Below are positions 1 through 52,203 of a stretch of DNA of 52,203 bases, in pieces. How positions within the stretch are numbered: the first letter of the stretch is position 1; every line of letters starts with the position of its first letter. A model generated the notes under the pieces. It was not told the DNA's origin and ran no database searches. It saw nothing but the letters and a program-made list of their open reading frames with translations. The DNA is from Acetobacteraceae bacterium (GTDB lineage Bacteria; Pseudomonadota; Alphaproteobacteria; Acetobacterales; Acetobacteraceae). Location: the NCBI GenBank assembly GCA_947474705.1, contig CANJJS010000027.1:1-52203 (forward strand), read 5' to 3'. The translations under genes were made by a program, and so were the position numbers.

Positions 1-3
1 CGA

Positions 4-1452
4 TCAGACCTCGTAAGCGCTGGCGTCGAACCCAAACGGCAAACGTCCCGCCGGTTCGATCAGAGCGTACGGCGCGCGCGGCAGGAACCGGCCGGAGCCC
101 GGTGCCGCCTGGACCTTACCGTCGCGCATCGCGACCTCGCCCCGGCGGATCGTGGCGACCGGCCATCCCGTGACCTCCATGCCTTCATAGGGCGTGTAGT
201 CGATGACGTGCTGTAAGGTTTCGTTGGTGATCGTGACCTGCTTCTTTGGGTCCCACAGCACCAGATCGGCGTCCGCGCCCGGTGTTATCGACCCCTTGCG
301 AGGGCTCAACCCGAACAGTTTCGCGGGATTGGACGATGTCAGCCGCACGAACTGGCAAAGATCGATCCGGCCCTTGCCGACGCCCTCGCTGAACAGGATC
401 GGCAGGCGGGAACCAAGTCCCGGAACGCCGTTGGGAATGTCGCTGAAGGGGGCGTTGGTGCCGTGGACGCGTTTGCCAACCGGCGAGTTATAGCCCCAGC
501 CACTGTGATCCGAGGACACCACGTCCAGCGTCCCCATCCGCACCATGTCCCATAACCCGGCGCTGGCGGCGGCGTCCCGAGGCGAGGGACTGCACATGAA
601 TTTGGCACCTTCGAACCCCGGACGGTCCATATCGGAGGCGGACAGCACGAAATATTGCGGGCATGTCTCCCCCCACACCTTCAACCCGCGTGCCTTCGCC
701 TGGGTTATTTCCGCCGCGACCTCCGGGCAGGACACATGAAACACCTGAATCGGCGTATCGACCAGTTCGGCCAGGGCGATGGCGCGGTGGGTGGCTTCCC
801 GCTCGATCATCGCGGGCCGCGACCAGGCGTGGTATTTCGGCTCCACATGGCCCGCGGCCAGGAGCGCGGCGGTGCGCCAGTTGATCGCCTCGTAATTCTC
901 GCAATGGACCGTCACCAGCATCTTGTTGCGGCGGGCGGCGGCCAGAACCCGCAGGAACTGTTTGTCGTCGATGAACGAGCTTTCGTAGGTCAGGAACACC
1001 TTCAAACTGCGCACGCCGGATGCGGCGACTTCGGGGATTTGTTTGAAAATGACTTCGTCGGAGGCATCCGCGATGATTTGGTGGAAGGAGTAATCGACCA
1101 TCGCCTGGCTCGCCCGCCGCCGGTATTCCGCCAGGGGCTCCAATATCCCGCGGCCCTTGAACTGCGCGGAGAACGTAATGACACTGGTGGTCCCGCCGGC
1201 CAGCGCGGAGGTGCTGCCGGACACCCAGGTTTCCTCGTCGGCGCCGCCATCGGCGCGCAACTGTTCGATGTGGCAATGGGAGTCGACGCCGCCCGGCATC
1301 ACCAGCAGCCCGTCCGCCTCGATCCTGCTGTCGCCTTTCAGATCCAGGCCCACCGCGGCGATCCGGCCACCGGCGATGCCGACATCGGCGCGGAAGACGT
1401 CGGAGGCGGTGACGACCGTGCCACCCGCGACGACCAGTTCGTAATCGGCCAT
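4..1452 (-). CDS. Dihydropyrimidinase/hydantoinase-type amidohydrolase
   Basis: A 482-residue cytosolic amidohydrolase of the cyclic amidase group, which opens hydantoin, dihydropyrimidine or related rings using a binuclear metal centre. The expected ligands are visible: H59 and H61 in DSHCH, the carboxylated lysine candidate K151 in SLKVF, H183 in TVHCEN, H239 in FHVSC and D315 in SSDHSG. The start at 1452 is preferred over the longer frame from 1521 because AAGGAAC lies 8-9 bases upstream and MADYELVVAGG is the usual N-terminus. It is transcribed leftward, downstream of the broken binding-protein gene, and its stop is at the window edge. Exact substrate cannot be told from sequence; allantoinase-like or imidase activity is also possible. 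Confidence 0.88.
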   Translation of the reverse strand: MADYELVVAGGTVVTASDVFRADVGIAGGRIAAVGLDLKGDSRIEADGLLVMPGGVDSHCHIEQLRADGGADEETWVSGSTSALAGGTTSVITFSAQFKGRGILEPLAEYRRRASQAMVDYSFHQIIADASDEVIFKQIPEVAASGVRSLKVFLTYESSFIDDKQFLRVLAAARRNKMLVTVHCENYEAINWRTAALLAAGHVEPKYHAWSRPAMIEREATHRAIALAELVDTPIQVFHVSCPEVAAEITQAKARGLKVWGETCPQYFVLSASDMDRPGFEGAKFMCSPSPRDAAASAGLWDMVRMGTLDVVSSDHSGWGYNSPVGKRVHGTNAPFSDIPNGVPGLGSRLPILFSEGVGKGRIDLCQFVRLTSSNPAKLFGLSPRKGSITPGADADLVLWDPKKQVTITNETLQHVIDYTPYEGMEVTGWPVATIRRGEVAMRDGKVQAAPGSGRFLPRAPYALIEPAGRLPFGFDASAYEV

Positions 1453-1561
1453 TGTGTTGTTCCTTTGCCACGTGTCCGGCGTGGATATTTGAAGCACGTT
1501 ATGTGCCAGGACGCGAAGCAAGCCCGTGCGCCGAAGCCGCCGGCCGCTCGTTTTCCTTCGG

Positions 1562-3204
1562 CTAAATCAGATCCACGGTGGTCAGATCCTGCTGCCAGCT
1601 TTGTGCCTGCACGAAGCCCTTGACCCGCGGCGACAGTCCCCGCGGGTTCAGGTCGTGCACGACGAAGCACCACAGCGCCCGATCCACGATCCGCGTGTGC
1701 AACTTCGCCAGCAGCGCGGTTTGCTCGGCCGGGTCGAAGGCGACGGCGACAGCTTCGCACAGCGCATCGGTCTCGGCGTCGCGGAAGTGGCCCCAGTTGA
1801 TACCCACCGGCGGCACCAGCTTCGATCCGGCGACCTGGATAATGGCGGTGGGATCGGCGGTGCCAAGGGAGTTGTTGAGCGCGTGGCCGCCTTTGTTTTC
1901 CGGGGCGGCGGCACCGGCACGGCGGCGGGCGCGCAACGCCTCCCAGTCCATGGCCTGGAGCGTCACCGCGAAACCGGCCTCTTCCAGCGATTCCTTGATC
2001 GCCTCGTTCATCGGTAGCGGCTGCATCTGGCCGGATCCGGAGGTCGAGATCAGGAACGTCGCCTTGCACGGATTTTTCGGCCCGTATCCGGCCTCGGCCA
2101 GCAGCTTCCGTGCCTCCGCCGGATCGTAGCGTACGTCGAACGAGGGTGTGCCGAACCAGGGATGGCCCGGCGGCACCATGCCTTTCGCTGGCATCGCGGT
2201 CTTGTTCAACAGGGTGCAAATGCCGTCGCGGTCGATCGCGAGGTTCATGGCCTTGCGCACGCGGACATCCCGGAACGGACTGTCGGGCAGGCACGACAGC
2301 AAATAGGGCCAGACATGCGGGTAAGGGTTCAGGATCACCTGCATCTTCGCCTGCCGCAATTGCGCGAGCGTGTCGGGTGCCGGTGCCTCGATCCAATCCA
2401 CCTGACCGTTTAACAAGGCGGCGACGCGGGTGACCGCGTCGGGCATGGGAATGATCGTCAACCGGTCGCAGCGCGGAACGCGGCGCGGGTCCCAGTAGGA
2501 CGCGTTCCGCGCGAATTCGACCCGTTCGCGCGGCACGACCTTCGTCACAACCCAGGGGCCGGTGCCGGACGGGCGGCTCGCGACCTTGGCCCAGTCGCGC
2601 GACATTTCCTCCCACCGCGCGGGCGAAGACATGAAGATGCTGGCCATATCGTAGGGCAGGTTCGCGTTCGGCGCCGGTGTTTCGATCTGAACGGTCATCG
2701 GATCGGCCACACTGTATCGCGCGATGCTCTTCGTCCATGTCGCGGCCTGCGTCGCCTGGGCCTGGTCGTATTGCGGCGAGTCGCGGCGCATCAGCTTGTC
2801 CAGGTTCCACACCACCGCATCGGCGGTGAAGGCCGAACCGTCATGGAACGTCACGCCGGGCCGCAGCCGGAAGGTCCAGACGGTCTTCTGGGCCGGATCC
2901 GCCGACCAGGTCAGCGCGAGCCCAGGGCGCAATGTGGCGGCGACGTCGGACCGCGACAGATCCCAGTTTACAAGAGCGTCGTAGGCGGTGACGCCCATGA
3001 ATTTACAAGAGCGTTGTAGGCGGTGACGCCCATGAAGCGGATGCCTTCGCCGCCCTGGCTCGCCTGGCCGGTGGTCAGGGGGATGTCGGCGGCGGTCATG
3101 GCCACGCGCAGGATTTTTTCCGCCGCGAAGGCCGGTACTGGCAGCGTGGCGGCCGCGCTGGCGAGTATCGCCTGGTGGATGTGACGGCGTCCGAGGTTGA
3201 TCAT
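1562..3204 (-). pseudogene. Family 5 ABC solute-binding protein, frameshifted by a tandem duplication
   Basis: This encodes a periplasmic peptide/opine-type binding protein (SBP family 5) in two frames. Frame one starts at 3204 with an N-terminal signal (MINLGRRHIHQAILASAAAT then PVPAFAA) and runs to GIRFMGVTAYNALVN. A 35-bp near-perfect tandem duplication at 2967-3036 then shifts the frame. The second frame resumes with the duplicated FMGVTAYDALVN and continues in register through WDLSRSDVAATLRPGL to the stop at 1562-1564. Deleting one copy restores a protein of about 535 residues with normal family features such as FHDGSAF and GTGPWV. GGAG lies upstream of the ATG. It sits next to the hydantoinase gene, so it was probably the cognate binding protein. 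Programmed frameshifting or assembly error cannot be excluded, but the two copies differ by one base. Confidence 0.85.
2967..3036. repeat. 35-bp tandem duplication inside the binding-protein gene
   Basis: Two adjacent 35-bp units, 2967-3001 and 3002-3036, are identical except for C at 2980 versus T at 3015. Because 35 is not a multiple of three, the second copy shifts the reading frame and causes the defect in the surrounding gene. Confidence 0.93.
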
Positions 3205-3262
3205 GGGGTGGCTCCGAGCGAAGGGGGCGGAGCGTGGCCTGCAACCTTCATGCCAATATTTT

Positions 3263-3294
3263 AGGCGATTTTTCGCGGGGTGGGTGAATCGCCT
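3263..3294. promoter_or_regulatory. Inverted repeat in the divergent intergenic region 3205-3512
   Basis: Perfect 8-bp arms AGGCGATT (3263-3270) and AATCGCCT (3287-3294) are separated by 16 bases, just upstream of the leftward binding-protein gene. The rest of 3205-3512 is unusually AT-rich for this genome (about 3295-3400) and includes a second small palindrome, ATTAG-G-CTAAT (3314-3324). No convincing -35/-10 pair was found. A regulator-binding region serving both directions is inferred. Confidence 0.35.
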
Positions 3295-3512
3295 TTTTCC
3301 GAAAAGATCAATAATTAGGCTAATGTGGTTGTGGTTGGAAATAATTGTCTATATTTCAGTCATTAAATGGTAAATTTCTGGCGGTCCGCTAAAATTTGTC
3401 CATGAAATCCTCTGCTCAGTGCTGTCTTTCCGCCGTCCCCCGCCGGATGGCACCCGGCTTGCTTAGGTTGAAGGCAAGGCCGGACCAACGCGGCGGGAAG
3501 GGATTGTCAGTC

Positions 3513-3731
3513 ATGAATATCCCCCAATTGGCCGCCCGCCTCGGCGACCCCACGATCGCCGGACTCGCTTCGGCGCTGAAGGCCGGAACCTTGCCGCCGG
3601 TCGTGTCGACCGAAGCCCGCCGGGATAGTACGGCGCGTGGCTTGATCCCGGCGACTGCCGCCCGCGCCGTGGCGAAGGCGCGCCAGGCCGAGGCCCGGGT
3701 TCCGCGCCTGGGACATGCCCACGAACCGTGA
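3513..3731 (+). CDS. Small hypothetical protein (72 aa)
   Basis: A 72-residue alanine- and arginine-rich frame beginning MNIPQLAARLGDPTIAGLAS. The ATG at 3513 has GGGAAGGGA about 10 bases upstream; the longer frame from 3396 has no better start signal. It lies 37 bp before the AtzG-like gene in the same direction, so it may be the first gene of that operon. No family recognised; its C-terminal half (TAARAVAKARQAEARVP) is a probable amphipathic helix. It could be non-coding leader sequence. Confidence 0.4.
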   Translation: MNIPQLAARLGDPTIAGLASALKAGTLPPVVSTEARRDSTARGLIPATAARAVAKARQAEARVPRLGHAHEP

Positions 3732-3768
3732 CCAAACGCGCCCCATTTCTTCAGACCGGAGTTGCCGC

Positions 3769-3972
3769 ATGACCGCTAAATCCACGGACGACGAGATTGT
3801 CCTGCTGGCCCGCCAGGCGGGTCTCGATTTGCCGCCGGAATATTTCCAGGAACTGGTGTCGGCCTATGCCAATGTTCGCGAGATGATCGACCGGATCCCC
3901 ACCGGCCGTCCTCGCGGCGACGAACCCGCGCATGTCTTCGCGCCCATGAAATTCCTGCCGGTGGGGCAATGA
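3769..3972 (+). CDS. AtzG-like (DUF4089) small amidase partner
   Basis: A 67-residue helical protein starting MTAKSTDDEIVLLARQAGLD and containing LPPEYFQELVSAYANV and a DEPAHVFAP tail. It resembles the DUF4089/AtzG family, small GatC-like subunits that bind and stabilise AtzE-type amidases (1-carboxybiuret hydrolase). Its TGA overlaps the ATG of the following amidase by four bases (ATGA at 3969-3972), which fits translational coupling and a stoichiometric complex. Family assignment is by pattern and context, not by search. The neighbourhood of hydantoinases and an ABC importer supports a role in amide or ureide breakdown. Confidence 0.7.
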   Translation: MTAKSTDDEIVLLARQAGLDLPPEYFQELVSAYANVREMIDRIPTGRPRGDEPAHVFAPMKFLPVGQ

Positions 3973-5375
3973 CCATGACGGAGTTTCCGACCATCGCCGA
4001 AGCCTCGAGGTTGATCGCGGCACGCGAGCTTTCGCCCGTCGAACTGACGGAAACCTGCCTGAGCCGGATTGAGGCCCAGGATGGGCTGCTGGACAGTTTC
4101 GTGACGCTGACGGCGGATCGGGCGCGCGCCGAGGCGAAGGCGGCCGAGGCGGCGATCGGGGCCGGCGGCCCGGTCAGCCCGATGCACGGCATCCCGTATT
4201 GCCTGAAGGACATTTACGATACCGCGGGGATCCGCACGACCGGCATGTCGCGCCTGCTGGCCGATAACGTTCCGGTCCGCGATTCGTTCTGCCAGGAAAA
4301 ACTGGCCGCCGCGGGCGGTGTGCTGTTGGGCAAGAACGCGACGTGGGAGTTCGCGCATGGCGGGCCGTCCTGGGATGTGTTGTTTCCACCCGCGCGCAAT
4401 CCTTGGAACCGCGATTACTCGCCCGCCGGGTCGTCGTCGGGCTCGGGCGCGGCGGTCGCGGCGGGGTTCGCGCCCGCGACGATGGGCACCGATACGGGTG
4501 GCTCGATCCGGGGACCGGCGGCTGCCTGCGGGATCGCGGGTTTGAAGCCGACCTATGGGCTGGTCAGCCGCCGGGGCGTGATTCCGAATTGCTTCAGCCA
4601 CGATCACGCGGGCCCTTTGGCCTGGACGTCGGAAGATGTCGCGATTCTGATGAACGTGGTCGCGGGTCATGACCCGGAAGATCCGGGATCGGCCAATGTC
4701 GAAATTCCCGATTACACGGCGGCGCTGACCGGCGATGTAAAGGGGCTGGTCATTGGCGTGCCGCAATCGTGGCTGGAAGACGAGGCGCCGCCGAAGCCGG
4801 AAACGAAAGCCGCGTTCGATGCCGCCCTGAAGGTTTTCGAGGGTCTGGGCTGTTCGATCCGGCCAGTGAAGTTACCGCCGTTACGACATTTCGACGATTC
4901 GAAAAAGACCATCGCGGTCGCGGAACTGTTCACCATCCACGGCGCGGATCTGCGTAAGCGTCCCGATCTGTTCGGCGCCAGCCTGCGCTACCGCATCATC
5001 GCCGGCGGTTTGGTGCGCGCGGAGGAATATATCCAGGCGATGCGCATGCGCACCGATCTGGCGCGCGCGATGCAGGCGGTGATGGCCACTGTCGATCTGC
5101 TGATGCTGCCGACACAGGAACCGGCGGGCAAGCTGGAACCGATCGATCCGTCCACCTTGTTCTCCCGCACATCCTTCACTACGCCGTTCAATGTTGGCGG
5201 CAACCCAGCCCTGTCGGTGTGCAGCGGTTTCGCGAACAGCGGATTGCCGTTCTCGTTGCAGATCGTTGGCAAATTGTTCGACGACGCGACCGTGCTGCGC
5301 GCGGGCGACGCGTACGAAAAAGCGACGCCCTGGCGGTCGAAGCGGCCGGTGTTGCTGGCGAAGGAGGCGGCATGA
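3969..5375 (+). CDS. Amidase-signature enzyme, AtzE/GatA-like
   Basis: A 468-residue amidase-signature hydrolase with the Ser-cisSer-Lys triad. K80 is in IPYCLKD, the serine-rich loop SPAGSSSGSG spans 151-160 with the cis-serine at about 156, and the probable nucleophile is S179 in TDTGGSIRGP. Length is normal for the family. It starts in the overlap with the AtzG-like gene (ATGA), and a second in-frame ATG follows two codons later. The small partner suggests an AtzE-type heteromer acting on a linear carboxyamide such as one released by ring opening, but a general amidase role is equally possible. Its own stop overlaps the next short frame. Confidence 0.87.
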   Translation: MTMTEFPTIAEASRLIAARELSPVELTETCLSRIEAQDGLLDSFVTLTADRARAEAKAAEAAIGAGGPVSPMHGIPYCLKDIYDTAGIRTTGMSRLLADNVPVRDSFCQEKLAAAGGVLLGKNATWEFAHGGPSWDVLFPPARNPWNRDYSPAGSSSGSGAAVAAGFAPATMGTDTGGSIRGPAAACGIAGLKPTYGLVSRRGVIPNCFSHDHAGPLAWTSEDVAILMNVVAGHDPEDPGSANVEIPDYTAALTGDVKGLVIGVPQSWLEDEAPPKPETKAAFDAALKVFEGLGCSIRPVKLPPLRHFDDSKKTIAVAELFTIHGADLRKRPDLFGASLRYRIIAGGLVRAEEYIQAMRMRTDLARAMQAVMATVDLLMLPTQEPAGKLEPIDPSTLFSRTSFTTPFNVGGNPALSVCSGFANSGLPFSLQIVGKLFDDATVLRAGDAYEKATPWRSKRPVLLAKEAA

Positions 5376-5545
5376 CGTTCGCCGTTCCTCCCATCGCGGC
5401 GCGCGGCGATACCCTGCTGGTCGATCGGGAGATGTGGATCTGGGGGTGCCATGCCTCCAACCCCCGCCCCTTGGGTCCGAAGGCGAACGGTCATGCGGAA
5501 GCGCGAAGCCGGCCGCGGGACCCGGCACAAGTTTCGGTGGGATAA
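5372..5545 (+). CDS. Short hypothetical frame between amidase and permease
   Basis: A 57-residue frame starting MTFAVPPIAARGDTLLVDRE whose ATG overlaps the amidase stop (ATGA) and whose stop lies 4 bp before the permease ATG. The operon-like spacing is the main support. There is no recognised domain, no membrane segment, and the C-terminal half is low-complexity (KANGHAEARSRPRD). It may be a decayed remnant rather than a functional gene. Confidence 0.32.
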   Translation: MTFAVPPIAARGDTLLVDREMWIWGCHASNPRPLGPKANGHAEARSRPRDPAQVSVG

Positions 5546-5549
5546 TCGG

Positions 5550-6503
5550 ATGCATTTCTATGTTCTCCGGCGTTTGCTTTATACGTTGCCGATCATTCTC
5601 GGCGTGACGATCGTTTGCTTTTCGTTCATCCACCTGGCACCGGGCGATCCGATCGGCGCGGTGCTGCCGGAAAACGCGTCGGCCCAGGTGGTGGCGGAGA
5701 TTAAGGCGGCGTATGGGTTCGACAGGCCGTTGCCGGTTCAGTATTTGAAATGGCTGGGCCGTGTGCTTGGTGGCGATTTCGGCACATCGATCATGACGCG
5801 GCGGACCGTGATCAGCGAGGTCGCGCCCGCCGTCGCGAACACGGCTTTGCTCGCCGTCACCGCGATCGGGCTGAGTTTCACGTTCGGCATCACGCTCGGC
5901 TTGCTGGCCGGATTTTCCAACCGCCGGGTCACCGACCGGTCCGTCACCGCTTTCGCCGTCGTCGGTATTTCCGTCCCGCATTACTGGCTGGGGATGGTGA
6001 TGGTGGTGATTTTCGCCGTCCTTCTGCACAGCCTGCCCGCGACCGGCATGGGGCCGGCGGGCACGAATATCCTGGCTTTCACGGGCGAGGATATCAGCCA
6101 CCTGATCCTGCCCGCGTTGACTCTGGCGACGATCCCGACGGGCGTGCTGGCGCGGTCGGTCCGCGCGATGGTCGCGGAAGTCAGACGGCAGGAATTCGTC
6201 CAAACGCTGAAAGGCAAAGGCCTGCGCCGGGGCCGCATTTTCCTCCATATCGTCAAGAACGCCGCGCCGCCGATCATGGCGATCATGGGGTTGCAGTTCG
6301 CGCAGCTTCTGGGCGGGTCAATCCTGGTGGAGACGGTGTTCGCCTGGCCGGGCACCGGGTTCTTGCTCAACGCCGCCATCGCGACCCGCGATCTGCCGCT
6401 GCTGCAAGGTACTGTCATCGTGCTGGCGATCTTCTTCGTGCTGACCAATCTGTTCGTCGATGTGCTGCAAACCGCCGTCGACCCCAGGGTCCGTCGCGCA
6501 TGA
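5550..6503 (+). CDS. ABC transporter permease, DppB/OppB type
   Basis: A 317-residue inner-membrane permease of the peptide/nickel importer class. It begins MHFYVLRRLLYTLPIILGVT, the standard DppB opening, followed by the periplasmic loop with HLAPGDPI and FGTSI and about six hydrophobic helices. The EAA-type loop appears near VRRQEFVQTLKGKGL. The start at 5550 was chosen because it matches the family N-terminus; the longer frame from 5451 adds unrelated sequence. Its stop overlaps the DppC-like gene (ATGA at 6500). It should pair with that gene and the two ATPases to import the substrate captured by a local family 5 binding protein. Confidence 0.93.
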   Translation: MHFYVLRRLLYTLPIILGVTIVCFSFIHLAPGDPIGAVLPENASAQVVAEIKAAYGFDRPLPVQYLKWLGRVLGGDFGTSIMTRRTVISEVAPAVANTALLAVTAIGLSFTFGITLGLLAGFSNRRVTDRSVTAFAVVGISVPHYWLGMVMVVIFAVLLHSLPATGMGPAGTNILAFTGEDISHLILPALTLATIPTGVLARSVRAMVAEVRRQEFVQTLKGKGLRRGRIFLHIVKNAAPPIMAIMGLQFAQLLGGSILVETVFAWPGTGFLLNAAIATRDLPLLQGTVIVLAIFFVLTNLFVDVLQTAVDPRVRRA

Positions 6504-7396
6504 GCGCCGCGGCCGAACGGATTTCACTCGCGCCCGCGGCCGTCAAACGGCGCCGCACCGGCGGATTCTGGCACCGCGCCGCCCGTCATGTCATGCGCGA
6601 CAAGGTGGCTCTGGTTTGCGCGATCGTTCTGCTGGCGATTGCGTTGTCGGCGATCTTCGCGCCCTGGATCGCGCCCGCCGATCCTTACAAAACCAGTATG
6701 TTACGCTGCCTGCTGCCGCCCTTGAGCCCGAAATATTTGCTCGGCACCGACGAACTGGGCCGCGACATGCTGACGCGGCTGCTTTATGGCGGACGCGTGT
6801 CGCTGTCGATGGGCATCGCCCCGGTCATCTTGGCGACGATCGTTGGCGGTGCTCTGGGTGTGACCGCCGGTTACTTCGGCCGCCACATCAACATGGCGAT
6901 CATGCGGGTCGTCAATGTTTTCTATGCTTTTCCCTCGGTCCTGCTGGCCGTCGCGATGGCGGGCGTGCTGGGGTCCGGCATCGTCAACAGCCTGATCTCC
7001 CTGACTCTGGTGTTCATTCCGCCCATCGCCCGCGTCGCGGAAAGCGTGACAACCCAGGTGCGCAATCAGGATTACGTGGAAGCCGCGCGCGCCACCGGTG
7101 CCTCCGCCGGCCGTATCATCGTCCAGCACGTGCTGGCCAACGTCATGGGGCCGATTGTGACTTATGCCTCCAGCCTCGTCAGTATCGCCATCATCATTTC
7201 CTCTGGCCTGTCCTTTCTGGGCCTGGGCGCGGCGCCACCGCTCGCCGACTGGGGCCTGATGTTGAATACATTACGGCAGGCGATCTATGTCGCGCCGGTC
7301 AACGCCGTCCTTCCGGGAGTCATGATCTTCGCCGCGTCGGTCAGCTTCAATCTGCTGAGCGACAGTCTTCGAAGCGCCATGGACGTCCGGGCATGA
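6500..7396 (+). CDS. ABC transporter permease, DppC/OppC type
   Basis: A 298-residue inner-membrane permease. The N-terminal cytosolic segment carries the RRRTGGFWHRAARHVMRDK lead into the first helix, followed by the DppC hallmark LGTDELGRDMLTRLLYGGR and the EAA loop VRNQDYVEAARATGAS. C-terminal helices end with NLLSDSLRSAMDVRA, typical of the subfamily. It overlaps both neighbours by ATGA. It forms the membrane channel with the preceding DppB-like protein. Confidence 0.93.
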   Translation: MSAAAERISLAPAAVKRRRTGGFWHRAARHVMRDKVALVCAIVLLAIALSAIFAPWIAPADPYKTSMLRCLLPPLSPKYLLGTDELGRDMLTRLLYGGRVSLSMGIAPVILATIVGGALGVTAGYFGRHINMAIMRVVNVFYAFPSVLLAVAMAGVLGSGIVNSLISLTLVFIPPIARVAESVTTQVRNQDYVEAARATGASAGRIIVQHVLANVMGPIVTYASSLVSIAIIISSGLSFLGLGAAPPLADWGLMLNTLRQAIYVAPVNAVLPGVMIFAASVSFNLLSDSLRSAMDVRA

Positions 7397-8397
7397 GCGC
7401 GGACCGGGGCGGACCGGCGCAGCCGATTCTGATCGTCAACGGTCTGCGCAAATATTTCCCTCTGCGCGGACCTCTGGGCACCATCGACGCCCATGTCCAG
7501 GCCGTCGACGGGATCGGCTTCGACGTTCGCAAGGGCGAAACGCTTGGCGTCGTGGGTGAGTCCGGCTGCGGCAAATCCACCACCGCCCGCCTGCTGATGC
7601 GCCTGATCGAACCCGACGCGGGCGAGGTCATCTTCGACGGCGACCCCATCGGCCACCGCGGTATCTCCATTCGCGAACTGCGCCGGAACATGCAGATGGT
7701 GTTCCAGGACAGCTATGCCTCGCTGAACCCCAGACACACCGCCACCGAGGAAATCGTCTTCGGCCTACGTGTCCACGGCATGGGTTCGAAACAGGCGCGC
7801 GAGCAGGCGCATGCGTCATTGCGGCTGGTCGGGCTGGAACCGGGCCAGTTCGGCGATCGCTACCCCCACGAAATGTCCGGGGGACAGCGGCAGCGCGTGA
7901 ACATCGCCCGCGGCATCGCCTTGAATCCGCGCGTGCTGATCCTGGATGAATCCGTTTCCGCGCTGGACAAATCGGTGCAGGCGCAGGTGCTGAACCTGCT
8001 GGCCGATCTGAAGGACCGGCTGAACCTGACTTATGTTTTTATCTCGCACGATCTGAACGTCGTGCATCACGTGTCCGATCGCGTGCTGGTGATGTATTTG
8101 GGGAAAGTGGTGGAAATTGGCCCGGTCGAGCGGATCTACGGCGATGCCGCGCACCCCTATACGCGCGCTTTGTTCGCCTCCCGCCTGTCGATGGACCCCG
8201 CGCTGCGGGTCGGTGCCGCGCCGCTGTCGGGGGACCCGCCCAATCCGGTCCGCCCGCCCTCCGGCTGCCGGTTCCGCACTCGCTGTTCGCTGGCAACCCA
8301 GGCCTGCGCCGCGTCGGAACCCCTGCTGCGCGAGATCGCCCCCGGCCACCAGGCCGCCTGCCATGCCCTGACGGGGGAGATGGCCGATGCCGCGTGA
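7393..8397 (+). CDS. ABC transporter ATP-binding protein, DppF/OppF type
   Basis: A 334-residue ATPase. Walker A is GESGCGKST, the Q-loop MVFQDSYASLNPR, the signature MSGGQRQR, Walker B VLILDES, and the H-loop ISHD. The C-terminal oligopeptide-type extension has a cysteine pattern (RFRTRCSLATQACA) that in relatives can bind an Fe-S cluster. The start at 7393 overlaps the permease stop by ATGA, and the sequence from there (PILIVNGLRKYFPLRG) is the normal DppF opening. Paired with the next ATPase it powers the importer. Confidence 0.93.
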   Translation: MSADRGGPAQPILIVNGLRKYFPLRGPLGTIDAHVQAVDGIGFDVRKGETLGVVGESGCGKSTTARLLMRLIEPDAGEVIFDGDPIGHRGISIRELRRNMQMVFQDSYASLNPRHTATEEIVFGLRVHGMGSKQAREQAHASLRLVGLEPGQFGDRYPHEMSGGQRQRVNIARGIALNPRVLILDESVSALDKSVQAQVLNLLADLKDRLNLTYVFISHDLNVVHHVSDRVLVMYLGKVVEIGPVERIYGDAAHPYTRALFASRLSMDPALRVGAAPLSGDPPNPVRPPSGCRFRTRCSLATQACAASEPLLREIAPGHQAACHALTGEMADAA

Positions 8398-9406
8398 TCC
8401 CTTGGTCGAGGTCCGCGACCTGTCTGTTCGTTTCGTGAACCGCGACATCGATCTGACCGTGGTGGATGACGTCTCCTTCCGCCTCGACGCCGGGGAAGTG
8501 TTGTGTTTTCTGGGTGAATCCGGCTCCGGTAAGACCGTTACGATGCGCGCGCTGCTGCGTCTGCTGCCACCGCACGCGCGGATCGGCGGATCGATCCGCC
8601 TGGCGGGCCACGACGTTACCGCGATGTCGGAACGGCAGTTGGAAGCCGTGCGCGGCCCGGTCGGCGCGATGATCTTCCAGGAACCGATGACCGCGCTCGA
8701 CCCGGTCTTCACCATCGGCACCCAGATCGCCGAAACGATCGTCGCACACGAGGCCGTGTCCTGGGCTCAGGCCCGCGCGCGGGCTCTGGAACTGTTGGAA
8801 ATGGTGCAGATTCCGTCGGCGGCGCGGCGTCTCGACGCCTACCCTCACGAACTGTCCGGCGGACTGCGTCAGCGCGCGATGATCGCCCTGGCCTTGTCCT
8901 GCAAACCCGCGCTGCTGCTGGCCGACGAACCGACCACCGCGCTGGACGCCACCGTGCAAATTCAGATACTTTTGTTAATTCGGTCCTTGCAAAAAGAACT
9001 GGGCATGGCGACGATTTTCGTCACCCATGATATCGGCGTGGCGTGCGAGGTCGCCGACCGTATCGCCGTGATGTACGCTGGCCGCTTCGTCGAAACCGGT
9101 CCGGTCGCGGACATCGTCGCGTCCCCGGCCCATCCCTATACCGCGGGGCTGCTGCGCTCGACCGTCAGCGCCTCCACCCGGGGCGAGCGCCTCGCCTCGA
9201 TCCCCGGCGGCCCACCAGACCTGACCGATATGCCGCCTGGCTGCGCCTTCGGCCCCCGTTGCGTATCCCATGGCGCCGCCTGCGACGCGGGCGTTCCCCC
9301 GTTGATCCCGTTCGCCGGCGGCCGGGCATCTCGCTGCCTGCTCACCAAGGAGGTCGTTCACGCCGGGCAAGGTGGTGGAAGCGTCAGTAGGGAAGCCCAC
9401 ATGTAA
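8387..9406 (+). CDS. ABC transporter ATP-binding protein, DppD/OppD type
   Basis: A 339-residue ATPase with Walker A GESGSGKTV, Q-loop MIFQEPMTALDP, signature LSGGLRQR, Walker B LLLADEPTTALD and H-loop VTHD. The C-terminal extension again carries clustered cysteines (GCAFGPRCVSHGAAC). It overlaps the preceding ATPase by 11 bp. The order DppB-DppC-DppF-DppD is a common variant of peptide/opine importers. The last about 20 residues (GQGGGSVSREAHM) are not family-typical. Confidence 0.92.
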   Translation: MPRDPLVEVRDLSVRFVNRDIDLTVVDDVSFRLDAGEVLCFLGESGSGKTVTMRALLRLLPPHARIGGSIRLAGHDVTAMSERQLEAVRGPVGAMIFQEPMTALDPVFTIGTQIAETIVAHEAVSWAQARARALELLEMVQIPSAARRLDAYPHELSGGLRQRAMIALALSCKPALLLADEPTTALDATVQIQILLLIRSLQKELGMATIFVTHDIGVACEVADRIAVMYAGRFVETGPVADIVASPAHPYTAGLLRSTVSASTRGERLASIPGGPPDLTDMPPGCAFGPRCVSHGAACDAGVPPLIPFAGGRASRCLLTKEVVHAGQGGGSVSREAHM

Positions 9407-9523
9407 AGACGGAGGCGCGGCGTCGTCGCCGTGAGACCGATTATGCGCGTGCAAATCTCCGGCGCATGGTATCGTTCCATGCTGTTCCTTGGAGGGACAG
9501 CGTTTAAACAGGAGGCCAGGGAA

Positions 9524-9673
9524 ATGGCGGACCGGACCTTTCATCCGACCTTGCCCGCTTCAATGCGGGACGGCCCCAGAACCTGGCGGCTCGCGACGCG
9601 CGGGTCGGGCCGAGTAAACGGCTTCGAACGGGGTCTTCTGGCACCGGAACGATTCGCGATGGCCGGCTCGTGA
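9524..9673 (+). CDS. Putative 49-aa leader-type protein upstream of the G3E GTPase
   Basis: An arginine-rich 49-residue frame (MADRTFHPTLPASMRDG...) with a strong GGAGG eight bases before its ATG. Its TGA overlaps the GTG start of the next gene (GTGA at 9670-9673), which suggests that translating it delivers ribosomes to the GTPase. No domain recognised. It could be a leader peptide or an annotation artefact; the ribosome-binding site and coupling are the only evidence. Confidence 0.4.
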   Translation: MADRTFHPTLPASMRDGPRTWRLATRGSGRVNGFERGLLAPERFAMAGS

Positions 9674-10695
9674 TCGAAACCGTCTCCGCGGGAAGAACTG
9701 AGCTTGGCGGCGAAGTTTCGCCGGCGCCGTTACCGATTTCCGTGCTGACGGGATTTCTGGGCTCCGGCAAGACGACCTTTCTCGGACGAGTGCTGACGCG
9801 GCCGGGCATGGCCGACACGGCGGTGGTGATCAACGAATTCGGTGCCGTGGGTCTGGATCATCTGCTGATCGAGGCGGCAGACCAGGAAATTCTGCAATTG
9901 CCCAATGGCTGTGTGTGCTGCGCGGTCCGGCAGGACCTGGCGGAGACATTGTACGGATTGCTGCGCCGGCGCGCTCGCGGCGACATAACCCGGTTCAGCC
10001 GAATCGTGCTGGAAACCAGCGGCCTGGCGGAGCCGGCGCCCATTCTTTACACGCTGTCGGCGGATGCGTTCCTGGAACATTCCCTGCGCGTCGATACCGT
10101 TGTCACCGCGATCGACGCGATGGCGGGCGCCGCGACGCTCGCGCGATATCCCGAGGCGATGGCGCAGGCGGCGGGCGCGGATCGTTTGTTGCTGACCAAA
10201 ACCGATCTTGCCACGCCATCGGCCGATTTCCTGGCGCGTCTGGCGGATCTGAACCCGCTGGCCGAGTTGATCGACAGCGCGAGGGCCGGCCCGGTCGAGG
10301 TCCTGTTCGGTGGCACCGTCTCCGTCCTGCCCAGAAAGCAGCGGTTTCTGGCGGAGGCGGTGCACGCGCACGGAATCTCGGCGCATGTCATGACCTTGCG
10401 TCACTCCATGACGCGCCTGCAATTCGCGATGGCGCTCGGCGGTCTGGCGCGCGAACATGGCGAGGACCTGTTGCGGGTCAAAGGCGTCGTTGCCTTCGCC
10501 GATCGCGAGGGCGGGCCGGCGGCGGTGCACGCCGTGCAACACACGATGTATCCGCCGCACTGGCTGGATCGCTGGCCCTCGGCCGACGAAACCAGCCGCC
10601 TGGTGTTCATCGTCCGGAACATCGCGCCCGCGGTGCTGTTGGATTGTTTCGCCGCGGCGGACCCGGTGTTCGCCGCCAGACAAGGAGAAAAATGA
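9670..10695 (+). CDS. G3E-family GTPase, CobW/COG0523 metallochaperone-like
   Basis: A 341-residue P-loop GTPase. Walker A is GSGKTT at residues 31-36, the family metal-binding motif GCVCC is at 80-84, the switch-like INEFG at 54-58, and the base-recognition motif appears as TKTD at 176-179. A CobW C-terminal domain follows from about residue 230. G3E proteins deliver or safeguard Zn, Co or Ni. The start is GTG, chosen because it overlaps the preceding short frame and no upstream ATG is available in frame. It is coupled to the dihydropyrimidinase-like gene, a metal enzyme, so a role in loading that enzyme is inferred. Confidence 0.87.
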   Translation: MIETVSAGRTELGGEVSPAPLPISVLTGFLGSGKTTFLGRVLTRPGMADTAVVINEFGAVGLDHLLIEAADQEILQLPNGCVCCAVRQDLAETLYGLLRRRARGDITRFSRIVLETSGLAEPAPILYTLSADAFLEHSLRVDTVVTAIDAMAGAATLARYPEAMAQAAGADRLLLTKTDLATPSADFLARLADLNPLAELIDSARAGPVEVLFGGTVSVLPRKQRFLAEAVHAHGISAHVMTLRHSMTRLQFAMALGGLAREHGEDLLRVKGVVAFADREGGPAAVHAVQHTMYPPHWLDRWPSADETSRLVFIVRNIAPAVLLDCFAAADPVFAARQGEK

Positions 10696-12119
10696 TGTTG
10701 GACCTGATCGTTTCGGGCGGCTTGTGCGTGCTGCCGAGTGGGACAGCGGCGGTCGATATCGGGGTGGCGGGAGACAAGATCGCGATGATTGGCGCGCCAG
10801 GCTCGCTTGGTGCCGCCGCGCGGGTCGTCGATGCGACCGGCAAGGTCGTGATTCCCGGCGGGATCGATCCGCATATTCATTGCGGCATGCCCGTGCGGTT
10901 TCCCGGCCAGAAGGAGCCCACCTACACCGATCCGCCCGCGCAGGTCAGCAAGGCGGCGTTGTATGGCGGTACCACGACGTTGCTGGATTTCGTGCAATGT
11001 ACGCACGATCGCTCGATCGAAAAAGCGATCGCGGACACGGACTCCACCTGGAAGAACGCGGTGTATTGCGATTACGGTTTTCATCTGACCTTGATGGGAC
11101 AGGTGCCCAACGGCCAGTTCGGCGAACTGGCGGAGGCGATGCAGCAGGGACATGCCTCGATCAAGATTTTCACGACCGACATTCGTCCCGGCAATATCGG
11201 CCGCATGGTGCCGCATGGCCACATCTGGGAAGCGTTGAAAGTCGTCGCCGCGAACAACGGCATCGCCGCGATCCATGCCGAAGATAACGACATCGTGATG
11301 TTCATGTATGAAAAGCTGATGCGGGAAAATCGCGTCGGCATCGAGTACATGGCCGAGGTGCACAATACTTTGTCCGAGGAATTGTCGTTCAACCGCGTGA
11401 TCCGTCTGGCGGAAAATGTCGAGGGCGCGGCGTTGTACATGGTGCATGTGTCCGCGGCGACCGGCGTGGCGGCCCTTGCCGCGTCGCGCGCCAAGGGGTT
11501 CCCGATGTATGGTGAAACCTTGCATCAATATCTGATGTACAACGCCGAAGACTATAAGAAACCCAATTCGCAGATGTATCACACCTACCCCTCGCTGAAA
11601 TATCCCGAAGATCAGAAGAAACTCTGGGAAGCGACCAACCATGGCGCGATTCAGGTCATCGCGACCGACGAGTTGTGCTGTCCGCTGCGGGTGAAATTGC
11701 AGGGCAGCCGTATCGACGACACGACCGGCGGCAATTCCGGCGTCGAGCCTCGGGTCGGGCTGATGTATACGCAGATGGTGACGAACCGGGGATATTCGCT
11801 GGAACATTTCGCCGGTATGATTTCCACGAACGCCGCGAAGATCATGGGGCTTTATCCGCGTAAGGGCGCTCTGGCCGCCGGGTCCGATGCCGATATCGTC
11901 GTGCTGGAAACCGGCTCGCGAAAGACCATCCGGGCGGAGGACCTGCACGAAACCGATTATACGCCGTGGGAAGGCCATGTGGTCACCGCCTGGCCGGCGG
12001 TGACGGTGATGCGCGGCAAGGTCGTGGTCGAGAACGGCGCGTTCTTCGGGGACCTGAAGCAAGGCCAGTTCCTGCCGCGCAAAGTCGCCGACGAAATCAG
12101 GAGCCGGCCCGCCGTGTAA
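10695..12119 (+). CDS. Dihydropyrimidinase-like amidohydrolase
   Basis: A 474-residue cyclic amidase with H60 and H62 in DPHIH, carboxylated lysine candidate K157 in ASIKIF, H194 in AIHAED, H251 in MVHVSA and D325 in ATDELC. Most dihydropyrimidinases have TDHCP at the last motif; here it reads TDELCCP, so the substrate pocket may differ. AGGAG lies 7 bases before the ATG at 10695; an adjacent ATG at 10692 overlaps the GTPase stop and is an alternative. It is only distantly similar to the enzyme at 4-1452, so the island carries two different ring-opening enzymes. Confidence 0.9.
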   Translation: MLDLIVSGGLCVLPSGTAAVDIGVAGDKIAMIGAPGSLGAAARVVDATGKVVIPGGIDPHIHCGMPVRFPGQKEPTYTDPPAQVSKAALYGGTTTLLDFVQCTHDRSIEKAIADTDSTWKNAVYCDYGFHLTLMGQVPNGQFGELAEAMQQGHASIKIFTTDIRPGNIGRMVPHGHIWEALKVVAANNGIAAIHAEDNDIVMFMYEKLMRENRVGIEYMAEVHNTLSEELSFNRVIRLAENVEGAALYMVHVSAATGVAALAASRAKGFPMYGETLHQYLMYNAEDYKKPNSQMYHTYPSLKYPEDQKKLWEATNHGAIQVIATDELCCPLRVKLQGSRIDDTTGGNSGVEPRVGLMYTQMVTNRGYSLEHFAGMISTNAAKIMGLYPRKGALAAGSDADIVVLETGSRKTIRAEDLHETDYTPWEGHVVTAWPAVTVMRGKVVVENGAFFGDLKQGQFLPRKVADEIRSRPAV

Positions 12120-12228
12120 CACCGGTCGCTGGAATGGTTGACTTTCTTGCTCGGCACGTCGCGTGCGATCCGAGCGAAAATGACGATAAAAGCACGATCG
12201 AACAACACATGATTTTGAGGATTGGCGA

Positions 12229-13233
12229 ATGACCATGACATGGCGGCCACGTATTCTTCTCGCGATCGGTCCGGGGACCCTGCCCAGTCAGGGCATGGAT
12301 CGGATGGATTTCACCGGTTATAATGTCCGGCTTAGTGGGAAGCCGCCGTTGACGGGCCGCGAGATGGTCGCGGCGCTGCCGGAAATCGAGTCCATTGCTG
12401 AAATCGTCTTCGACGATGGGGGCTCGCGTCCGCAGGCGACTCATGAAGATATTCGCAAGCTCGCGCGGTTTCTGGATGCCGAGGCGCGGCGGGACGATAT
12501 CGATGGCATCGTGTGGGTTCAGGGAACCAACACGCTGGAGGAGACGGCGTTCTTTCTCAATCTCACCGTGCGGTCCGAAAAGCCGTTGGTGGTCGTGGGC
12601 GCGCAACGGCCGTTTACCGCGATGAGCACGGACGCTCACCTTAATCTGGTAAATGCGATCCGGGTCGCGGCCTGCCCTGATGCCGCCGGTATCGGCGTCG
12701 TGACCGTGACAAACAGCGAAATCATCGCGGCGCGGGATGTGACGAAAACCGCGACTTATCAGGTGCAGACGTTTCGGGGACGCGATCTTGGGGTGCTTGG
12801 TTACGCCGATCCCGATCGTGTCGTCATTTATCACGCGCCACGGCGCCGTCACACGACGCGGTCCGAATTCGACATCCAGGTTATCGATGCCTTGCCGATG
12901 GTCGAGGTCCTTTATCCCCACACCGGCGCGAACCCGGGACTGGCGCGGGCGGCGGTGGATCTGGGGGCGAAAGGGCTGGTGGTCGCGGGGATTGGCGCGG
13001 GGGCTCTGGGTGTGTTGACCGAGGCGGTGAAGACGCTCGTTGCAAATGGCGTCGTCATTGTGCGTTCCGCCCGTGTCGGCGAGGGCCGCGTTCTCGTTGG
13101 CGGCAACAATCATGAAGCGGGGACGGTCGCGGCTGATAACCTTAATCCGCAGAAGGCCGCGATGCTGCTGGCGCTGGGTTTGACGCGCACGGACGATCCC
13201 GTGGAACTGCAACGAATCTTCGATGAATATTGA
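12229..13233 (+). CDS. Asparaginase/glutaminase-family protein, divergent active site
   Basis: A 334-residue member of the bacterial asparaginase fold. The first active-site motif, normally TGGTI, reads AIGPGTLPS (12-20); the second, normally HGTDT, reads QGTNT at 98-102; the lysine motif ARDVTKT (168-174, K173) is intact, as is the C-terminal domain. The loss of the TGGTI form and the Asp-to-Asn change in the second motif suggest altered substrate or chemistry. It stands 110 bp after the dihydropyrimidinase-like gene, with GAGG before the ATG, and precedes an amidase, so a cyclic or acyclic amide from the same pathway is a plausible substrate. Confidence 0.8.
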   Translation: MTMTWRPRILLAIGPGTLPSQGMDRMDFTGYNVRLSGKPPLTGREMVAALPEIESIAEIVFDDGGSRPQATHEDIRKLARFLDAEARRDDIDGIVWVQGTNTLEETAFFLNLTVRSEKPLVVVGAQRPFTAMSTDAHLNLVNAIRVAACPDAAGIGVVTVTNSEIIAARDVTKTATYQVQTFRGRDLGVLGYADPDRVVIYHAPRRRHTTRSEFDIQVIDALPMVEVLYPHTGANPGLARAAVDLGAKGLVVAGIGAGALGVLTEAVKTLVANGVVIVRSARVGEGRVLVGGNNHEAGTVAADNLNPQKAAMLLALGLTRTDDPVELQRIFDEY

Positions 13234-13308
13234 TCGCGCGGATATTTGCCGTAACCCCAGGCAAATACGCCACCACCGTCCGCGGCTTACAGGAGGCAAG
13301 AGATCGTC

Positions 13309-14631
13309 ATGGAAACCGAACCCGCGCGTATGACGGCGGCCGAGGCATCGGCGTTGATCCAGGCGAAAAAAATGTCGTGCGAGGAACTGGTCGGCTCCTG
13401 CCTCGCGCGGGTGGGGGCGCGCGATCCGATCGTGAAGGCGTGGCTGTCGATGGATCCCGGCCATGTCATCCGCCGGGCGCGGGAACTGGACAAGCTGCCG
13501 TCGAAGGGGCCGCTGCATGGCATTCCCTGGGGTGTGAAAGATGTGATCGACACCGCCGATTATCCGACGACGCAGAACTCCCCCATTTACGACGGGTTGA
13601 AGATGGGACGCGATGCCGCGGCGGTCGCTGTCGTGCGCGGTGCCGGTGCCTTGATCATGGGCAAGACCGATACCGTCGAATTCGCGTCCAGCGGCCGGAA
13701 GGCGCTGACGACCAACCCCTATAACGCCGCCCATACGCCGGGCGGCTCGTCATCCGGATCGGGCGCGGCCGTCGGGGATTTTCAGGTTCAGTACGCTTTC
13801 GGCACCCAGACCGGCGGGTCGCACATCCGGCCCGCTTCGTTCAATGGCATTTATGGCATGAAACCAAGCTGGAACCGGGTCAGCCGGGAAGGCCTACGGA
13901 TGGCCTCGCCGACGCTCGATACCATCGGTTGGTACGGGCGGAGCGTCGAGGATCTCGCGCTGGTGGCGGAGGTGTTCCGGATCGGACGCGATGCCGCCCC
14001 GGTCTCGGTCAAAGGTCTTCGGGTCGGGCTGTGCCGGAGTCCGGTTTGGCCGCGGATCGAACCGGGCGGAGAACTGGCGCTGACGACGGCGGCCAAACGT
14101 CTGGCGGACGCGGGCGCGATCGTGGAGGATCTGGACCTGCCGGACGCGTTCAATGGCCTGGATGAAGCGCACGCGACCATTGTCCAGCACGAAGGCGGGG
14201 TGTCGTTTCTTCCCGAGTATATTAACGCGGGCCCGATGTTGGCCGCGGACCTGAGGGCCCGGGTGGAGAACACCGCGCAAATCACGGCGGAACGGCTGCT
14301 GGCGGCGTATGCGCTGGCGGATCGGTGCCGGCCCATGTTGGATTCGCTGTTCGGTCCGGATCTGGACGTGATTCTGACTCCGAGTTCGCGCGGCGAGGCG
14401 CCCGTGGGCCTGCACACGACGGGCGAGGATGTGTTCAACCGGATGTGGACGCTTCTGCACGCACCGAACATTGGCATCCCGGCGTGCTTCGCGCCGTCCG
14501 GCCTGCCGGTTGGGGTGACGTTGATCGCCGGACGGCTGACGGACGCGCGATTGCTCGCGATCGCGGCGGCCTGCGCGCCGGCGATCGATCAGGAGGTGGA
14601 GGCGCGCAAGCGGCGGTTGTGGCCAGTGTAG
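13309..14631 (+). CDS. Amidase-signature enzyme (second paralogue)
   Basis: A 440-residue amidase-signature hydrolase, distinct from the one at 3969. K77 is in IPWGVKD, the serine-rich loop TPGGSSSGSG runs 143-152, and the nucleophile is probably S171 in TQTGGSHIRPAS. AGGAGG lies 13 bases before the ATG. It has no AtzG-like partner. It ends the rightward gene series and faces the leftward binding-protein gene across about 390 bp. An aryl or aliphatic acylamidase role is possible; substrate unknown. Confidence 0.87.
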   Translation: METEPARMTAAEASALIQAKKMSCEELVGSCLARVGARDPIVKAWLSMDPGHVIRRARELDKLPSKGPLHGIPWGVKDVIDTADYPTTQNSPIYDGLKMGRDAAAVAVVRGAGALIMGKTDTVEFASSGRKALTTNPYNAAHTPGGSSSGSGAAVGDFQVQYAFGTQTGGSHIRPASFNGIYGMKPSWNRVSREGLRMASPTLDTIGWYGRSVEDLALVAEVFRIGRDAAPVSVKGLRVGLCRSPVWPRIEPGGELALTTAAKRLADAGAIVEDLDLPDAFNGLDEAHATIVQHEGGVSFLPEYINAGPMLAADLRARVENTAQITAERLLAAYALADRCRPMLDSLFGPDLDVILTPSSRGEAPVGLHTTGEDVFNRMWTLLHAPNIGIPACFAPSGLPVGVTLIAGRLTDARLLAIAAACAPAIDQEVEARKRRLWPV

Positions 14632-14968
14632 GGAATTTTTCTTTTGGGCCCAGAATGACATACGCGGCAAATGCGGTGGATCGGGCAAAGATCAGGTGAG
14701 GGCCAGGATTTTCGACGACGATTGTCGCGATCCCGGCCACGGACAAGCGTCACCGGCGCATTGTCGAAGATGCGCGTGGTCGTTTGTCTTTCAGTCGCCA
14801 GGTTGAATGCGATCGGCGATTTCCACCGCGATCTGTTTTGTATCTATATGTTGAATTTGGGTTGTTGGGCGCGGGAAAGCGCCGGTGTCCCCCTCGCGGG
14901 GATTCGTCTTCGGCGATTTTCAGCGCAGGGAAATGCCCATCCCAATCGCCGGGGACCGTGCCGCGTCT

Positions 14969-14993
14969 CGTGGCCCAATTGTATTGGGCCACG
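14969..14993. terminator. Perfect hairpin in the convergent intergenic region 14632-15024
   Basis: A 10-bp perfect stem (14969-14978 with 14984-14993) around a TTGTA loop lies between the convergent amidase and binding-protein genes. There is no long T tract, so it may be a Rho-assisted or bidirectional terminator. The rest of 14632-15024 shows no credible gene. Confidence 0.45.
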
Positions 14994-15024
14994 GCGTGAA
15001 CAGCGGTTGTCTTCGCGTTATGGG

Positions 15025-16605
15025 TTACGACCAGGAAAGATTCCATGGGAAGGGCGCCGTGCCCTCCAACAGGCCGGTGAGGCCTTTCCGGTGGGATGTC
15101 AGAATGAAGAACCGGCCCAACACAACGGTCGGCGCCATCTCAAGCCCGTGAACATGCATGGCCCTGACAATCTTCGACCGTTCTTCGTCCGTCGCGACCG
15201 AGGTCCATTGCTCGTTCAATTGCTCGATCTTGTCGTCGGTGTACCAGCCGGCCCACCCCTTGGCGCCGAGCCCCCGCAGAATCGGGCTGATCGCGGGGTT
15301 CACGAAGGACGAGCCCAGCCACCAATTATGGAAAATCGACCAGCCGCCCTTGTCCGGCGCTTCGGCCTTGGTGCGGCGCTGCGCCAGCGTGTTCCAGTCC
15401 ATCTCCTGTAGCTCGACGTTCATGCCGAGTTGCTTCAGGTAGTCGAAGGTCACCTGGCCGAACGGCCCGATCGTCGGGATATCGGCGGGGTTCAGAATGA
15501 CCACCTTTTCGCCCTTGTATCCGGCCGCGGCCAGCGCTTTTTTCGCGGCCGCGACATCGCCGGTCATGCCGTCGCGGCCGAGTTCCTCGCCGTACGGCGT
15601 GCCGCAGGGGAACAGCGCCTTGCAGGCCCGGTAAATCGAGGAATCGTTGCCGGTCACCGCGCTCATGTAATCGTCCTGGTTCATGCCCAGACGCACCGCG
15701 CGGCGAATGGCGGCATTATTGAACGGCGGGTGCAGGTGATTGAACCGCATCGTGCCGAAAAAACCCACGGTGTTGAAATTCGTCACCACCAGATCCGGGT
15801 TTTTCCGCAGCATCGGCAACAGATCGGGCTGCACCTGCTCCCACCAATCCACTTCGCCCTTGGACAGGGCGGAGGCCGCGGTCGAACTGTCCGGAATGAT
15901 CTTCCACTCGTAACGCTCGATCTTCGCGTGCTTGCCGCCCGAGGCCCAACTTGGCTGTTCCTGCCGCGGCACGTATTTGTCGAATTTCTGGTAGGCGCCG
16001 CTGCTGCCCGCGACGAATTCGTTCTTCAGGAAGCGATATGGGCCCGAGCCGATCATTTCGGTGTTGGGCTTGGTCAGATCGGTGTTCGCCAGCCGTTCCG
16101 GCATCACCACCGGCAGCATGCCGTTCGGTTTCGCCAGAGTGTCCAGCAGCAACGGGAACGGCCGTTTCAGTTTGATCTCGATGGTGCGGTCGTCTCGCGC
16201 GCCGAATGCCTCGACGACGGCGCCCAGGGCCTGGCCGTAGACGTCGCGGGCGGCCCACCGGCGGAGGCTGGCGGCGGCGTCGCGGGCCAGCACCTTCTCG
16301 CCATCGTGGAATGTCAGCCCGTCGCGCAGCCGGATGGACCAGGTGCGCCCGTCCTCGGACACCGAGGCGCTTTCGGCCATCTGCGGGCGCGGGGTCTGGC
16401 CCGCGTCGAGCGCGAACAACGTGTCGAACACATAATACCCATGTGTGATCGACACCTGGGTTGTGGTCCAGGACGGATCCAGCACCGACAGATCGGCCGT
16501 CGGCACATAGCGCAACAGCTTGTTGTCGCGGTTCGCCGCGATCGCGTGACGCGACGGCAAGACCGCCGCCGCCGCTCCGGCTTTCAAAATATCTCTACGC
16601 TTCAT
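15025..16605 (-). CDS. Family 5 ABC solute-binding protein
   Basis: A 526-residue periplasmic binding protein of the peptide/opine class. The N-terminus MKRRDILKAGAAAAVLPS is a Tat-like signal (paired arginines, hydrophobic stretch). SBP_bac_5 features include FHDGEKVLARD and GSGPYRFL. The ATG at 16605 is the natural start. It is intact, unlike the frameshifted paralogue at 1562-3204, and may supply the neighbouring Dpp-type transporter. It is transcribed away from the membrane-protein gene at 16987. Confidence 0.92.
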   Translation of the reverse strand: MKRRDILKAGAAAAVLPSRHAIAANRDNKLLRYVPTADLSVLDPSWTTTQVSITHGYYVFDTLFALDAGQTPRPQMAESASVSEDGRTWSIRLRDGLTFHDGEKVLARDAAASLRRWAARDVYGQALGAVVEAFGARDDRTIEIKLKRPFPLLLDTLAKPNGMLPVVMPERLANTDLTKPNTEMIGSGPYRFLKNEFVAGSSGAYQKFDKYVPRQEQPSWASGGKHAKIERYEWKIIPDSSTAASALSKGEVDWWEQVQPDLLPMLRKNPDLVVTNFNTVGFFGTMRFNHLHPPFNNAAIRRAVRLGMNQDDYMSAVTGNDSSIYRACKALFPCGTPYGEELGRDGMTGDVAAAKKALAAAGYKGEKVVILNPADIPTIGPFGQVTFDYLKQLGMNVELQEMDWNTLAQRRTKAEAPDKGGWSIFHNWWLGSSFVNPAISPILRGLGAKGWAGWYTDDKIEQLNEQWTSVATDEERSKIVRAMHVHGLEMAPTVVLGRFFILTSHRKGLTGLLEGTAPFPWNLSWS

Positions 16606-16862
16606 ACTGCCCGTTCCGATCCGATTGCCGCGTTCCTCCGGCGCCGGTCCAGGCCCTCGTGCCCGTCCGATGCCGGCGGGCCACTCGTTGAACCAACACG
16701 CGGGGCTTGTCGAGACAGTTCAGGCGCCGGACACGGCCGTGTATCGCGCGGCAACCCGCGGTCATTGTCCGCGCATCGATCCCGGCGCCAGCCCTTGGCC
16801 GGCTACCGGCGCGTCCGACGAACACCACGTTCGCTCGCGAGCCGGGCGCGCCGTCCAGGCCG

Positions 16863-16916
16863 CCGCGCGACAAACGCGACAAAAAAACACACCCGCGCGA
16901 CTGTAACGCGACACAA
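16863..16916. promoter_or_regulatory. Paired motif in the divergent region 16606-16986
   Basis: On the minus strand the sequence TTTGTCGCGTTTGTCGCGCG occurs at 16864-16883, and a related, gapped copy lies at 16893-16916, 30 bp away. A near-identical copy of the first is found at 31066-31085 in another divergent promoter region. Nothing else in 16606-16986 looks coding. A regulator site or short intergenic repeat is inferred. Confidence 0.4.
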
Positions 16917-16950
16917 GACCTCTAAACATCGCCTCGCCAGACAACAAATA

Positions 16951-16967
16951 TCCCGCGAAACGCGGGA
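16951..16967 (+). promoter_or_regulatory. Leader hairpin before the membrane-protein gene
   Basis: A perfect 7-bp stem TCCCGCG/CGCGGGA with an AAA loop ends 19 bases before the ATG at 16987, next to the ribosome-binding region (AAGGGG at 16973). It could control mRNA stability or translation initiation. Confidence 0.4.
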
Positions 16968-16986
16968 GAGCCAAGGGGTTACAAAT

Positions 16987-17982
16987 ATGTCGACCGCCAC
17001 GATGAAAGCCGCCATGTCTCTGACTTCGTCCGCCCTGATCGGCCTGGGCGCCACACTGCTTCCCGGTACGGCCGAAGCCCATGTGAAATGGTTCGCCGCT
17101 TACGACGTCATGGAAGCGCCACGCGGTATGTCAGACGTTCTGACAGCCGTCTTCGTGGCCCTTGGCCTCGCCACAATGGCGGCTCTTTGGCTGGGCGCGC
17201 GGATCGAGGCCTCGAAACTCGGAAAATTCGTCAATTTTGGCATGGACGTCGTTTTCGAAAGCATCCGGAACCGGACAGAAGCGATCGTGCGCGGCGGCAC
17301 CGCCGTCTTCTTCGTCGCCGTTTTTGTCGCCGGCGGCACGATCCTTACCCCTGAGCTCCGCACCAACAGCGACGCCATCCCCTGGCTTCAGGCCGCCATC
17401 GCGCTTGGCATGGTCAGCCGCCCCACGATGGCGCTCTCCGGCCTCGGCATCGTCTTCCTCTTCGGCCTTGGAGTCAGTGAATACGGCCTGTTCCACATGA
17501 TGGACTATCCCATCTTCCTTGGCGCCGCCGCCTACCTGATCATGACAGGCCTGCGTATCGACAACCTCGCCGGACTGCGCCCGCTCGACATCGCCCGCTG
17601 GGGCACGGCCATCACCTTGATGTGGGCCTCGGTCGAGAAATGGGCCTTCCCGGGCTGGAGCGTGCCGGTCCTGAACGCCCATAACTCGATCACCATGGGC
17701 CTCGATATCTCCTTCGTCATGGTCGCCGCCGGCATGGTCGAGTTCGGTCTGTCCTTCGCCCTGATCTGGACTAAACTGGTCCGCCGCTCCGCCGGGCTGA
17801 TCCTGCTGTCGATGTTCCTCGCCGCCGTCGCCGAATTCGGCAAAGTCGACGCCATCGGTCACCTGATGATCCTGGTCTTGCTGCTGGTGACCATCGCCGA
17901 CGACCGCGACGTGAACCGCAAACTGCCGGTCCTGGCCCCCGCCACCTTTGCCGGCGCCCTGGCGGGAACCATGTGCTTCTAA
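16987..17982 (+). CDS. Polytopic membrane protein of unknown function (331 aa)
   Basis: After a probable signal sequence (residues about 8-35, ending GTAEAHVKWF) the protein has roughly seven to eight further hydrophobic segments. Histidines and acidic residues in membrane-facing loops (SEYGLFHMMDYP, WASVEKWAFPGW, NAHNSITMGLDI) recall quinone- or haem-linked or DoxX-like membrane proteins, but no family is claimed. AAGGGG lies about 9 bases before the ATG; the very long upstream open frame is an artefact of GC bias. It is monocistronic, with a leader hairpin and a strong terminator, suggesting independent and possibly high expression. Confidence 0.82.
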   Translation: MSTATMKAAMSLTSSALIGLGATLLPGTAEAHVKWFAAYDVMEAPRGMSDVLTAVFVALGLATMAALWLGARIEASKLGKFVNFGMDVVFESIRNRTEAIVRGGTAVFFVAVFVAGGTILTPELRTNSDAIPWLQAAIALGMVSRPTMALSGLGIVFLFGLGVSEYGLFHMMDYPIFLGAAAYLIMTGLRIDNLAGLRPLDIARWGTAITLMWASVEKWAFPGWSVPVLNAHNSITMGLDISFVMVAAGMVEFGLSFALIWTKLVRRSAGLILLSMFLAAVAEFGKVDAIGHLMILVLLLVTIADDRDVNRKLPVLAPATFAGALAGTMCF

Positions 17983-18049
17983 TACTCGGCGCACGCGGCG
18001 ATGTGCGGAATGGCCGGCGCGTAACCCTTCCTCCCACCCCCAACTCCCG

Positions 18050-18082
18050 CTCCATCCCCTCGGGATGGGGCGGATTTTTTTT
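18050..18082 (+). terminator. Rho-independent terminator
   Basis: Stem CTCCATCCC/GGGATGGGG (one wobble pair) around a CTC loop, followed six bases later by eight T residues (18075-18082). It is placed 68 bp after the membrane-protein gene. Confidence 0.75.
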
Positions 18083-18150
18083 GCCGGGACGCCGGGGTTG
18101 ACCGGACACCGACGCCTCGCGAAGCTTTCCGCGAAAGCGGGGAGGCGGCC

Positions 18151-18927
18151 ATGAGCGCGGCGGACGACAGACGGGAAAAAATCAAACAAGCCTTCGTCGA
18201 GGCCCGCGGTTACTGGAGCCGCGGCTGGGACCCGCTGCTGGATATCGCCCCGGATTATTTCGAGGCCTACGCGAAATTCTCGTCCGTCCCGTGGCGCACG
18301 GATATTCTTTCGCCAAAGGTGAAGGAACTTCTCTACATCGCCATCGATTCTTCCATGACTCATATGTACGAGCCCGGCCTGCGCGTGCATATCCGCAACG
18401 CACTGCGGTACGGCGCGACCCGCGACGAAATCATGGAAGTTTACCAGCTCACCTCGTCGCTCGGCGTGCACGCGATGACCATGGGCGTGCCGGCGCTGCT
18501 GGACAGCATGAAAGCCGCCGGCCTCGACGCCGATGTCGCGAAGCGGCCTTTGACGCCGCGCCAACAGGAACTGAAGGCCGCCTTCATCGCCAGTCGCGGC
18601 TATTGGTCGGAATTATGGGACGGCGTGCTGGCGCTCTCGCCCGATTTCTTCGAGGCCTATTCAGAGTTCTCCTCGGTGCCGTGGAAGACCGGGACGCTTG
18701 ACCCGAAAGTCAGGGAATTCGTTTACATCGCGATCGACGCCTCGGGCACTCACCTTTACGAACCCGGCACGCGAATCCATATGGAAAACGCTCTTCGCCT
18801 CGGCGCCACGCCGGAGGAAATCATGGAGGTCCTGTCTCTGGTCAGCGTGCTCGGCGTGCACACGATTTCCATGGGCCTGCCGATCCTGCTGGACGAGTTG
18901 AAGAAAGTGGGCACGCGGGGGGGCTGA
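18151..18927 (+). CDS. Tandem carboxymuconolactone decarboxylase-like protein without cysteines
   Basis: A 258-residue protein made of two homologous CMD/AhpD-like halves (about 1-125 and 130-250). The repeats share FEAYAKFSSVPW/FEAYSEFSSVPW, VKELLYIAID/VREFVYIAID and EIMEVYQLTSSLGVHAM/EIMEVLSLVSVLGVHTI. The peroxidatic CxxC of AhpD is absent in both halves (THMYEPGLRVH and THLYEPGTRIH), so thiol peroxidase activity is unlikely; a decarboxylase-like or ligand-binding role is more plausible. GGGGAGG precedes the ATG. It sits alone between two terminators. Confidence 0.85.
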   Translation: MSAADDRREKIKQAFVEARGYWSRGWDPLLDIAPDYFEAYAKFSSVPWRTDILSPKVKELLYIAIDSSMTHMYEPGLRVHIRNALRYGATRDEIMEVYQLTSSLGVHAMTMGVPALLDSMKAAGLDADVAKRPLTPRQQELKAAFIASRGYWSELWDGVLALSPDFFEAYSEFSSVPWKTGTLDPKVREFVYIAIDASGTHLYEPGTRIHMENALRLGATPEEIMEVLSLVSVLGVHTISMGLPILLDELKKVGTRGG

Positions 18928-18951
18928 AGCCTCCCCCGCGGCACTGCTTTT
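18914..18951. terminator. Hairpin between convergent CMD and VOC genes
   Basis: GC-rich stem of eight pairs plus a bulged extension (left arm 18914-18924, right arm 18929-18940, loop TGAA) overlapping the CMD stop codon, followed by a short T run at 18948-18951. It probably terminates transcription rightward. Confidence 0.55.
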
Positions 18952-19712
18952 CACACCAGCCGCACGCGCGTCCCGCACAGCATCAGCGCGCCGTTCGCCT
19001 CTTCCACGTCCTTGTTCCGCGCCGCCTGATACGCCCGCTGATGGCGCGGGATTTTCACGTCGATCCCACCAAGACCCTCGCCGCGCCCATCGGTGGCGAG
19101 AATGAAACGGAGCGATCCACGATCCAGGTCGATCGTCGCGACACCGTTCGCATCCCGCACCGGACGGCGCAAAACCGCCGACCAGCGCGCGGCCAAACGC
19201 GCGGGATCGTCCGATTGCAACTCCGCCGCGACGATCGTGTCGGTCGCGTCCCCGCCCGGATCGCCTTTCCAGCGCGGCCCCGCCGGATGATACGGCCCCT
19301 CCCATGCGCCGCCATGGGAATGGTTGATTTCCAGCAACGCGCCGCCGGTATCCCGCGGGTGCAATTGTAAGCCGCGATATTCGCCGGGATAATCCAGATC
19401 GGCCGCGATTCGCACGCCGGCGGACGGCAAATGCGTCAGCCACGAGTCGATCTCGTCGCTGTCGAGGATGACCATGTAACCGCCTTCTCCGGCCCGCCGC
19501 TCCAGGTACCGTCCGGCGGCGGTTTTCTCTTGTGTTGGCGCCACGATTTCCAAAAATGTGTTGCCGAAAGGCATCAACGCGTTCACGAGCCCGTATTTTT
19601 CCACATTGGGATCGACGTAGGTCACCATCGTTCCGAGTACGGTGCAAATGGTGGAAACCGAGGGCTCCAGATGGGGGGCGACCAGGCAGATCTGGCGCAG
19701 GCGTAGCGACAT
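18951..19712 (-). CDS. VOC-superfamily (glyoxalase-like) protein
   Basis: A 253-residue protein beginning MSLRLRQICLVAPHLEPSVS. Two vicinal-oxygen-chelate-type modules are apparent: the first spans roughly 1-120 (VTYVDPNVEKYGLVNALMPF, FLEIVAPT) and the second about 155-245 (VAAELQSDDPARLAARWSAV). GGGAGAGGAAA lies upstream of the ATG at 19712; the longer open frame to 20549 belongs to the opposite strand. It diverges from the SDR gene with about 57 bp between starts, so the two may be co-regulated. Substrate unknown. Confidence 0.83.
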   Translation of the reverse strand: MSLRLRQICLVAPHLEPSVSTICTVLGTMVTYVDPNVEKYGLVNALMPFGNTFLEIVAPTQEKTAAGRYLERRAGEGGYMVILDSDEIDSWLTHLPSAGVRIAADLDYPGEYRGLQLHPRDTGGALLEINHSHGGAWEGPYHPAGPRWKGDPGGDATDTIVAAELQSDDPARLAARWSAVLRRPVRDANGVATIDLDRGSLRFILATDGRGEGLGGIDVKIPRHQRAYQAARNKDVEEANGALMLCGTRVRLV

Positions 19713-19769
19713 GGGTGTTTCCTCTCCCGTTCCATCCTGACAGACTGCGCGAAACGGAGGAAAACGCCA

Positions 19770-20528
19770 ATGTCCATGCCCCCCATCCCCTTGAATATGC
19801 CCATCCCCTTGAATATGCGGGGACGCCGCGTCCTTGTGACCGGCGCCGCCAGCGGAATTGGCAAGGCCACCAGCCGTGCTTTGGCCCAGCTTGGCGCCGA
19901 GTTGGTTCTGACCGACCGCGCGCCTCTCGACGACGCGGTCGAGGAGATCCGCGCGCTGGGCGCCACCTGCGCCGCGGCGACTGGCGATCTGACGGACGAC
20001 GCCTTCCGCGACTCGTTGTTCTCCGGCGCGCCGCTGCAGGCGATGGCGCATTGCGCGGGGATTCTGGCGGGCCGCGACTGGCGCAACGACAAGGACTGGA
20101 AAGAACGTTTTCATCGGGTCATGGACGTCAATGTCCGGGTGCCGCTGGAAATCGCGATGCGCGCCATCGATCACATGGCCGCGAACGGTGGCGGGTATAT
20201 CGTGTTGGTCGGTTCGGTCGCGGGCAAGACCGGTGGCACGTCGTTGAACACGCCGCCGGATTATTCCGCCTCCAAGGGCGCGGTTCACGCGATCGTGAAA
20301 TGGACGTCGCGTCACGCGGTAACCCAGGGGGTGATGGTGAACGCGGTGGCGCCGGGGCCGGTGGAAACGCCGATGACGCGGGGCAACAACACAGGCCCCA
20401 CATTGCCGTTGCGCCGCATCGGCCGGCCGGAGGAACTCGCCTGGCCGATCGCGTTTCTGTGCAGTCCCGCCGCGAGTTATATGTCCGGGGCGATTCTGGA
20501 TGTGAACGGCGGCGCCTTCGTTGGCTGA
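19770..20528 (+). CDS. Short-chain dehydrogenase/reductase
   Basis: A 252-residue SDR with the nucleotide motif TGAASGIG, cofactor-loop aspartate in VLTDRA (suggesting NAD preference), and catalytic S...YxxxK in GSVAGKTGG and YSASKGAV; the C-terminus DVNGGAFVG is typical. The N-terminus contains a perfect 18-bp in-frame duplication, giving MPIPLN twice before MRGRRVLVTG. The ATG at 19770 has GGAGG nine bases upstream, but a start at 19800s-encoded methionines would remove the repeat. It diverges from the VOC gene. Confidence 0.88.
   Translation: MSMPPIPLNMPIPLNMRGRRVLVTGAASGIGKATSRALAQLGAELVLTDRAPLDDAVEEIRALGATCAAATGDLTDDAFRDSLFSGAPLQAMAHCAGILAGRDWRNDKDWKERFHRVMDVNVRVPLEIAMRAIDHMAANGGGYIVLVGSVAGKTGGTSLNTPPDYSASKGAVHAIVKWTSRHAVTQGVMVNAVAPGPVETPMTRGNNTGPTLPLRRIGRPEELAWPIAFLCSPAASYMSGAILDVNGGAFVG
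19782..19817. repeat. 18-bp in-frame tandem duplication at the SDR N-terminus
   Basis: CCCATCCCCTTGAATATG occurs twice back to back (19782-19799, 19800-19817) without mismatch. It adds six residues and an extra potential start codon to the SDR. Confidence 0.93.
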
Positions 20529-20544
20529 CGCCGTGCCGTGGCCG

Positions 20545-20570
20545 GCCAAGGACTGTCACCGGTCCTTGGC
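20545..20570. terminator. Hairpin between convergent SDR and MarR genes
   Basis: Perfect 9-bp stem GCCAAGGAC/GTCCTTGGC with an 8-base loop. It sits 16 bp after the SDR stop and 49 bp from the MarR stop. No T tract, so Rho-independent function is uncertain. Confidence 0.45.
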
Positions 20571-20619
20571 TGTCACGCCCAGGGGCGCGGATGCGGGTGG
20601 GAGTGGGATCGTGGGGCGG

Positions 20620-21099
20620 TCAGGCGTCTTCCAGTCCGTTCGTTTCGACCTGAGTAGACAATTTCGTCAATATCCGATTCAACGCCGTCAGATCGGCGCG
20701 GCTCAGGCTGCCAAAAATCTTGGTTTCCAGTCTTGTGGCCAGTGGCACCATACCCTCGAACGCCGCGGTGCCTTTGCGGGTCAGGCGCAACAACCGGCCG
20801 CGGCCATCGCGCGGGTCCTGATTTTGCCGCAGCATGCCTTTGGCGACGAGGCTTTGCGCCGCCCGGCTGACTTTTACTTTGTCCATCGCGGTTTGCCGCC
20901 CGACGGAGGTGGGGGACATCGTGCCGTGTACGGCGATCGTCGCCAAAACCCGCCACTCCGGTATGGTCAATTGAAATTGGCGGTCGTAATTCCCGGCGAA
21001 CACGTTCGAGATACAATCCGTTACAACCGCGAGTTTGTACGGCAGGAACGTGTCGAGCCGGAACTCCGCGCCGCTGTCATTTCGATCGTTTGTTGGCAT
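20620..21099 (-). CDS. MarR-family transcriptional regulator
   Basis: A 159-residue winged-helix regulator. The DNA-binding core runs from WRVLATIAVHGTMSPTSV through KVKVSRAAQSLVAKGML to the wing DPRDGRGRLLRLTRKG; flanking helices form the dimer interface. GGGAA lies shortly before the ATG, and a candidate promoter is at 21127-21154. It is divergent, across about 610 bp, from fumarylacetoacetase, so control of aromatic amino-acid or homogentisate catabolism is plausible but unproven. Confidence 0.92.
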   Translation of the reverse strand: MPTNDRNDSGAEFRLDTFLPYKLAVVTDCISNVFAGNYDRQFQLTIPEWRVLATIAVHGTMSPTSVGRQTAMDKVKVSRAAQSLVAKGMLRQNQDPRDGRGRLLRLTRKGTAAFEGMVPLATRLETKIFGSLSRADLTALNRILTKLSTQVETNGLEDA

Positions 21100-21126
21100 G
21101 AAGTTCCCTTTCCCGGTTCCGCGGCC

Positions 21127-21154
21127 GGTATAGTGTCGTCCTTTCGGAAATCAA
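21127..21154 (-). promoter_or_regulatory. Candidate promoter for the MarR gene
   Basis: On the minus strand TTGATT (21154-21149) and TATACC (21132-21127) are spaced by 16 bases, ending about 28 bases before the MarR ATG. This is a reasonable sigma70-type match. Confidence 0.4.
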
Positions 21155-21713
21155 GAGGTATCTTGGCGCCTGGCGAGGTGCCGGCGGCCGGAAGATTTGC
21201 TTGAATCTCGCATGAACAACCGCATCGATGGCGCGTTACGCGCGGACCGGAACACGTCGGGAAAGGCGGCTTTTGGATAACGCGGGAACATCTTTCGGGG
21301 CACCATGGTGAAAGCCGGCTGGAACTTCGTGGCGGGATTCGATGCGTTCCACGACCGAATTGGAAGATTTTCGAGGGGTGTCGAGGCGATTTCGGCGAAT
21401 GCTGAAACAGACTCGGGTGCGAAAATAAATCGTCGATATTCCGCCATGGGCGCCTCATACCGTCTCCCCGGACGCGCAAATGGAGAATGTTCTTTTTGTT
21501 TCGGCGCGAACAACGGATCGGCGGGGCGAAGCCGGGACGGCGCGCCGGCCAGACTCCCGGCCCGTCGCCACTTAAAGGCATGACCGCGGTCGCGTTCCAA
21601 ACCCGCCAGGTTTTACGGCCAACCCCGCGCGCGCTAAGCATTGGGGAACACCATGCGGACCACGCGTTCGCCTGGGCTTAAGGTCAGGACAAACATTTCA
21701 AGGGAGGACGCCC
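21155..21713. other. Long intergenic region upstream of fumarylacetoacetase; no gene seen
   Basis: About 560 bp between the MarR promoter and the fumarylacetoacetase gene. Open frames exist on both strands but lack ribosome-binding sites and recognisable protein sequence. It contains GGGAGGACGCCC just before the ATG at 21714 and probably the promoter and operator of that gene. Confidence 0.5.
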
Positions 21714-23036
21714 ATGATCGACGAAACCCACGACCCCGCGCGCGCCAGTTGGGTGGCCTCCGCCAACGGCCACGCGTTGTTTCCCATCCAGAACCTTCCC
21801 CTTGGCGTGTTCAGCCCGCCAGGCGGCGGCGCGCGCGGCGGAATCGCGATAGGCGAGAAAATTTTCGACATTTCCGCCGCGCTGGAAGCGGGTTTGTTCT
21901 CCGGTGCCGCGCGCGAGGCCGCCGAAGCCGCGAGCGGCCGCACCCTGAACCCGCTGCTGGAAGCCGGGCCCGCCGCGCGCCAGGCCCTGCGCCGGCGCGT
22001 GAGCGATCTGCTGGACGCCAAAGGCGCGGATGCGGGAAAAGCGAAGGACCTGGCGAATCGCCTGCTGCACGACGCGGCTTCGTGCCAGCTCCATTTGCCC
22101 GCCCGCGTCGGCGACTTCACCGACTTCTTCGCCGGCATCCACCACGCCCACACCGCCGGCACGATCAGCCGTCCCGAAAACCCGCTGATGCCAAACTATA
22201 AATATGTGCCGGTCGCCTATCACAGCCGAGCTTCCTCCGTCGCCGTGTCGGGCGGCACCGTCCGCCGTCCCAACGGCCAACGCAAACCGCCGCAACAAGC
22301 CGCGCCGGACTTCGGCCCCTGCCGCAACCTCGACTACGAACTCGAACTCGGTGTCTGGGTCGGAACCGGCAACGACCTTGGCAGCCCCATCCCGATCGCC
22401 GAGGCCGGCCGTCACGTCGCCGGATTCTGCCTGCTGAACGACTGGTCCGCGCGCGATATCCAAAGCTGGGAATCCCAGCCGCTCGGCCCGTTCCTGGCCA
22501 AAAGCCTGTCCACCTTCGTTTCGCCCTGGATCGTCACGGCCGAAGCCCTGGCGCCCTTCCGCATGGCGCAACCATCCCGTCCCGAGGGCGATCCCGCGCC
22601 GCTGCCGCACCTGAACGACGCCGCCGATCAGGCCAACGGCTGCTATGACATCGACTTCCAGGTGCTGATCTCGACCCCGAAACTCCGCGCCGCCGGCGCC
22701 GAACCGCATCTCCTGTCGCGGTCCAACGCCAGCATGCTCTATTGGACCGTGGCGCAAATGGTCGCGCACCACACCTCCAACGGCTGCAACCTCCAGCCTG
22801 GCGACCTGTTCGGCTCTGGCACCGTCTCCGGTCTTGGCACCGGCGCGGCCGGCTGCCTGTTGGAAATGACCCGCGGCGGCAGCAATCCCGTCACCCTCCA
22901 CAACGGCGAAACCCGCACCTACCTCCAGGACGGCGACGAAATCATCTTCCACGGCATCGCCAGCAGCCCCGGCCACGTGCCCATCGGCTTCGGCGAATGC
23001 CGGGGCACCGTGACGGAGGCGTTGCCGCTGGGGTGA
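21714..23036 (+). CDS. fahA: Fumarylacetoacetase
   Basis: A 440-residue FAH, the last enzyme of homogentisate/tyrosine degradation, giving fumarate and acetoacetate. The N-terminal SH3-like domain is followed by the catalytic domain. Visible active-site features are TDFFAGIHHAHTAG (base His and metal Asp), YELELGVWVG (metal Glu pair), LLNDWSARDIQSWE (metal Asp) and LGPFLAKSLSTF (Lys). GGGAGG precedes the ATG. No homogentisate dioxygenase or maleylacetoacetate isomerase is adjacent, although GST-fold genes occur at 31-33 kb. Confidence 0.95.
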   Translation: MIDETHDPARASWVASANGHALFPIQNLPLGVFSPPGGGARGGIAIGEKIFDISAALEAGLFSGAAREAAEAASGRTLNPLLEAGPAARQALRRRVSDLLDAKGADAGKAKDLANRLLHDAASCQLHLPARVGDFTDFFAGIHHAHTAGTISRPENPLMPNYKYVPVAYHSRASSVAVSGGTVRRPNGQRKPPQQAAPDFGPCRNLDYELELGVWVGTGNDLGSPIPIAEAGRHVAGFCLLNDWSARDIQSWESQPLGPFLAKSLSTFVSPWIVTAEALAPFRMAQPSRPEGDPAPLPHLNDAADQANGCYDIDFQVLISTPKLRAAGAEPHLLSRSNASMLYWTVAQMVAHHTSNGCNLQPGDLFGSGTVSGLGTGAAGCLLEMTRGGSNPVTLHNGETRTYLQDGDEIIFHGIASSPGHVPIGFGECRGTVTEALPLG

Positions 23037-23050
23037 GAGGTCTCGACTTG

Positions 23051-23325
23051 TGGAGACACCGGGGCTTTGCCCCAGACCCCACGAGGGCTTCGCCCTTCGA
23101 ACCCACCAAGGGCTCGCCCTTGGAAACCCGGGGTTTGGGCCGGTTGTTGAGGGAGGGCCTTTCACGGATGTCGATACTGCCTCGCATGGCCCTCCCTCAA
23201 CAACCGGCCAAAATCGATCGCGGTCCAGGGGACGTTCCCCTGGTGGGGTTCGAAGGGGCAAAGCCCCTCGCGGGGCACGGGGCAGCGCCCCGCCGTCCCG
23301 CGAACCGCGGCCTCTCCCCCCCGGT
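23051..23325. repeat. Long GC-rich palindromic intergenic element, copy A
   Basis: The region 23037-23379 between two genes is filled by a long inverted structure. A perfect 22-bp inverted repeat (23138-23159 and 23188-23209) forms the core, and the outer flanks are mutually inverted (GGGGCTTTGCCCCAGACCCC at 23061-23080 against the GGGGCAAAGCCCC and GGGGCAGCGCCCC segments at 23251-23292). Related sequence occurs at 43524-43762, so this is a dispersed family of REP- or MITE-like elements. It could also serve as a terminator or RNA structure. Confidence 0.75.
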
Positions 23326-23379
23326 GACACCGCCACCCGTTCCCGTGCATCATCGTCGCGGCGATGCGGGAGGCCGGGG

Positions 23380-24609
23380 ATGATCGATCTGGTGGTGCGG
23401 AATGCGCGGCTGGCCCATGCTCCGGAGGCACCGCCGGTCGATATCGGGGTGTCTGGCGGGCGGATCGTCGCGATCGAACCCGGATTGCGGGCGGAGGCGC
23501 CGTCATACGACGCGGAAGGACGCCTGGCCTGCGCGGGGTATGTCGAATCGCATATTCATCTGGAAAAATCCCGCATTGTCGATCGTTGCGCCCCCGAGAC
23601 CGGCCGGTTGCCGATGGCGATGGAGCGCGTTTCCGCGGACAAACACACCTTCACCGTCGAGGACGCCTATCGTCGCGCCGCCGAAACGCTGGAATCCTGC
23701 ATCAAATTCGGCGCCACCCGCATGCGGCCACACGTCGAACTCGATGGCGGCGTCGATCTCCGCACCTTCGAAGCGGTGACCGCCTTAAAACGCGACTACG
23801 CCTGGGCGATCGACCTCGAAATCTGCGTCTTTCCGCAAGAAGGCCTGACCAATAACCCGCGCGCCGACGAACTTCTGGTCGAGGCCCTGAAACGCGGCGC
23901 GCGCGTCATCGGCGCGGCCCCGAATTTCGATCCCGATCCCTCGGGCCAGGTACGGCGGGTGTTCGACCTCGCACGCGAATACGACGTCGCCATCGACATG
24001 CATCTCGATTCAGGCAACTCGCCGGAACACCTCGATATCCTCCTGGTCTGCGAACTGACCGAACAATACGGACTCGCCGGCCGCGTCGCGATCGGACATG
24101 GCTGCAAATATTCGACGATGAAAACGGACGCGTTTCAGACGCTGGCGAAGCGCATCGCCGACGCGGGAGTCGCCGTGACCTCGCTGCCCGCGACCGATCT
24201 GTTCATGCAAGGACGCGACCAGACCGACAACGTCCGGCGCGGCGTGGTCGATGTCAACGCACTGGTTTTGCACGGAGTCAATTGCGCCCTCTCCACCAAC
24301 AACATCTTGAACCCCTTCACCCCGCTGGGGGACGGCTCCCTGATCCGAATGGCCAACCTCCAGGCCAATGTCTGCCAAATCGGCCACCCCGCCCGCCTGC
24401 GCGATTGCTTCGACATGTGCACGACACGGCCGGCACGCCTGATGAATCTTGGGGATTACGGCATCGTGGTGGGCAACCCCGCCGACATCGCCATCATCGA
24501 CGCCTTGACCCCGGAACAGGCGGTGGCGGAGAACGCCAACCCGCTGGTTGTCTTCAAACGCGGCATCCGCACCGTGACAAGACCGCGGGCCGAAATGCAT
24601 AAACCCTGA
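23380..24609 (+). CDS. Cytosine-deaminase-like amidohydrolase with altered active site
   Basis: A 409-residue amidohydrolase of the cytosine deaminase/AtzC group. H58 and H60 (ESHIH), H208 (DMHLD) and H240 (IGHG) match metal and catalytic histidines. Two residues needed by E. coli cytosine deaminase appear replaced: the Glu after the third histidine is S211 in HLDS, and the metal/catalytic Asp is N307 in STNNI. A different reaction or loss of deaminase activity is therefore likely. The start at 23380 is the first ATG in a family-like context (MIDLVVRNARL). It is 21 bp from the enolase-type gene, so they probably form an operon. Confidence 0.83.
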   Translation: MIDLVVRNARLAHAPEAPPVDIGVSGGRIVAIEPGLRAEAPSYDAEGRLACAGYVESHIHLEKSRIVDRCAPETGRLPMAMERVSADKHTFTVEDAYRRAAETLESCIKFGATRMRPHVELDGGVDLRTFEAVTALKRDYAWAIDLEICVFPQEGLTNNPRADELLVEALKRGARVIGAAPNFDPDPSGQVRRVFDLAREYDVAIDMHLDSGNSPEHLDILLVCELTEQYGLAGRVAIGHGCKYSTMKTDAFQTLAKRIADAGVAVTSLPATDLFMQGRDQTDNVRRGVVDVNALVLHGVNCALSTNNILNPFTPLGDGSLIRMANLQANVCQIGHPARLRDCFDMCTTRPARLMNLGDYGIVVGNPADIAIIDALTPEQAVAENANPLVVFKRGIRTVTRPRAEMHKP

Positions 24610-24630
24610 ACCAGATCGAAGGAAACGAAC

Positions 24631-25728
24631 ATGAAAATCTCCGGCTTCCAGGCCCTGACCCTCGCCATCCCCGAGGACGACCCCCTCGCCAACATGCCCG
24701 AGGAAGAAGGCCGCAAACGCCCCGTCGTCGCGCTGCGTCTGCGCACGGATTCCGGCATCGAAGGCATCGGTATCACTTTTTACGGCGGCAAAATGACCGG
24801 CAGTCTGCGCGCCGCCGTCGACGAACTGTCCGAACTGATCGTCGGCATGGACCCGCTGCGCACGGAGGCGATCGCGGCCAAACTCCGTGCCGGCACCGGC
24901 GATTCCTGCGGACCCGGCGGTATTTTCACCCTGGCGCAATCGGCGATCGACATCGCGCTCTGGGACATCAAGGGCAAGGCCCTCGATCAACCCCTGTGGA
25001 AATTGTTGGGCGGCCACCGCGATAAAGTTCCGACTTATGCGTCGGGCTCGCTCCGCCGCGGCCTGACCGACAACCAGGCGCAGCGCGCCGCGCGGATCCT
25101 GGTGCAAAAGGGTTTCCGCGAAATGAAAACCCAGATGGCGCTGCCCGGAAATCCAACCCCCGCCGACGAAATCCGCCGCGTTCGCGTGGTGCGCGAGGCG
25201 ATCGGTCCGGACATCAAACTGATGTGCGACATCAACCAGCGCTGGCGGCCCGAGCAGGCGATCGATATTGGCTCACGTGTCGAGGACGTCGGCCTGTTCT
25301 GGCTTGAAGATGTCACGGCCGCCGACGATTATCAGGGGCTGGCGCGTGTGACGGCGGCGCTGAAAACCCCGATCGCCGGCGGCGAGTATTTGTATGGTAT
25401 CGCGCCCTTCGCGCAGATGATCCGGCATCACTCGGTCGATATTCCCATGATCGACATTTGCCGCGCGGGCGGCGTCACGCCCTGGATGAAGATCGCGGGT
25501 ATGGCGGAGGCGTTTAACCTTCCGGTCGTCAGCCACGTGATGCCGGAAATTCTGTGCCATCTGATCGCCGCTTGTCCGAACGGGCTGACGGTCGAATACA
25601 TGCCGTGGATGCTGGCGTTGTACGAGGAAACGCCCGCCATCGAGGACGGTATGTTGGTGCTGCCGACAGGCCCAGGGCTGGGATTGAAATTCGATGAGAA
25701 GGCGATCGCGGCGTTTACCGTGGGGTAA
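24631..25728 (+). CDS. Enolase-superfamily enzyme (mandelate racemase/muconate lactonizing type)
   Basis: A 365-residue (beta/alpha)7-barrel enzyme that would abstract a proton alpha to a carboxylate and dehydrate, racemise or cycloisomerise the substrate. Metal ligands D200 (MCDIN), E226 (FWLED) and E252 (GGEYL) are present. K166 lies in the KxQ motif FREMKTQMA and H302 in VVSHVMPE. AAGGAAACGAAC precedes the ATG. With the upstream amidohydrolase it may handle a carboxylate or lactam/lactone intermediate; substrate unknown. Confidence 0.9.
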   Translation: MKISGFQALTLAIPEDDPLANMPEEEGRKRPVVALRLRTDSGIEGIGITFYGGKMTGSLRAAVDELSELIVGMDPLRTEAIAAKLRAGTGDSCGPGGIFTLAQSAIDIALWDIKGKALDQPLWKLLGGHRDKVPTYASGSLRRGLTDNQAQRAARILVQKGFREMKTQMALPGNPTPADEIRRVRVVREAIGPDIKLMCDINQRWRPEQAIDIGSRVEDVGLFWLEDVTAADDYQGLARVTAALKTPIAGGEYLYGIAPFAQMIRHHSVDIPMIDICRAGGVTPWMKIAGMAEAFNLPVVSHVMPEILCHLIAACPNGLTVEYMPWMLALYEETPAIEDGMLVLPTGPGLGLKFDEKAIAAFTVG

Positions 25729-25756
25729 TGCCGGGGGCGGTTTTTGATCGAAACGG

Positions 25757-25795
25757 GAGAAAATCTCGCGATCCAAACGGATCGCGGATTTTCCG
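25757..25795. terminator. Hairpin between convergent enolase-type and kinase genes
   Basis: A perfect inner stem CGCGATCC/GGATCGCG with an AAAC loop (25767-25786) is extended by a bulged A/T-rich outer stem (to about 25757 and 25795), placing A- and T-runs on either side. It fits a bidirectional terminator. Confidence 0.55.
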
Positions 25796-25844
25796 CCGGT
25801 ATGAAGCGCGGGACGAGGCCGGTGGAACGGGTTCGCCGCGCGCT

Positions 25845-28544
25845 TTACCCCCTGTGCCCGGTCGCGAAGCTCGCCCGCGCGATGCGGGTGGTTTCCGTCA
25901 GCATGGCGCCCATGCTGTCCGACGCGGCCCGCGCGCCCGCCACGTCGCCCGCGCGGGCGGCGGTTTCGGCCTGGGAGGCCCGATCCGCGAGCATCCGCGC
26001 GCCCACCATCCGCGCCGCGCCCTTCAGCCGGTGCGCCGCTTCCGCCTGGGCTTCCGCGGTGGCCGCCGCGCGCAGGGACGCGAGATCGGAGGTGGCCGCG
26101 TCGACGAAAGTTTCGAACAGCCGCGACAGCCGGGCCGGGTCGGAGCCGAACAGGCCTCGCAGAGTCTCCGGATCGAACGACGCGCCCGCCGGTGCCGTCT
26201 GACCGTCCTCCGGCCCGTTCAGACCGGGCACGAACCGGCTCAGCGCGCGGGACAGCGCGTCGAGCGAGATCGGTTTTGCCACGAACCCGTCCATCCCGGC
26301 GGCGAAGCAGCGCTCGTCCTCGCCTTTCAGGGCATTGGCGGTGACCGCGATCAGCCCGCCGCGTTTCAGTCCGGCCGCCGCTTCTTCCCGCCGGATCGCG
26401 CGCGCCACATCGAACCCGTCCAGTCTGGGCATGTGGATATCCAGCAGCACCACGCCGTGGCGATGCACGCGCCACATGTCGAGCGCCTCCTGCCCATCCG
26501 ATGCGAGGTCGGCGTCCAGACCCAGAAGGTTGAGTTGTTGCAGGATGACCTCGCGATTCACCGGATGATCGTCCGCGACCAACAGGCGGGGACGGTCGAT
26601 GTCGGCGGCGATCCGTCCCTGCGGGACCGCCACGAACTCTGTCTCCGGCGCGGCGGCGAGGCCGAATTTCAGGTGCACCACGAAGCGGCTGCCGCGTCCG
26701 GGCGTGCTGTCCGAGGTCACCGAGCCACCCATGAGTTCGGCCAGGCGGCGAACGATCGACAGGCCGAGGCCGGTGCCGCCGAAGCGCCTTGTGGTCGAGG
26801 TATCGGCCTGGGAGAAGGGCACGAACAGCCGGGACTGTTGTTCCGCGTCCATGCCGATGCCGCTGTCTTCCACGGTCAACACGACATCGGCCGCGCCATG
26901 GGCCACCGATCCGCTCGCGCTGATCCGGACGAAGCCGCGTTCGGTGAATTTCAGCGCGTTGCCGACCAGGTTGAACAGAATTTGCCGGACCCGCGTGGGA
27001 TCGCCATCGACCCAGTCGGGACCGGGTCCGGGGGGATCGGCGAACAGCGCGAGGCCTTTTTGGCGGGCCTGCGGGGTGAAGGTATCCACCGCGCCGGCGA
27101 TCAATCCATGTAGGCTGAAAGGTAAGTTTTCCAATTCCATGCGCCCCGCGTCGATCTTCGAAAAATCCAGAATGTCGTCGATAATGCGTAACAAGGATTG
27201 CGCGCTGTCGCGCATGATGGAGACATGGCGCAACTGATCGCCCGCGAGATCGGTGCGTTCCAGCACTTCCATCATGCCAAGGACGCCGTTCATCGGCGTG
27301 CGGATCTCGTGGCTCATGGCGGCGAGGAAGGTCGATTTCGACGCGTTCGCCGCCTCGGCCTCGGCCCGCGCCGCTTCCGCCGCGTCGCGTTCCCGCGCGA
27401 TGTGTTCTTCCTGCCGTTTCAGCGCGGTGATGTCGCGATGGATCGCGAGAAGCCGGCCGGCGGGCAGCGGAATCCAATGGACATCGACCCAGCGTCCCGC
27501 GGCGGTCTGGCGTACCCATTGGAAACGCCGGCGGGACCGGAACAGGTCCAGATTGGCCTCGACATCCGCCTCCAGGCTGCCGGTTTCGGGTTCGATCTGC
27601 CCGGCCTCGATCTGCCAGCGCACGACGTCGCGGATTGTCCTCCAGGTATTGAAATCGCCCGCCAGGACGCCGTTTACCGCCATGAACGAGGGGTTGGCGA
27701 ACAGGATGTTGCCGGGCTCGTCGAACAGCATCACGCTGTCGATCATGCCGTCCAGGACGTTGCGCAGTTGCTCGTGCGCGTGTTCCGCCGCTTCCCGGGC
27801 CTGGCTGACCTCGATTTCGCGTTCGCGCAGTTCGGTGACGTCGCGGAAAATGCCCAGCGTGCCGCCGTCGGCCAGGCGGTGGAAGGCGCCTTCGGACCAG
27901 CGGCCGTCGAGCGATTGGCGCAGTTTCGGCGTCCCATCGGCGCGCCGGAACCGTTCCAGCGCCGCTTCGCGAAAGGTTTCGTCGATGGAGCCGCGTTCGC
28001 GCAGCGCGTCCATCATCGCCGGGAAGGTTTTCAGGCGTTCGATGCGCTCGGGGGTCGATTCCTGGACGCGGTAGAAGGATTTGTTCGCGTAGACGCAGGC
28101 GCCCGCCGGATCGTACAGCATCACGCCGTCGGTCATGTTGTCGAGCACGGTGCCCATCAGCGTGCGGGCTTTGAGGACTTCTTCTTCCCGTTCCTTCAGC
28201 GCGGTGATGTCGCGGTGGATGGCCAGCATGCGCCCGCTGGGCAAGGGTAGCCAGTGGACATCCACCCAGCGTCCGTCTTTGGCGGGCCGGATATATTGTC
28301 TGGGCTGGCGCTCGCGGAACGGCCGCATGACGGCTTCGACGCTGGCTTCCAGCGTTTCGGCGGGCCAGGGGACCTCGGCGTTCTCCAACTGCCAGCGAAT
28401 GCCGGTTTCCAGATCGTGAAACCGCGCGAAGATATCTTCCGGCACGCGGTTGACGACGCGGAAGGGGCCGTTGGCGAACAGGACCTCGCCGTTTTCGCCA
28501 TACAGCGACACGCCGTCGAGCATGCCTTCCAGCACCTCCCGCAT
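25845..28544 (-). CDS. Hybrid histidine kinase, C-terminal part of a split multi-PAS kinase
   Basis: Open from an internal ATG at 28544 for 899 residues, in the same frame as the upstream piece and separated from it by one TAG. Three PAS-like domains come first (about 1-110, 115-245, 255-360). Then come HisKA with SHEIRTPMNG (His near 410), HATPase (NLVGNALKFTE, DSGIGM, GTGLGLSI; about 510-625), a receiver with LLDIHMPRLDG (phospho-Asp near 698) and an Hpt domain with AHRLKGAARM (His near 838). No membrane segment was seen, so it is probably cytosolic. The internal ATG has no good ribosome-binding site. It could still act alone if translated; more likely the intact ancestor was one protein of about 1,720 residues. 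Confidence 0.85.
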   Translation of the reverse strand: MREVLEGMLDGVSLYGENGEVLFANGPFRVVNRVPEDIFARFHDLETGIRWQLENAEVPWPAETLEASVEAVMRPFRERQPRQYIRPAKDGRWVDVHWLPLPSGRMLAIHRDITALKEREEEVLKARTLMGTVLDNMTDGVMLYDPAGACVYANKSFYRVQESTPERIERLKTFPAMMDALRERGSIDETFREAALERFRRADGTPKLRQSLDGRWSEGAFHRLADGGTLGIFRDVTELREREIEVSQAREAAEHAHEQLRNVLDGMIDSVMLFDEPGNILFANPSFMAVNGVLAGDFNTWRTIRDVVRWQIEAGQIEPETGSLEADVEANLDLFRSRRRFQWVRQTAAGRWVDVHWIPLPAGRLLAIHRDITALKRQEEHIARERDAAEAARAEAEAANASKSTFLAAMSHEIRTPMNGVLGMMEVLERTDLAGDQLRHVSIMRDSAQSLLRIIDDILDFSKIDAGRMELENLPFSLHGLIAGAVDTFTPQARQKGLALFADPPGPGPDWVDGDPTRVRQILFNLVGNALKFTERGFVRISASGSVAHGAADVVLTVEDSGIGMDAEQQSRLFVPFSQADTSTTRRFGGTGLGLSIVRRLAELMGGSVTSDSTPGRGSRFVVHLKFGLAAAPETEFVAVPQGRIAADIDRPRLLVADDHPVNREVILQQLNLLGLDADLASDGQEALDMWRVHRHGVVLLDIHMPRLDGFDVARAIRREEAAAGLKRGGLIAVTANALKGEDERCFAAGMDGFVAKPISLDALSRALSRFVPGLNGPEDGQTAPAGASFDPETLRGLFGSDPARLSRLFETFVDAATSDLASLRAAATAEAQAEAAHRLKGAARMVGARMLADRASQAETAARAGDVAGARAASDSMGAMLTETTRIARASFATGHRG

Positions 28545-28577
28545 CAGGCCGCGGGCGCGTTCGGTTTCCTCGTTCGC

Positions 28578-31013
28578 CTAGCGCAATTCCAGTTCGCGCT
28601 CTCGCAATTCGGTGACATCGCGGAAGATGCCGAGCGTGCCGCCATCGGCGAGGCGATGGAACGAGCCCTCCGACCAGCGGCCGGAGATGGTGCGCAGCAG
28701 TTTTGGCGACCCGTCGGCGTCGGCGAAGCGCTGGAGCGCGGCGGCGTGGAATTCCTCGTCGATCGAGCCGCGTTCCAGCAGACCGTCGGCCATGGCGCGG
28801 AAGGTTTTCAGCGCCGCGAACCGTTCGGGGGTCCAGTCCTGGACGCGGTAAAAGGATTGATTGGTGTAGGCGAGGGTTCCGTCCCGGCTGTACAACGTGA
28901 CGCCGTCGGTCATGTTGTCGAGCACCATGCCCATCAACCGGCGGGCTTCCAACACCTCCTGCTCCTGGGTTTTCAGCGCCGTGATATCGCGGTGGATCGT
29001 CAACATCCGCCCGCCCGGCAACGGCAGCCAATGAACGTCGATCCAGGTCCCGTCGCTGGCCTGGCGGACAAGCTGGCGCCGCTGGCGCGCGCGGAAGGCG
29101 GCGAGGCTCGCGCGCACGCTGTCCTCGGGGTCGGGCAGCATCCCGGTCACTTCGCCCGTGGCGAGCTGCCAGCGGATCCGGTCCTCCAGGGTCTTGTGCG
29201 TCGCGAACACGTCGTCGGGCATGCGGTTCAAAAGCTGGAACGGGCGGTTGGCGAACAGCACCTCGCCATCCGGGCCATACAGCGAGACACCGTCCAGCAT
29301 CCCGTCGAGCACGTCGCGCATCAGGCCATAGGCATGCTCGGTCGCGGCATGGGCGTCGCGGAGCGCGGCTTCCTGCTGCCGCAACTCGGTGATGTCGCGA
29401 TGGACGACCAGCCGGCGTCCGCCCGGTAGCGGGATCCAGCGCACCGCGAGGTTCCGGCCGTAGCGGGAGATTTCCCGCTCGGTCGCGCCGCTGGCGTGGA
29501 AGATGTCCATGCGGCGGTCGAGATCGGCCTCGATCTCCGCCGGCGGCATGGCGTTCTCGGCGTTGACCAACTGCCAGCGCATCGCGTCGCGCATGGTCAG
29601 GATTTCGCGGAAATCGGTCTCCGGCGGGAAATTCAGCGCCCGGCTGGCCGCGTTCATATGGACCAGTTCGCCATCCGCGCCCGCCAGCGCCACCCCGTCC
29701 GGCAGGTTGTCGAGGATCGTGTTCAGCCGCTCGCCTTCCAGTTGCAACGCGGCATGGGCGTCTTTCAGCGCCATTTCCCGGCGCATGGCCTCGGTCACAT
29801 CGGTGTGGGCCAGTAACCATTTCCCATCCGGCAACGCTTTCCAGTCGGCGCGCAGCCAGCGCCCGTCGTTGCGTTGGGCGACCTGCGAGGTCATTTCGCC
29901 GTTCATCAGCAGGCGGGCGCGGGCCTCGATGTCTTCCTCGATCGTCGCGTGCTCGCGCGGCATTTGGCCGTTTTCCAGCAGCCAGCGCATCGCGTCCCGC
30001 AGGTCGCGGAACCCCGCCGAAACCTCGCGCGGCACGCCGGTGACGCCGGGATTGTTGGCGTTGATGAGAAGGATGTTCAGGTTGGAGTCGCAAACGGCGA
30101 TACCGACATCGATGTTGTCGACGATCGCCTGCAGGTAGGCGCGTTCTCGCGCCAGGGCCTGGTAGCTCGCCTCCTGTTCCTCGCGCAGACGCGCGTTTTC
30201 GGCGGCCAGCGCGGCCTGTTTTTCCAGCGTGTCGCGGAGCGCGAGTTCCTGTTCCTTAAACGCGGTGACGTCGCGAATGATGACCAGCATGTGCCCGTCG
30301 GTCATCGGCCGGAAATTATATTCGGCCCAGATGCCGTTGGGCATGGGCGCGGTGAAGGTCAGATTGCCCGCCGCCAGGATCGCGCCCCGGCGCTGGGCGA
30401 CGAACTCCTCTTCCGTCTGTTCGAACCCGTAATCGCCGCGCCGGTACATGTGGCGCAGGACGTCCTGGTGCGAACGTCCGGGCACCACCAGTTCCGGCGG
30501 CACGGCGAGCAGCCGGCCCGAGCGGTCCGAGTTCTGTAGGATCGTGCCCTCTGGATCCATGATCACGATGGAGTCAGTGACATGCTCCAGCATGTGCAGC
30601 ATGCGCGACCGCTCTTCGCGCAGCGTGTCGCGGTCGCGGTCGCGCTCCGTCACGTCGCGCCACAAGGCGAGCCTGCCGTCGCGGGCGAGCCCCCGCACGG
30701 TGAGTTCGAGATGGCGGCCCGAGGCGCCAATCCAGGTGACAACGCCTCCCCCGAGGGCGGCGAAGAGAGCCAGAGTCGGCGCGATGTCGTTCAGCAACCC
30801 CCCTTGCCGCGCCGCGTCCAGGAACCCGCGCAGGTCCGTTCCAGGCCGGGTCGCGTCGGCGGGCAGGCCGAGCATGGAGGTCAACGGCGCGTTCGCCATC
30901 CGCAGCGCGCCGCCGGCGTCGAACACCCCGACCCCGGCTGTCAGTTCCGACAGCAGGACATCCATCAAGGAGTCGGCTTCGTCCGGATCGAGACGCTGTG
31001 CGAGATGGGTCAT
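28578..31013 (-). CDS. Multi-PAS sensor, N-terminal part of a split hybrid kinase
   Basis: An 811-residue frame starting MTHLAQRLDPDEADSLMDVL and ending at an in-frame TAG (28580-28578). It contains about six PAS-type units separated by short coiled linkers (for example LEHVTDSIVIMDPEG, IVDNIDVGIAVCDSN, ILDNLPDGVALAGAD, VLDGMLDGVSLYGPDG, VLDNMTDGVTLYSRDG) and no kinase domain. Translation continues in the same frame after the stop as ANEETERARGLM and then the next PAS, so one change (CAG to TAG is the simplest) explains the split. The start at 31013 is chosen because upstream frame is repeat sequence. Its last two PAS units are near-copies of the first two in the downstream piece. Confidence 0.82.
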   Translation of the reverse strand: MTHLAQRLDPDEADSLMDVLLSELTAGVGVFDAGGALRMANAPLTSMLGLPADATRPGTDLRGFLDAARQGGLLNDIAPTLALFAALGGGVVTWIGASGRHLELTVRGLARDGRLALWRDVTERDRDRDTLREERSRMLHMLEHVTDSIVIMDPEGTILQNSDRSGRLLAVPPELVVPGRSHQDVLRHMYRRGDYGFEQTEEEFVAQRRGAILAAGNLTFTAPMPNGIWAEYNFRPMTDGHMLVIIRDVTAFKEQELALRDTLEKQAALAAENARLREEQEASYQALARERAYLQAIVDNIDVGIAVCDSNLNILLINANNPGVTGVPREVSAGFRDLRDAMRWLLENGQMPREHATIEEDIEARARLLMNGEMTSQVAQRNDGRWLRADWKALPDGKWLLAHTDVTEAMRREMALKDAHAALQLEGERLNTILDNLPDGVALAGADGELVHMNAASRALNFPPETDFREILTMRDAMRWQLVNAENAMPPAEIEADLDRRMDIFHASGATEREISRYGRNLAVRWIPLPGGRRLVVHRDITELRQQEAALRDAHAATEHAYGLMRDVLDGMLDGVSLYGPDGEVLFANRPFQLLNRMPDDVFATHKTLEDRIRWQLATGEVTGMLPDPEDSVRASLAAFRARQRRQLVRQASDGTWIDVHWLPLPGGRMLTIHRDITALKTQEQEVLEARRLMGMVLDNMTDGVTLYSRDGTLAYTNQSFYRVQDWTPERFAALKTFRAMADGLLERGSIDEEFHAAALQRFADADGSPKLLRTISGRWSEGSFHRLADGGTLGIFRDVTELRERELELR

Positions 31014-31033
31014 CGCGTATTCTGGGCGTCCGA

Positions 31034-31086
31034 TTGTCGCGTCTGTATGGCGTATTGGGCGGAGATTTGTCGCGTCTGTCGCGCGG
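31034..31086 (+). promoter_or_regulatory. Direct repeats upstream of the split kinase
   Basis: TTGTCGCGTCTGT occurs at 31034-31046 and again at 31067-31079, 33 bp apart. The second lies within TTTGTCGCGTCTGTCGCGCG, nearly identical to the minus-strand motif at 16864-16883. Their position 20-75 bp upstream of the kinase start suggests regulator binding or a short dispersed repeat. Confidence 0.4.
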
Positions 31087-31142
31087 GGCTCCTGGTTCGC
31101 GCCGCGTCGCTTCGCGTGGGACGGTTGCGCGCGTGCCTTTCC

Positions 31143-31241
31143 CATTGGGCGCCCCCCCCATTGGGCGCCCCCCCCCATTGGGCGCCCCCCCCATTGGGCG
31201 CCCCCCCATTGGGCGCCCCCCCATTGGGCACCCCATTGGCG
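31143..31241. repeat. Variable C-tract tandem repeat between divergent kinase and GST genes
   Basis: About six units of CATTGGGCG followed by a run of C residues, with spacings of 16, 17, 16, 15, 15 and 12 bp, then a partial unit. The differences are mostly in C-run length, the pattern expected from slipped-strand replication. The complementary strand has repeated G runs that could form quadruplexes. The array ends 33 bp before the GST ATG. It is not a CRISPR: units are too short and there are no unique spacers. Confidence 0.92.
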
Positions 31242-31273
31242 AACCGGCCGGTACGGTGCGATAATCGGCACCG

Positions 31274-31942
31274 ATGCGCGCGCTTTATCATCTTCCTCTG
31301 TCGCCCCACGCCCGCAAGGTGCGACTCGTGCTGGCCGAAAAGCGGTTGCCGGTCGAATTGATCGTCGAGAAACCGTGGGAGCGGCGCGAGGAATATCTCG
31401 AACTCAACCCCGCCGGCACGGTGCCGACGCTGGTCGAGGACAATGGCACCGTGATCCCGGATTCGGCCGTCATCTGCGAATACCTCGACGAAGCCTATCC
31501 CGACCTGCCGATCCTTGGCGACACGATCGCGGAACGAGTGGAAGTCCGGCGTCTCGCCGCCTGGTTCGATGGAAAATTCGCGGCGGAAGTGACCCAAAAT
31601 CTGTTGGGCGAGAAATACATGCGCCAACAGGCGCGGCGGGGAAACGCCGAGCCCTCGGCGATCCGCGCCGGTTACATGGCGTTGCGGTATCATTTGGAAT
31701 ATCTGGGCTGGCTCGCCGAAAATCGCGAATGGCTGGCGGGGCCGAACCTGTCGCTGGCGGATTTCGCGGCGGCGGCGCATTTGTCGTCGCTGGATTACAT
31801 CGGCGATGTCGACTGGCGATTGTCGCGCCCGGCGAAGGACTGGTACGCGCGGATCAAATGCCGTCCCGGCTTCCGGACACTGCTCGCGGACCGGGTGCCG
31901 GGCCTGACGCCGCCGGCGCACTATGTCGATCTCGATTTCTGA
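31274..31942 (+). CDS. Glutathione S-transferase family protein
   Basis: A 222-residue GST. The thioredoxin-like N-terminal domain starts MRALYHLPLSPHARKVRLVL and has the glutathione-contact cis-proline motif GTVPTL and ESAV-like DSAVICEYLDE; the helical C-terminal domain includes LSLADFAAAAHL. It is the first of a GST-gloB-GST set, 24 bp before gloB. The tandem repeat lies immediately upstream and may affect its expression. A role in glutathione-dependent detoxification is inferred; maleylacetoacetate isomerase is unlikely without its signature. Confidence 0.9.
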   Translation: MRALYHLPLSPHARKVRLVLAEKRLPVELIVEKPWERREEYLELNPAGTVPTLVEDNGTVIPDSAVICEYLDEAYPDLPILGDTIAERVEVRRLAAWFDGKFAAEVTQNLLGEKYMRQQARRGNAEPSAIRAGYMALRYHLEYLGWLAENREWLAGPNLSLADFAAAAHLSSLDYIGDVDWRLSRPAKDWYARIKCRPGFRTLLADRVPGLTPPAHYVDLDF

Positions 31943-31966
31943 CCCTTTCGAACAGGAGAGAACACC

Positions 31967-32695
31967 ATGGCCGTGACCGCTCAACCGGTTCCGATCCTGA
32001 AAGACAACTATGCCTGGCTGTTGAAGGACACCGAAACCGGGGCGACGGCGATCGTCGATCCGGCGGAGGGCGCGCCGATCGTCGCCGCGCTGGAAGCAGC
32101 GGGCGGGCGGCTGGACCTGATCCTTCTCACCCATCACCACGGCGATCACATCGCGGACACCGATGTCGTGCGGGCACGGTTTCCAGGCTGCAAGGTCGTC
32201 GGCGCGGCGGCGGACGCGCACCGTCTGCCGAAGCTGGACCAGGCCGTCAAAGAGGGCGACACCGTGACCCTGGGCAGCGCCACGGGGCGCGTCATCGACA
32301 CCCCCGGCCACACTCGCGGCCAGATCAATTTCTTCTTCCCGGGCGGCCCGATCCTCCTGTCCGGAGACACCTTGTTCTCCCTGGGTTGCGGCCGGCTGAT
32401 CGAAGGCAACGCGGAAGAAATGTTCGGCAGCCTGAGCAAACTCGCGGCGCTGCCCGATGATACGCTGGTCTGCTGCGGCCACGAATACACCGAAAGCAAC
32501 GCGAAATTCGCGCTGAGCGTCGATCCCGGGAACGCCGCGCTTCAGGCCCGCGCGAAAGAGGTCACGGCCCTGCGCGCCGCCGGAAAATCGACCATCCCGT
32601 CGCGGATGGGCGAGGAAAAACGCGCCAATCCGTTTCTGCTGGCCAAGGACGTGGCGGCGCTGGCGGATGTCCGTGGCAAAAAGGACAGGTTCTGA
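31967..32695 (+). CDS. gloB: Hydroxyacylglutathione hydrolase (glyoxalase II)
   Basis: A 242-residue metallo-beta-lactamase-fold hydrolase that converts S-lactoylglutathione to lactate and glutathione. Metal ligands are in THHHGDH (55-61), TPGHTRGQ, SGDTLF and CGHEYT; the C-terminal glutathione-binding tail ends with KKDRF and contains the expected RANPFLL. AGGAGA precedes the ATG. Its place between two GST genes fits glutathione-linked detoxification. Confidence 0.93.
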   Translation: MAVTAQPVPILKDNYAWLLKDTETGATAIVDPAEGAPIVAALEAAGGRLDLILLTHHHGDHIADTDVVRARFPGCKVVGAAADAHRLPKLDQAVKEGDTVTLGSATGRVIDTPGHTRGQINFFFPGGPILLSGDTLFSLGCGRLIEGNAEEMFGSLSKLAALPDDTLVCCGHEYTESNAKFALSVDPGNAALQARAKEVTALRAAGKSTIPSRMGEEKRANPFLLAKDVAALADVRGKKDRF

Positions 32696-32710
32696 ACGGG
32701 AGCGGTGGCG

Positions 32711-33307
32711 ATGAAACTCTATTACTCGGCGACAAGCCCATATGTGCGAAAAGTCATGGCCTGCGCGATCGCGCGCGGGCTGGAGGGGCGGATTTCGTTG
32801 CATAACTCCAACCCGCATGCCTCGCCCGCGGATTTGCTGGCGGACAATCCGACGTCGAAAGTGCCCTGTCTGGTCGCGGACGATGGGATTTCGTTGTACG
32901 ACAGTCCGGTGATCTGCGAGTTTCTGGACAGTCTTGGCGATGCGCCGCCGCTGTTTCCGGCGGCGGGCGCGGCGCGGTGGCGGGCGTTGAAGTTCCAGGC
33001 GATGGGGGATGGGATTCTGGATGCGGCGGTGCCGTGCCGGGGGGAACTCGGGCGGCCGAAGGAGGACGCGCGGGACGCGGCCATTCTTCGGTACAAGGCG
33101 GCGATGAGCCGGACGGTGGACGCGCTGGAGGCGGATGTGCCGCACCGGCACGTGGATATCGGGTCGATCGCGGTGGCCTGCGCGCTGGGATATCTGGATT
33201 TTCGTTACGGCGCGGACAGGTGGCGGGACGGGCATCCGAAGTTGTCCGCGTGGTACGAGGCGTTTTTGCAAAATCCCTGCATTTCCAGAACCGTGCCGAA
33301 AGACTGA
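32711..33307 (+). CDS. Glutathione S-transferase family protein (second)
   Basis: A 198-residue GST starting MKLYYSATSPYVRKVMACAI, with TSKVPCLV (cis-Pro) and YDSPVICEFLDSLG (Ser contact) in the N-terminal domain and an all-helical C-terminal domain. ATG at 32711 is preferred to the GTG two codons upstream; GGGAG lies about 9 bases before it. It is 15 bp after gloB. The C-terminus ends shortly after LSAWYEAFLQNP, normal for this class. Confidence 0.88.
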   Translation: MKLYYSATSPYVRKVMACAIARGLEGRISLHNSNPHASPADLLADNPTSKVPCLVADDGISLYDSPVICEFLDSLGDAPPLFPAAGAARWRALKFQAMGDGILDAAVPCRGELGRPKEDARDAAILRYKAAMSRTVDALEADVPHRHVDIGSIAVACALGYLDFRYGADRWRDGHPKLSAWYEAFLQNPCISRTVPKD

Positions 33308-33369
33308 AATTTCTCCCCTCCTGGGCTTTTGAGATAAAGGCCAGGAGCTGAGAGGCTGGCGGCGCATGA

Positions 33370-33396
33370 GCCGGGTTGTCGGCTTGACAACCCGGC
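33370..33396. promoter_or_regulatory. Palindrome upstream of the SCP2-like operon
   Basis: An 11-bp perfect inverted repeat (33370-33380 and 33386-33396) around GGCTT lies 53 bp before the ATG at 33449 and 62 bp after the GST stop. It may be an operator for the downstream operon or a terminator for the GST cluster; there is no T tract. Confidence 0.45.
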
Positions 33397-33448
33397 CCGC
33401 CGCACGGACCGTCCCGCGATACCCGCAAACGATGGGAGGGACCGAAAC

Positions 33449-33853
33449 ATGACGATACGGCTGTTCGATGCCGGCGGCGCCGAGGCTTTTCGCGCGCGCC
33501 TGAACGAAGACGCGGAATTCCGGCTGAAAGCCCGCGATATGGCATTGTCTTTGGCGATCGACACGGGCGCCGGGTCTCGCCTTCTGAGCATTCGGGACGG
33601 TGTGCTTCGTTCGGTCCATGGGTTCGTGCCGTTGACGGAGCCGGTGGATATTGTTCTGAAGGGATCGGAAGATTTTTGGGCAAAGCTGTTGTCGCCGGTG
33701 CCGCCGCCCAGATTTCAGAACCTGTATGCCGGGGTGCGCGCGGGAACCTGCGAGGCGATCGGCAATGGCGAGCTTTATGCCGCCTATTTCCCCGCGTTGA
33801 CGCGTTTGATCGACGTGTTGCGCGAGATCGAAAACAGCCAGGCGTCACGCTGA
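33449..33853 (+). CDS. SCP2-sterol-transfer-like small protein
   Basis: A 134-residue protein with a pattern resembling the SCP2/alkyl-sulfatase C-terminal fold: RLLSIRDGVLRSVHGF, PVDIVLKGSEDFWAKLL and YAGVRAGTCEAIGNGELYA. No signal peptide or membrane span. GGGAGG lies about 9-10 bases before the ATG. It leads a three-gene rightward set with an alpha/beta hydrolase and a jelly-roll-like protein. A lipid- or hydrophobic-ligand-binding role is suggested but not certain. Confidence 0.7.
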   Translation: MTIRLFDAGGAEAFRARLNEDAEFRLKARDMALSLAIDTGAGSRLLSIRDGVLRSVHGFVPLTEPVDIVLKGSEDFWAKLLSPVPPPRFQNLYAGVRAGTCEAIGNGELYAAYFPALTRLIDVLREIENSQASR

Positions 33854-33872
33854 GAACAGGGAGGCCGCGATC

Positions 33873-34742
33873 ATGGCCAAATTCGAATCGACCACGGGCC
33901 GTTACGTTTATCTCGACGTGCAAGGCGTCGAATATCGTGTGTATTTCGAGGAAGCCGGGCAGGGTATTCCGCTGGTTTGTCAGCACACCGCCGGTTCCGA
34001 CGGGAAGCAGTGGCGGCAATTTCTGAACGATCCCGATATTACCGGAAAATTCCGGGTGATCGCGGCGGATTTGCCGTATCATGGGAAATCCTTGCCGCCG
34101 GAATCTCTGGACTGGTGGGCGCGGGAATACCGGCTGACGAAATCGTTTTTCATCGACTTCCATCTGGCGCTGAAACGGGCGCTGGAGCTGGAAAATCCCG
34201 TGTTCATCGGCAGTTCCATGGGCGGGCATTTGGCGCCCGATCTGGCGTTGGCTCATCCGGACGAATATCGGGCGGTGATCGGGCTTGAGGCGGGGTTGCG
34301 TACCGGCATTGGCACCGAGGAAGAAATTCGCGCGGCATGGCGGTATTTCCGGCATCCGCGGGTGAACGGGGCGGAGCGCGCGGCGGCCGCGATGTATTGC
34401 ATCAATGGGCCATTAAGTCCGGAAAAGTATAAACACGAGGTCGCATGGGCTTATAGCCAGGGCGCGCCGGGCGTGTTCGCGGGCGATCTGAATTATTACA
34501 ATATCGAACACGATCTGCGGGAGACGGCGCATCTGATCGATACCTCGCGCTGTCCGGTTTATATTCTGAACGGGGAATACGACCCGGGCACGGGGTTCAA
34601 GGAAGGGGAGGAGCTTGTGGCGCGCATCAAGGGCGCGAAGTTTATTCCGATGCCAGGTCTGGGGCATTTCCCGATGACCGAGGATTTTCAAAGCATGAAG
34701 CCCTTCATCATGCCCGTGTTGAACGAAATCGCGGCCCGCTGA
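33873..34742 (+). CDS. Alpha/beta hydrolase
   Basis: A 289-residue hydrolase. The nucleophile elbow is GSSMGG, the acid is probably the Asp in NGEYDPGTG and the histidine is in GLGHFPMTE. The oxyanion region is CQHTAGSDGKQW, and a cap domain lies between the strands. GGGAGG precedes the ATG, 19 bp after the SCP2-like gene. It could be an esterase, lactonase or C-C hydrolase acting on a ligand bound by its neighbours. Confidence 0.88.
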   Translation: MAKFESTTGRYVYLDVQGVEYRVYFEEAGQGIPLVCQHTAGSDGKQWRQFLNDPDITGKFRVIAADLPYHGKSLPPESLDWWAREYRLTKSFFIDFHLALKRALELENPVFIGSSMGGHLAPDLALAHPDEYRAVIGLEAGLRTGIGTEEEIRAAWRYFRHPRVNGAERAAAAMYCINGPLSPEKYKHEVAWAYSQGAPGVFAGDLNYYNIEHDLRETAHLIDTSRCPVYILNGEYDPGTGFKEGEELVARIKGAKFIPMPGLGHFPMTEDFQSMKPFIMPVLNEIAAR

Positions 34743-34764
34743 GGCGGGGAAACAGGAGATCGAC

Positions 34765-35415
34765 ATGTCGCAAGCCATTTATACACGGCCCACGAAGTCC
34801 GCCGCCCCCGCGGTGCCGCCGTTGTTGCAGCCGCAACCTCAGATCGCGCCGGTGGTGCCGCCGGCGCATGTGGTGAATTTGATGACGCGAGAGGGCTCGG
34901 CCGCGTTTGGGGCGCGGTGGCGGGGGAAGGAGGCGAAGCTGGTCGAATGTCCGTCTTTGTCGGATTCCATGGCGGAGTTTCCGTCGACGTACGATGTCGA
35001 ACCGCATGCTGAACTGGTGGGTTTCGACGATTCCGCGTGGAAGGAGATCGCGGCGGACGATCTCGGCGCCCGGCGCGGCGGCGGGATGGTGTCGTTTTAC
35101 TGGTATCGGGCGACGCTGACGATTCCGGCGGATGTGGGCGGGTTCGCGACGGCGGGGACGAAGGCGGTGTTCACGGTGAATGTCGACGATTACGCCGAGG
35201 TCTGGGTGAACGGCGTGCTGCCTCGCGCGGCGGGGAGGCCGAGCCCGGCGGCGATCCAGGGGTTCAACATGCCGAACCGGCTGGTGCTGGGGGAGCCGGT
35301 GGTGCAACCGGGGGATCGGTTCGAAATCGCGGTGTTCGCGATCAATGGCCCGATCTCCGCCGCGCCGGCGAATTTTCTTTGGTTCCGGGAGGCGAAGGTC
35401 GAGTTTTATAAGTGA
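34765..35415 (+). CDS. Galactose-binding-like (jelly-roll) protein
   Basis: A 216-residue protein with a proline-rich N-terminal 40 residues followed by a beta-rich domain resembling the sugar-binding domain of family 2 glycosidases (FDDSAWKEI, VSFYWYRATLTIP, VFTVNVDDYAEVWVNGVL, RFEIAVFAINGPIS). No catalytic domain and no clear signal peptide. AGGAGA precedes the ATG, 22 bp after the hydrolase. Its co-transcription with an SCP2-like protein and a hydrolase is unusual; function unknown. Confidence 0.75.
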   Translation: MSQAIYTRPTKSAAPAVPPLLQPQPQIAPVVPPAHVVNLMTREGSAAFGARWRGKEAKLVECPSLSDSMAEFPSTYDVEPHAELVGFDDSAWKEIAADDLGARRGGGMVSFYWYRATLTIPADVGGFATAGTKAVFTVNVDDYAEVWVNGVLPRAAGRPSPAAIQGFNMPNRLVLGEPVVQPGDRFEIAVFAINGPISAAPANFLWFREAKVEFYK

Positions 35416-35472
35416 GCGGCGGGGCGTGGGAAATGGTTTCCCACGCCTCCTCGGTCCGTGGTAAAAGCGGGC

Positions 35473-36054
35473 ATGAGCGCGGCCTTGCAACCCCCAATGA
35501 GCCTGGACGCTTTCCTGGACTGGGAGAGACGCCAGGACACGAAACACGAGTTCGATGGCACGCGTCCCGTCGCCATGGCGGGCGGCAGCGTGGAACATGC
35601 CGCGATCCAGGCAAATCTCATGTTCGCGATCGGGGCCCGGCTTTTGGGCGGGCCGTGCCGGATGTATGGGAGCGATCTGAAAATTTCCGCCGCGGGATCG
35701 ATCCGGTATCCGGATGCGTTCGTGGTGTGCTCGCCCGTGCCGCGCGGGGCGTCGGTCGTGGACGATCCGGTGGTGGTGTTCGAGGTTCTCAGCCGGAGCA
35801 CGTCGTTTACCGATCGGATCGAGAAGAATTTGGAATACCGGCGGATGCCGTCGATCCGGCGTTACGTGATTTTGGAACAGACCAGCCAGGCCGCGACGGT
35901 GTATGCCCGGGATGGCGCGGATTGGAAGGCGGAGACGCCGATGGGCGAGGCGGACCTGGCCCTGCCGGAGATCGGCCTGACGGTTCCGTTGTCGGAATTA
36001 TACCGGGATGTGGCGTTTCCCACGGGGCACGATGGCGCCGGAGATGGTGTCTGA
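35473..36054 (+). CDS. Uma2-family (DUF820) restriction-endonuclease-fold protein
   Basis: A 193-residue PD-(D/E)XK-fold protein. Family features are MSLDAFLDWERRQDTKHEF, GGSVEHAAIQANLM, the metal-binding YPDAFVVC and VVFEVLS, and KNLEYRRMPSIRRYVILEQ. ATG at 35473 is preferred to the GTG at 35458. Such proteins are abundant, often mobile and of uncertain role. It is 57 bp after the jelly-roll gene and converges with the SDR at 36149; no clear terminator was seen in 36055-36148. Confidence 0.85.
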   Translation: MSAALQPPMSLDAFLDWERRQDTKHEFDGTRPVAMAGGSVEHAAIQANLMFAIGARLLGGPCRMYGSDLKISAAGSIRYPDAFVVCSPVPRGASVVDDPVVVFEVLSRSTSFTDRIEKNLEYRRMPSIRRYVILEQTSQAATVYARDGADWKAETPMGEADLALPEIGLTVPLSELYRDVAFPTGHDGAGDGV

Positions 36055-36148
36055 CCAGCTCCGCGGCGGGGTGACGCGACGAACAATGGGTGGACCTCCG
36101 AAGACGTCGCCCATGCGCGTATCGCCGCGTGTCCCGCTCGTGGATTAA

Positions 36149-36913
36149 TTACAATTGAAGATCGAAGGCTACATCCCGGCGGCGTCCCGCCAGGTTCTCG
36201 CCGCCGTCGAGGACGATCGTGTTTCCGGTCATGGTGGGCGAGGACAGGATGTATCGCGCGCAGGCGGCGATTTCCTCGGGGGTGGTGCTGCGGTTCAGGG
36301 GGGGCGCGCGCCAGGCTTTTTCGAAAGAGGCCTGGGTTTGTTTGCCGCTGATCAGTGCGATGCCGGGGGCGATGCCGCAGACGCGGATGCGTCCGGCCAG
36401 GGCCATGGCCAGCATGGCGGTCAGGGCGGCGAGTCCGGCCTTGCCGACGGTGTAGGAGAGAAAATCCGGGTTCAGGTTGGTCAGTTTTTGATCGAGGATA
36501 TTGACGATGCAGCCGTCGCTTTGGCCTTTGAAGTGGCGGGCGAAGTCTCGGCTGAGGAAGATGGGTGCGATCAGATTGGATGATAAATGGTCGTGCAGGG
36601 AGTCCCAGGTCACCGAGGAAATATCGTCGTGATAAAAGGTGGATGCGTTGTTGATCAGGCAATCCAGCGGGCCGAAGAACGTCATGCAGCGGTCCATCAG
36701 GCTTTCGATGCCGGCGCGGGCGCGGAGGTCGGCCTGGACGATGCGGCAGGTGCCGCCGGCGGCGGTTATTTCGGCGGCCAGGGCTTCGGCCTCGGGCGCG
36801 GAGCGGTTGTAATGGACGATGGTGTTCCATCCGTCGGCGGCCAGGGTCCGGGCGATCGCCGCGCCGACGCGGACGGCGGCGCCGGTGATCAGGACGGTGC
36901 GGGCCGGGTTCAT
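36149..36913 (-). CDS. Pteridine-reductase/FolM-like SDR
   Basis: A 254-residue SDR with TGAAVRVG, the TGxxxRxG variant typical of pteridine reductases, NNAST, ILDQKLT and the catalytic YTVGK. It likely reduces dihydrobiopterin- or dihydromonapterin-type pterins. The ATG at 36913 fits the fold; an upstream GTG at 36973 overlaps the folB stop (GTGA) and would add a proline-rich 20 residues. Direct linkage with folB supports a pterin/folate role. Confidence 0.83.
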   Translation of the reverse strand: MNPARTVLITGAAVRVGAAIARTLAADGWNTIVHYNRSAPEAEALAAEITAAGGTCRIVQADLRARAGIESLMDRCMTFFGPLDCLINNASTFYHDDISSVTWDSLHDHLSSNLIAPIFLSRDFARHFKGQSDGCIVNILDQKLTNLNPDFLSYTVGKAGLAALTAMLAMALAGRIRVCGIAPGIALISGKQTQASFEKAWRAPPLNRSTTPEEIAACARYILSSPTMTGNTIVLDGGENLAGRRRDVAFDLQL

Positions 36914-36969
36914 GCGCGCGGTGTCCCGGCGGGGATGGGCCGGGGAGGTGGGGTCCTGGCCGGCGGGGT

Positions 36970-37368
36970 TCACTCGCCGTGTTCCCGAATTTTGAAAACT
37001 TCGACGCCGGCGCCGCCCGCTTCGTTGAAGATGTCGGGTTTCGCGATGGAGACGCGGCAGGCGGTCACGCGGGGGTTGCGGAAGCAGACGGTCACCAGCT
37101 CGTGCAGCAGGGTTTCCAGCAGCGCGGTGTGGGGGCGGGTGGGCCAGTCTTTCAGGGCGGCGCGGATGGGGTCGTAGTCGAGGATCGTGGCCTCGGATTC
37201 GGTGGCCAGGGAGGTTGTGAGGGGGGCGAACATTTCGACGTTGACGATCAGGCGGGTGGGGCGTTGGGGGTGTTGTTCCCAGGGGTGGAGGCCGATGTGT
37301 GCCTCGGTCGCGACGTCGCGGAGGAAGGCGCGGATGTGGCTGCCGGAGAGGAGGTGTGGCGTGTCCAT
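36970..37368 (-). CDS. folB: Dihydroneopterin aldolase
   Basis: A 132-residue protein starting MDTPHLLSGSHIRAFLRDVA with the FolB pattern IGLHPWEQHPQRPTRLIVNV, LDYDPIRAALKDW, LLETLLHELVTVCF and VSIAKPDIF. It converts 7,8-dihydroneopterin to hydroxymethyldihydropterin in folate synthesis. An ATG at 37407 would add 13 residues; the shorter start matches usual length. It lies 56 bp after the transporter and is probably coupled to the SDR. Confidence 0.87.
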   Translation of the reverse strand: MDTPHLLSGSHIRAFLRDVATEAHIGLHPWEQHPQRPTRLIVNVEMFAPLTTSLATESEATILDYDPIRAALKDWPTRPHTALLETLLHELVTVCFRNPRVTACRVSIAKPDIFNEAGGAGVEVFKIREHGE

Positions 37369-37424
37369 GGGGTGGGCGATCCGGTTGGGTGTTGGTTGAG
37401 ACAGCATGAAAATGGGGGGGGTGG

Positions 37425-38690
37425 TCAACCCAGGAAGAAGAGGGTGCCGACGATGGCGAGGATGGGGCCCATTGTGAGGATGGCCCAGGCCATGAACCCG
37501 AAGAAGCCGGGCATGTGTACGCCGCGATGGGAGGCGATGGTTTTTAGCATCAGGTTGGGGGCGTTGCCGATATAGGTCAGGCCGCCGAACATGGTCGCGC
37601 CCGCGGAGATGGCACGCAGGACCGCCGCCTGGTTTTCCTGGCCGGGCGATCCCAGTGTGTCCGGGCGGATGGCGGCGAGGTCGAAGAACACGAGGTAGGC
37701 GGGGGCGTTGTCGAGGTAGGCTGAGAGCAGGCCCGCGAGCCAGAAGCAGAGGGCGGGGCGCATCTGGCCGTCGTTGCCGGAGGCGGCGGCCAGCAGGGGG
37801 GCGAAGGGGCCGTTCAGGCCTTGGCGCAGCAGGGTGGAGACGGGTTCCAGGGCGATGAAGATGCCCAGGAAGAGGATCGCGACCTCGGCCAATGGGTGCC
37901 AGGAGAAATCGTTGGCGCGGCGGATCGCGGGTGGGGTGAGCCACAGCGACAGGCCGATCGCGATGGCCGCCGGGAGGATCGGGTGGATTGGCAGCATGAC
38001 GCTGCCCGCCAGGGCCAGCACCAGTCCCGCGTTCAGCCAGCCGCGGACGGAGAGTGGCCGGGCTGGCGGGCAGGCGGGTTCGTCGCGGGCCAGGAGCCAG
38101 TCGGTGGCGAAGAACATGGCCAGGAGCAGGCCGGAGGCCAGGAGCCAGGGGGCGAAGAGTTCTCGCAGGGGCCAGAACATGGGGACGCCGCGGAGCATGC
38201 CCGCGAGCAAGGGGGGATTGCCGATCGGGGTCAGCGCGCCGGCGGTGTTGGCGACCAGCAGGATCAGGAACAGCACCAAATGGAATTTTCGGCGGCGGTG
38301 GGCGTTGGCGCGCAGCAGCGGTTGGGCGATCGCCATGGCCGCGCCGGCGGTGCCCATGACCAGTGCGAGGCCGCACCCCAAAGCGAGCAGCGCGGTGTTT
38401 CCCCAGGGGCGGCCGCCCGGTCCGCCGCGGACCAGGATGCCGCCGGTGACGATGTAGAGCCCGCCCATGACCGCGACGAAGGGGAGGTAGGAGTCCGTGA
38501 CCGCGTGCCAGGCGTCGTGCGCCCAGGCGGTGGGGCCGATGAGGGGGAGGAGGGCGAGGCACCAGCCGGCGGCGATCCAGCTCATGTGGCGGGCCCAGAA
38601 TCTCGGGGCGGCGGCGGGGACCAGGGCGATGGACAGCAGCAGGCCGAGGAAGGGCAGGGCAGACCAGGGGAAGCCGGATTGTATTGTCAT
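37425..38690 (-). CDS. Sodium:proton antiporter-like membrane transporter (ion transporter superfamily)
   Basis: A 421-residue inner-membrane protein with about eleven to twelve hydrophobic segments. Family-type motifs include ANTAGALTPIGNPPLLAGML and its inverted-repeat counterpart YLDNAPAYLVFFDLA plus GGLTYIGNAPNLMLK, as in NhaD/ArsB-like transporters. Na+/H+ exchange or dicarboxylate transport is plausible. AAGAGG precedes the ATG at 38690. It diverges from the first coxG-like gene by 45 bp, and folB follows 56 bp downstream. Confidence 0.88.
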   Translation of the reverse strand: MTIQSGFPWSALPFLGLLLSIALVPAAAPRFWARHMSWIAAGWCLALLPLIGPTAWAHDAWHAVTDSYLPFVAVMGGLYIVTGGILVRGGPGGRPWGNTALLALGCGLALVMGTAGAAMAIAQPLLRANAHRRRKFHLVLFLILLVANTAGALTPIGNPPLLAGMLRGVPMFWPLRELFAPWLLASGLLLAMFFATDWLLARDEPACPPARPLSVRGWLNAGLVLALAGSVMLPIHPILPAAIAIGLSLWLTPPAIRRANDFSWHPLAEVAILFLGIFIALEPVSTLLRQGLNGPFAPLLAAASGNDGQMRPALCFWLAGLLSAYLDNAPAYLVFFDLAAIRPDTLGSPGQENQAAVLRAISAGATMFGGLTYIGNAPNLMLKTIASHRGVHMPGFFGFMAWAILTMGPILAIVGTLFFLG

Positions 38691-38735
38691 CGCGGCCTCT
38701 TTAGCGTGATTCTGGCACGGAGAGGGTCGAAATCG

Positions 38736-39398
38736 ATGGAATTGGCGGGCGAGCGGCGGATCGCGGCGCCGCGCCGGGCGGTGTGGGCGGCGTTGAACGA
38801 TCCGGCGGTGTGGCGGGTTTGTCTTCCGGGCTGCGACGGTTTGGAGGGCGTTGGCGGCGATCGGATGGTGGGGTCTGGGCGTGTCGCGCTTGGGCCGGTC
38901 TCGGTTGGGTTCGGCGGGAGCGTGACGCTGACGGAGATCGACGCGCCGAGTGGGTACAGGTTTCTGGCGGAGGGGCAGGCGGGGGGTGCCGGTGCCGTTA
39001 CGGCTGATGGCCGGGTGGTTTTGACGGCGGATGCGGACGGGACATTGCTGCGTTATTGTATCGATATCGGTCTTGGCGGGATGCTGGCGCGGCTGGGCGC
39101 GCATGCGGTCGAGGCGGCGGTCCGGCGGGGGGCGGATGGGTTTTTCGCCCGGTTCGCGGAGGCGGCGCGGGCGCGGGATGTGTCCGAGGCCGTGGCGGAT
39201 GTTGTTTCCGCGGGGGACGCGGTGCCGCCGCGGGGTGTGGCGGGTTGGGCTGTTGGTCCGCTCGTGTTGCCGGTGATGGGGTGGATGGGCGTGGGGTTGG
39301 CCGCGCGGTGCATGGTTTTGGCCTGGGGCGGTCTGGCGCGTTCGGCTTCGGGGCGCGGCCGGTCCGATTGCATCGGTTCGGCGGGGCCTTTACCCTGA
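38736..39398 (+). CDS. CoxG-like SRPBCC protein (first copy)
   Basis: A 220-residue protein starting MELAGERRIAAPRRAVWAAL, with the carbon-monoxide-dehydrogenase subunit G pattern PGCDGLEGVGGD, GSVTLTEIDAPSGYRFLAEGQ and LLRYCIDIGLGGMLARLGAHAVE. It is a close relative of the next gene, but its C-terminal hydrophobic segment (LPVMGWMGVGLAARCMVL) is interrupted by Arg and followed by a polar tail, so membrane anchoring is doubtful. GGAGAGG precedes the ATG. Known CoxG proteins recruit CoxD and CoxE to the membrane during CODH maturation. Confidence 0.85.
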   Translation: MELAGERRIAAPRRAVWAALNDPAVWRVCLPGCDGLEGVGGDRMVGSGRVALGPVSVGFGGSVTLTEIDAPSGYRFLAEGQAGGAGAVTADGRVVLTADADGTLLRYCIDIGLGGMLARLGAHAVEAAVRRGADGFFARFAEAARARDVSEAVADVVSAGDAVPPRGVAGWAVGPLVLPVMGWMGVGLAARCMVLAWGGLARSASGRGRSDCIGSAGPLP

Positions 39399-39423
39399 GA
39401 GGGTAAAACGAGGGCCTGATACG

Positions 39424-40092
39424 ATGGACATGACGGGTGAGCGGCGGATCGCGGCGCCGCGGCAGGTGGTCTGGGACGCGTTGAACGACACGACGACGTT
39501 GAAGGCCAGCATTCCCGGCTGCGACAGTCTGGAAAAAACCGGCGACAACCAGATGAAGGCCACGGCGTCGATTAAACTCGGCCCGATTTCGGCGAAATTC
39601 GCGGGGGCGGTGACGTTGTCGGATATCGACGCGCCGAACAGTTACACGATCTCTGGCGAGGGTCAGGGCGGGGTCGCGGGGTTCGCGAAGGGGGGGGCGA
39701 AGGTTTTTCTCAGCGACGACGCGGGCGCGACGCTGCTGCGGTATGAGGTGAACGCCCAGGTGGGGGGGAAGCTGGCGCAGTTGGGGGCGCGGCTGATCGA
39801 TGCGACAGCGAAGCAGATGGCGGAGCAGTTTTTCACGAAATTCTCGGCCGAGGTTCAGAAGCTGGTGCCGGTTGAACCGGAGCCCGCGCCCGTGGCCGCG
39901 CCGGTTGTCGCGGTGCCCGTGGTTCGGACGGAGCCGGCGGATGTGAAGCCGCCGCCGGTCATGCCGCCCTCGGCGGTCAGTCCCTTGGCGTTGATCCCGC
40001 GGGAGGCGTTTGGGCTGCCGATCATGGGATGGGTTGGGATCGCGGTGTTCGCCGGGATCCTGGTGTTGACGCTGGGGAGCATGATGCGATGA
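39424..40092 (+). CDS. CoxG-like SRPBCC protein (second copy), tail-anchored
   Basis: A 222-residue CoxG-type protein with an SRPBCC domain (1-145), a proline-rich linker (about 150-190) and a clean C-terminal membrane anchor (LPIMGWVGIAVFAGILVLTL). It overlaps the MoxR gene by ATGA at 40089-40092. The pair fits a membrane-recruited ATPase, but no CODH structural genes are present, so another molybdenum hydroxylase elsewhere or a different target is likely. Confidence 0.88.
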   Translation: MDMTGERRIAAPRQVVWDALNDTTTLKASIPGCDSLEKTGDNQMKATASIKLGPISAKFAGAVTLSDIDAPNSYTISGEGQGGVAGFAKGGAKVFLSDDAGATLLRYEVNAQVGGKLAQLGARLIDATAKQMAEQFFTKFSAEVQKLVPVEPEPAPVAAPVVAVPVVRTEPADVKPPPVMPPSAVSPLALIPREAFGLPIMGWVGIAVFAGILVLTLGSMMR

Positions 40093-40985
40093 CGGCGTTG
40101 CCTCGTTCCGTGGCCGAGACGGCACGGCTGTTGGCGGACCAGGGGTATATCGCGGATCGCGAGTTGGCGACGACGGTGCATCTGGCGCTGGCGATGGAGC
40201 GGCCGTTGTTTCTGGAGGGCGAGCCGGGGACCGGGAAGACCGAGATCGCCAAGGTTTTGGCGGCGGGGCTGGGGCGGCGCCTCGTGCGGTTGCAGTGCTA
40301 TGACGGGATGGACCAGGCGGCGGCGGCGTATGAGTGGGATCACGCGCGGCAGTTGATGGCGATCCGGCTGGCGGAGGCCTCTGGCCAGGCGGAGCGGGAG
40401 TCGTTGTCGTCGGATATTTATACGCGGGCGTATCTGCGGGCGCGGCCGTTGTTGTCGGCGATCGATCCGGATTTGCCGCCGGCGGTTTTGTTGATCGACG
40501 AGCTCGACCGTGCCGATGAGCCGTTCGAGGCGTTTTTGTTGGAGTTATTGGCGGATTTTCAGATCACGGTGCCGGAGTTTGGGACGGTTCGGGCTGCGGT
40601 GAAGCCGGTTGTTATTTTGACGTCGAACCGGACTCGGGAGGTGCACGACGCGATCCGGCGTCGCTGTCTGTATCATTGGGTGGCGTATCCGGACGCGGCT
40701 CGCGAAAGGGCGATTTTGGCGGCGAAGGCGCCTGGGGTGCCGGCGAAGCTGGCGGATCAGGTGGTGGCGTTCTTGCAATTGCTGCGCGGCGAGGATCTGT
40801 TCAAGCTGCCAGGGGTGGCGGAGACGATCGACTGGGCTCAGGCGTTGACGTATTTGAACAAGACGGAGCTGACGGCGGGGGATGTGGATGAGACGCTGGG
40901 GGTTTTGTTGAAGTATCAGGACGATATCGCGAAGGTGCGGGGGGCGGAGGTGGCGCGGTTGTTGAATGAGGTGGGGGCGGGGTGA
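40089..40985 (+). CDS. MoxR-family AAA+ ATPase (CoxD-like)
   Basis: A 298-residue AAA+ ATPase with Walker A GEPGTGKTE, Walker B LLIDELDRAD, sensor ILTSNRTREVHDA and arginine-finger region RRRCLYHW. It is normally partnered with a VWA protein (CoxE); none follows here. ATG at 40089 overlaps the CoxG stop, and the N-terminus ALPRSVAETARLLADQGYI is family-like. Proposed role is remodelling or metal insertion into a molybdenum hydroxylase. Confidence 0.92.
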   Translation: MTALPRSVAETARLLADQGYIADRELATTVHLALAMERPLFLEGEPGTGKTEIAKVLAAGLGRRLVRLQCYDGMDQAAAAYEWDHARQLMAIRLAEASGQAERESLSSDIYTRAYLRARPLLSAIDPDLPPAVLLIDELDRADEPFEAFLLELLADFQITVPEFGTVRAAVKPVVILTSNRTREVHDAIRRRCLYHWVAYPDAARERAILAAKAPGVPAKLADQVVAFLQLLRGEDLFKLPGVAETIDWAQALTYLNKTELTAGDVDETLGVLLKYQDDIAKVRGAEVARLLNEVGAG

Positions 40986-41237
40986 GGTTTGGGGCGCGCG
41001 GGAGGCGGCGGTTTTGGGTGTTGGATGAGTCGTGTGAGATTGATATATGATACTTTTAATGTATTGATTTTGTTGGGGTAATTGGGTGCCTCGCCACTTA
41101 ACCCTTTGATGGAATCGCGGTTGCACGTATGGCCGGATATTATTAAGGAATGTGGCAAAAAGATCAGTTACGGTATGGCAGTTTCTGAGCACCTGTTCAC
41201 ACGTCGGGCAGTAGGATGTTTCAGCTACGCCAAAAAA
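40986..41237. other. AT-richer intergenic pocket after the MoxR gene
   Basis: From about 41025 base composition becomes visibly AT-rich (for example TTGATATATGATACTTTTAA) and no credible gene was found. It ends at the truncated PIN gene. A recombination scar or trace of a lost mobile element is inferred. Confidence 0.5.
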
Positions 41238-41351
41238 TCAGGAGACCAACAAGACACCATGCACCGCGATATGGTCGAAAATCTTCCCAAAAGCCGCATT
41301 GGGCCGGATCGCAAAGCTGATCAGAATATTCGTATCGATGACAGCCCGCAT
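41238..41351 (-). pseudogene. Truncated PIN-domain (VapC-like) toxin
   Basis: A 37-codon frame starting MRAVIDTNILISFAIRPNAA and ending KIFDHIAVHGVLLVS before a TGA. The opening is the first strand and helix of a PIN RNase, with the metal Asp in VIDTN, but the remaining roughly 100 residues are absent in any frame. Its ATG overlaps the antitoxin-like stop (TGATG), the classic toxin-antitoxin arrangement. It is almost certainly inactive. Confidence 0.75.
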
Positions 41352-41560
41352 CAGCGGTCGTTTTTCCAGGACGCCAAAAGCTCGTCGTGAATATCCTGAA
41401 TCATGCCATTGGCCGCCGCCGTCGCCTGCAAGTCGCGCGCGATGGCGCTCAGGCTCGGACTCCCGACTGTCGCGCGCACCCTTTCACCCGCTGGAACCCG
41501 CGCCAGCCGAGCCATGACCTCCTGGGCCGTGCCTTCTATAACCTCCGCACACGATTTCAT
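41351..41560 (-). CDS. Antitoxin-like short protein upstream of a truncated PIN toxin
   Basis: A 69-residue frame starting MKSCAEVIEGTAQEVMARLA and ending NGMIQDIHDELLASWKNDR, with GGAG about 9 bases before the ATG. Its position, its size and the TGATG overlap with a PIN-type frame suggest an antitoxin. No DNA-binding fold is certain. An upstream GTG at 41605 would add 15 residues. Confidence 0.62.
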   Translation of the reverse strand: MKSCAEVIEGTAQEVMARLARVPAGERVRATVGSPSLSAIARDLQATAAANGMIQDIHDELLASWKNDR

Positions 41561-41718
41561 AACGATGTGCTCCGCCGGTTCAATGGACAGCTTAACACGC
41601 GACACGTGATAAGCGACGCCCGAATCACTTGCGCCTGTTTCCCTTCGCCAATGCCTAACCGCACCCTTCAAAACCCGCGAACGGGACCCGGCAACCGCCA
41701 GGCCCCACTTGCAAAACC

Positions 41719-43449
41719 TCACCCCGCGGCCTGTGCCCCCCGCACCAGCCCGCCCGGCAGAGCCCCCGTCGCCACGCCATGCCGGTACGTCACCTGCCCA
41801 GCCTTCACCGTCGCCACATACCCCCGAGCCTTCTGCATCAATCGCCGCCCGCCGGCCGGCAGATCGACGACCATCTCCGGCCGCTCCAACGCCAAATTCG
41901 GGAAATCGATGACGTTGATATCCGCCTTCATCCCCGGCGCGATCACCCCCCGGTCGAGCAACCCCGCGAACGTCGCGGGCACCTTCGTCTGCCGCCGCAC
42001 CAGATCCGGGATCGACATCCGCCCCTCCCGAACATCCCGCCCCCAATAGCTGAACAGGAACGTCGGGAACGACGCGTCCGAAATGAACGCCACATGCGCC
42101 CCGCCGTCGCTCAGACCCGGAATGACATGCTGCTCGGCGTACATCGTCTTGACGGCCTCAAGATCGTAATTCGCGTAATTCACCAGAGCCGCGAAAATGA
42201 ACCCCTTGCCGCCATCCTCGATCAGAATGTCGTAAGCGACCTCCCGCGGAGTCTTCCCCTCTCGCGCCGCGATGGCGGTAATCGAGTCCTCGCGCGCCGG
42301 CGTGTAGTTCAACGGATCGACAAAGCGGAACATCCGCTCGTAGCCAATGCGGATAAGCAACGACCAGGTATTGAACTCCGTCGGGTCTTCCGACGTGATC
42401 TTCCGCCTTGTTTCCGGATCGCGCATCGCCTGAACCCGCGCCTCCAACGGCAAATGCGCGATGGAGTGATACGTGCGCGTGCCCGCGAAGGGGTTCTGGC
42501 TGCCGGTCAGGCCCAGCAACGCCCCGATCGGCCGCGGCGGCGCGACGCAGCGGATGTTCAGCCCGTCGGCGTAGGCCTGCGACGACAGCGACAACAGGTC
42601 CTTCCACGCCTCCGTCCGGTCGTGCCGCTGGTTGATCGAAAACACCAAAGGACGCCCGCTGGCTTCCATGATCCGCCGCACCATCGCGAATTCCGTCGCC
42701 GGATCGGGCGTGTTCCAGTCCGAGGTCATTTCGATGAAGCCGCCCCCGGCGTCCTTCATGCCCATGGCGATGCCCATCAGCTCGTTCTCATGCGCGCGCA
42801 GACCCGGATGCAAATCGCCCGCCAGCGTCTTGTGCGCGATCGTCCGAGACGTCGAAAACCCAAACGCCCCGGCGCGCACCGCTTCCGCGGTCAGCTCGCG
42901 CATGCGGGCGATGTCTTCCTGGTTCGCTTCCTCCAACGCCATGGCGCGATCGCCCATGACGTAGACACGCATCGGCGCGTGCGGCAGTAGCGCGCAAAAA
43001 TCGATGTCGTGTTTGCGCCGTTCCAGCGCAGACAGATACTCGCCAAACGACTCCCAGGAAAAATCGAGCCCCTCGTTCAGGCAAGGACCCGGCAGGTCCT
43101 CCACGCCTTCCATGAGAGCGATGACCTTCTCCTGCGTGTCTTTGCGCACCGGCGCGAAACCGACTCCGCAATTGCCCATGACGACGGTGGTGACGCCATG
43201 CCATGACGACGGCGCGAGGTGCGAATCCCACATCGCCTGCCCGTCGTAATGCGTGTGAATATCGACAAACCCGGGCGTGACCGACATGCCCTTCGCGTCA
43301 ACCTCGTCCGCCCCGGACCCGGAGACCTTGCCAACCGCGACGATCTTGCCGTCCTTGACCGCGACATCCGCCTCGAACGGCACCCCGCCATTGCCATCCA
43401 TGACCGTCCCGCCGCGAACGACGACATCGTATTCATGCGCCATAACCAT
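41719..43449 (-). CDS. N-acyl-D-amino-acid deacylase-family amidohydrolase
   Basis: A 576-residue amidohydrolase of the D-aminoacylase group. H65 and H67 in DIHTHYDGQ, the family cysteine in GNCGVGFAP, and the catalytic Asp in LSDGGAHV are present. The enzyme would deacylate N-acyl-D-amino acids or hydrolyse related amides. GGAGG is well placed for ATG 43449; another ATG lies two codons on. It is a single leftward gene with palindromic element B upstream. It may extend the amide-hydrolysis theme of the first 16 kb. Confidence 0.9.
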   Translation of the reverse strand: MVMAHEYDVVVRGGTVMDGNGGVPFEADVAVKDGKIVAVGKVSGSGADEVDAKGMSVTPGFVDIHTHYDGQAMWDSHLAPSSWHGVTTVVMGNCGVGFAPVRKDTQEKVIALMEGVEDLPGPCLNEGLDFSWESFGEYLSALERRKHDIDFCALLPHAPMRVYVMGDRAMALEEANQEDIARMRELTAEAVRAGAFGFSTSRTIAHKTLAGDLHPGLRAHENELMGIAMGMKDAGGGFIEMTSDWNTPDPATEFAMVRRIMEASGRPLVFSINQRHDRTEAWKDLLSLSSQAYADGLNIRCVAPPRPIGALLGLTGSQNPFAGTRTYHSIAHLPLEARVQAMRDPETRRKITSEDPTEFNTWSLLIRIGYERMFRFVDPLNYTPAREDSITAIAAREGKTPREVAYDILIEDGGKGFIFAALVNYANYDLEAVKTMYAEQHVIPGLSDGGAHVAFISDASFPTFLFSYWGRDVREGRMSIPDLVRRQTKVPATFAGLLDRGVIAPGMKADINVIDFPNLALERPEMVVDLPAGGRRLMQKARGYVATVKAGQVTYRHGVATGALPGGLVRGAQAAG

Positions 43450-43523
43450 AGTCCTCCAGTTCGATTTCCCCCACTTTCCGCCGTTTTCACCCACACGGCA
43501 AGCACATCGGGAGGAGGGCCAGG

Positions 43524-43762
43524 GGAGGGGGAGACACTGGGGCTTTGCCCCAGACCCCACGGGGGCGCTGCCCCTCGACCCCGCCCTGGTGGGGCCTTGG
43601 ATGCCGTCTTGGCGGGGGGGGGGCGACAAGGATGTTGACACGCAATGGCTGGCCCCCCTGCTTCATCTCCCCCAACTAAATGGGTCCAGGGCCCCCGCCC
43701 TGGTGGGGTCGAGGGGCAAAGCCCTCGCGGGGCTTGGGGCAGCGCCCCAACGTCTCCCCCGC
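43524..43762. repeat. Long GC-rich palindromic intergenic element, copy B
   Basis: The flanks are mutual inversions: GGGGAGACACTGGGG at about 43529-43543 mirrors CCCCAACGTCTCCCCC near 43745-43760, and GGGGCTTTGCCCCAGACCCC (43540-43559) resembles the left end of copy A at 23061. The interior differs from copy A. It fills the space 43450-43809 between the divergent deacylase and NDUFA12 genes, with no gene inside. Confidence 0.72.
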
Positions 43763-43809
43763 CACCGTCCTCTCCCCTGAGTGTAGACCGCCGGGCGAAG
43801 GTCGATTAT

Positions 43810-44175
43810 ATGAAGCCCATGAACATCGGCACGTGGCTCTTCACTCTGCTTCGCGGCGAACTCGTCGGCACCGACGACGCGGGCAACAGCTATTACCAGG
43901 AGCGGAAGCTTCGTCCGAACGGGCGGATGCGCCGCTGGGTCGCCTATAAAGGCGCGGTCGAGGCCTCGTCGGTCCCCCCGGAGTGGCATTCCTGGCTGCA
44001 CCACACCACCGATCGTCCCATCGAGAAATCGGCGCGCCGGGCCTGGAGCAAGCTTCCGATCGCCAATCCCACCGGCACGCCCGCGGGATATCGGCCACCA
44101 GGCCACGATTACCAGGGCGGCACCCGTGCGCGCGCCACGGGCGATTACGAAGCCTGGACGCCGGGAAGTCCCTGA
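43810..44175 (+). CDS. NADH:ubiquinone oxidoreductase subunit NDUFA12
   Basis: A 121-residue complex I accessory subunit typical of Alphaproteobacteria and mitochondria. The pattern includes TLLRGELVGTDDAGNSYYQE, RRWVAYKGAVEASSVPPEWH and WLHHTTDRP. The ATG at 43810 was taken; a second at 43819 is possible. It lies 5 bp before mlaD-like and heads the operon. Confidence 0.92.
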   Translation: MKPMNIGTWLFTLLRGELVGTDDAGNSYYQERKLRPNGRMRRWVAYKGAVEASSVPPEWHSWLHHTTDRPIEKSARRAWSKLPIANPTGTPAGYRPPGHDYQGGTRARATGDYEAWTPGSP

Positions 44176-44180
44176 CCCCA

Positions 44181-44684
44181 ATGGCCGGTCGCGGACTCGC
44201 GGAGATTCTGACGGGCGCCGGCGTTCTGCTGGTCGCGTCCGGGTTCCTCGGGTTCGCCGTGACGCATTCCGGCAAGTCGGCCGGTGCCGGCTACCGCCTG
44301 GAAGCACGTTTCGATCGCATAGACGGCCTGGCCTCTGGCGCCGATGTCCGAATCGCGGGAGTCAAGGTCGGCAGCGTGACGGACACGCGGATCGATCCCA
44401 AAACCTATCTCGCGGTGGTGAGTTTGACAGTGCGCGACGATCTGCGCCTGCCGAAGGACACCAGCGCCGAAATTACCAGCGAAAGCCTGCTCGGCGGCAA
44501 ATTCCTCAATTTGACCCCAGGCGGCGACCCGGCCGAGTTAAAACCGGGTGGCACCATCTCCATCACCCAGTCGTCGGTCAGTCTCGAACAGCTTCTGGGC
44601 AAATTCATCTTCAGCGCCACCAGTCTCGGCGACAAAACCAAAGCCGCCGACCCCCGGGCGCCAGAGCAGGGACCACCGAAATGA
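44181..44684 (+). CDS. mlaD: MlaD-family lipid-transport protein
   Basis: A 167-residue inner-membrane-anchored protein of the Mla system, which moves phospholipids between membranes. An N-terminal hydrophobic segment (about 8-28) precedes the MCE/MlaD domain (YRLEARFDRIDGLASGADVR, SLLGGKFLNLTPGGD). The tail SLEQLLGKFIFSATS is typical. Other Mla components are not nearby. Its stop overlaps the next gene by ATGA. Confidence 0.9.
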   Translation: MAGRGLAEILTGAGVLLVASGFLGFAVTHSGKSAGAGYRLEARFDRIDGLASGADVRIAGVKVGSVTDTRIDPKTYLAVVSLTVRDDLRLPKDTSAEITSESLLGGKFLNLTPGGDPAELKPGGTISITQSSVSLEQLLGKFIFSATSLGDKTKAADPRAPEQGPPK

Positions 44685-44902
44685 CGGCCGCACCGCCCGC
44701 GGTCTGGCCCGGCGCGGACGGCGCGCCGGTGTCCTGCCGCGAAAAACTGAAAATGCTGCGGGAAAACCATGACGAACTCGGGCAAACCCTCCGCGACACG
44801 TTCGAGGACGCGATTCTGATGGGCGTGGACGAGGCCGCGATGCGAGACATCCTGTCCGGCATGATCCGGGACCTCGAATCGCCAAAGCGCCCGGCGCGAT
44901 GA
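44681..44902 (+). CDS. Small hypothetical protein (73 aa)
   Basis: A 73-residue, mostly helical protein (KLKMLRENHDELGQTLRDTF, GVDEAAMRDILSGMIRDLES). It overlaps MlaD and the DUF2155 gene by ATGA at both ends, strong evidence for translation. It resembles small uncharacterised proteins found in this operon in other alphaproteobacteria; function unknown. Confidence 0.78.
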   Translation: MTAAPPAVWPGADGAPVSCREKLKMLRENHDELGQTLRDTFEDAILMGVDEAAMRDILSGMIRDLESPKRPAR

Positions 44903-45549
44903 GCGTGCTTCGGGCGGCGGTGGCGCTCGCCGCTCTGTCATGTCTCGGCCTTCCGTCCCCTCCCTCCGCGACCGGCCCCTCTCCCTGGGCCTCTTCCGCC
45001 CGGGCGCAACAAACCCCGGCGCCCGAAGCAGGCCCCCGCCGGGAGGAATACTTCATGCCCCCCGCGCCACCGGAAGAAGGCGTGACCGCCGCGCCCCTGC
45101 CACCGCCAGAACCCGCCATGCGCCCCACCGAGGAGGTCGATGCCCCGCGGGAGGACATGGTCCCCAACCCGTTGCGCGAGCCGCCCGCGACAGCCCAGGG
45201 CGGGCGTAAGCCGGCGGGGCCGGCGGTGCCGCAAGGGCAACCGCAGCGTGGGGGATGGGTGCAGATGGGAACGGCGACTCTCCATGTTCTCGATAAAATC
45301 AACGCGCGTGGTGCCACGCTGACCGTCAAGGTGGGCGAGAGCGGCCGTTTTGGCACACTCGAAATCGCGGTGCGGGGGTGTTTCGTCCGCACGCCGGACC
45401 GGCCGGCGGATGCGACCGCGTTGTTGGCCATCGAGGATACGCGCGTGGCGAAACAGGCGTTCAACGGGTGGATGGTGAAGTCCGCGCCCTATATGTCGAT
45501 GCTCGCGCATCCGATTTACGACGTGCGGGTCACGGGCTGCGCGTCGTGA
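44899..45549 (+). CDS. DUF2155-domain protein
   Basis: A 216-residue exported protein. It has an N-terminal signal (VALAALSCLGLPSPP...SSARAQQ), a long Pro/Glu-rich segment (about 40-115), and a DUF2155 C-terminal domain (ATLHVLDKINARGATLTVKV, GTLEIAVRGCFVR, FNGWMVKSAPYMSMLAHPIYDVRVTGC) with a conserved cysteine pair. The family is typical of Alphaproteobacteria and linked to envelope and complex I genes. It is coupled to both neighbours by overlaps. Confidence 0.88.
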   Translation: MSVLRAAVALAALSCLGLPSPPSATGPSPWASSARAQQTPAPEAGPRREEYFMPPAPPEEGVTAAPLPPPEPAMRPTEEVDAPREDMVPNPLREPPATAQGGRKPAGPAVPQGQPQRGGWVQMGTATLHVLDKINARGATLTVKVGESGRFGTLEIAVRGCFVRTPDRPADATALLAIEDTRVAKQAFNGWMVKSAPYMSMLAHPIYDVRVTGCAS

Positions 45550-46277
45550 CCAAGGACGTCCCGCCACCGTTTCGCGACGCGGCGTTATTGCTGGATCTGG
45601 ACGGAACCTTGCTCGATATCGCCGCGGTGCCGGACGCGGTCGTCGTGGCGCCGGGTTTGATCGGGGACCTGCGGGCTCTGCGCGGCCTGTTGGGCGGCGC
45701 GGTGGCGATTGTCACCGGACGGCCCATCGAGACGATCGACGCGCTGCTGGGGGACGCGCCCTTCGCGGTCGCGGGCGAACATGGCGGCGCGTTCCGGGTC
45801 GCTCCCGGAGCCCCGATCGAGCGGCCGGACCTCAAATCCCCGCCAGAGGCCTGGCTGGACCAGGCCGCCGCCGCCGCCGCGCGCTTCCCGGGAGCGTTCC
45901 TGGAACGAAAGGCACGGGGCTTCGGAATCCATTTCCGTTTGGCGCCCGACACCGGACCGGCGATTTTCGCGGCATTGTCGGCGCTGGTCGCTAATTCGCC
46001 GGACTTCGAAATGATGCCTGGCCTGATGCTGTGGGAAGTGCGGCCCAAAGGCGCCGACAAGGGGCACGCGGTGCGGCGGCTGATGCGTCACCCGCCCTTC
46101 GCCGGACGGTTACCCGTCTTCATCGGCGACGATGTGACGGACGAGGACGGCATGCGCGAAGCCCGGCGTTTCGGGGGCGCGGGATGGCGCGTGCCGGATG
46201 TGTTCGGCGACGCCGCGGGCGTGCGCGCCTGGCTGCGCGAAACCGCCGCGCGCGGCGCCTGGGCTGCACTGAAATGA
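45546..46277 (+). CDS. otsB: Trehalose-6-phosphate phosphatase
   Basis: A 243-residue HAD phosphatase with LLLDLDGTLLD, the IVTGRPIETID loop, GEHGGAFR, ADKGHAVRRL and FIGDDVTDEDGM, matching OtsB. It releases trehalose from trehalose-6-phosphate. The start is GTG at 45546 overlapping the DUF2155 stop (GTGA). No otsA is adjacent. Confidence 0.9.
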   Translation: MTKDVPPPFRDAALLLDLDGTLLDIAAVPDAVVVAPGLIGDLRALRGLLGGAVAIVTGRPIETIDALLGDAPFAVAGEHGGAFRVAPGAPIERPDLKSPPEAWLDQAAAAAARFPGAFLERKARGFGIHFRLAPDTGPAIFAALSALVANSPDFEMMPGLMLWEVRPKGADKGHAVRRLMRHPPFAGRLPVFIGDDVTDEDGMREARRFGGAGWRVPDVFGDAAGVRAWLRETAARGAWAALK

Positions 46278-46978
46278 ACCTCGCCGGCTTCAAGGTCCTG
46301 AGTTTCGACTGTTACGGCACTCTGATCGATTGGGAGAGCGGCATTCTGACGGCGTTACGCCCTTTGGTGCGCCGCTCGGGCCTGATGCTCGATGGCGAGG
46401 AAATCCTCGCCACCTTCGCGCGGGAGGAAGCGGCGCAGCAGGCGGCGACCCCGGCGATGCCGTACGCGGCTTTACTGACGGTCGTGCATTCCCGGCTGGC
46501 GCGTGTCTGGTCGGTGGAGGAAAGCGCGGCGGAAAATGAGCGCTTCGGCGCCTCGATTGGCGACTGGCCGGTTTTCCCGGACACCGTGGCGGCGTTGAAA
46601 CTTTTGGGCCAGCGATATCGGTTGGTGATACTCTCGAATGTCGACAGGGACAGTTTCCGGGCCACCAATGCCCGGCTGGGGATTGTGTTCGATGCGATTT
46701 ATACCGCGCAGGACATTGGATCGTATAAACCAGACCCACGGAATTTTGGATATTTGATCGAGCGTCTGGCCGGCGAAGGAATCCAAAAATCGGAAATTTT
46801 ACACGTGGCGCAAAGCCTGTTTCACGATCATGGGCCGGCGAACGAACTCGGATTGGCCTCGGCCTGGATCGACCGGCGCAGCGGGGCGACGGGCTGGGGT
46901 GCCACCGCGCCACCGCCACCCGGCGTGCGTTACGATGTCCGGTTCGAGAGTCTGGCGGATTTGGCCGCCGCGATCTGA
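46274..46978 (+). CDS. HAD-superfamily (S)-2-haloacid-dehalogenase-type protein
   Basis: A 234-residue type II haloacid-dehalogenase-like hydrolase: FDCYGTLIDWE (nucleophile Asp), LVILSNVDRDSF, SYKPDPRNFGY (Lys) and HVAQSLFHDHGPANELGL. ATG overlaps the otsB stop by ATGA. True haloacid activity is uncertain; many are phosphatases. It converges with the response regulator, with only 6 bp between stops. Confidence 0.9.
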   Translation: MNLAGFKVLSFDCYGTLIDWESGILTALRPLVRRSGLMLDGEEILATFAREEAAQQAATPAMPYAALLTVVHSRLARVWSVEESAAENERFGASIGDWPVFPDTVAALKLLGQRYRLVILSNVDRDSFRATNARLGIVFDAIYTAQDIGSYKPDPRNFGYLIERLAGEGIQKSEILHVAQSLFHDHGPANELGLASAWIDRRSGATGWGATAPPPPGVRYDVRFESLADLAAAI

Positions 46979-46984
46979 ACTTCG

Positions 46985-47637
46985 TTACGCCGCCAACGCC
47001 CGGTGCGCCTTGGCCAGAGCTTCCAGCCGGCCGGAGGCACCCAACGTACGATAGATCGCGGCGAGGTGAACCTTAACCGTGCCGACAGCGAGGTCGAGGC
47101 GCCGCGCGATCGTCTTCGTGGCGCAGCCTTCGGCCAGCAACGCGAACACCGCGCGCTGACGGTCCGTCAGATGCGTCAGAACCGGACTGCGAACGGGCTC
47201 CGCCAGATAAAGCGGCACCGGCGGATGGATCGGCGCCAGGCTGAGCGACGCGGGCGCGTAAAGACCGCCGGTTAAAATGGTTTCCAGCGCCCGGACGAAC
47301 TGATCGGGATGCGTGGATTTCAGCACATACCCCTGCGCCCCGGCTTCGAGGCACGCGAGGATCGAAGCGCGGTCGTCCACGTCCGACAGAATAACGAATG
47401 TCGTCTCCGGAAATGTCAGCCGCAGCCCGCGCAGCCCCTCCAGTCCGCACAGACGGAGATCGAGCAGCACCAGGCCCGGCGCTGTGGCCGCGATGCGCGC
47501 GCGCAGCTCGTCGAGGCCGCCGACATCCTCGCACGCCCAGTCCGGGCGGGCCTCGCGAAGCAGCGCGGCGAGCGCGCGGCGAGCGCGCGGCGCACGAGCG
47601 TCTGGGATTCAGCGATCAATGCTGATGTTTTCGGCAT
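46985..47637 (-). pseudogene. LuxR/NarL-type response regulator, frameshifted by an 11-bp tandem duplication
   Basis: The start is ATG 47637 (MPKTSALIAESQTLVRRALA), with GGGGGA upstream. An extra copy of the 11-mer GCGCGGCGAGC (plus strand) shifts the frame. The rest is read from another frame: LLDLRL (phospho-Asp strand), AGAQGYVLKS and a C-terminal helix-turn-helix LTDRQRAVFALLAEGCATKT...VGTVKVHLAAIYRTLGA. Removing 11 bases gives VRRALAALLREARPDW and a normal protein of about 213 residues. The remaining C-terminal frame could make a truncated DNA-binding protein from an internal start. No cognate kinase is adjacent. Confidence 0.85.
47563..47592. repeat. 11-bp tandem repeat causing the response-regulator frameshift
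   Basis: GCGCGGCGAGC occurs at 47563-47573 and 47574-47584, with a partial third copy at 47585-47592. One unit too many explains the frame loss. Confidence 0.9.
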
Positions 47638-47753
47638 ATCGTCCCCCAATGGTCACGTCGGTCAGTCCCGGTGCCGCTCCTTGGCGAAGCGGTCATGAAT
47701 GGGAAATGAACGTACGGTCATTCAATTGAAGGGGCCGTCTCAACAAAATTTCA

Positions 47754-47788
47754 GTTTTTTTCGTTCGGGCGATTTTGCCGAAAAAAAC
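47754..47788 (-). terminator. A/T-run hairpin after the binding-protein gene
   Basis: GTTTTTTTCG (47754-47763) and CGAAAAAAAC (47779-47788) are perfect 10-bp inverted arms flanking a GC-bearing loop, in the gap 47638-47815 downstream of the leftward binding-protein gene and upstream of the response regulator. Confidence 0.45.
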
Positions 47789-47815
47789 CGGAAAAGGTTT
47801 TGTTACCGGCACCGC

Positions 47816-49432
47816 TCAACGGGCGAGCCAGACGTTGGCGACCCGTGGAATGCGGAACGGCACAAACCCCTTGACGTTGGCGCGCACCCCCTGGGTTTTC
47901 GTGAAAGCGCCGAACGGCAAAGCATAAACCCGTTCCAGCACGATCGTTTGCATCCGGGCGAACGCCGCCTGACGCGCGCCCGGTTCCTCCAGGGTGTTCA
48001 TCCCGGTCCAGGCGGCCAACAGATCGGGATCGGAGGCGCCCGGCGGCGGATGAAACGACGGGGCCGGACCGGCGAAAAAGCGCATCGCCGCCAGCGGGCC
48101 CAACGCGGGTTGCGTCCCCCAGCCCGTGAAGAAAAAATTCCAGCCGGTGCCGGCGTCCCGCGCCATCCGGACCGAGGTCGGCCAGTCGACCACCTTCATC
48201 TGCGCGTTGATCCCCGCCGCCTGCAATTGCTGCTGCACGGCCAGCGCCGCGTTGTACATCGGCGCGTAGTCCTTGTTGGTCAGCAGGATCACCGGTTCGC
48301 CGCCATATCCGGACCGCGCCAGCAGCCGCGCCGCCAGCACCGGGTCCTTGATATTATAGGTCTCCTTGCCCGCGTCCGTGTACCCGGGCTGGCTGGGATA
48401 CTGGAACCCCGCGTTCAGGCTGTATTGCCCGTCGGTGGCGGCTTCCATGATTTCGTCCATGTCCAGCACCGCCTGCACCGCGCGCCGGAACAGCACATTG
48501 TCCGTGGGCGGTGCCGACAGGTTGGGGCTGGCGAGTTGGATCGACCAGTCGCGCAGCGGCAGGATCCGCACATCTTGCATCCGGGCCAAAGCCGGCAGCG
48601 ATTTCGCGGGCAGGTCCTCCACCCCCTGCAACGAGCCATCGCCGAGACCGTCCGCCCGCGCGCCGGGATCGGCGACGATACGGAATTCGACGCTGTCGAG
48701 GCAGGCCTGCTTGTAGCCGCCAAAGCCCGTCCGGGTCTCATGCGCGGTATTGGGGCGGTAGGCGTCGTGGCGTTGCAGACGCACGCGCTCGCCCGGCACC
48801 GCCTCGACCGCGCGAAACGGCCCGGTGCCGATCGGGTGGGACAGTTCGCCCGCCCCGACGTCGCGGCTTTCTTCGGGAATGACGATGACCGGTTCGCTGA
48901 ACCAGGACAGCATCTCGGTGAACGCCGGTTGCGGGCTGCCAAGGCGGATCGCGAATGTATACGGGTCCGGCGTATCCCAGCCCGCGACATTGGCCAGAAC
49001 GCCACCCCGGTCGCCCATTTTCGCATAACGCGCGAACGAGGCCGCGACGTCGGCGGAGGTCATGATCTTGCCGTTGTGGAACACGACCCCGTGGCGCAGC
49101 GCGAACGTATAACGCAGCCCGTCGGCGGATTGCGTCAGTTTTTCGGCCAGTTCAAGGATCGGGCGATTGTGTTCGTCCCGCGCGATCAGCGTTTCATGGA
49201 TGTTCATGGCGATATCGCGGGTCGCGAGGCCCGGCGACGCCATCTGGTCCAATGTGCGGAAATTGGCTTCCAGCGCGAACACCAGCTCGCCGCCGGTCTG
49301 GGGGCAGACGAACTGCCCGGCCCGCGCCGGCGCGGCCACCAGCGCCAGCGCCAGCAACGCGGCGGCCGCCGAAAGGCCGCGACCGGCGGGTGGAGGTTTG
49401 CGAGCGGCATGTCGAGATTGTCGAAATGGCAC
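47816..49432 (-). CDS. Family 5 ABC solute-binding protein
   Basis: A 538-residue periplasmic binding protein. The preferred GTG start at 49432 gives a basic n-region and hydrophobic core ending APARAGQ, a signal peptide, with GAGAGAGGG just upstream; the longer frame to 49642 is unlikely. Family features include LALRHGV-like FALRHGVVFHNGK, HPIGTGPFRAV and MDEIMEAATDG. No permease or ATPase is adjacent, so it may serve the Dpp-type transporter at 5.5-9.4 kb or one elsewhere. Confidence 0.88.
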   Translation of the reverse strand: MPFRQSRHAARKPPPAGRGLSAAAALLALALVAAPARAGQFVCPQTGGELVFALEANFRTLDQMASPGLATRDIAMNIHETLIARDEHNRPILELAEKLTQSADGLRYTFALRHGVVFHNGKIMTSADVAASFARYAKMGDRGGVLANVAGWDTPDPYTFAIRLGSPQPAFTEMLSWFSEPVIVIPEESRDVGAGELSHPIGTGPFRAVEAVPGERVRLQRHDAYRPNTAHETRTGFGGYKQACLDSVEFRIVADPGARADGLGDGSLQGVEDLPAKSLPALARMQDVRILPLRDWSIQLASPNLSAPPTDNVLFRRAVQAVLDMDEIMEAATDGQYSLNAGFQYPSQPGYTDAGKETYNIKDPVLAARLLARSGYGGEPVILLTNKDYAPMYNAALAVQQQLQAAGINAQMKVVDWPTSVRMARDAGTGWNFFFTGWGTQPALGPLAAMRFFAGPAPSFHPPPGASDPDLLAAWTGMNTLEEPGARQAAFARMQTIVLERVYALPFGAFTKTQGVRANVKGFVPFRIPRVANVWLAR

Positions 49433-49518
49433 AGGCGGCCCTCTCTCAAATCCCGGCCCAGACGTCAGGGTTTGGGGGTTACGATTTTCAGCAGGGGCGA
49501 GTGGCGCGGCCTGTCGTC

Positions 49519-49956
49519 TCAAGGGCGGTTGGCGATCCGGCAGCGGCACTGATCGACCTGGTGCAGCTCGATCATGTTGTTCTGCGGGTCGCGGAGGAAG
49601 ATCTGCTCCGCTTGCGGTCCGTTGACGCCGACCATCGACCAATAGGGGATTTTCCGCGCGTCCAGATCGGCCTTGGCGGCGACAATGTCCTTCACCGCCA
49701 GCGCGATATGCGGTTCCGTCGGGTCTTCCGTCGGGCTTTTCGCCAGCGTCGAGGGCTGTGGGCCGCCAATCAGGTGAATTTGCCCGACCTCGCCAACATT
49801 GATCCAGGCGCCGGGCACGCCGGCGATGGTCGGACGGCCGGGGTCGGCGGAGAGGCCGAGCACACCTTGATAGAAGGCAAGGCTCGCGGAGATGTCGCCA
49901 TTATTATCCTTGATCCGAATGGCGGGGTGATGGATTTCGACGATTTCGATGGACAT
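49519..49956 (-). CDS. VOC-family (glyoxalase-like) protein
   Basis: A 145-residue single VOC domain starting MSIEIVEIHHPAIRIKD, with metal-ligand-like His in the first strand, QIHLIGG, EPHIALAVKD and DPQNNMIELHQ (C-terminal Glu). AAGGAG precedes the ATG. It lies between a binding protein and an oxidoreductase in the same direction; substrate unknown. Confidence 0.87.
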   Translation of the reverse strand: MSIEIVEIHHPAIRIKDNNGDISASLAFYQGVLGLSADPGRPTIAGVPGAWINVGEVGQIHLIGGPQPSTLAKSPTEDPTEPHIALAVKDIVAAKADLDARKIPYWSMVGVNGPQAEQIFLRDPQNNMIELHQVDQCRCRIANRP

Positions 49957-50001
49957 GTTGGTCTCCTTTTCGCCCGGAAGTGACCCCGGGCTCTCCGCCT
50001 G

Positions 50002-51126
50002 TCAAGCACGAACCAGCGACTGGCGCCGCTTCCGCAGCCACCAGCCATATTCCTCCGGCCACAGGCCGAAATCCGGATCGCATCCCAGAGCCTCCGCCGC
50101 ATGCACCGGCCAGAACGGATCGTACAACGCCTGACGCCCGATGGCGATCAGATCGGCCTCGCCCTGTCGCAGAATCTGTTCCGCCTGCGGCCCGTCGAGG
50201 ATCAGACCCACGGCCATCGACCCCACGCCCGCCTTTTTCACCGCCGCGGCGTAAGGCACCTGAAACCCGGGGTGGCGCGGAATCGGAGCCGCTGTCGCCG
50301 TGCCGGTCAACCCGCCCGACGAACAATCGACGATATCGACACCAAGCGCCTTCAGCTCCACCGCCAGCGCGACCGTGTCGTCGAGATTCCACCCGTCCGC
50401 TCCGTCCAGCGCCGAAACCCGGAAGAACAGCGGTTTGCCGCGCGGCCAGACCGCCCGCACCGCGCGCGTTACCTCCAGCGGAAAACGCATGCGGCCCATG
50501 CGGTCGCCACCGTATTGGTCGTTGCGGGTGTTACTGACCGGCGAGAGAAAACTCGCCAGCAAATATCCATGGGCGCCATGGATTTCCACGATCTCGAACC
50601 CCGCCTCCTCCGCCCGCCGCGCCGCCTGGGCGTACGCCTCCACAATCCCGGCGATCTCTTCGGCGGTCAGCGCATGCGGCGTGTGATGGCCCGCGCTGGT
50701 CGGTTCCGTGGTGGGCCCGACGACCGGCCAGGCCAGGTCGGGCGCCAATGGACGAGTGCCTTCCATCGCGCGATGCGTGGCGGCCTTGCGCCCGGCATGG
50801 GCGAGCTGGATCGCGGGAACACTGCCCTCCGATTTTATGTACGAGGCGATGCGCGCCCAGGCCTCGGTTTGTTGGTGGTTCCAGATGCCTGGACATAAGG
50901 GAGTGACGCGGCCCTGGGCTTCGACCGAGGTGGCTTCCGTCATCACGACTCCAAAACGCCCCAGTGCGAATTTGCTGAGATGGGCGAAATGGAAAGCGCC
51001 GGGAATGCCGTCCCGTGCCCGGTATTGCACCATGGGCGCGAGCACCACGCGATTCGGCAGCGTCACATCGCGGATTTTCAGCGGTGTGAACAGCAGCGGG
51101 CGCGCGGCGATGGGAGCGTCGTTCAT
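50002..51126 (-). CDS. Old Yellow Enzyme-type NADH:flavin oxidoreductase
   Basis: A 374-residue FMN-dependent (beta/alpha)8-barrel reductase of the YqjM-like class: LFTPLKIRDVTLPNRVVLAP, IQLAHAGRKA, EIHGAHGYLLASFLSP, YGGDRMGRMRFPLEV and ADLIAIGRQALYDP. It would reduce activated C=C bonds. ATG 51126 is the normal family start; the frame to 51234 is an extension. It diverges from the MFS gene. Confidence 0.92.
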   Translation of the reverse strand: MNDAPIAARPLLFTPLKIRDVTLPNRVVLAPMVQYRARDGIPGAFHFAHLSKFALGRFGVVMTEATSVEAQGRVTPLCPGIWNHQQTEAWARIASYIKSEGSVPAIQLAHAGRKAATHRAMEGTRPLAPDLAWPVVGPTTEPTSAGHHTPHALTAEEIAGIVEAYAQAARRAEEAGFEIVEIHGAHGYLLASFLSPVSNTRNDQYGGDRMGRMRFPLEVTRAVRAVWPRGKPLFFRVSALDGADGWNLDDTVALAVELKALGVDIVDCSSGGLTGTATAAPIPRHPGFQVPYAAAVKKAGVGSMAVGLILDGPQAEQILRQGEADLIAIGRQALYDPFWPVHAAEALGCDPDFGLWPEEYGWWLRKRRQSLVRA

Positions 51127-51232
51127 GATCTTGTGCCGTCCGGGGTTGTTGCGATGCGCCAGATTATCGCCGGGAACGCGGCGCGATCCAAGACGCCCGC
51201 ATTGCGTCCCCCGCGGAAGGAGGTCTAGCCTC

Positions 51233-52203
51233 ATGACGGTTCGAAGAAGCCAAGATTACTGGGAAGGAAACACCATGTCGGCGACTCAGACGATGTCTGG
51301 CGGCGCGGCGGCGGAGGAAACCGCCGCCGGAATGGGCCCGCTGGAACGAAAACACATGCAATCCGTGGCGTTTCGTAACGCCGCCGACACCACCCGAATC
51401 ACCCCGACGCATTGGCATATCGCCACGGCGAATGGACTGGGCTGGGGCTTCGACGGCATGGATGGCGTGATTTTCGCCATCGTCGCGCCTTTCGTGATCA
51501 AGGAATTCGCTGTCGATCTGGGTACTTATCGCTCTGGCGTTCAGATCGCGATGCTTCTGGGAATCGCCGGTCTGTACTTCTGGCCCTGGCTGGCGGACAA
51601 ATACGGGCGCCGGAACCTGCTGGCGATCAATATCGCGCTTTTCTCTCTGTCGATGCCGCTGGTGGCGATGTCCGGCACCTTCTGGGCATTTGTCGCGGCT
51701 TACGCGCTGGTGCGGTTCTCGTTGAATGGGGAATGGGCGATCGGATCCATGCTGGTCGCGGAAACCTGGCCCGCGCGCTTGCGAGGACGCGTGATCAGCG
51801 CGGACCGCTCGACCTGGGGGATCGGCGCGGCACTGGCCGGCGGAATCGCGATGTTCATCGTGGAACGCTGGGGCTGGCGCATGGCGTTCATCCCGCCGGC
51901 GGTCATTGCGTTGATCGCGATTTACGTGCGGATGATGTGCCCGGAGTCGCCATACTGGGTGCGCACGATGGACCGGAAAAACCGGCTGCGCGCGGACCTC
52001 GCCGCCGGACGGAAACTGAGCGCGGAGGACGACGCGTGGTTTAATAAAGCCGACCAGGTCGGCATCCGGCAATTGTTCATGCCCGATCTGATCAAGAACA
52101 CGATGCTGGCGACGTTCCTGGCCGCGACATCCGTGATCGCGTTCAGCACCATCGGGCTGTGGATGCCGATCTTCTTGAAGGAAACGCACGGGTTCTCGGC
52201 CGC
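51233..52203 (+). CDS. MFS transporter, partial at window end
   Basis: At least 323 residues, open to the window edge. Residues after the N-terminal tail include GLGWGFDGMDGVIFAIVAPF, the MFS motif WLADKYGRRNLL, FSLNGEWAIGSMLVAETWPA and GRVISADRSTWGIGAALAGG, as in metabolite:H+ symporters of the aromatic-acid/sugar type. A strong AAGGAGGT lies 8 bases before ATG 51233; ATG 51275, preceded by GGAAGGAA, is an alternative. About seven to eight membrane spans are present before the cut. Confidence 0.9.
   Translation, partial: MTVRRSQDYWEGNTMSATQTMSGGAAAEETAAGMGPLERKHMQSVAFRNAADTTRITPTHWHIATANGLGWGFDGMDGVIFAIVAPFVIKEFAVDLGTYRSGVQIAMLLGIAGLYFWPWLADKYGRRNLLAINIALFSLSMPLVAMSGTFWAFVAAYALVRFSLNGEWAIGSMLVAETWPARLRGRVISADRSTWGIGAALAGGIAMFIVERWGWRMAFIPPAVIALIAIYVRMMCPESPYWVRTMDRKNRLRADLAAGRKLSAEDDAWFNKADQVGIRQLFMPDLIKNTMLATFLAATSVIAFSTIGLWMPIFLKETHGFSA

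Follow-up and report, generated by a model that had tools for sequence, protein, structure and literature searches.

A patchwork locus in an Acetobacteraceae genome that sets a G3E GTPase and a divergent cyclic amidohydrolase beside an amidase and transporter module

A run of genes on a contig from an Acetobacteraceae bacterium, in which amidases, a Dpp-type importer, a G3E GTPase and a hydantoinase-type enzyme are packed together, raises the question of whether these genes form one pathway for the import and ring opening of a cyclic amide or ureide, as an earlier note on this DNA had proposed. The locus proved to be pieced together from modules that also occur in other loci; it is no single conserved cluster for one pathway.

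Layout of the locus

ORF and profile searches of the window, by which we mean the whole stretch of 52,203 nucleotides that was analysed, placed ten genes in a run on the plus strand at 3769-14631. In line with the close packing first described, five of the nine junctions overlap, the distances in gene order being -4, +117 (174 with the 5550 start), -4, -4, -11, +263, -4, +109 and +75 bp. A scan of the whole window with Rfam at the gathering threshold and a search for tRNA genes gave no matches. The genes of the run and those flanking it are:

4-1452, minus strand: HYD1, ordinary dihydropyrimidinase/D-hydantoinase-type enzyme (TIGR02033)
about 1562-3204, minus strand: SBP1, SBP_bac_5-type periplasmic binding protein (PF00496), frame interrupted near 2964-3037
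3769-3972, plus strand: GatC/AtzG-like small subunit, 67 aa (gene neighbourhood, 6c62_C, Foldseek)
3969-5375, plus strand: amidase-signature enzyme, AtzE/GatA-like (PF01425, 335 bits)
5550-6503, start possibly 5493, plus strand: DppB-type permease (PF00528, NikB/DppB-type models)
6500-7396, plus strand: DppC-type permease (PF00528, PF12911)
7393-8397, plus strand: Opp/Dpp ATPase, F type (PF00005, PF08352; NF008453, 353 bits)
8387-9406, plus strand: Opp/Dpp ATPase, D type (PF00005, PF08352; NF007010, 326 bits)
9670-10695, plus strand: G3E (COG0523/CobW-type) GTPase (PF02492, 143 bits; PF07683, 61 bits; motifs)
10692-12119, plus strand: HYD2, divergent cyclic amidohydrolase of dihydropyrimidinase fold (TDELCC signature)
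12229-13233, plus strand: ASN, asparaginase-like enzyme (GTNT replaces GTDT; TIGR00520, 267.5 bits)
13309-14631, plus strand: AMI2, malonamidase-E2-like amidase (best PDB match 1ock, 218 bits)
15025-16605, minus strand: SBP2, second SBP_bac_5 binding protein, possibly accessory (PF00496, 223 bits)

Several details of the earlier description had to be adjusted. The two dissimilar hydantoinase-type enzymes both exist, but only HYD2 falls within 3769-13233, the interval first proposed, and the second amidase, AMI2, lies just past its end. The importer has its DppBCDF-type genes, but its binding protein SBP1 is divergent, with a frame broken by a 38-bp near-repeat at about 2964-3037 (offset 35 bp, with 3 mismatches); the piece at 1562-2992 matches PF00496 at 264 bits.

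The amidase and transporter module

The AtzG/AtzE-like pair is present as first described, but the larger enzyme scored higher with the GatA model (296 bits) than with the AtzE model TIGR02715 (255.5 bits, against a curated cut-off of 425.75 bits) and below the cut-off of both. Its PDB matches were headed by GatA, followed by biuret hydrolase (6c62_A, 209 bits), with peptide amidase lower. For the 67-aa partner no Pfam model was found at E<=0.5, including the AtzG-like PF13318, which scores 39.2 bits on the small ORF of a locus in another genome (L171). Against the PDB the partner matched the AtzG chain 6c62_C at E 0.085, and a Foldseek search with its predicted model (pLDDT 75) gave AtzG or 83-99-aa GatCAB/transamidosome chains in the first seven of 13 rows, none with E below 1; these rows do not name chains, and the 83-99-aa chains were taken as GatC by size. 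A homologue of the small subunit lies directly 5' of the AtzE orthologue in all five orthologous loci of other genomes (48-70% identity).

PMC6219798 describes Proteobacteria in which atzG-atzE clusters include ABC transporters and amidases, so this half of the locus is of a kind already documented. The window shares with the atzG-atzE(-atzH) clusters of that paper a GatC/AtzG-like subunit gene that overlaps the amidase gene, beside an ABC transporter and further amidases, but its pair scores below the AtzE-family cut-offs, it has no adjoining atzH, and it adds G3E-HYD2 and an altered asparaginase-like gene. The view that this is no standard cyanurate operon was borne out: a cyanuric acid operon (atzDGEHF) was rejected, the AtzD/AtzH-family matches lying on contigs C99, C133 and C80 and none in C27, the contig of the window. 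Of the enzymes listed as missing, however, urease is encoded elsewhere in the same genome, and so is a member of the cyanuric acid hydrolase family, a single ORF that spans positions 3-301 of the 358 in the model; a profile search found the AtzH family there as well.

Together these genes represent a recurrent association, module A, consisting of a binding protein, a GatC/AtzG-like subunit and an amidase, with Opp, AMI2-like and asparaginase-like genes in varying combination. SBP1 relatives (63-66%) adjoin the AtzE orthologue in four of the five other genomes and AMI2 relatives (60-62%) occur at two of the five loci, none of which holds HYD2, G3E or ASN in the 17.8-19.5 kb examined. An AtzE-type amidase lies no further than about 10 kb from AMI2 relatives of at least 60% in six of seven places, and one genome (G129) groups ASN (66%) with SBP1-type (47%), Dpp (53-66%) and AtzE (52%) relatives. 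In the draft genome of the nearest congener (G222), no two of AtzE, ASN, AMI2, HYD1 and a 58%-type HYD2 share a contig. Since the genome of the window has 27 amidase-family matches, amidase neighbours are cheap.

ASN resembles type II L-asparaginase (TIGR00520) over its whole length and keeps the equivalents of Thr12, Thr89 and Lys162, but it scores below the 314.3-bit cut-off, has Asn at the Asp90 position, as do four orthologues, and does not keep Gln59 and Glu283. Asp90 and Lys162 are reported as invariant in all L-asparaginases (PMC6667453), so ASN, with the Lys present and the Asp replaced, departs from the L-asparaginase II pattern. Of four ASN orthologues, three sit in other surroundings: one by a SUF operon, one by ABC/GMC genes, and one on a contig of 5 kb that also carries genes for an amidase and an M20 peptidase. 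The Asp90 change was rejected as a mark of HYD2-linked asparaginases: the five such rows have Ala there (GTAT; GTAS in L067), and Ala also occurs in the genome's own C153 and C198 and in background loci L109, L110 and L112, a comparison that covers the rows read, L106, L107, L108 and L111 having been dropped when the motif rule gave no sequence. One HYD2-linked protein (L034, GTAT) scores 326 bits, above the type II cut-off of 314.

AMI2 and malonamidase E2 (PDB 1ock) are divergent overall. At positions 62, 131, 155 and 158 of the 1ock numbering, counted along the alignment, AMI2 has the same K, S, S and R, and thus keeps the Ser-cisSer-Lys triad and Arg158, presumably the functional residues of malonamidase E2.

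HYD2 and its G3E GTPase

HYD2 shares the dihydropyrimidinase fold and metal ligands, but it is only about 30% identical to dihydropyrimidinase/D-hydantoinase (PDB 1yny, 5e5c) and, at 303.6 bits, scores below the TIGR02033 cut-off of 393.25. The binuclear metal ligands (HxH, Lys, His, His, Asp), whose roles in dihydropyrimidinase are given in PMC8860565, are kept in our alignment of 59 HYD2 sequences: H61 in 58, H63 in 57, and K158, H195, H252 and D326 in all. The substrate-binding Tyr155, kept in all four HYD1-type sequences of the same alignment, has no aligned equivalent in HYD2; the column holds R in 40, N in 14 and Q in 3 of the 59, beside a five-residue insertion in which one of the 59 has a Tyr. 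Together with the signatures TDExCC (invariant in HYD2), HTYPSLK and ExLHQY, this alignment suggests that HYD2 is a cyclic-amidohydrolase subfamily with a pocket that differs from the ordinary one. The genome carries a second HYD2, C43.

Like the COG0523/G3E metallochaperones (CobW, nitrile hydratase activator, ZNG1/ZigA), the G3E protein has the P-loop (GFLGSGKT), a CxCC motif (CVCC), a CobW_C domain and a metalloenzyme neighbour, and it thus belongs to G3E/COG0523; it differs in that its partner has the hydantoinase fold and in scoring below the NCBIfam equivalog cut-offs. Of 44 HYD2 loci, 30 have G3E no more than 2.5 kb away, always on the same strand (30/30); it is not close in the other 14, nor in the loci of three congeners (L078-L080). 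Within 1.5-kb flanks, some of them cut by contig ends, G3E was found at 5 of 8 HYD2 loci versus none of 30 loci of HYD1-type, ordinary dihydropyrimidinases. Divergence of the two proteins tracks closely (Mantel r 0.97 over 34 loci, a value that common ancestry also raises), and all 34 G3E proteins of this set have CxCC. A G3E paralogue (C140) falls inside the G3E clade linked to the HYD2 type of C43. The tree does not show HYD2-linked G3E as a single clade: it needs 4 label changes against a shuffled mean of 4.9 and has long branches. We rely on two placings in it only, the grouping of the window copy with L009 (96/97) and the position of C140 within the second of the linked clades (100/98).

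Many G3E/COG0523 GTPases have no known client, and one that often accompanies a single enzyme subfamily, before or after its gene, and whose divergence follows that of the enzyme provides a named client to test. To our knowledge no dihydropyrimidinase or hydantoinase described so far needs a dedicated G3E GTPase to load its metal, and our open-access literature search found no paper combining COG0523 with hydantoinase, dihydropyrimidinase being likewise absent among the matches listed. That HYD2 forms a separate TDExCC subfamily acting on a novel ring substrate, with a metal, perhaps not zinc, loaded by its own G3E, is a tentative idea that we hold as possible. Automated annotation may mislabel both the HYD2 subfamily and the clade of asparaginase-like proteins that do not have Asp90.

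The neighbours of HYD2 and G3E are mixed (TRAP, TctC, several ABC types, TauD, SDR and housekeeping genes). We tallied 26 de-duplicated loci (HYD2 <86% identical, 9 or more called genes each), leaving out HYD2 and G3E-cluster genes and genes of <90 or >800 aa, and compared 134 near genes, within three positions of HYD2, with 150 of the 156 genes at six or more. No consistent second enzyme emerged from this comparison, so the attempt to read the substrate from the neighbours was abandoned; amidases were not enriched next to HYD2 (2/134 near versus 4/150 far) and transporters were common in both sets. HyuA/HyuB-type genes, named from one representative each, occur in several loci (c4 in 14, c6 in 12), in the far tally and not among the 25 near families listed. 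A DppB-type permease match was found in only three of 64 HYD2 loci (L010, L040, L069), many of which are short, and in one locus (L020) an SBP2 relative (39%) is one gene upstream of G3E-HYD2. Plastoroseomonas arctica also carries G3E-HYD2, and the 21 kb examined around the pair contain no module A.

Possible readings of the locus

The reading we prefer, with a probability of roughly 0.45, is a modular locus for scavenging nitrogen from a cyclic ureide or imide, in which G3E and HYD2, as a two-gene cassette (module B), would have joined module A in the lineage of the window. SBP1 and/or SBP2 with DppBCDF would take up a small compound with an amide or ureide group, and HYD2, as a binuclear-metal cyclic amidohydrolase, would cleave one ring C-N bond, with G3E delivering or checking its metal, as linkage and co-divergence suggest. 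The resulting open-chain carbamoyl or half-amide acids could then be converted to carboxylates and ammonia by the AtzG/AtzE-like complex, ASN and AMI2; the pocket of ASN has lost residues that contact asparagine at its free amino group, and AMI2 keeps the malonamidase E2 triad and Arg158. The parts thus fit the amide or ureide import and C-N hydrolysis proposed in the earlier note, for which genes that never occur together elsewhere would have been fatal. They do co-occur, but as separate modules, and for this reason a single integrated pathway is offered as a hypothesis.

A less probable but possible account is mere juxtaposition, with module A scavenging linear amides and module B opening an unrelated ring compound. 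The separation of the modules in nearly every other locus examined, the heterogeneous surroundings of HYD2-G3E and the 263-bp gap between DppD and G3E speak for it. Against it, modules A and B meet not only in the window but also, loosely, on a contig of another genus, Rhodopila (L069; SBP1 60, Dpp 76-78, AtzE 74, HYD2 63 and G3E 58% identical to the window). There an isochorismatase-family hydrolase lies between HYD2 and Opp. A different ABC transporter sits in the 4.7 kb that separate G3E from HYD2, so Opp is not necessarily the importer for HYD2 on that contig. Also against juxtaposition, an asparaginase-like gene is within three genes of HYD2 in 3 of the 26 de-duplicated loci and within 3 kb in 5 of 64, and the family is absent from the 25 far-gene families listed, which reach down to 2 members.

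We consider it unlikely that the Dpp importer and amidases simply take up and deamidate short peptides or peptide amides, with HYD2 and G3E irrelevant: all transporter parts do fit dipeptide/oligopeptide/nickel-type Opp families and a peptide amidase is among the PDB matches of the AtzE-like enzyme, but the ten genes include no peptidase, malonamidase E2 chains head the PDB matches of AMI2, and GatA and biuret hydrolase precede peptide amidase for the AtzE-like enzyme. Least probable of all is a malonyl-ureide (barbiturate-like) pathway, in which HYD2 or an AtzD-family enzyme would open the ring and AMI2, as a ureidomalonase-type enzyme, would free malonate. Besides the malonamidase E2 residues of AMI2 and the urease of the genome, in its favour are the malonyl-CoA decarboxylase that adjoins HYD2 in a few loci (c24, 4 loci) and the genome's one AtzD/barbiturase-family ORF (C99), which ends in an AMI2 C-terminus (80% DNA identity to the window's AMI2 over 198 bp). 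However, the join may be the remnant of a deletion or an error of assembly, and AtzD beside AMI2 was rejected as a general rule: the 16 AMI2 matches listed have no AtzD-family match within 20 kb, and 30 AtzD-family loci (of 51 matches) have no AMI2/AtzE match within 1.5 kb.

The role of HYD1 in the locus is uncertain. It scores 489.5 bits with TIGR02033, above the cut-off, and with relatives at E<=1e-150 in 99 of 250 genomes of the order it is common, so it was dropped as a firm member. Five HYD1 loci of other genomes (L169-L173) have only distant (30-32%) SBP1- or ATPase-type relatives; in one of them (L171, congener G113) the HYD1 orthologue lies alongside AtzG-, AtzE- and AtzH-like genes.

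Layout and most likely role of the locus

The draft genome comprises 5.48 Mb in 205 contigs, the window being contig C27, and within its ten-gene run genes overlap at 5 of the 9 junctions. The features are as follows.

3769-14631, plus strand: ten genes, namely a GatC/AtzG-like ORF (67 aa), an AtzE/GatA-like amidase (3969-5375), DppB, DppC, two Opp-type ATPases, a G3E GTPase, HYD2 (divergent dihydropyrimidinase-fold cyclic amidohydrolase, 10692-12119), ASN (asparaginase-like, 12229-13233) and AMI2 (malonamidase-E2-like amidase, 13309-14631)
Minus strand, divergent, upstream of the run: SBP1 (SBP_bac_5-type binding protein) and HYD1 (ordinary dihydropyrimidinase/D-hydantoinase type, 4-1452)
Downstream of the run, convergent: SBP2 (SBP_bac_5-type)
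Past SBP2: a family-less ORF, a carboxymuconolactone-decarboxylase-family gene, a glyoxalase-like gene, an SDR, a fumarylacetoacetase, an amidohydrolase and an enolase-superfamily gene

Most likely, this gene set would import a cyclic ureide, imide or similar amide and hydrolyse it stepwise, releasing nitrogen for use, with HYD2 metallated by G3E. From gene families, residues and linkage, which are observed directly, we infer each reaction, the metal transfer and a single pathway. We saw no reason to include the genes past SBP2; at 21714-25728 a fumarylacetoacetase, a cytosine-deaminase-like amidohydrolase and a mandelate-racemase-family gene are consecutive. The SBP1 frame is broken by a 38-bp near-duplicate (2964-3037, minus strand; 3 mismatches, 35-bp offset), through mutation or assembly error.

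Two recurring gene modules

The G3E-HYD2 cassette (module B) recurs as a gene pair. Where at least 2.5 kb of sequence flanks HYD2 on either side (44 loci), G3E lay within 2.5 kb of it in 30, always on the same strand (30/30), and was absent there in 14. With 1.5-kb flanks, G3E was found at 5 of 8 HYD2 loci cut to equal flanks versus 0 of 30 HYD1-type loci, some of whose flanks end early at contig ends. Pairs with starts less than 4 kb apart numbered 34, window included, and G3E precedes HYD2 in 23 of them and follows it in 11; every paired G3E carries CxCC, and the pairwise identities of G3E and HYD2 correlate (Mantel r 0.97, 0/999 permutations), a value inflated by common descent of the loci. 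Taken together, the linked G3E do not form one clade in the tree. The same genome has a second HYD2 (C43, 58% identical to that of the window), and its G3E paralogue on C140 nests in the clade of G3E linked to C43-type HYD2 (support 100/98).

In the portion of PMC2770081 available, COG0523 proteins are assigned to metal-centre assembly, the word "amidohydrolase" does not occur, and dihydroorotase (PyrC) paralogues are among the Zur-regulated genes. Dihydroorotase, like HYD2, is a cyclic amidohydrolase, so a connection of zinc supply with this enzyme class has a precedent; the literature searched yielded no report of a hydantoinase-fold enzyme partnered by G3E.

Beside the second HYD2 type lies a conserved ORF of ~93 aa (cluster c11; L044:11422-11703 and seven other loci), in several loci between HYD2 and G3E; the one representative scanned had no Pfam match. 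At L018 an AtzD-family relative (19742-20806) lies ~8 kb downstream of G3E-HYD2, past HyuA/HyuB-type and ABC transporter genes.

Module A, comprising SBP1, the AtzG/AtzE-like pair, Opp/Dpp, AMI2 and ASN, recurs as a gene association. Across 250 genomes of the order, the first amidase has orthologues (69-86% identity) in five genomes besides this one, each just preceded by an AtzG-like ORF (5/5). An SBP1 relative (63-66%) adjoins it at four of these five loci, an AMI2 relative (60-62%) is present at two, and the Opp system is close (80-90%) at one and distant (34-47%) at another. Around AMI2 relatives of at least 60% identity, an AtzE-type amidase lies within ~10 kb in 6 of 7 places. In genome G129, ASN (66%) and an SBP1-type gene (47%) are grouped with Dpp (53-66%), an AtzE-type amidase (52%) and an isochorismatase-family hydrolase. 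A relative of this hydrolase (74%) is also present in G062, in a group with AMI2 (77%), two SBP1-type genes (45-46%), Dpp (49-64%) and an AtzE-type amidase (50%). The remaining three ASN orthologues (78-86%) have no module A-like setting around them. Module A is close to a published kind, the atzG-atzE clusters with ABC transporters and amidases described in the accessible part of PMC6219798.

An earlier note had proposed the whole set as a candidate pathway for import and ring opening of a cyclic amide or ureide. The genes are real, but the set is modular, with A and B recurring mostly apart: in the stretches compared around the five orthologous amidases, HYD2, G3E and ASN were found at none. 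Among the loci examined, parts of both modules share a contig, besides the window, only at L069 (Rhodopila; SBP1 60%, DppBCDF 76-78%, AtzE 74%, HYD2 63% and G3E 58% identical to the window). There HYD2 and Opp lie on opposite strands, separated by an isochorismatase-family hydrolase. G3E lies 4.7 kb away from HYD2, past a further ABC transporter that might be the one serving HYD2 in place of Opp. The congeners sampled (seven) carry HYD2 of the 57-59% type and none of the window's type (80-88%), so the G3E-HYD2 cassette may have been acquired.

Paralogous clusters of AMI2, AtzE-type and AtzG-like genes occur at L164 (C138 of this genome), L166 and L167; an FmdA/AmdA formamidase-family gene lies within the L166 cluster, and L167 has an 86% relative of it. 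In the congener G113 (L171:4052-10924) genes for an amidase, an AtzG-like protein, an amidase, an AtzH-like protein, an amidohydrolase, the HYD1 orthologue and a DUF3830 protein are consecutive, a dihydropyrimidinase-type gene thereby adjoining an atzG-atzE-atzH cluster. On C99 of this genome an AtzD/barbiturase-family ORF (12771-13847; L176:9772-10848) ends in an AMI2-type C-terminus (last 60-85 residues, 66% identical to window AMI2), as if by deletion fusion of two adjacent genes.

Residues and relatives of the amidases and ASN

Malonamidase E2 is the best solved-structure relative of AMI2, in which residues identical to its K62, S131, S155 and R158 are aligned. The first amidase scores 296 bits for GatA and 255 for AtzE, both below cut-off. 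Its 67-aa neighbour had no Pfam match at E 0.5; with a profile of 11 small-ORF sequences, the window's included, AtzG ranks second among seven PDB matches (E 0.085). For the model of the small ORF (pLDDT 75), the 13 Foldseek matches are headed by AtzG and six small chains of GatCAB/transamidosome entries, read as GatC because of their size (best E 1.2, none significant alone).

In asparaginases the amino group of the substrate is contacted by Gln59, Asp90 and Glu283. ASN keeps equivalents of Thr12, Thr89 and Lys162, has Asn at the Asp90 position, as do its four orthologues, and has no Glu in the column we take to be that of Glu283; the Gln59 position holds Arg or His. Because these three equivalents are not kept, the ASN substrate probably lacks a free alpha-amino group. 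Asp90 and Lys162 are termed invariant across all L-asparaginases, Asp90 being critical for substrate binding, in the part of PMC6667453 available. Readable relatives outside the window-orthologue group have Ala at the Asp90 position, irrespective of a nearby HYD2; the one at L034 scores 326, above the type II asparaginase cut-off of 314, so a changed yet related activity of ASN is possible.

On C153 of this genome (L087) and at L009, an asparaginase-like gene adjoins a TauD-type dioxygenase gene (assigned by Pfam at L009 and by 34% identity on C153); the two ASN share 83% identity, and HYD2-G3E was seen in L009 only.
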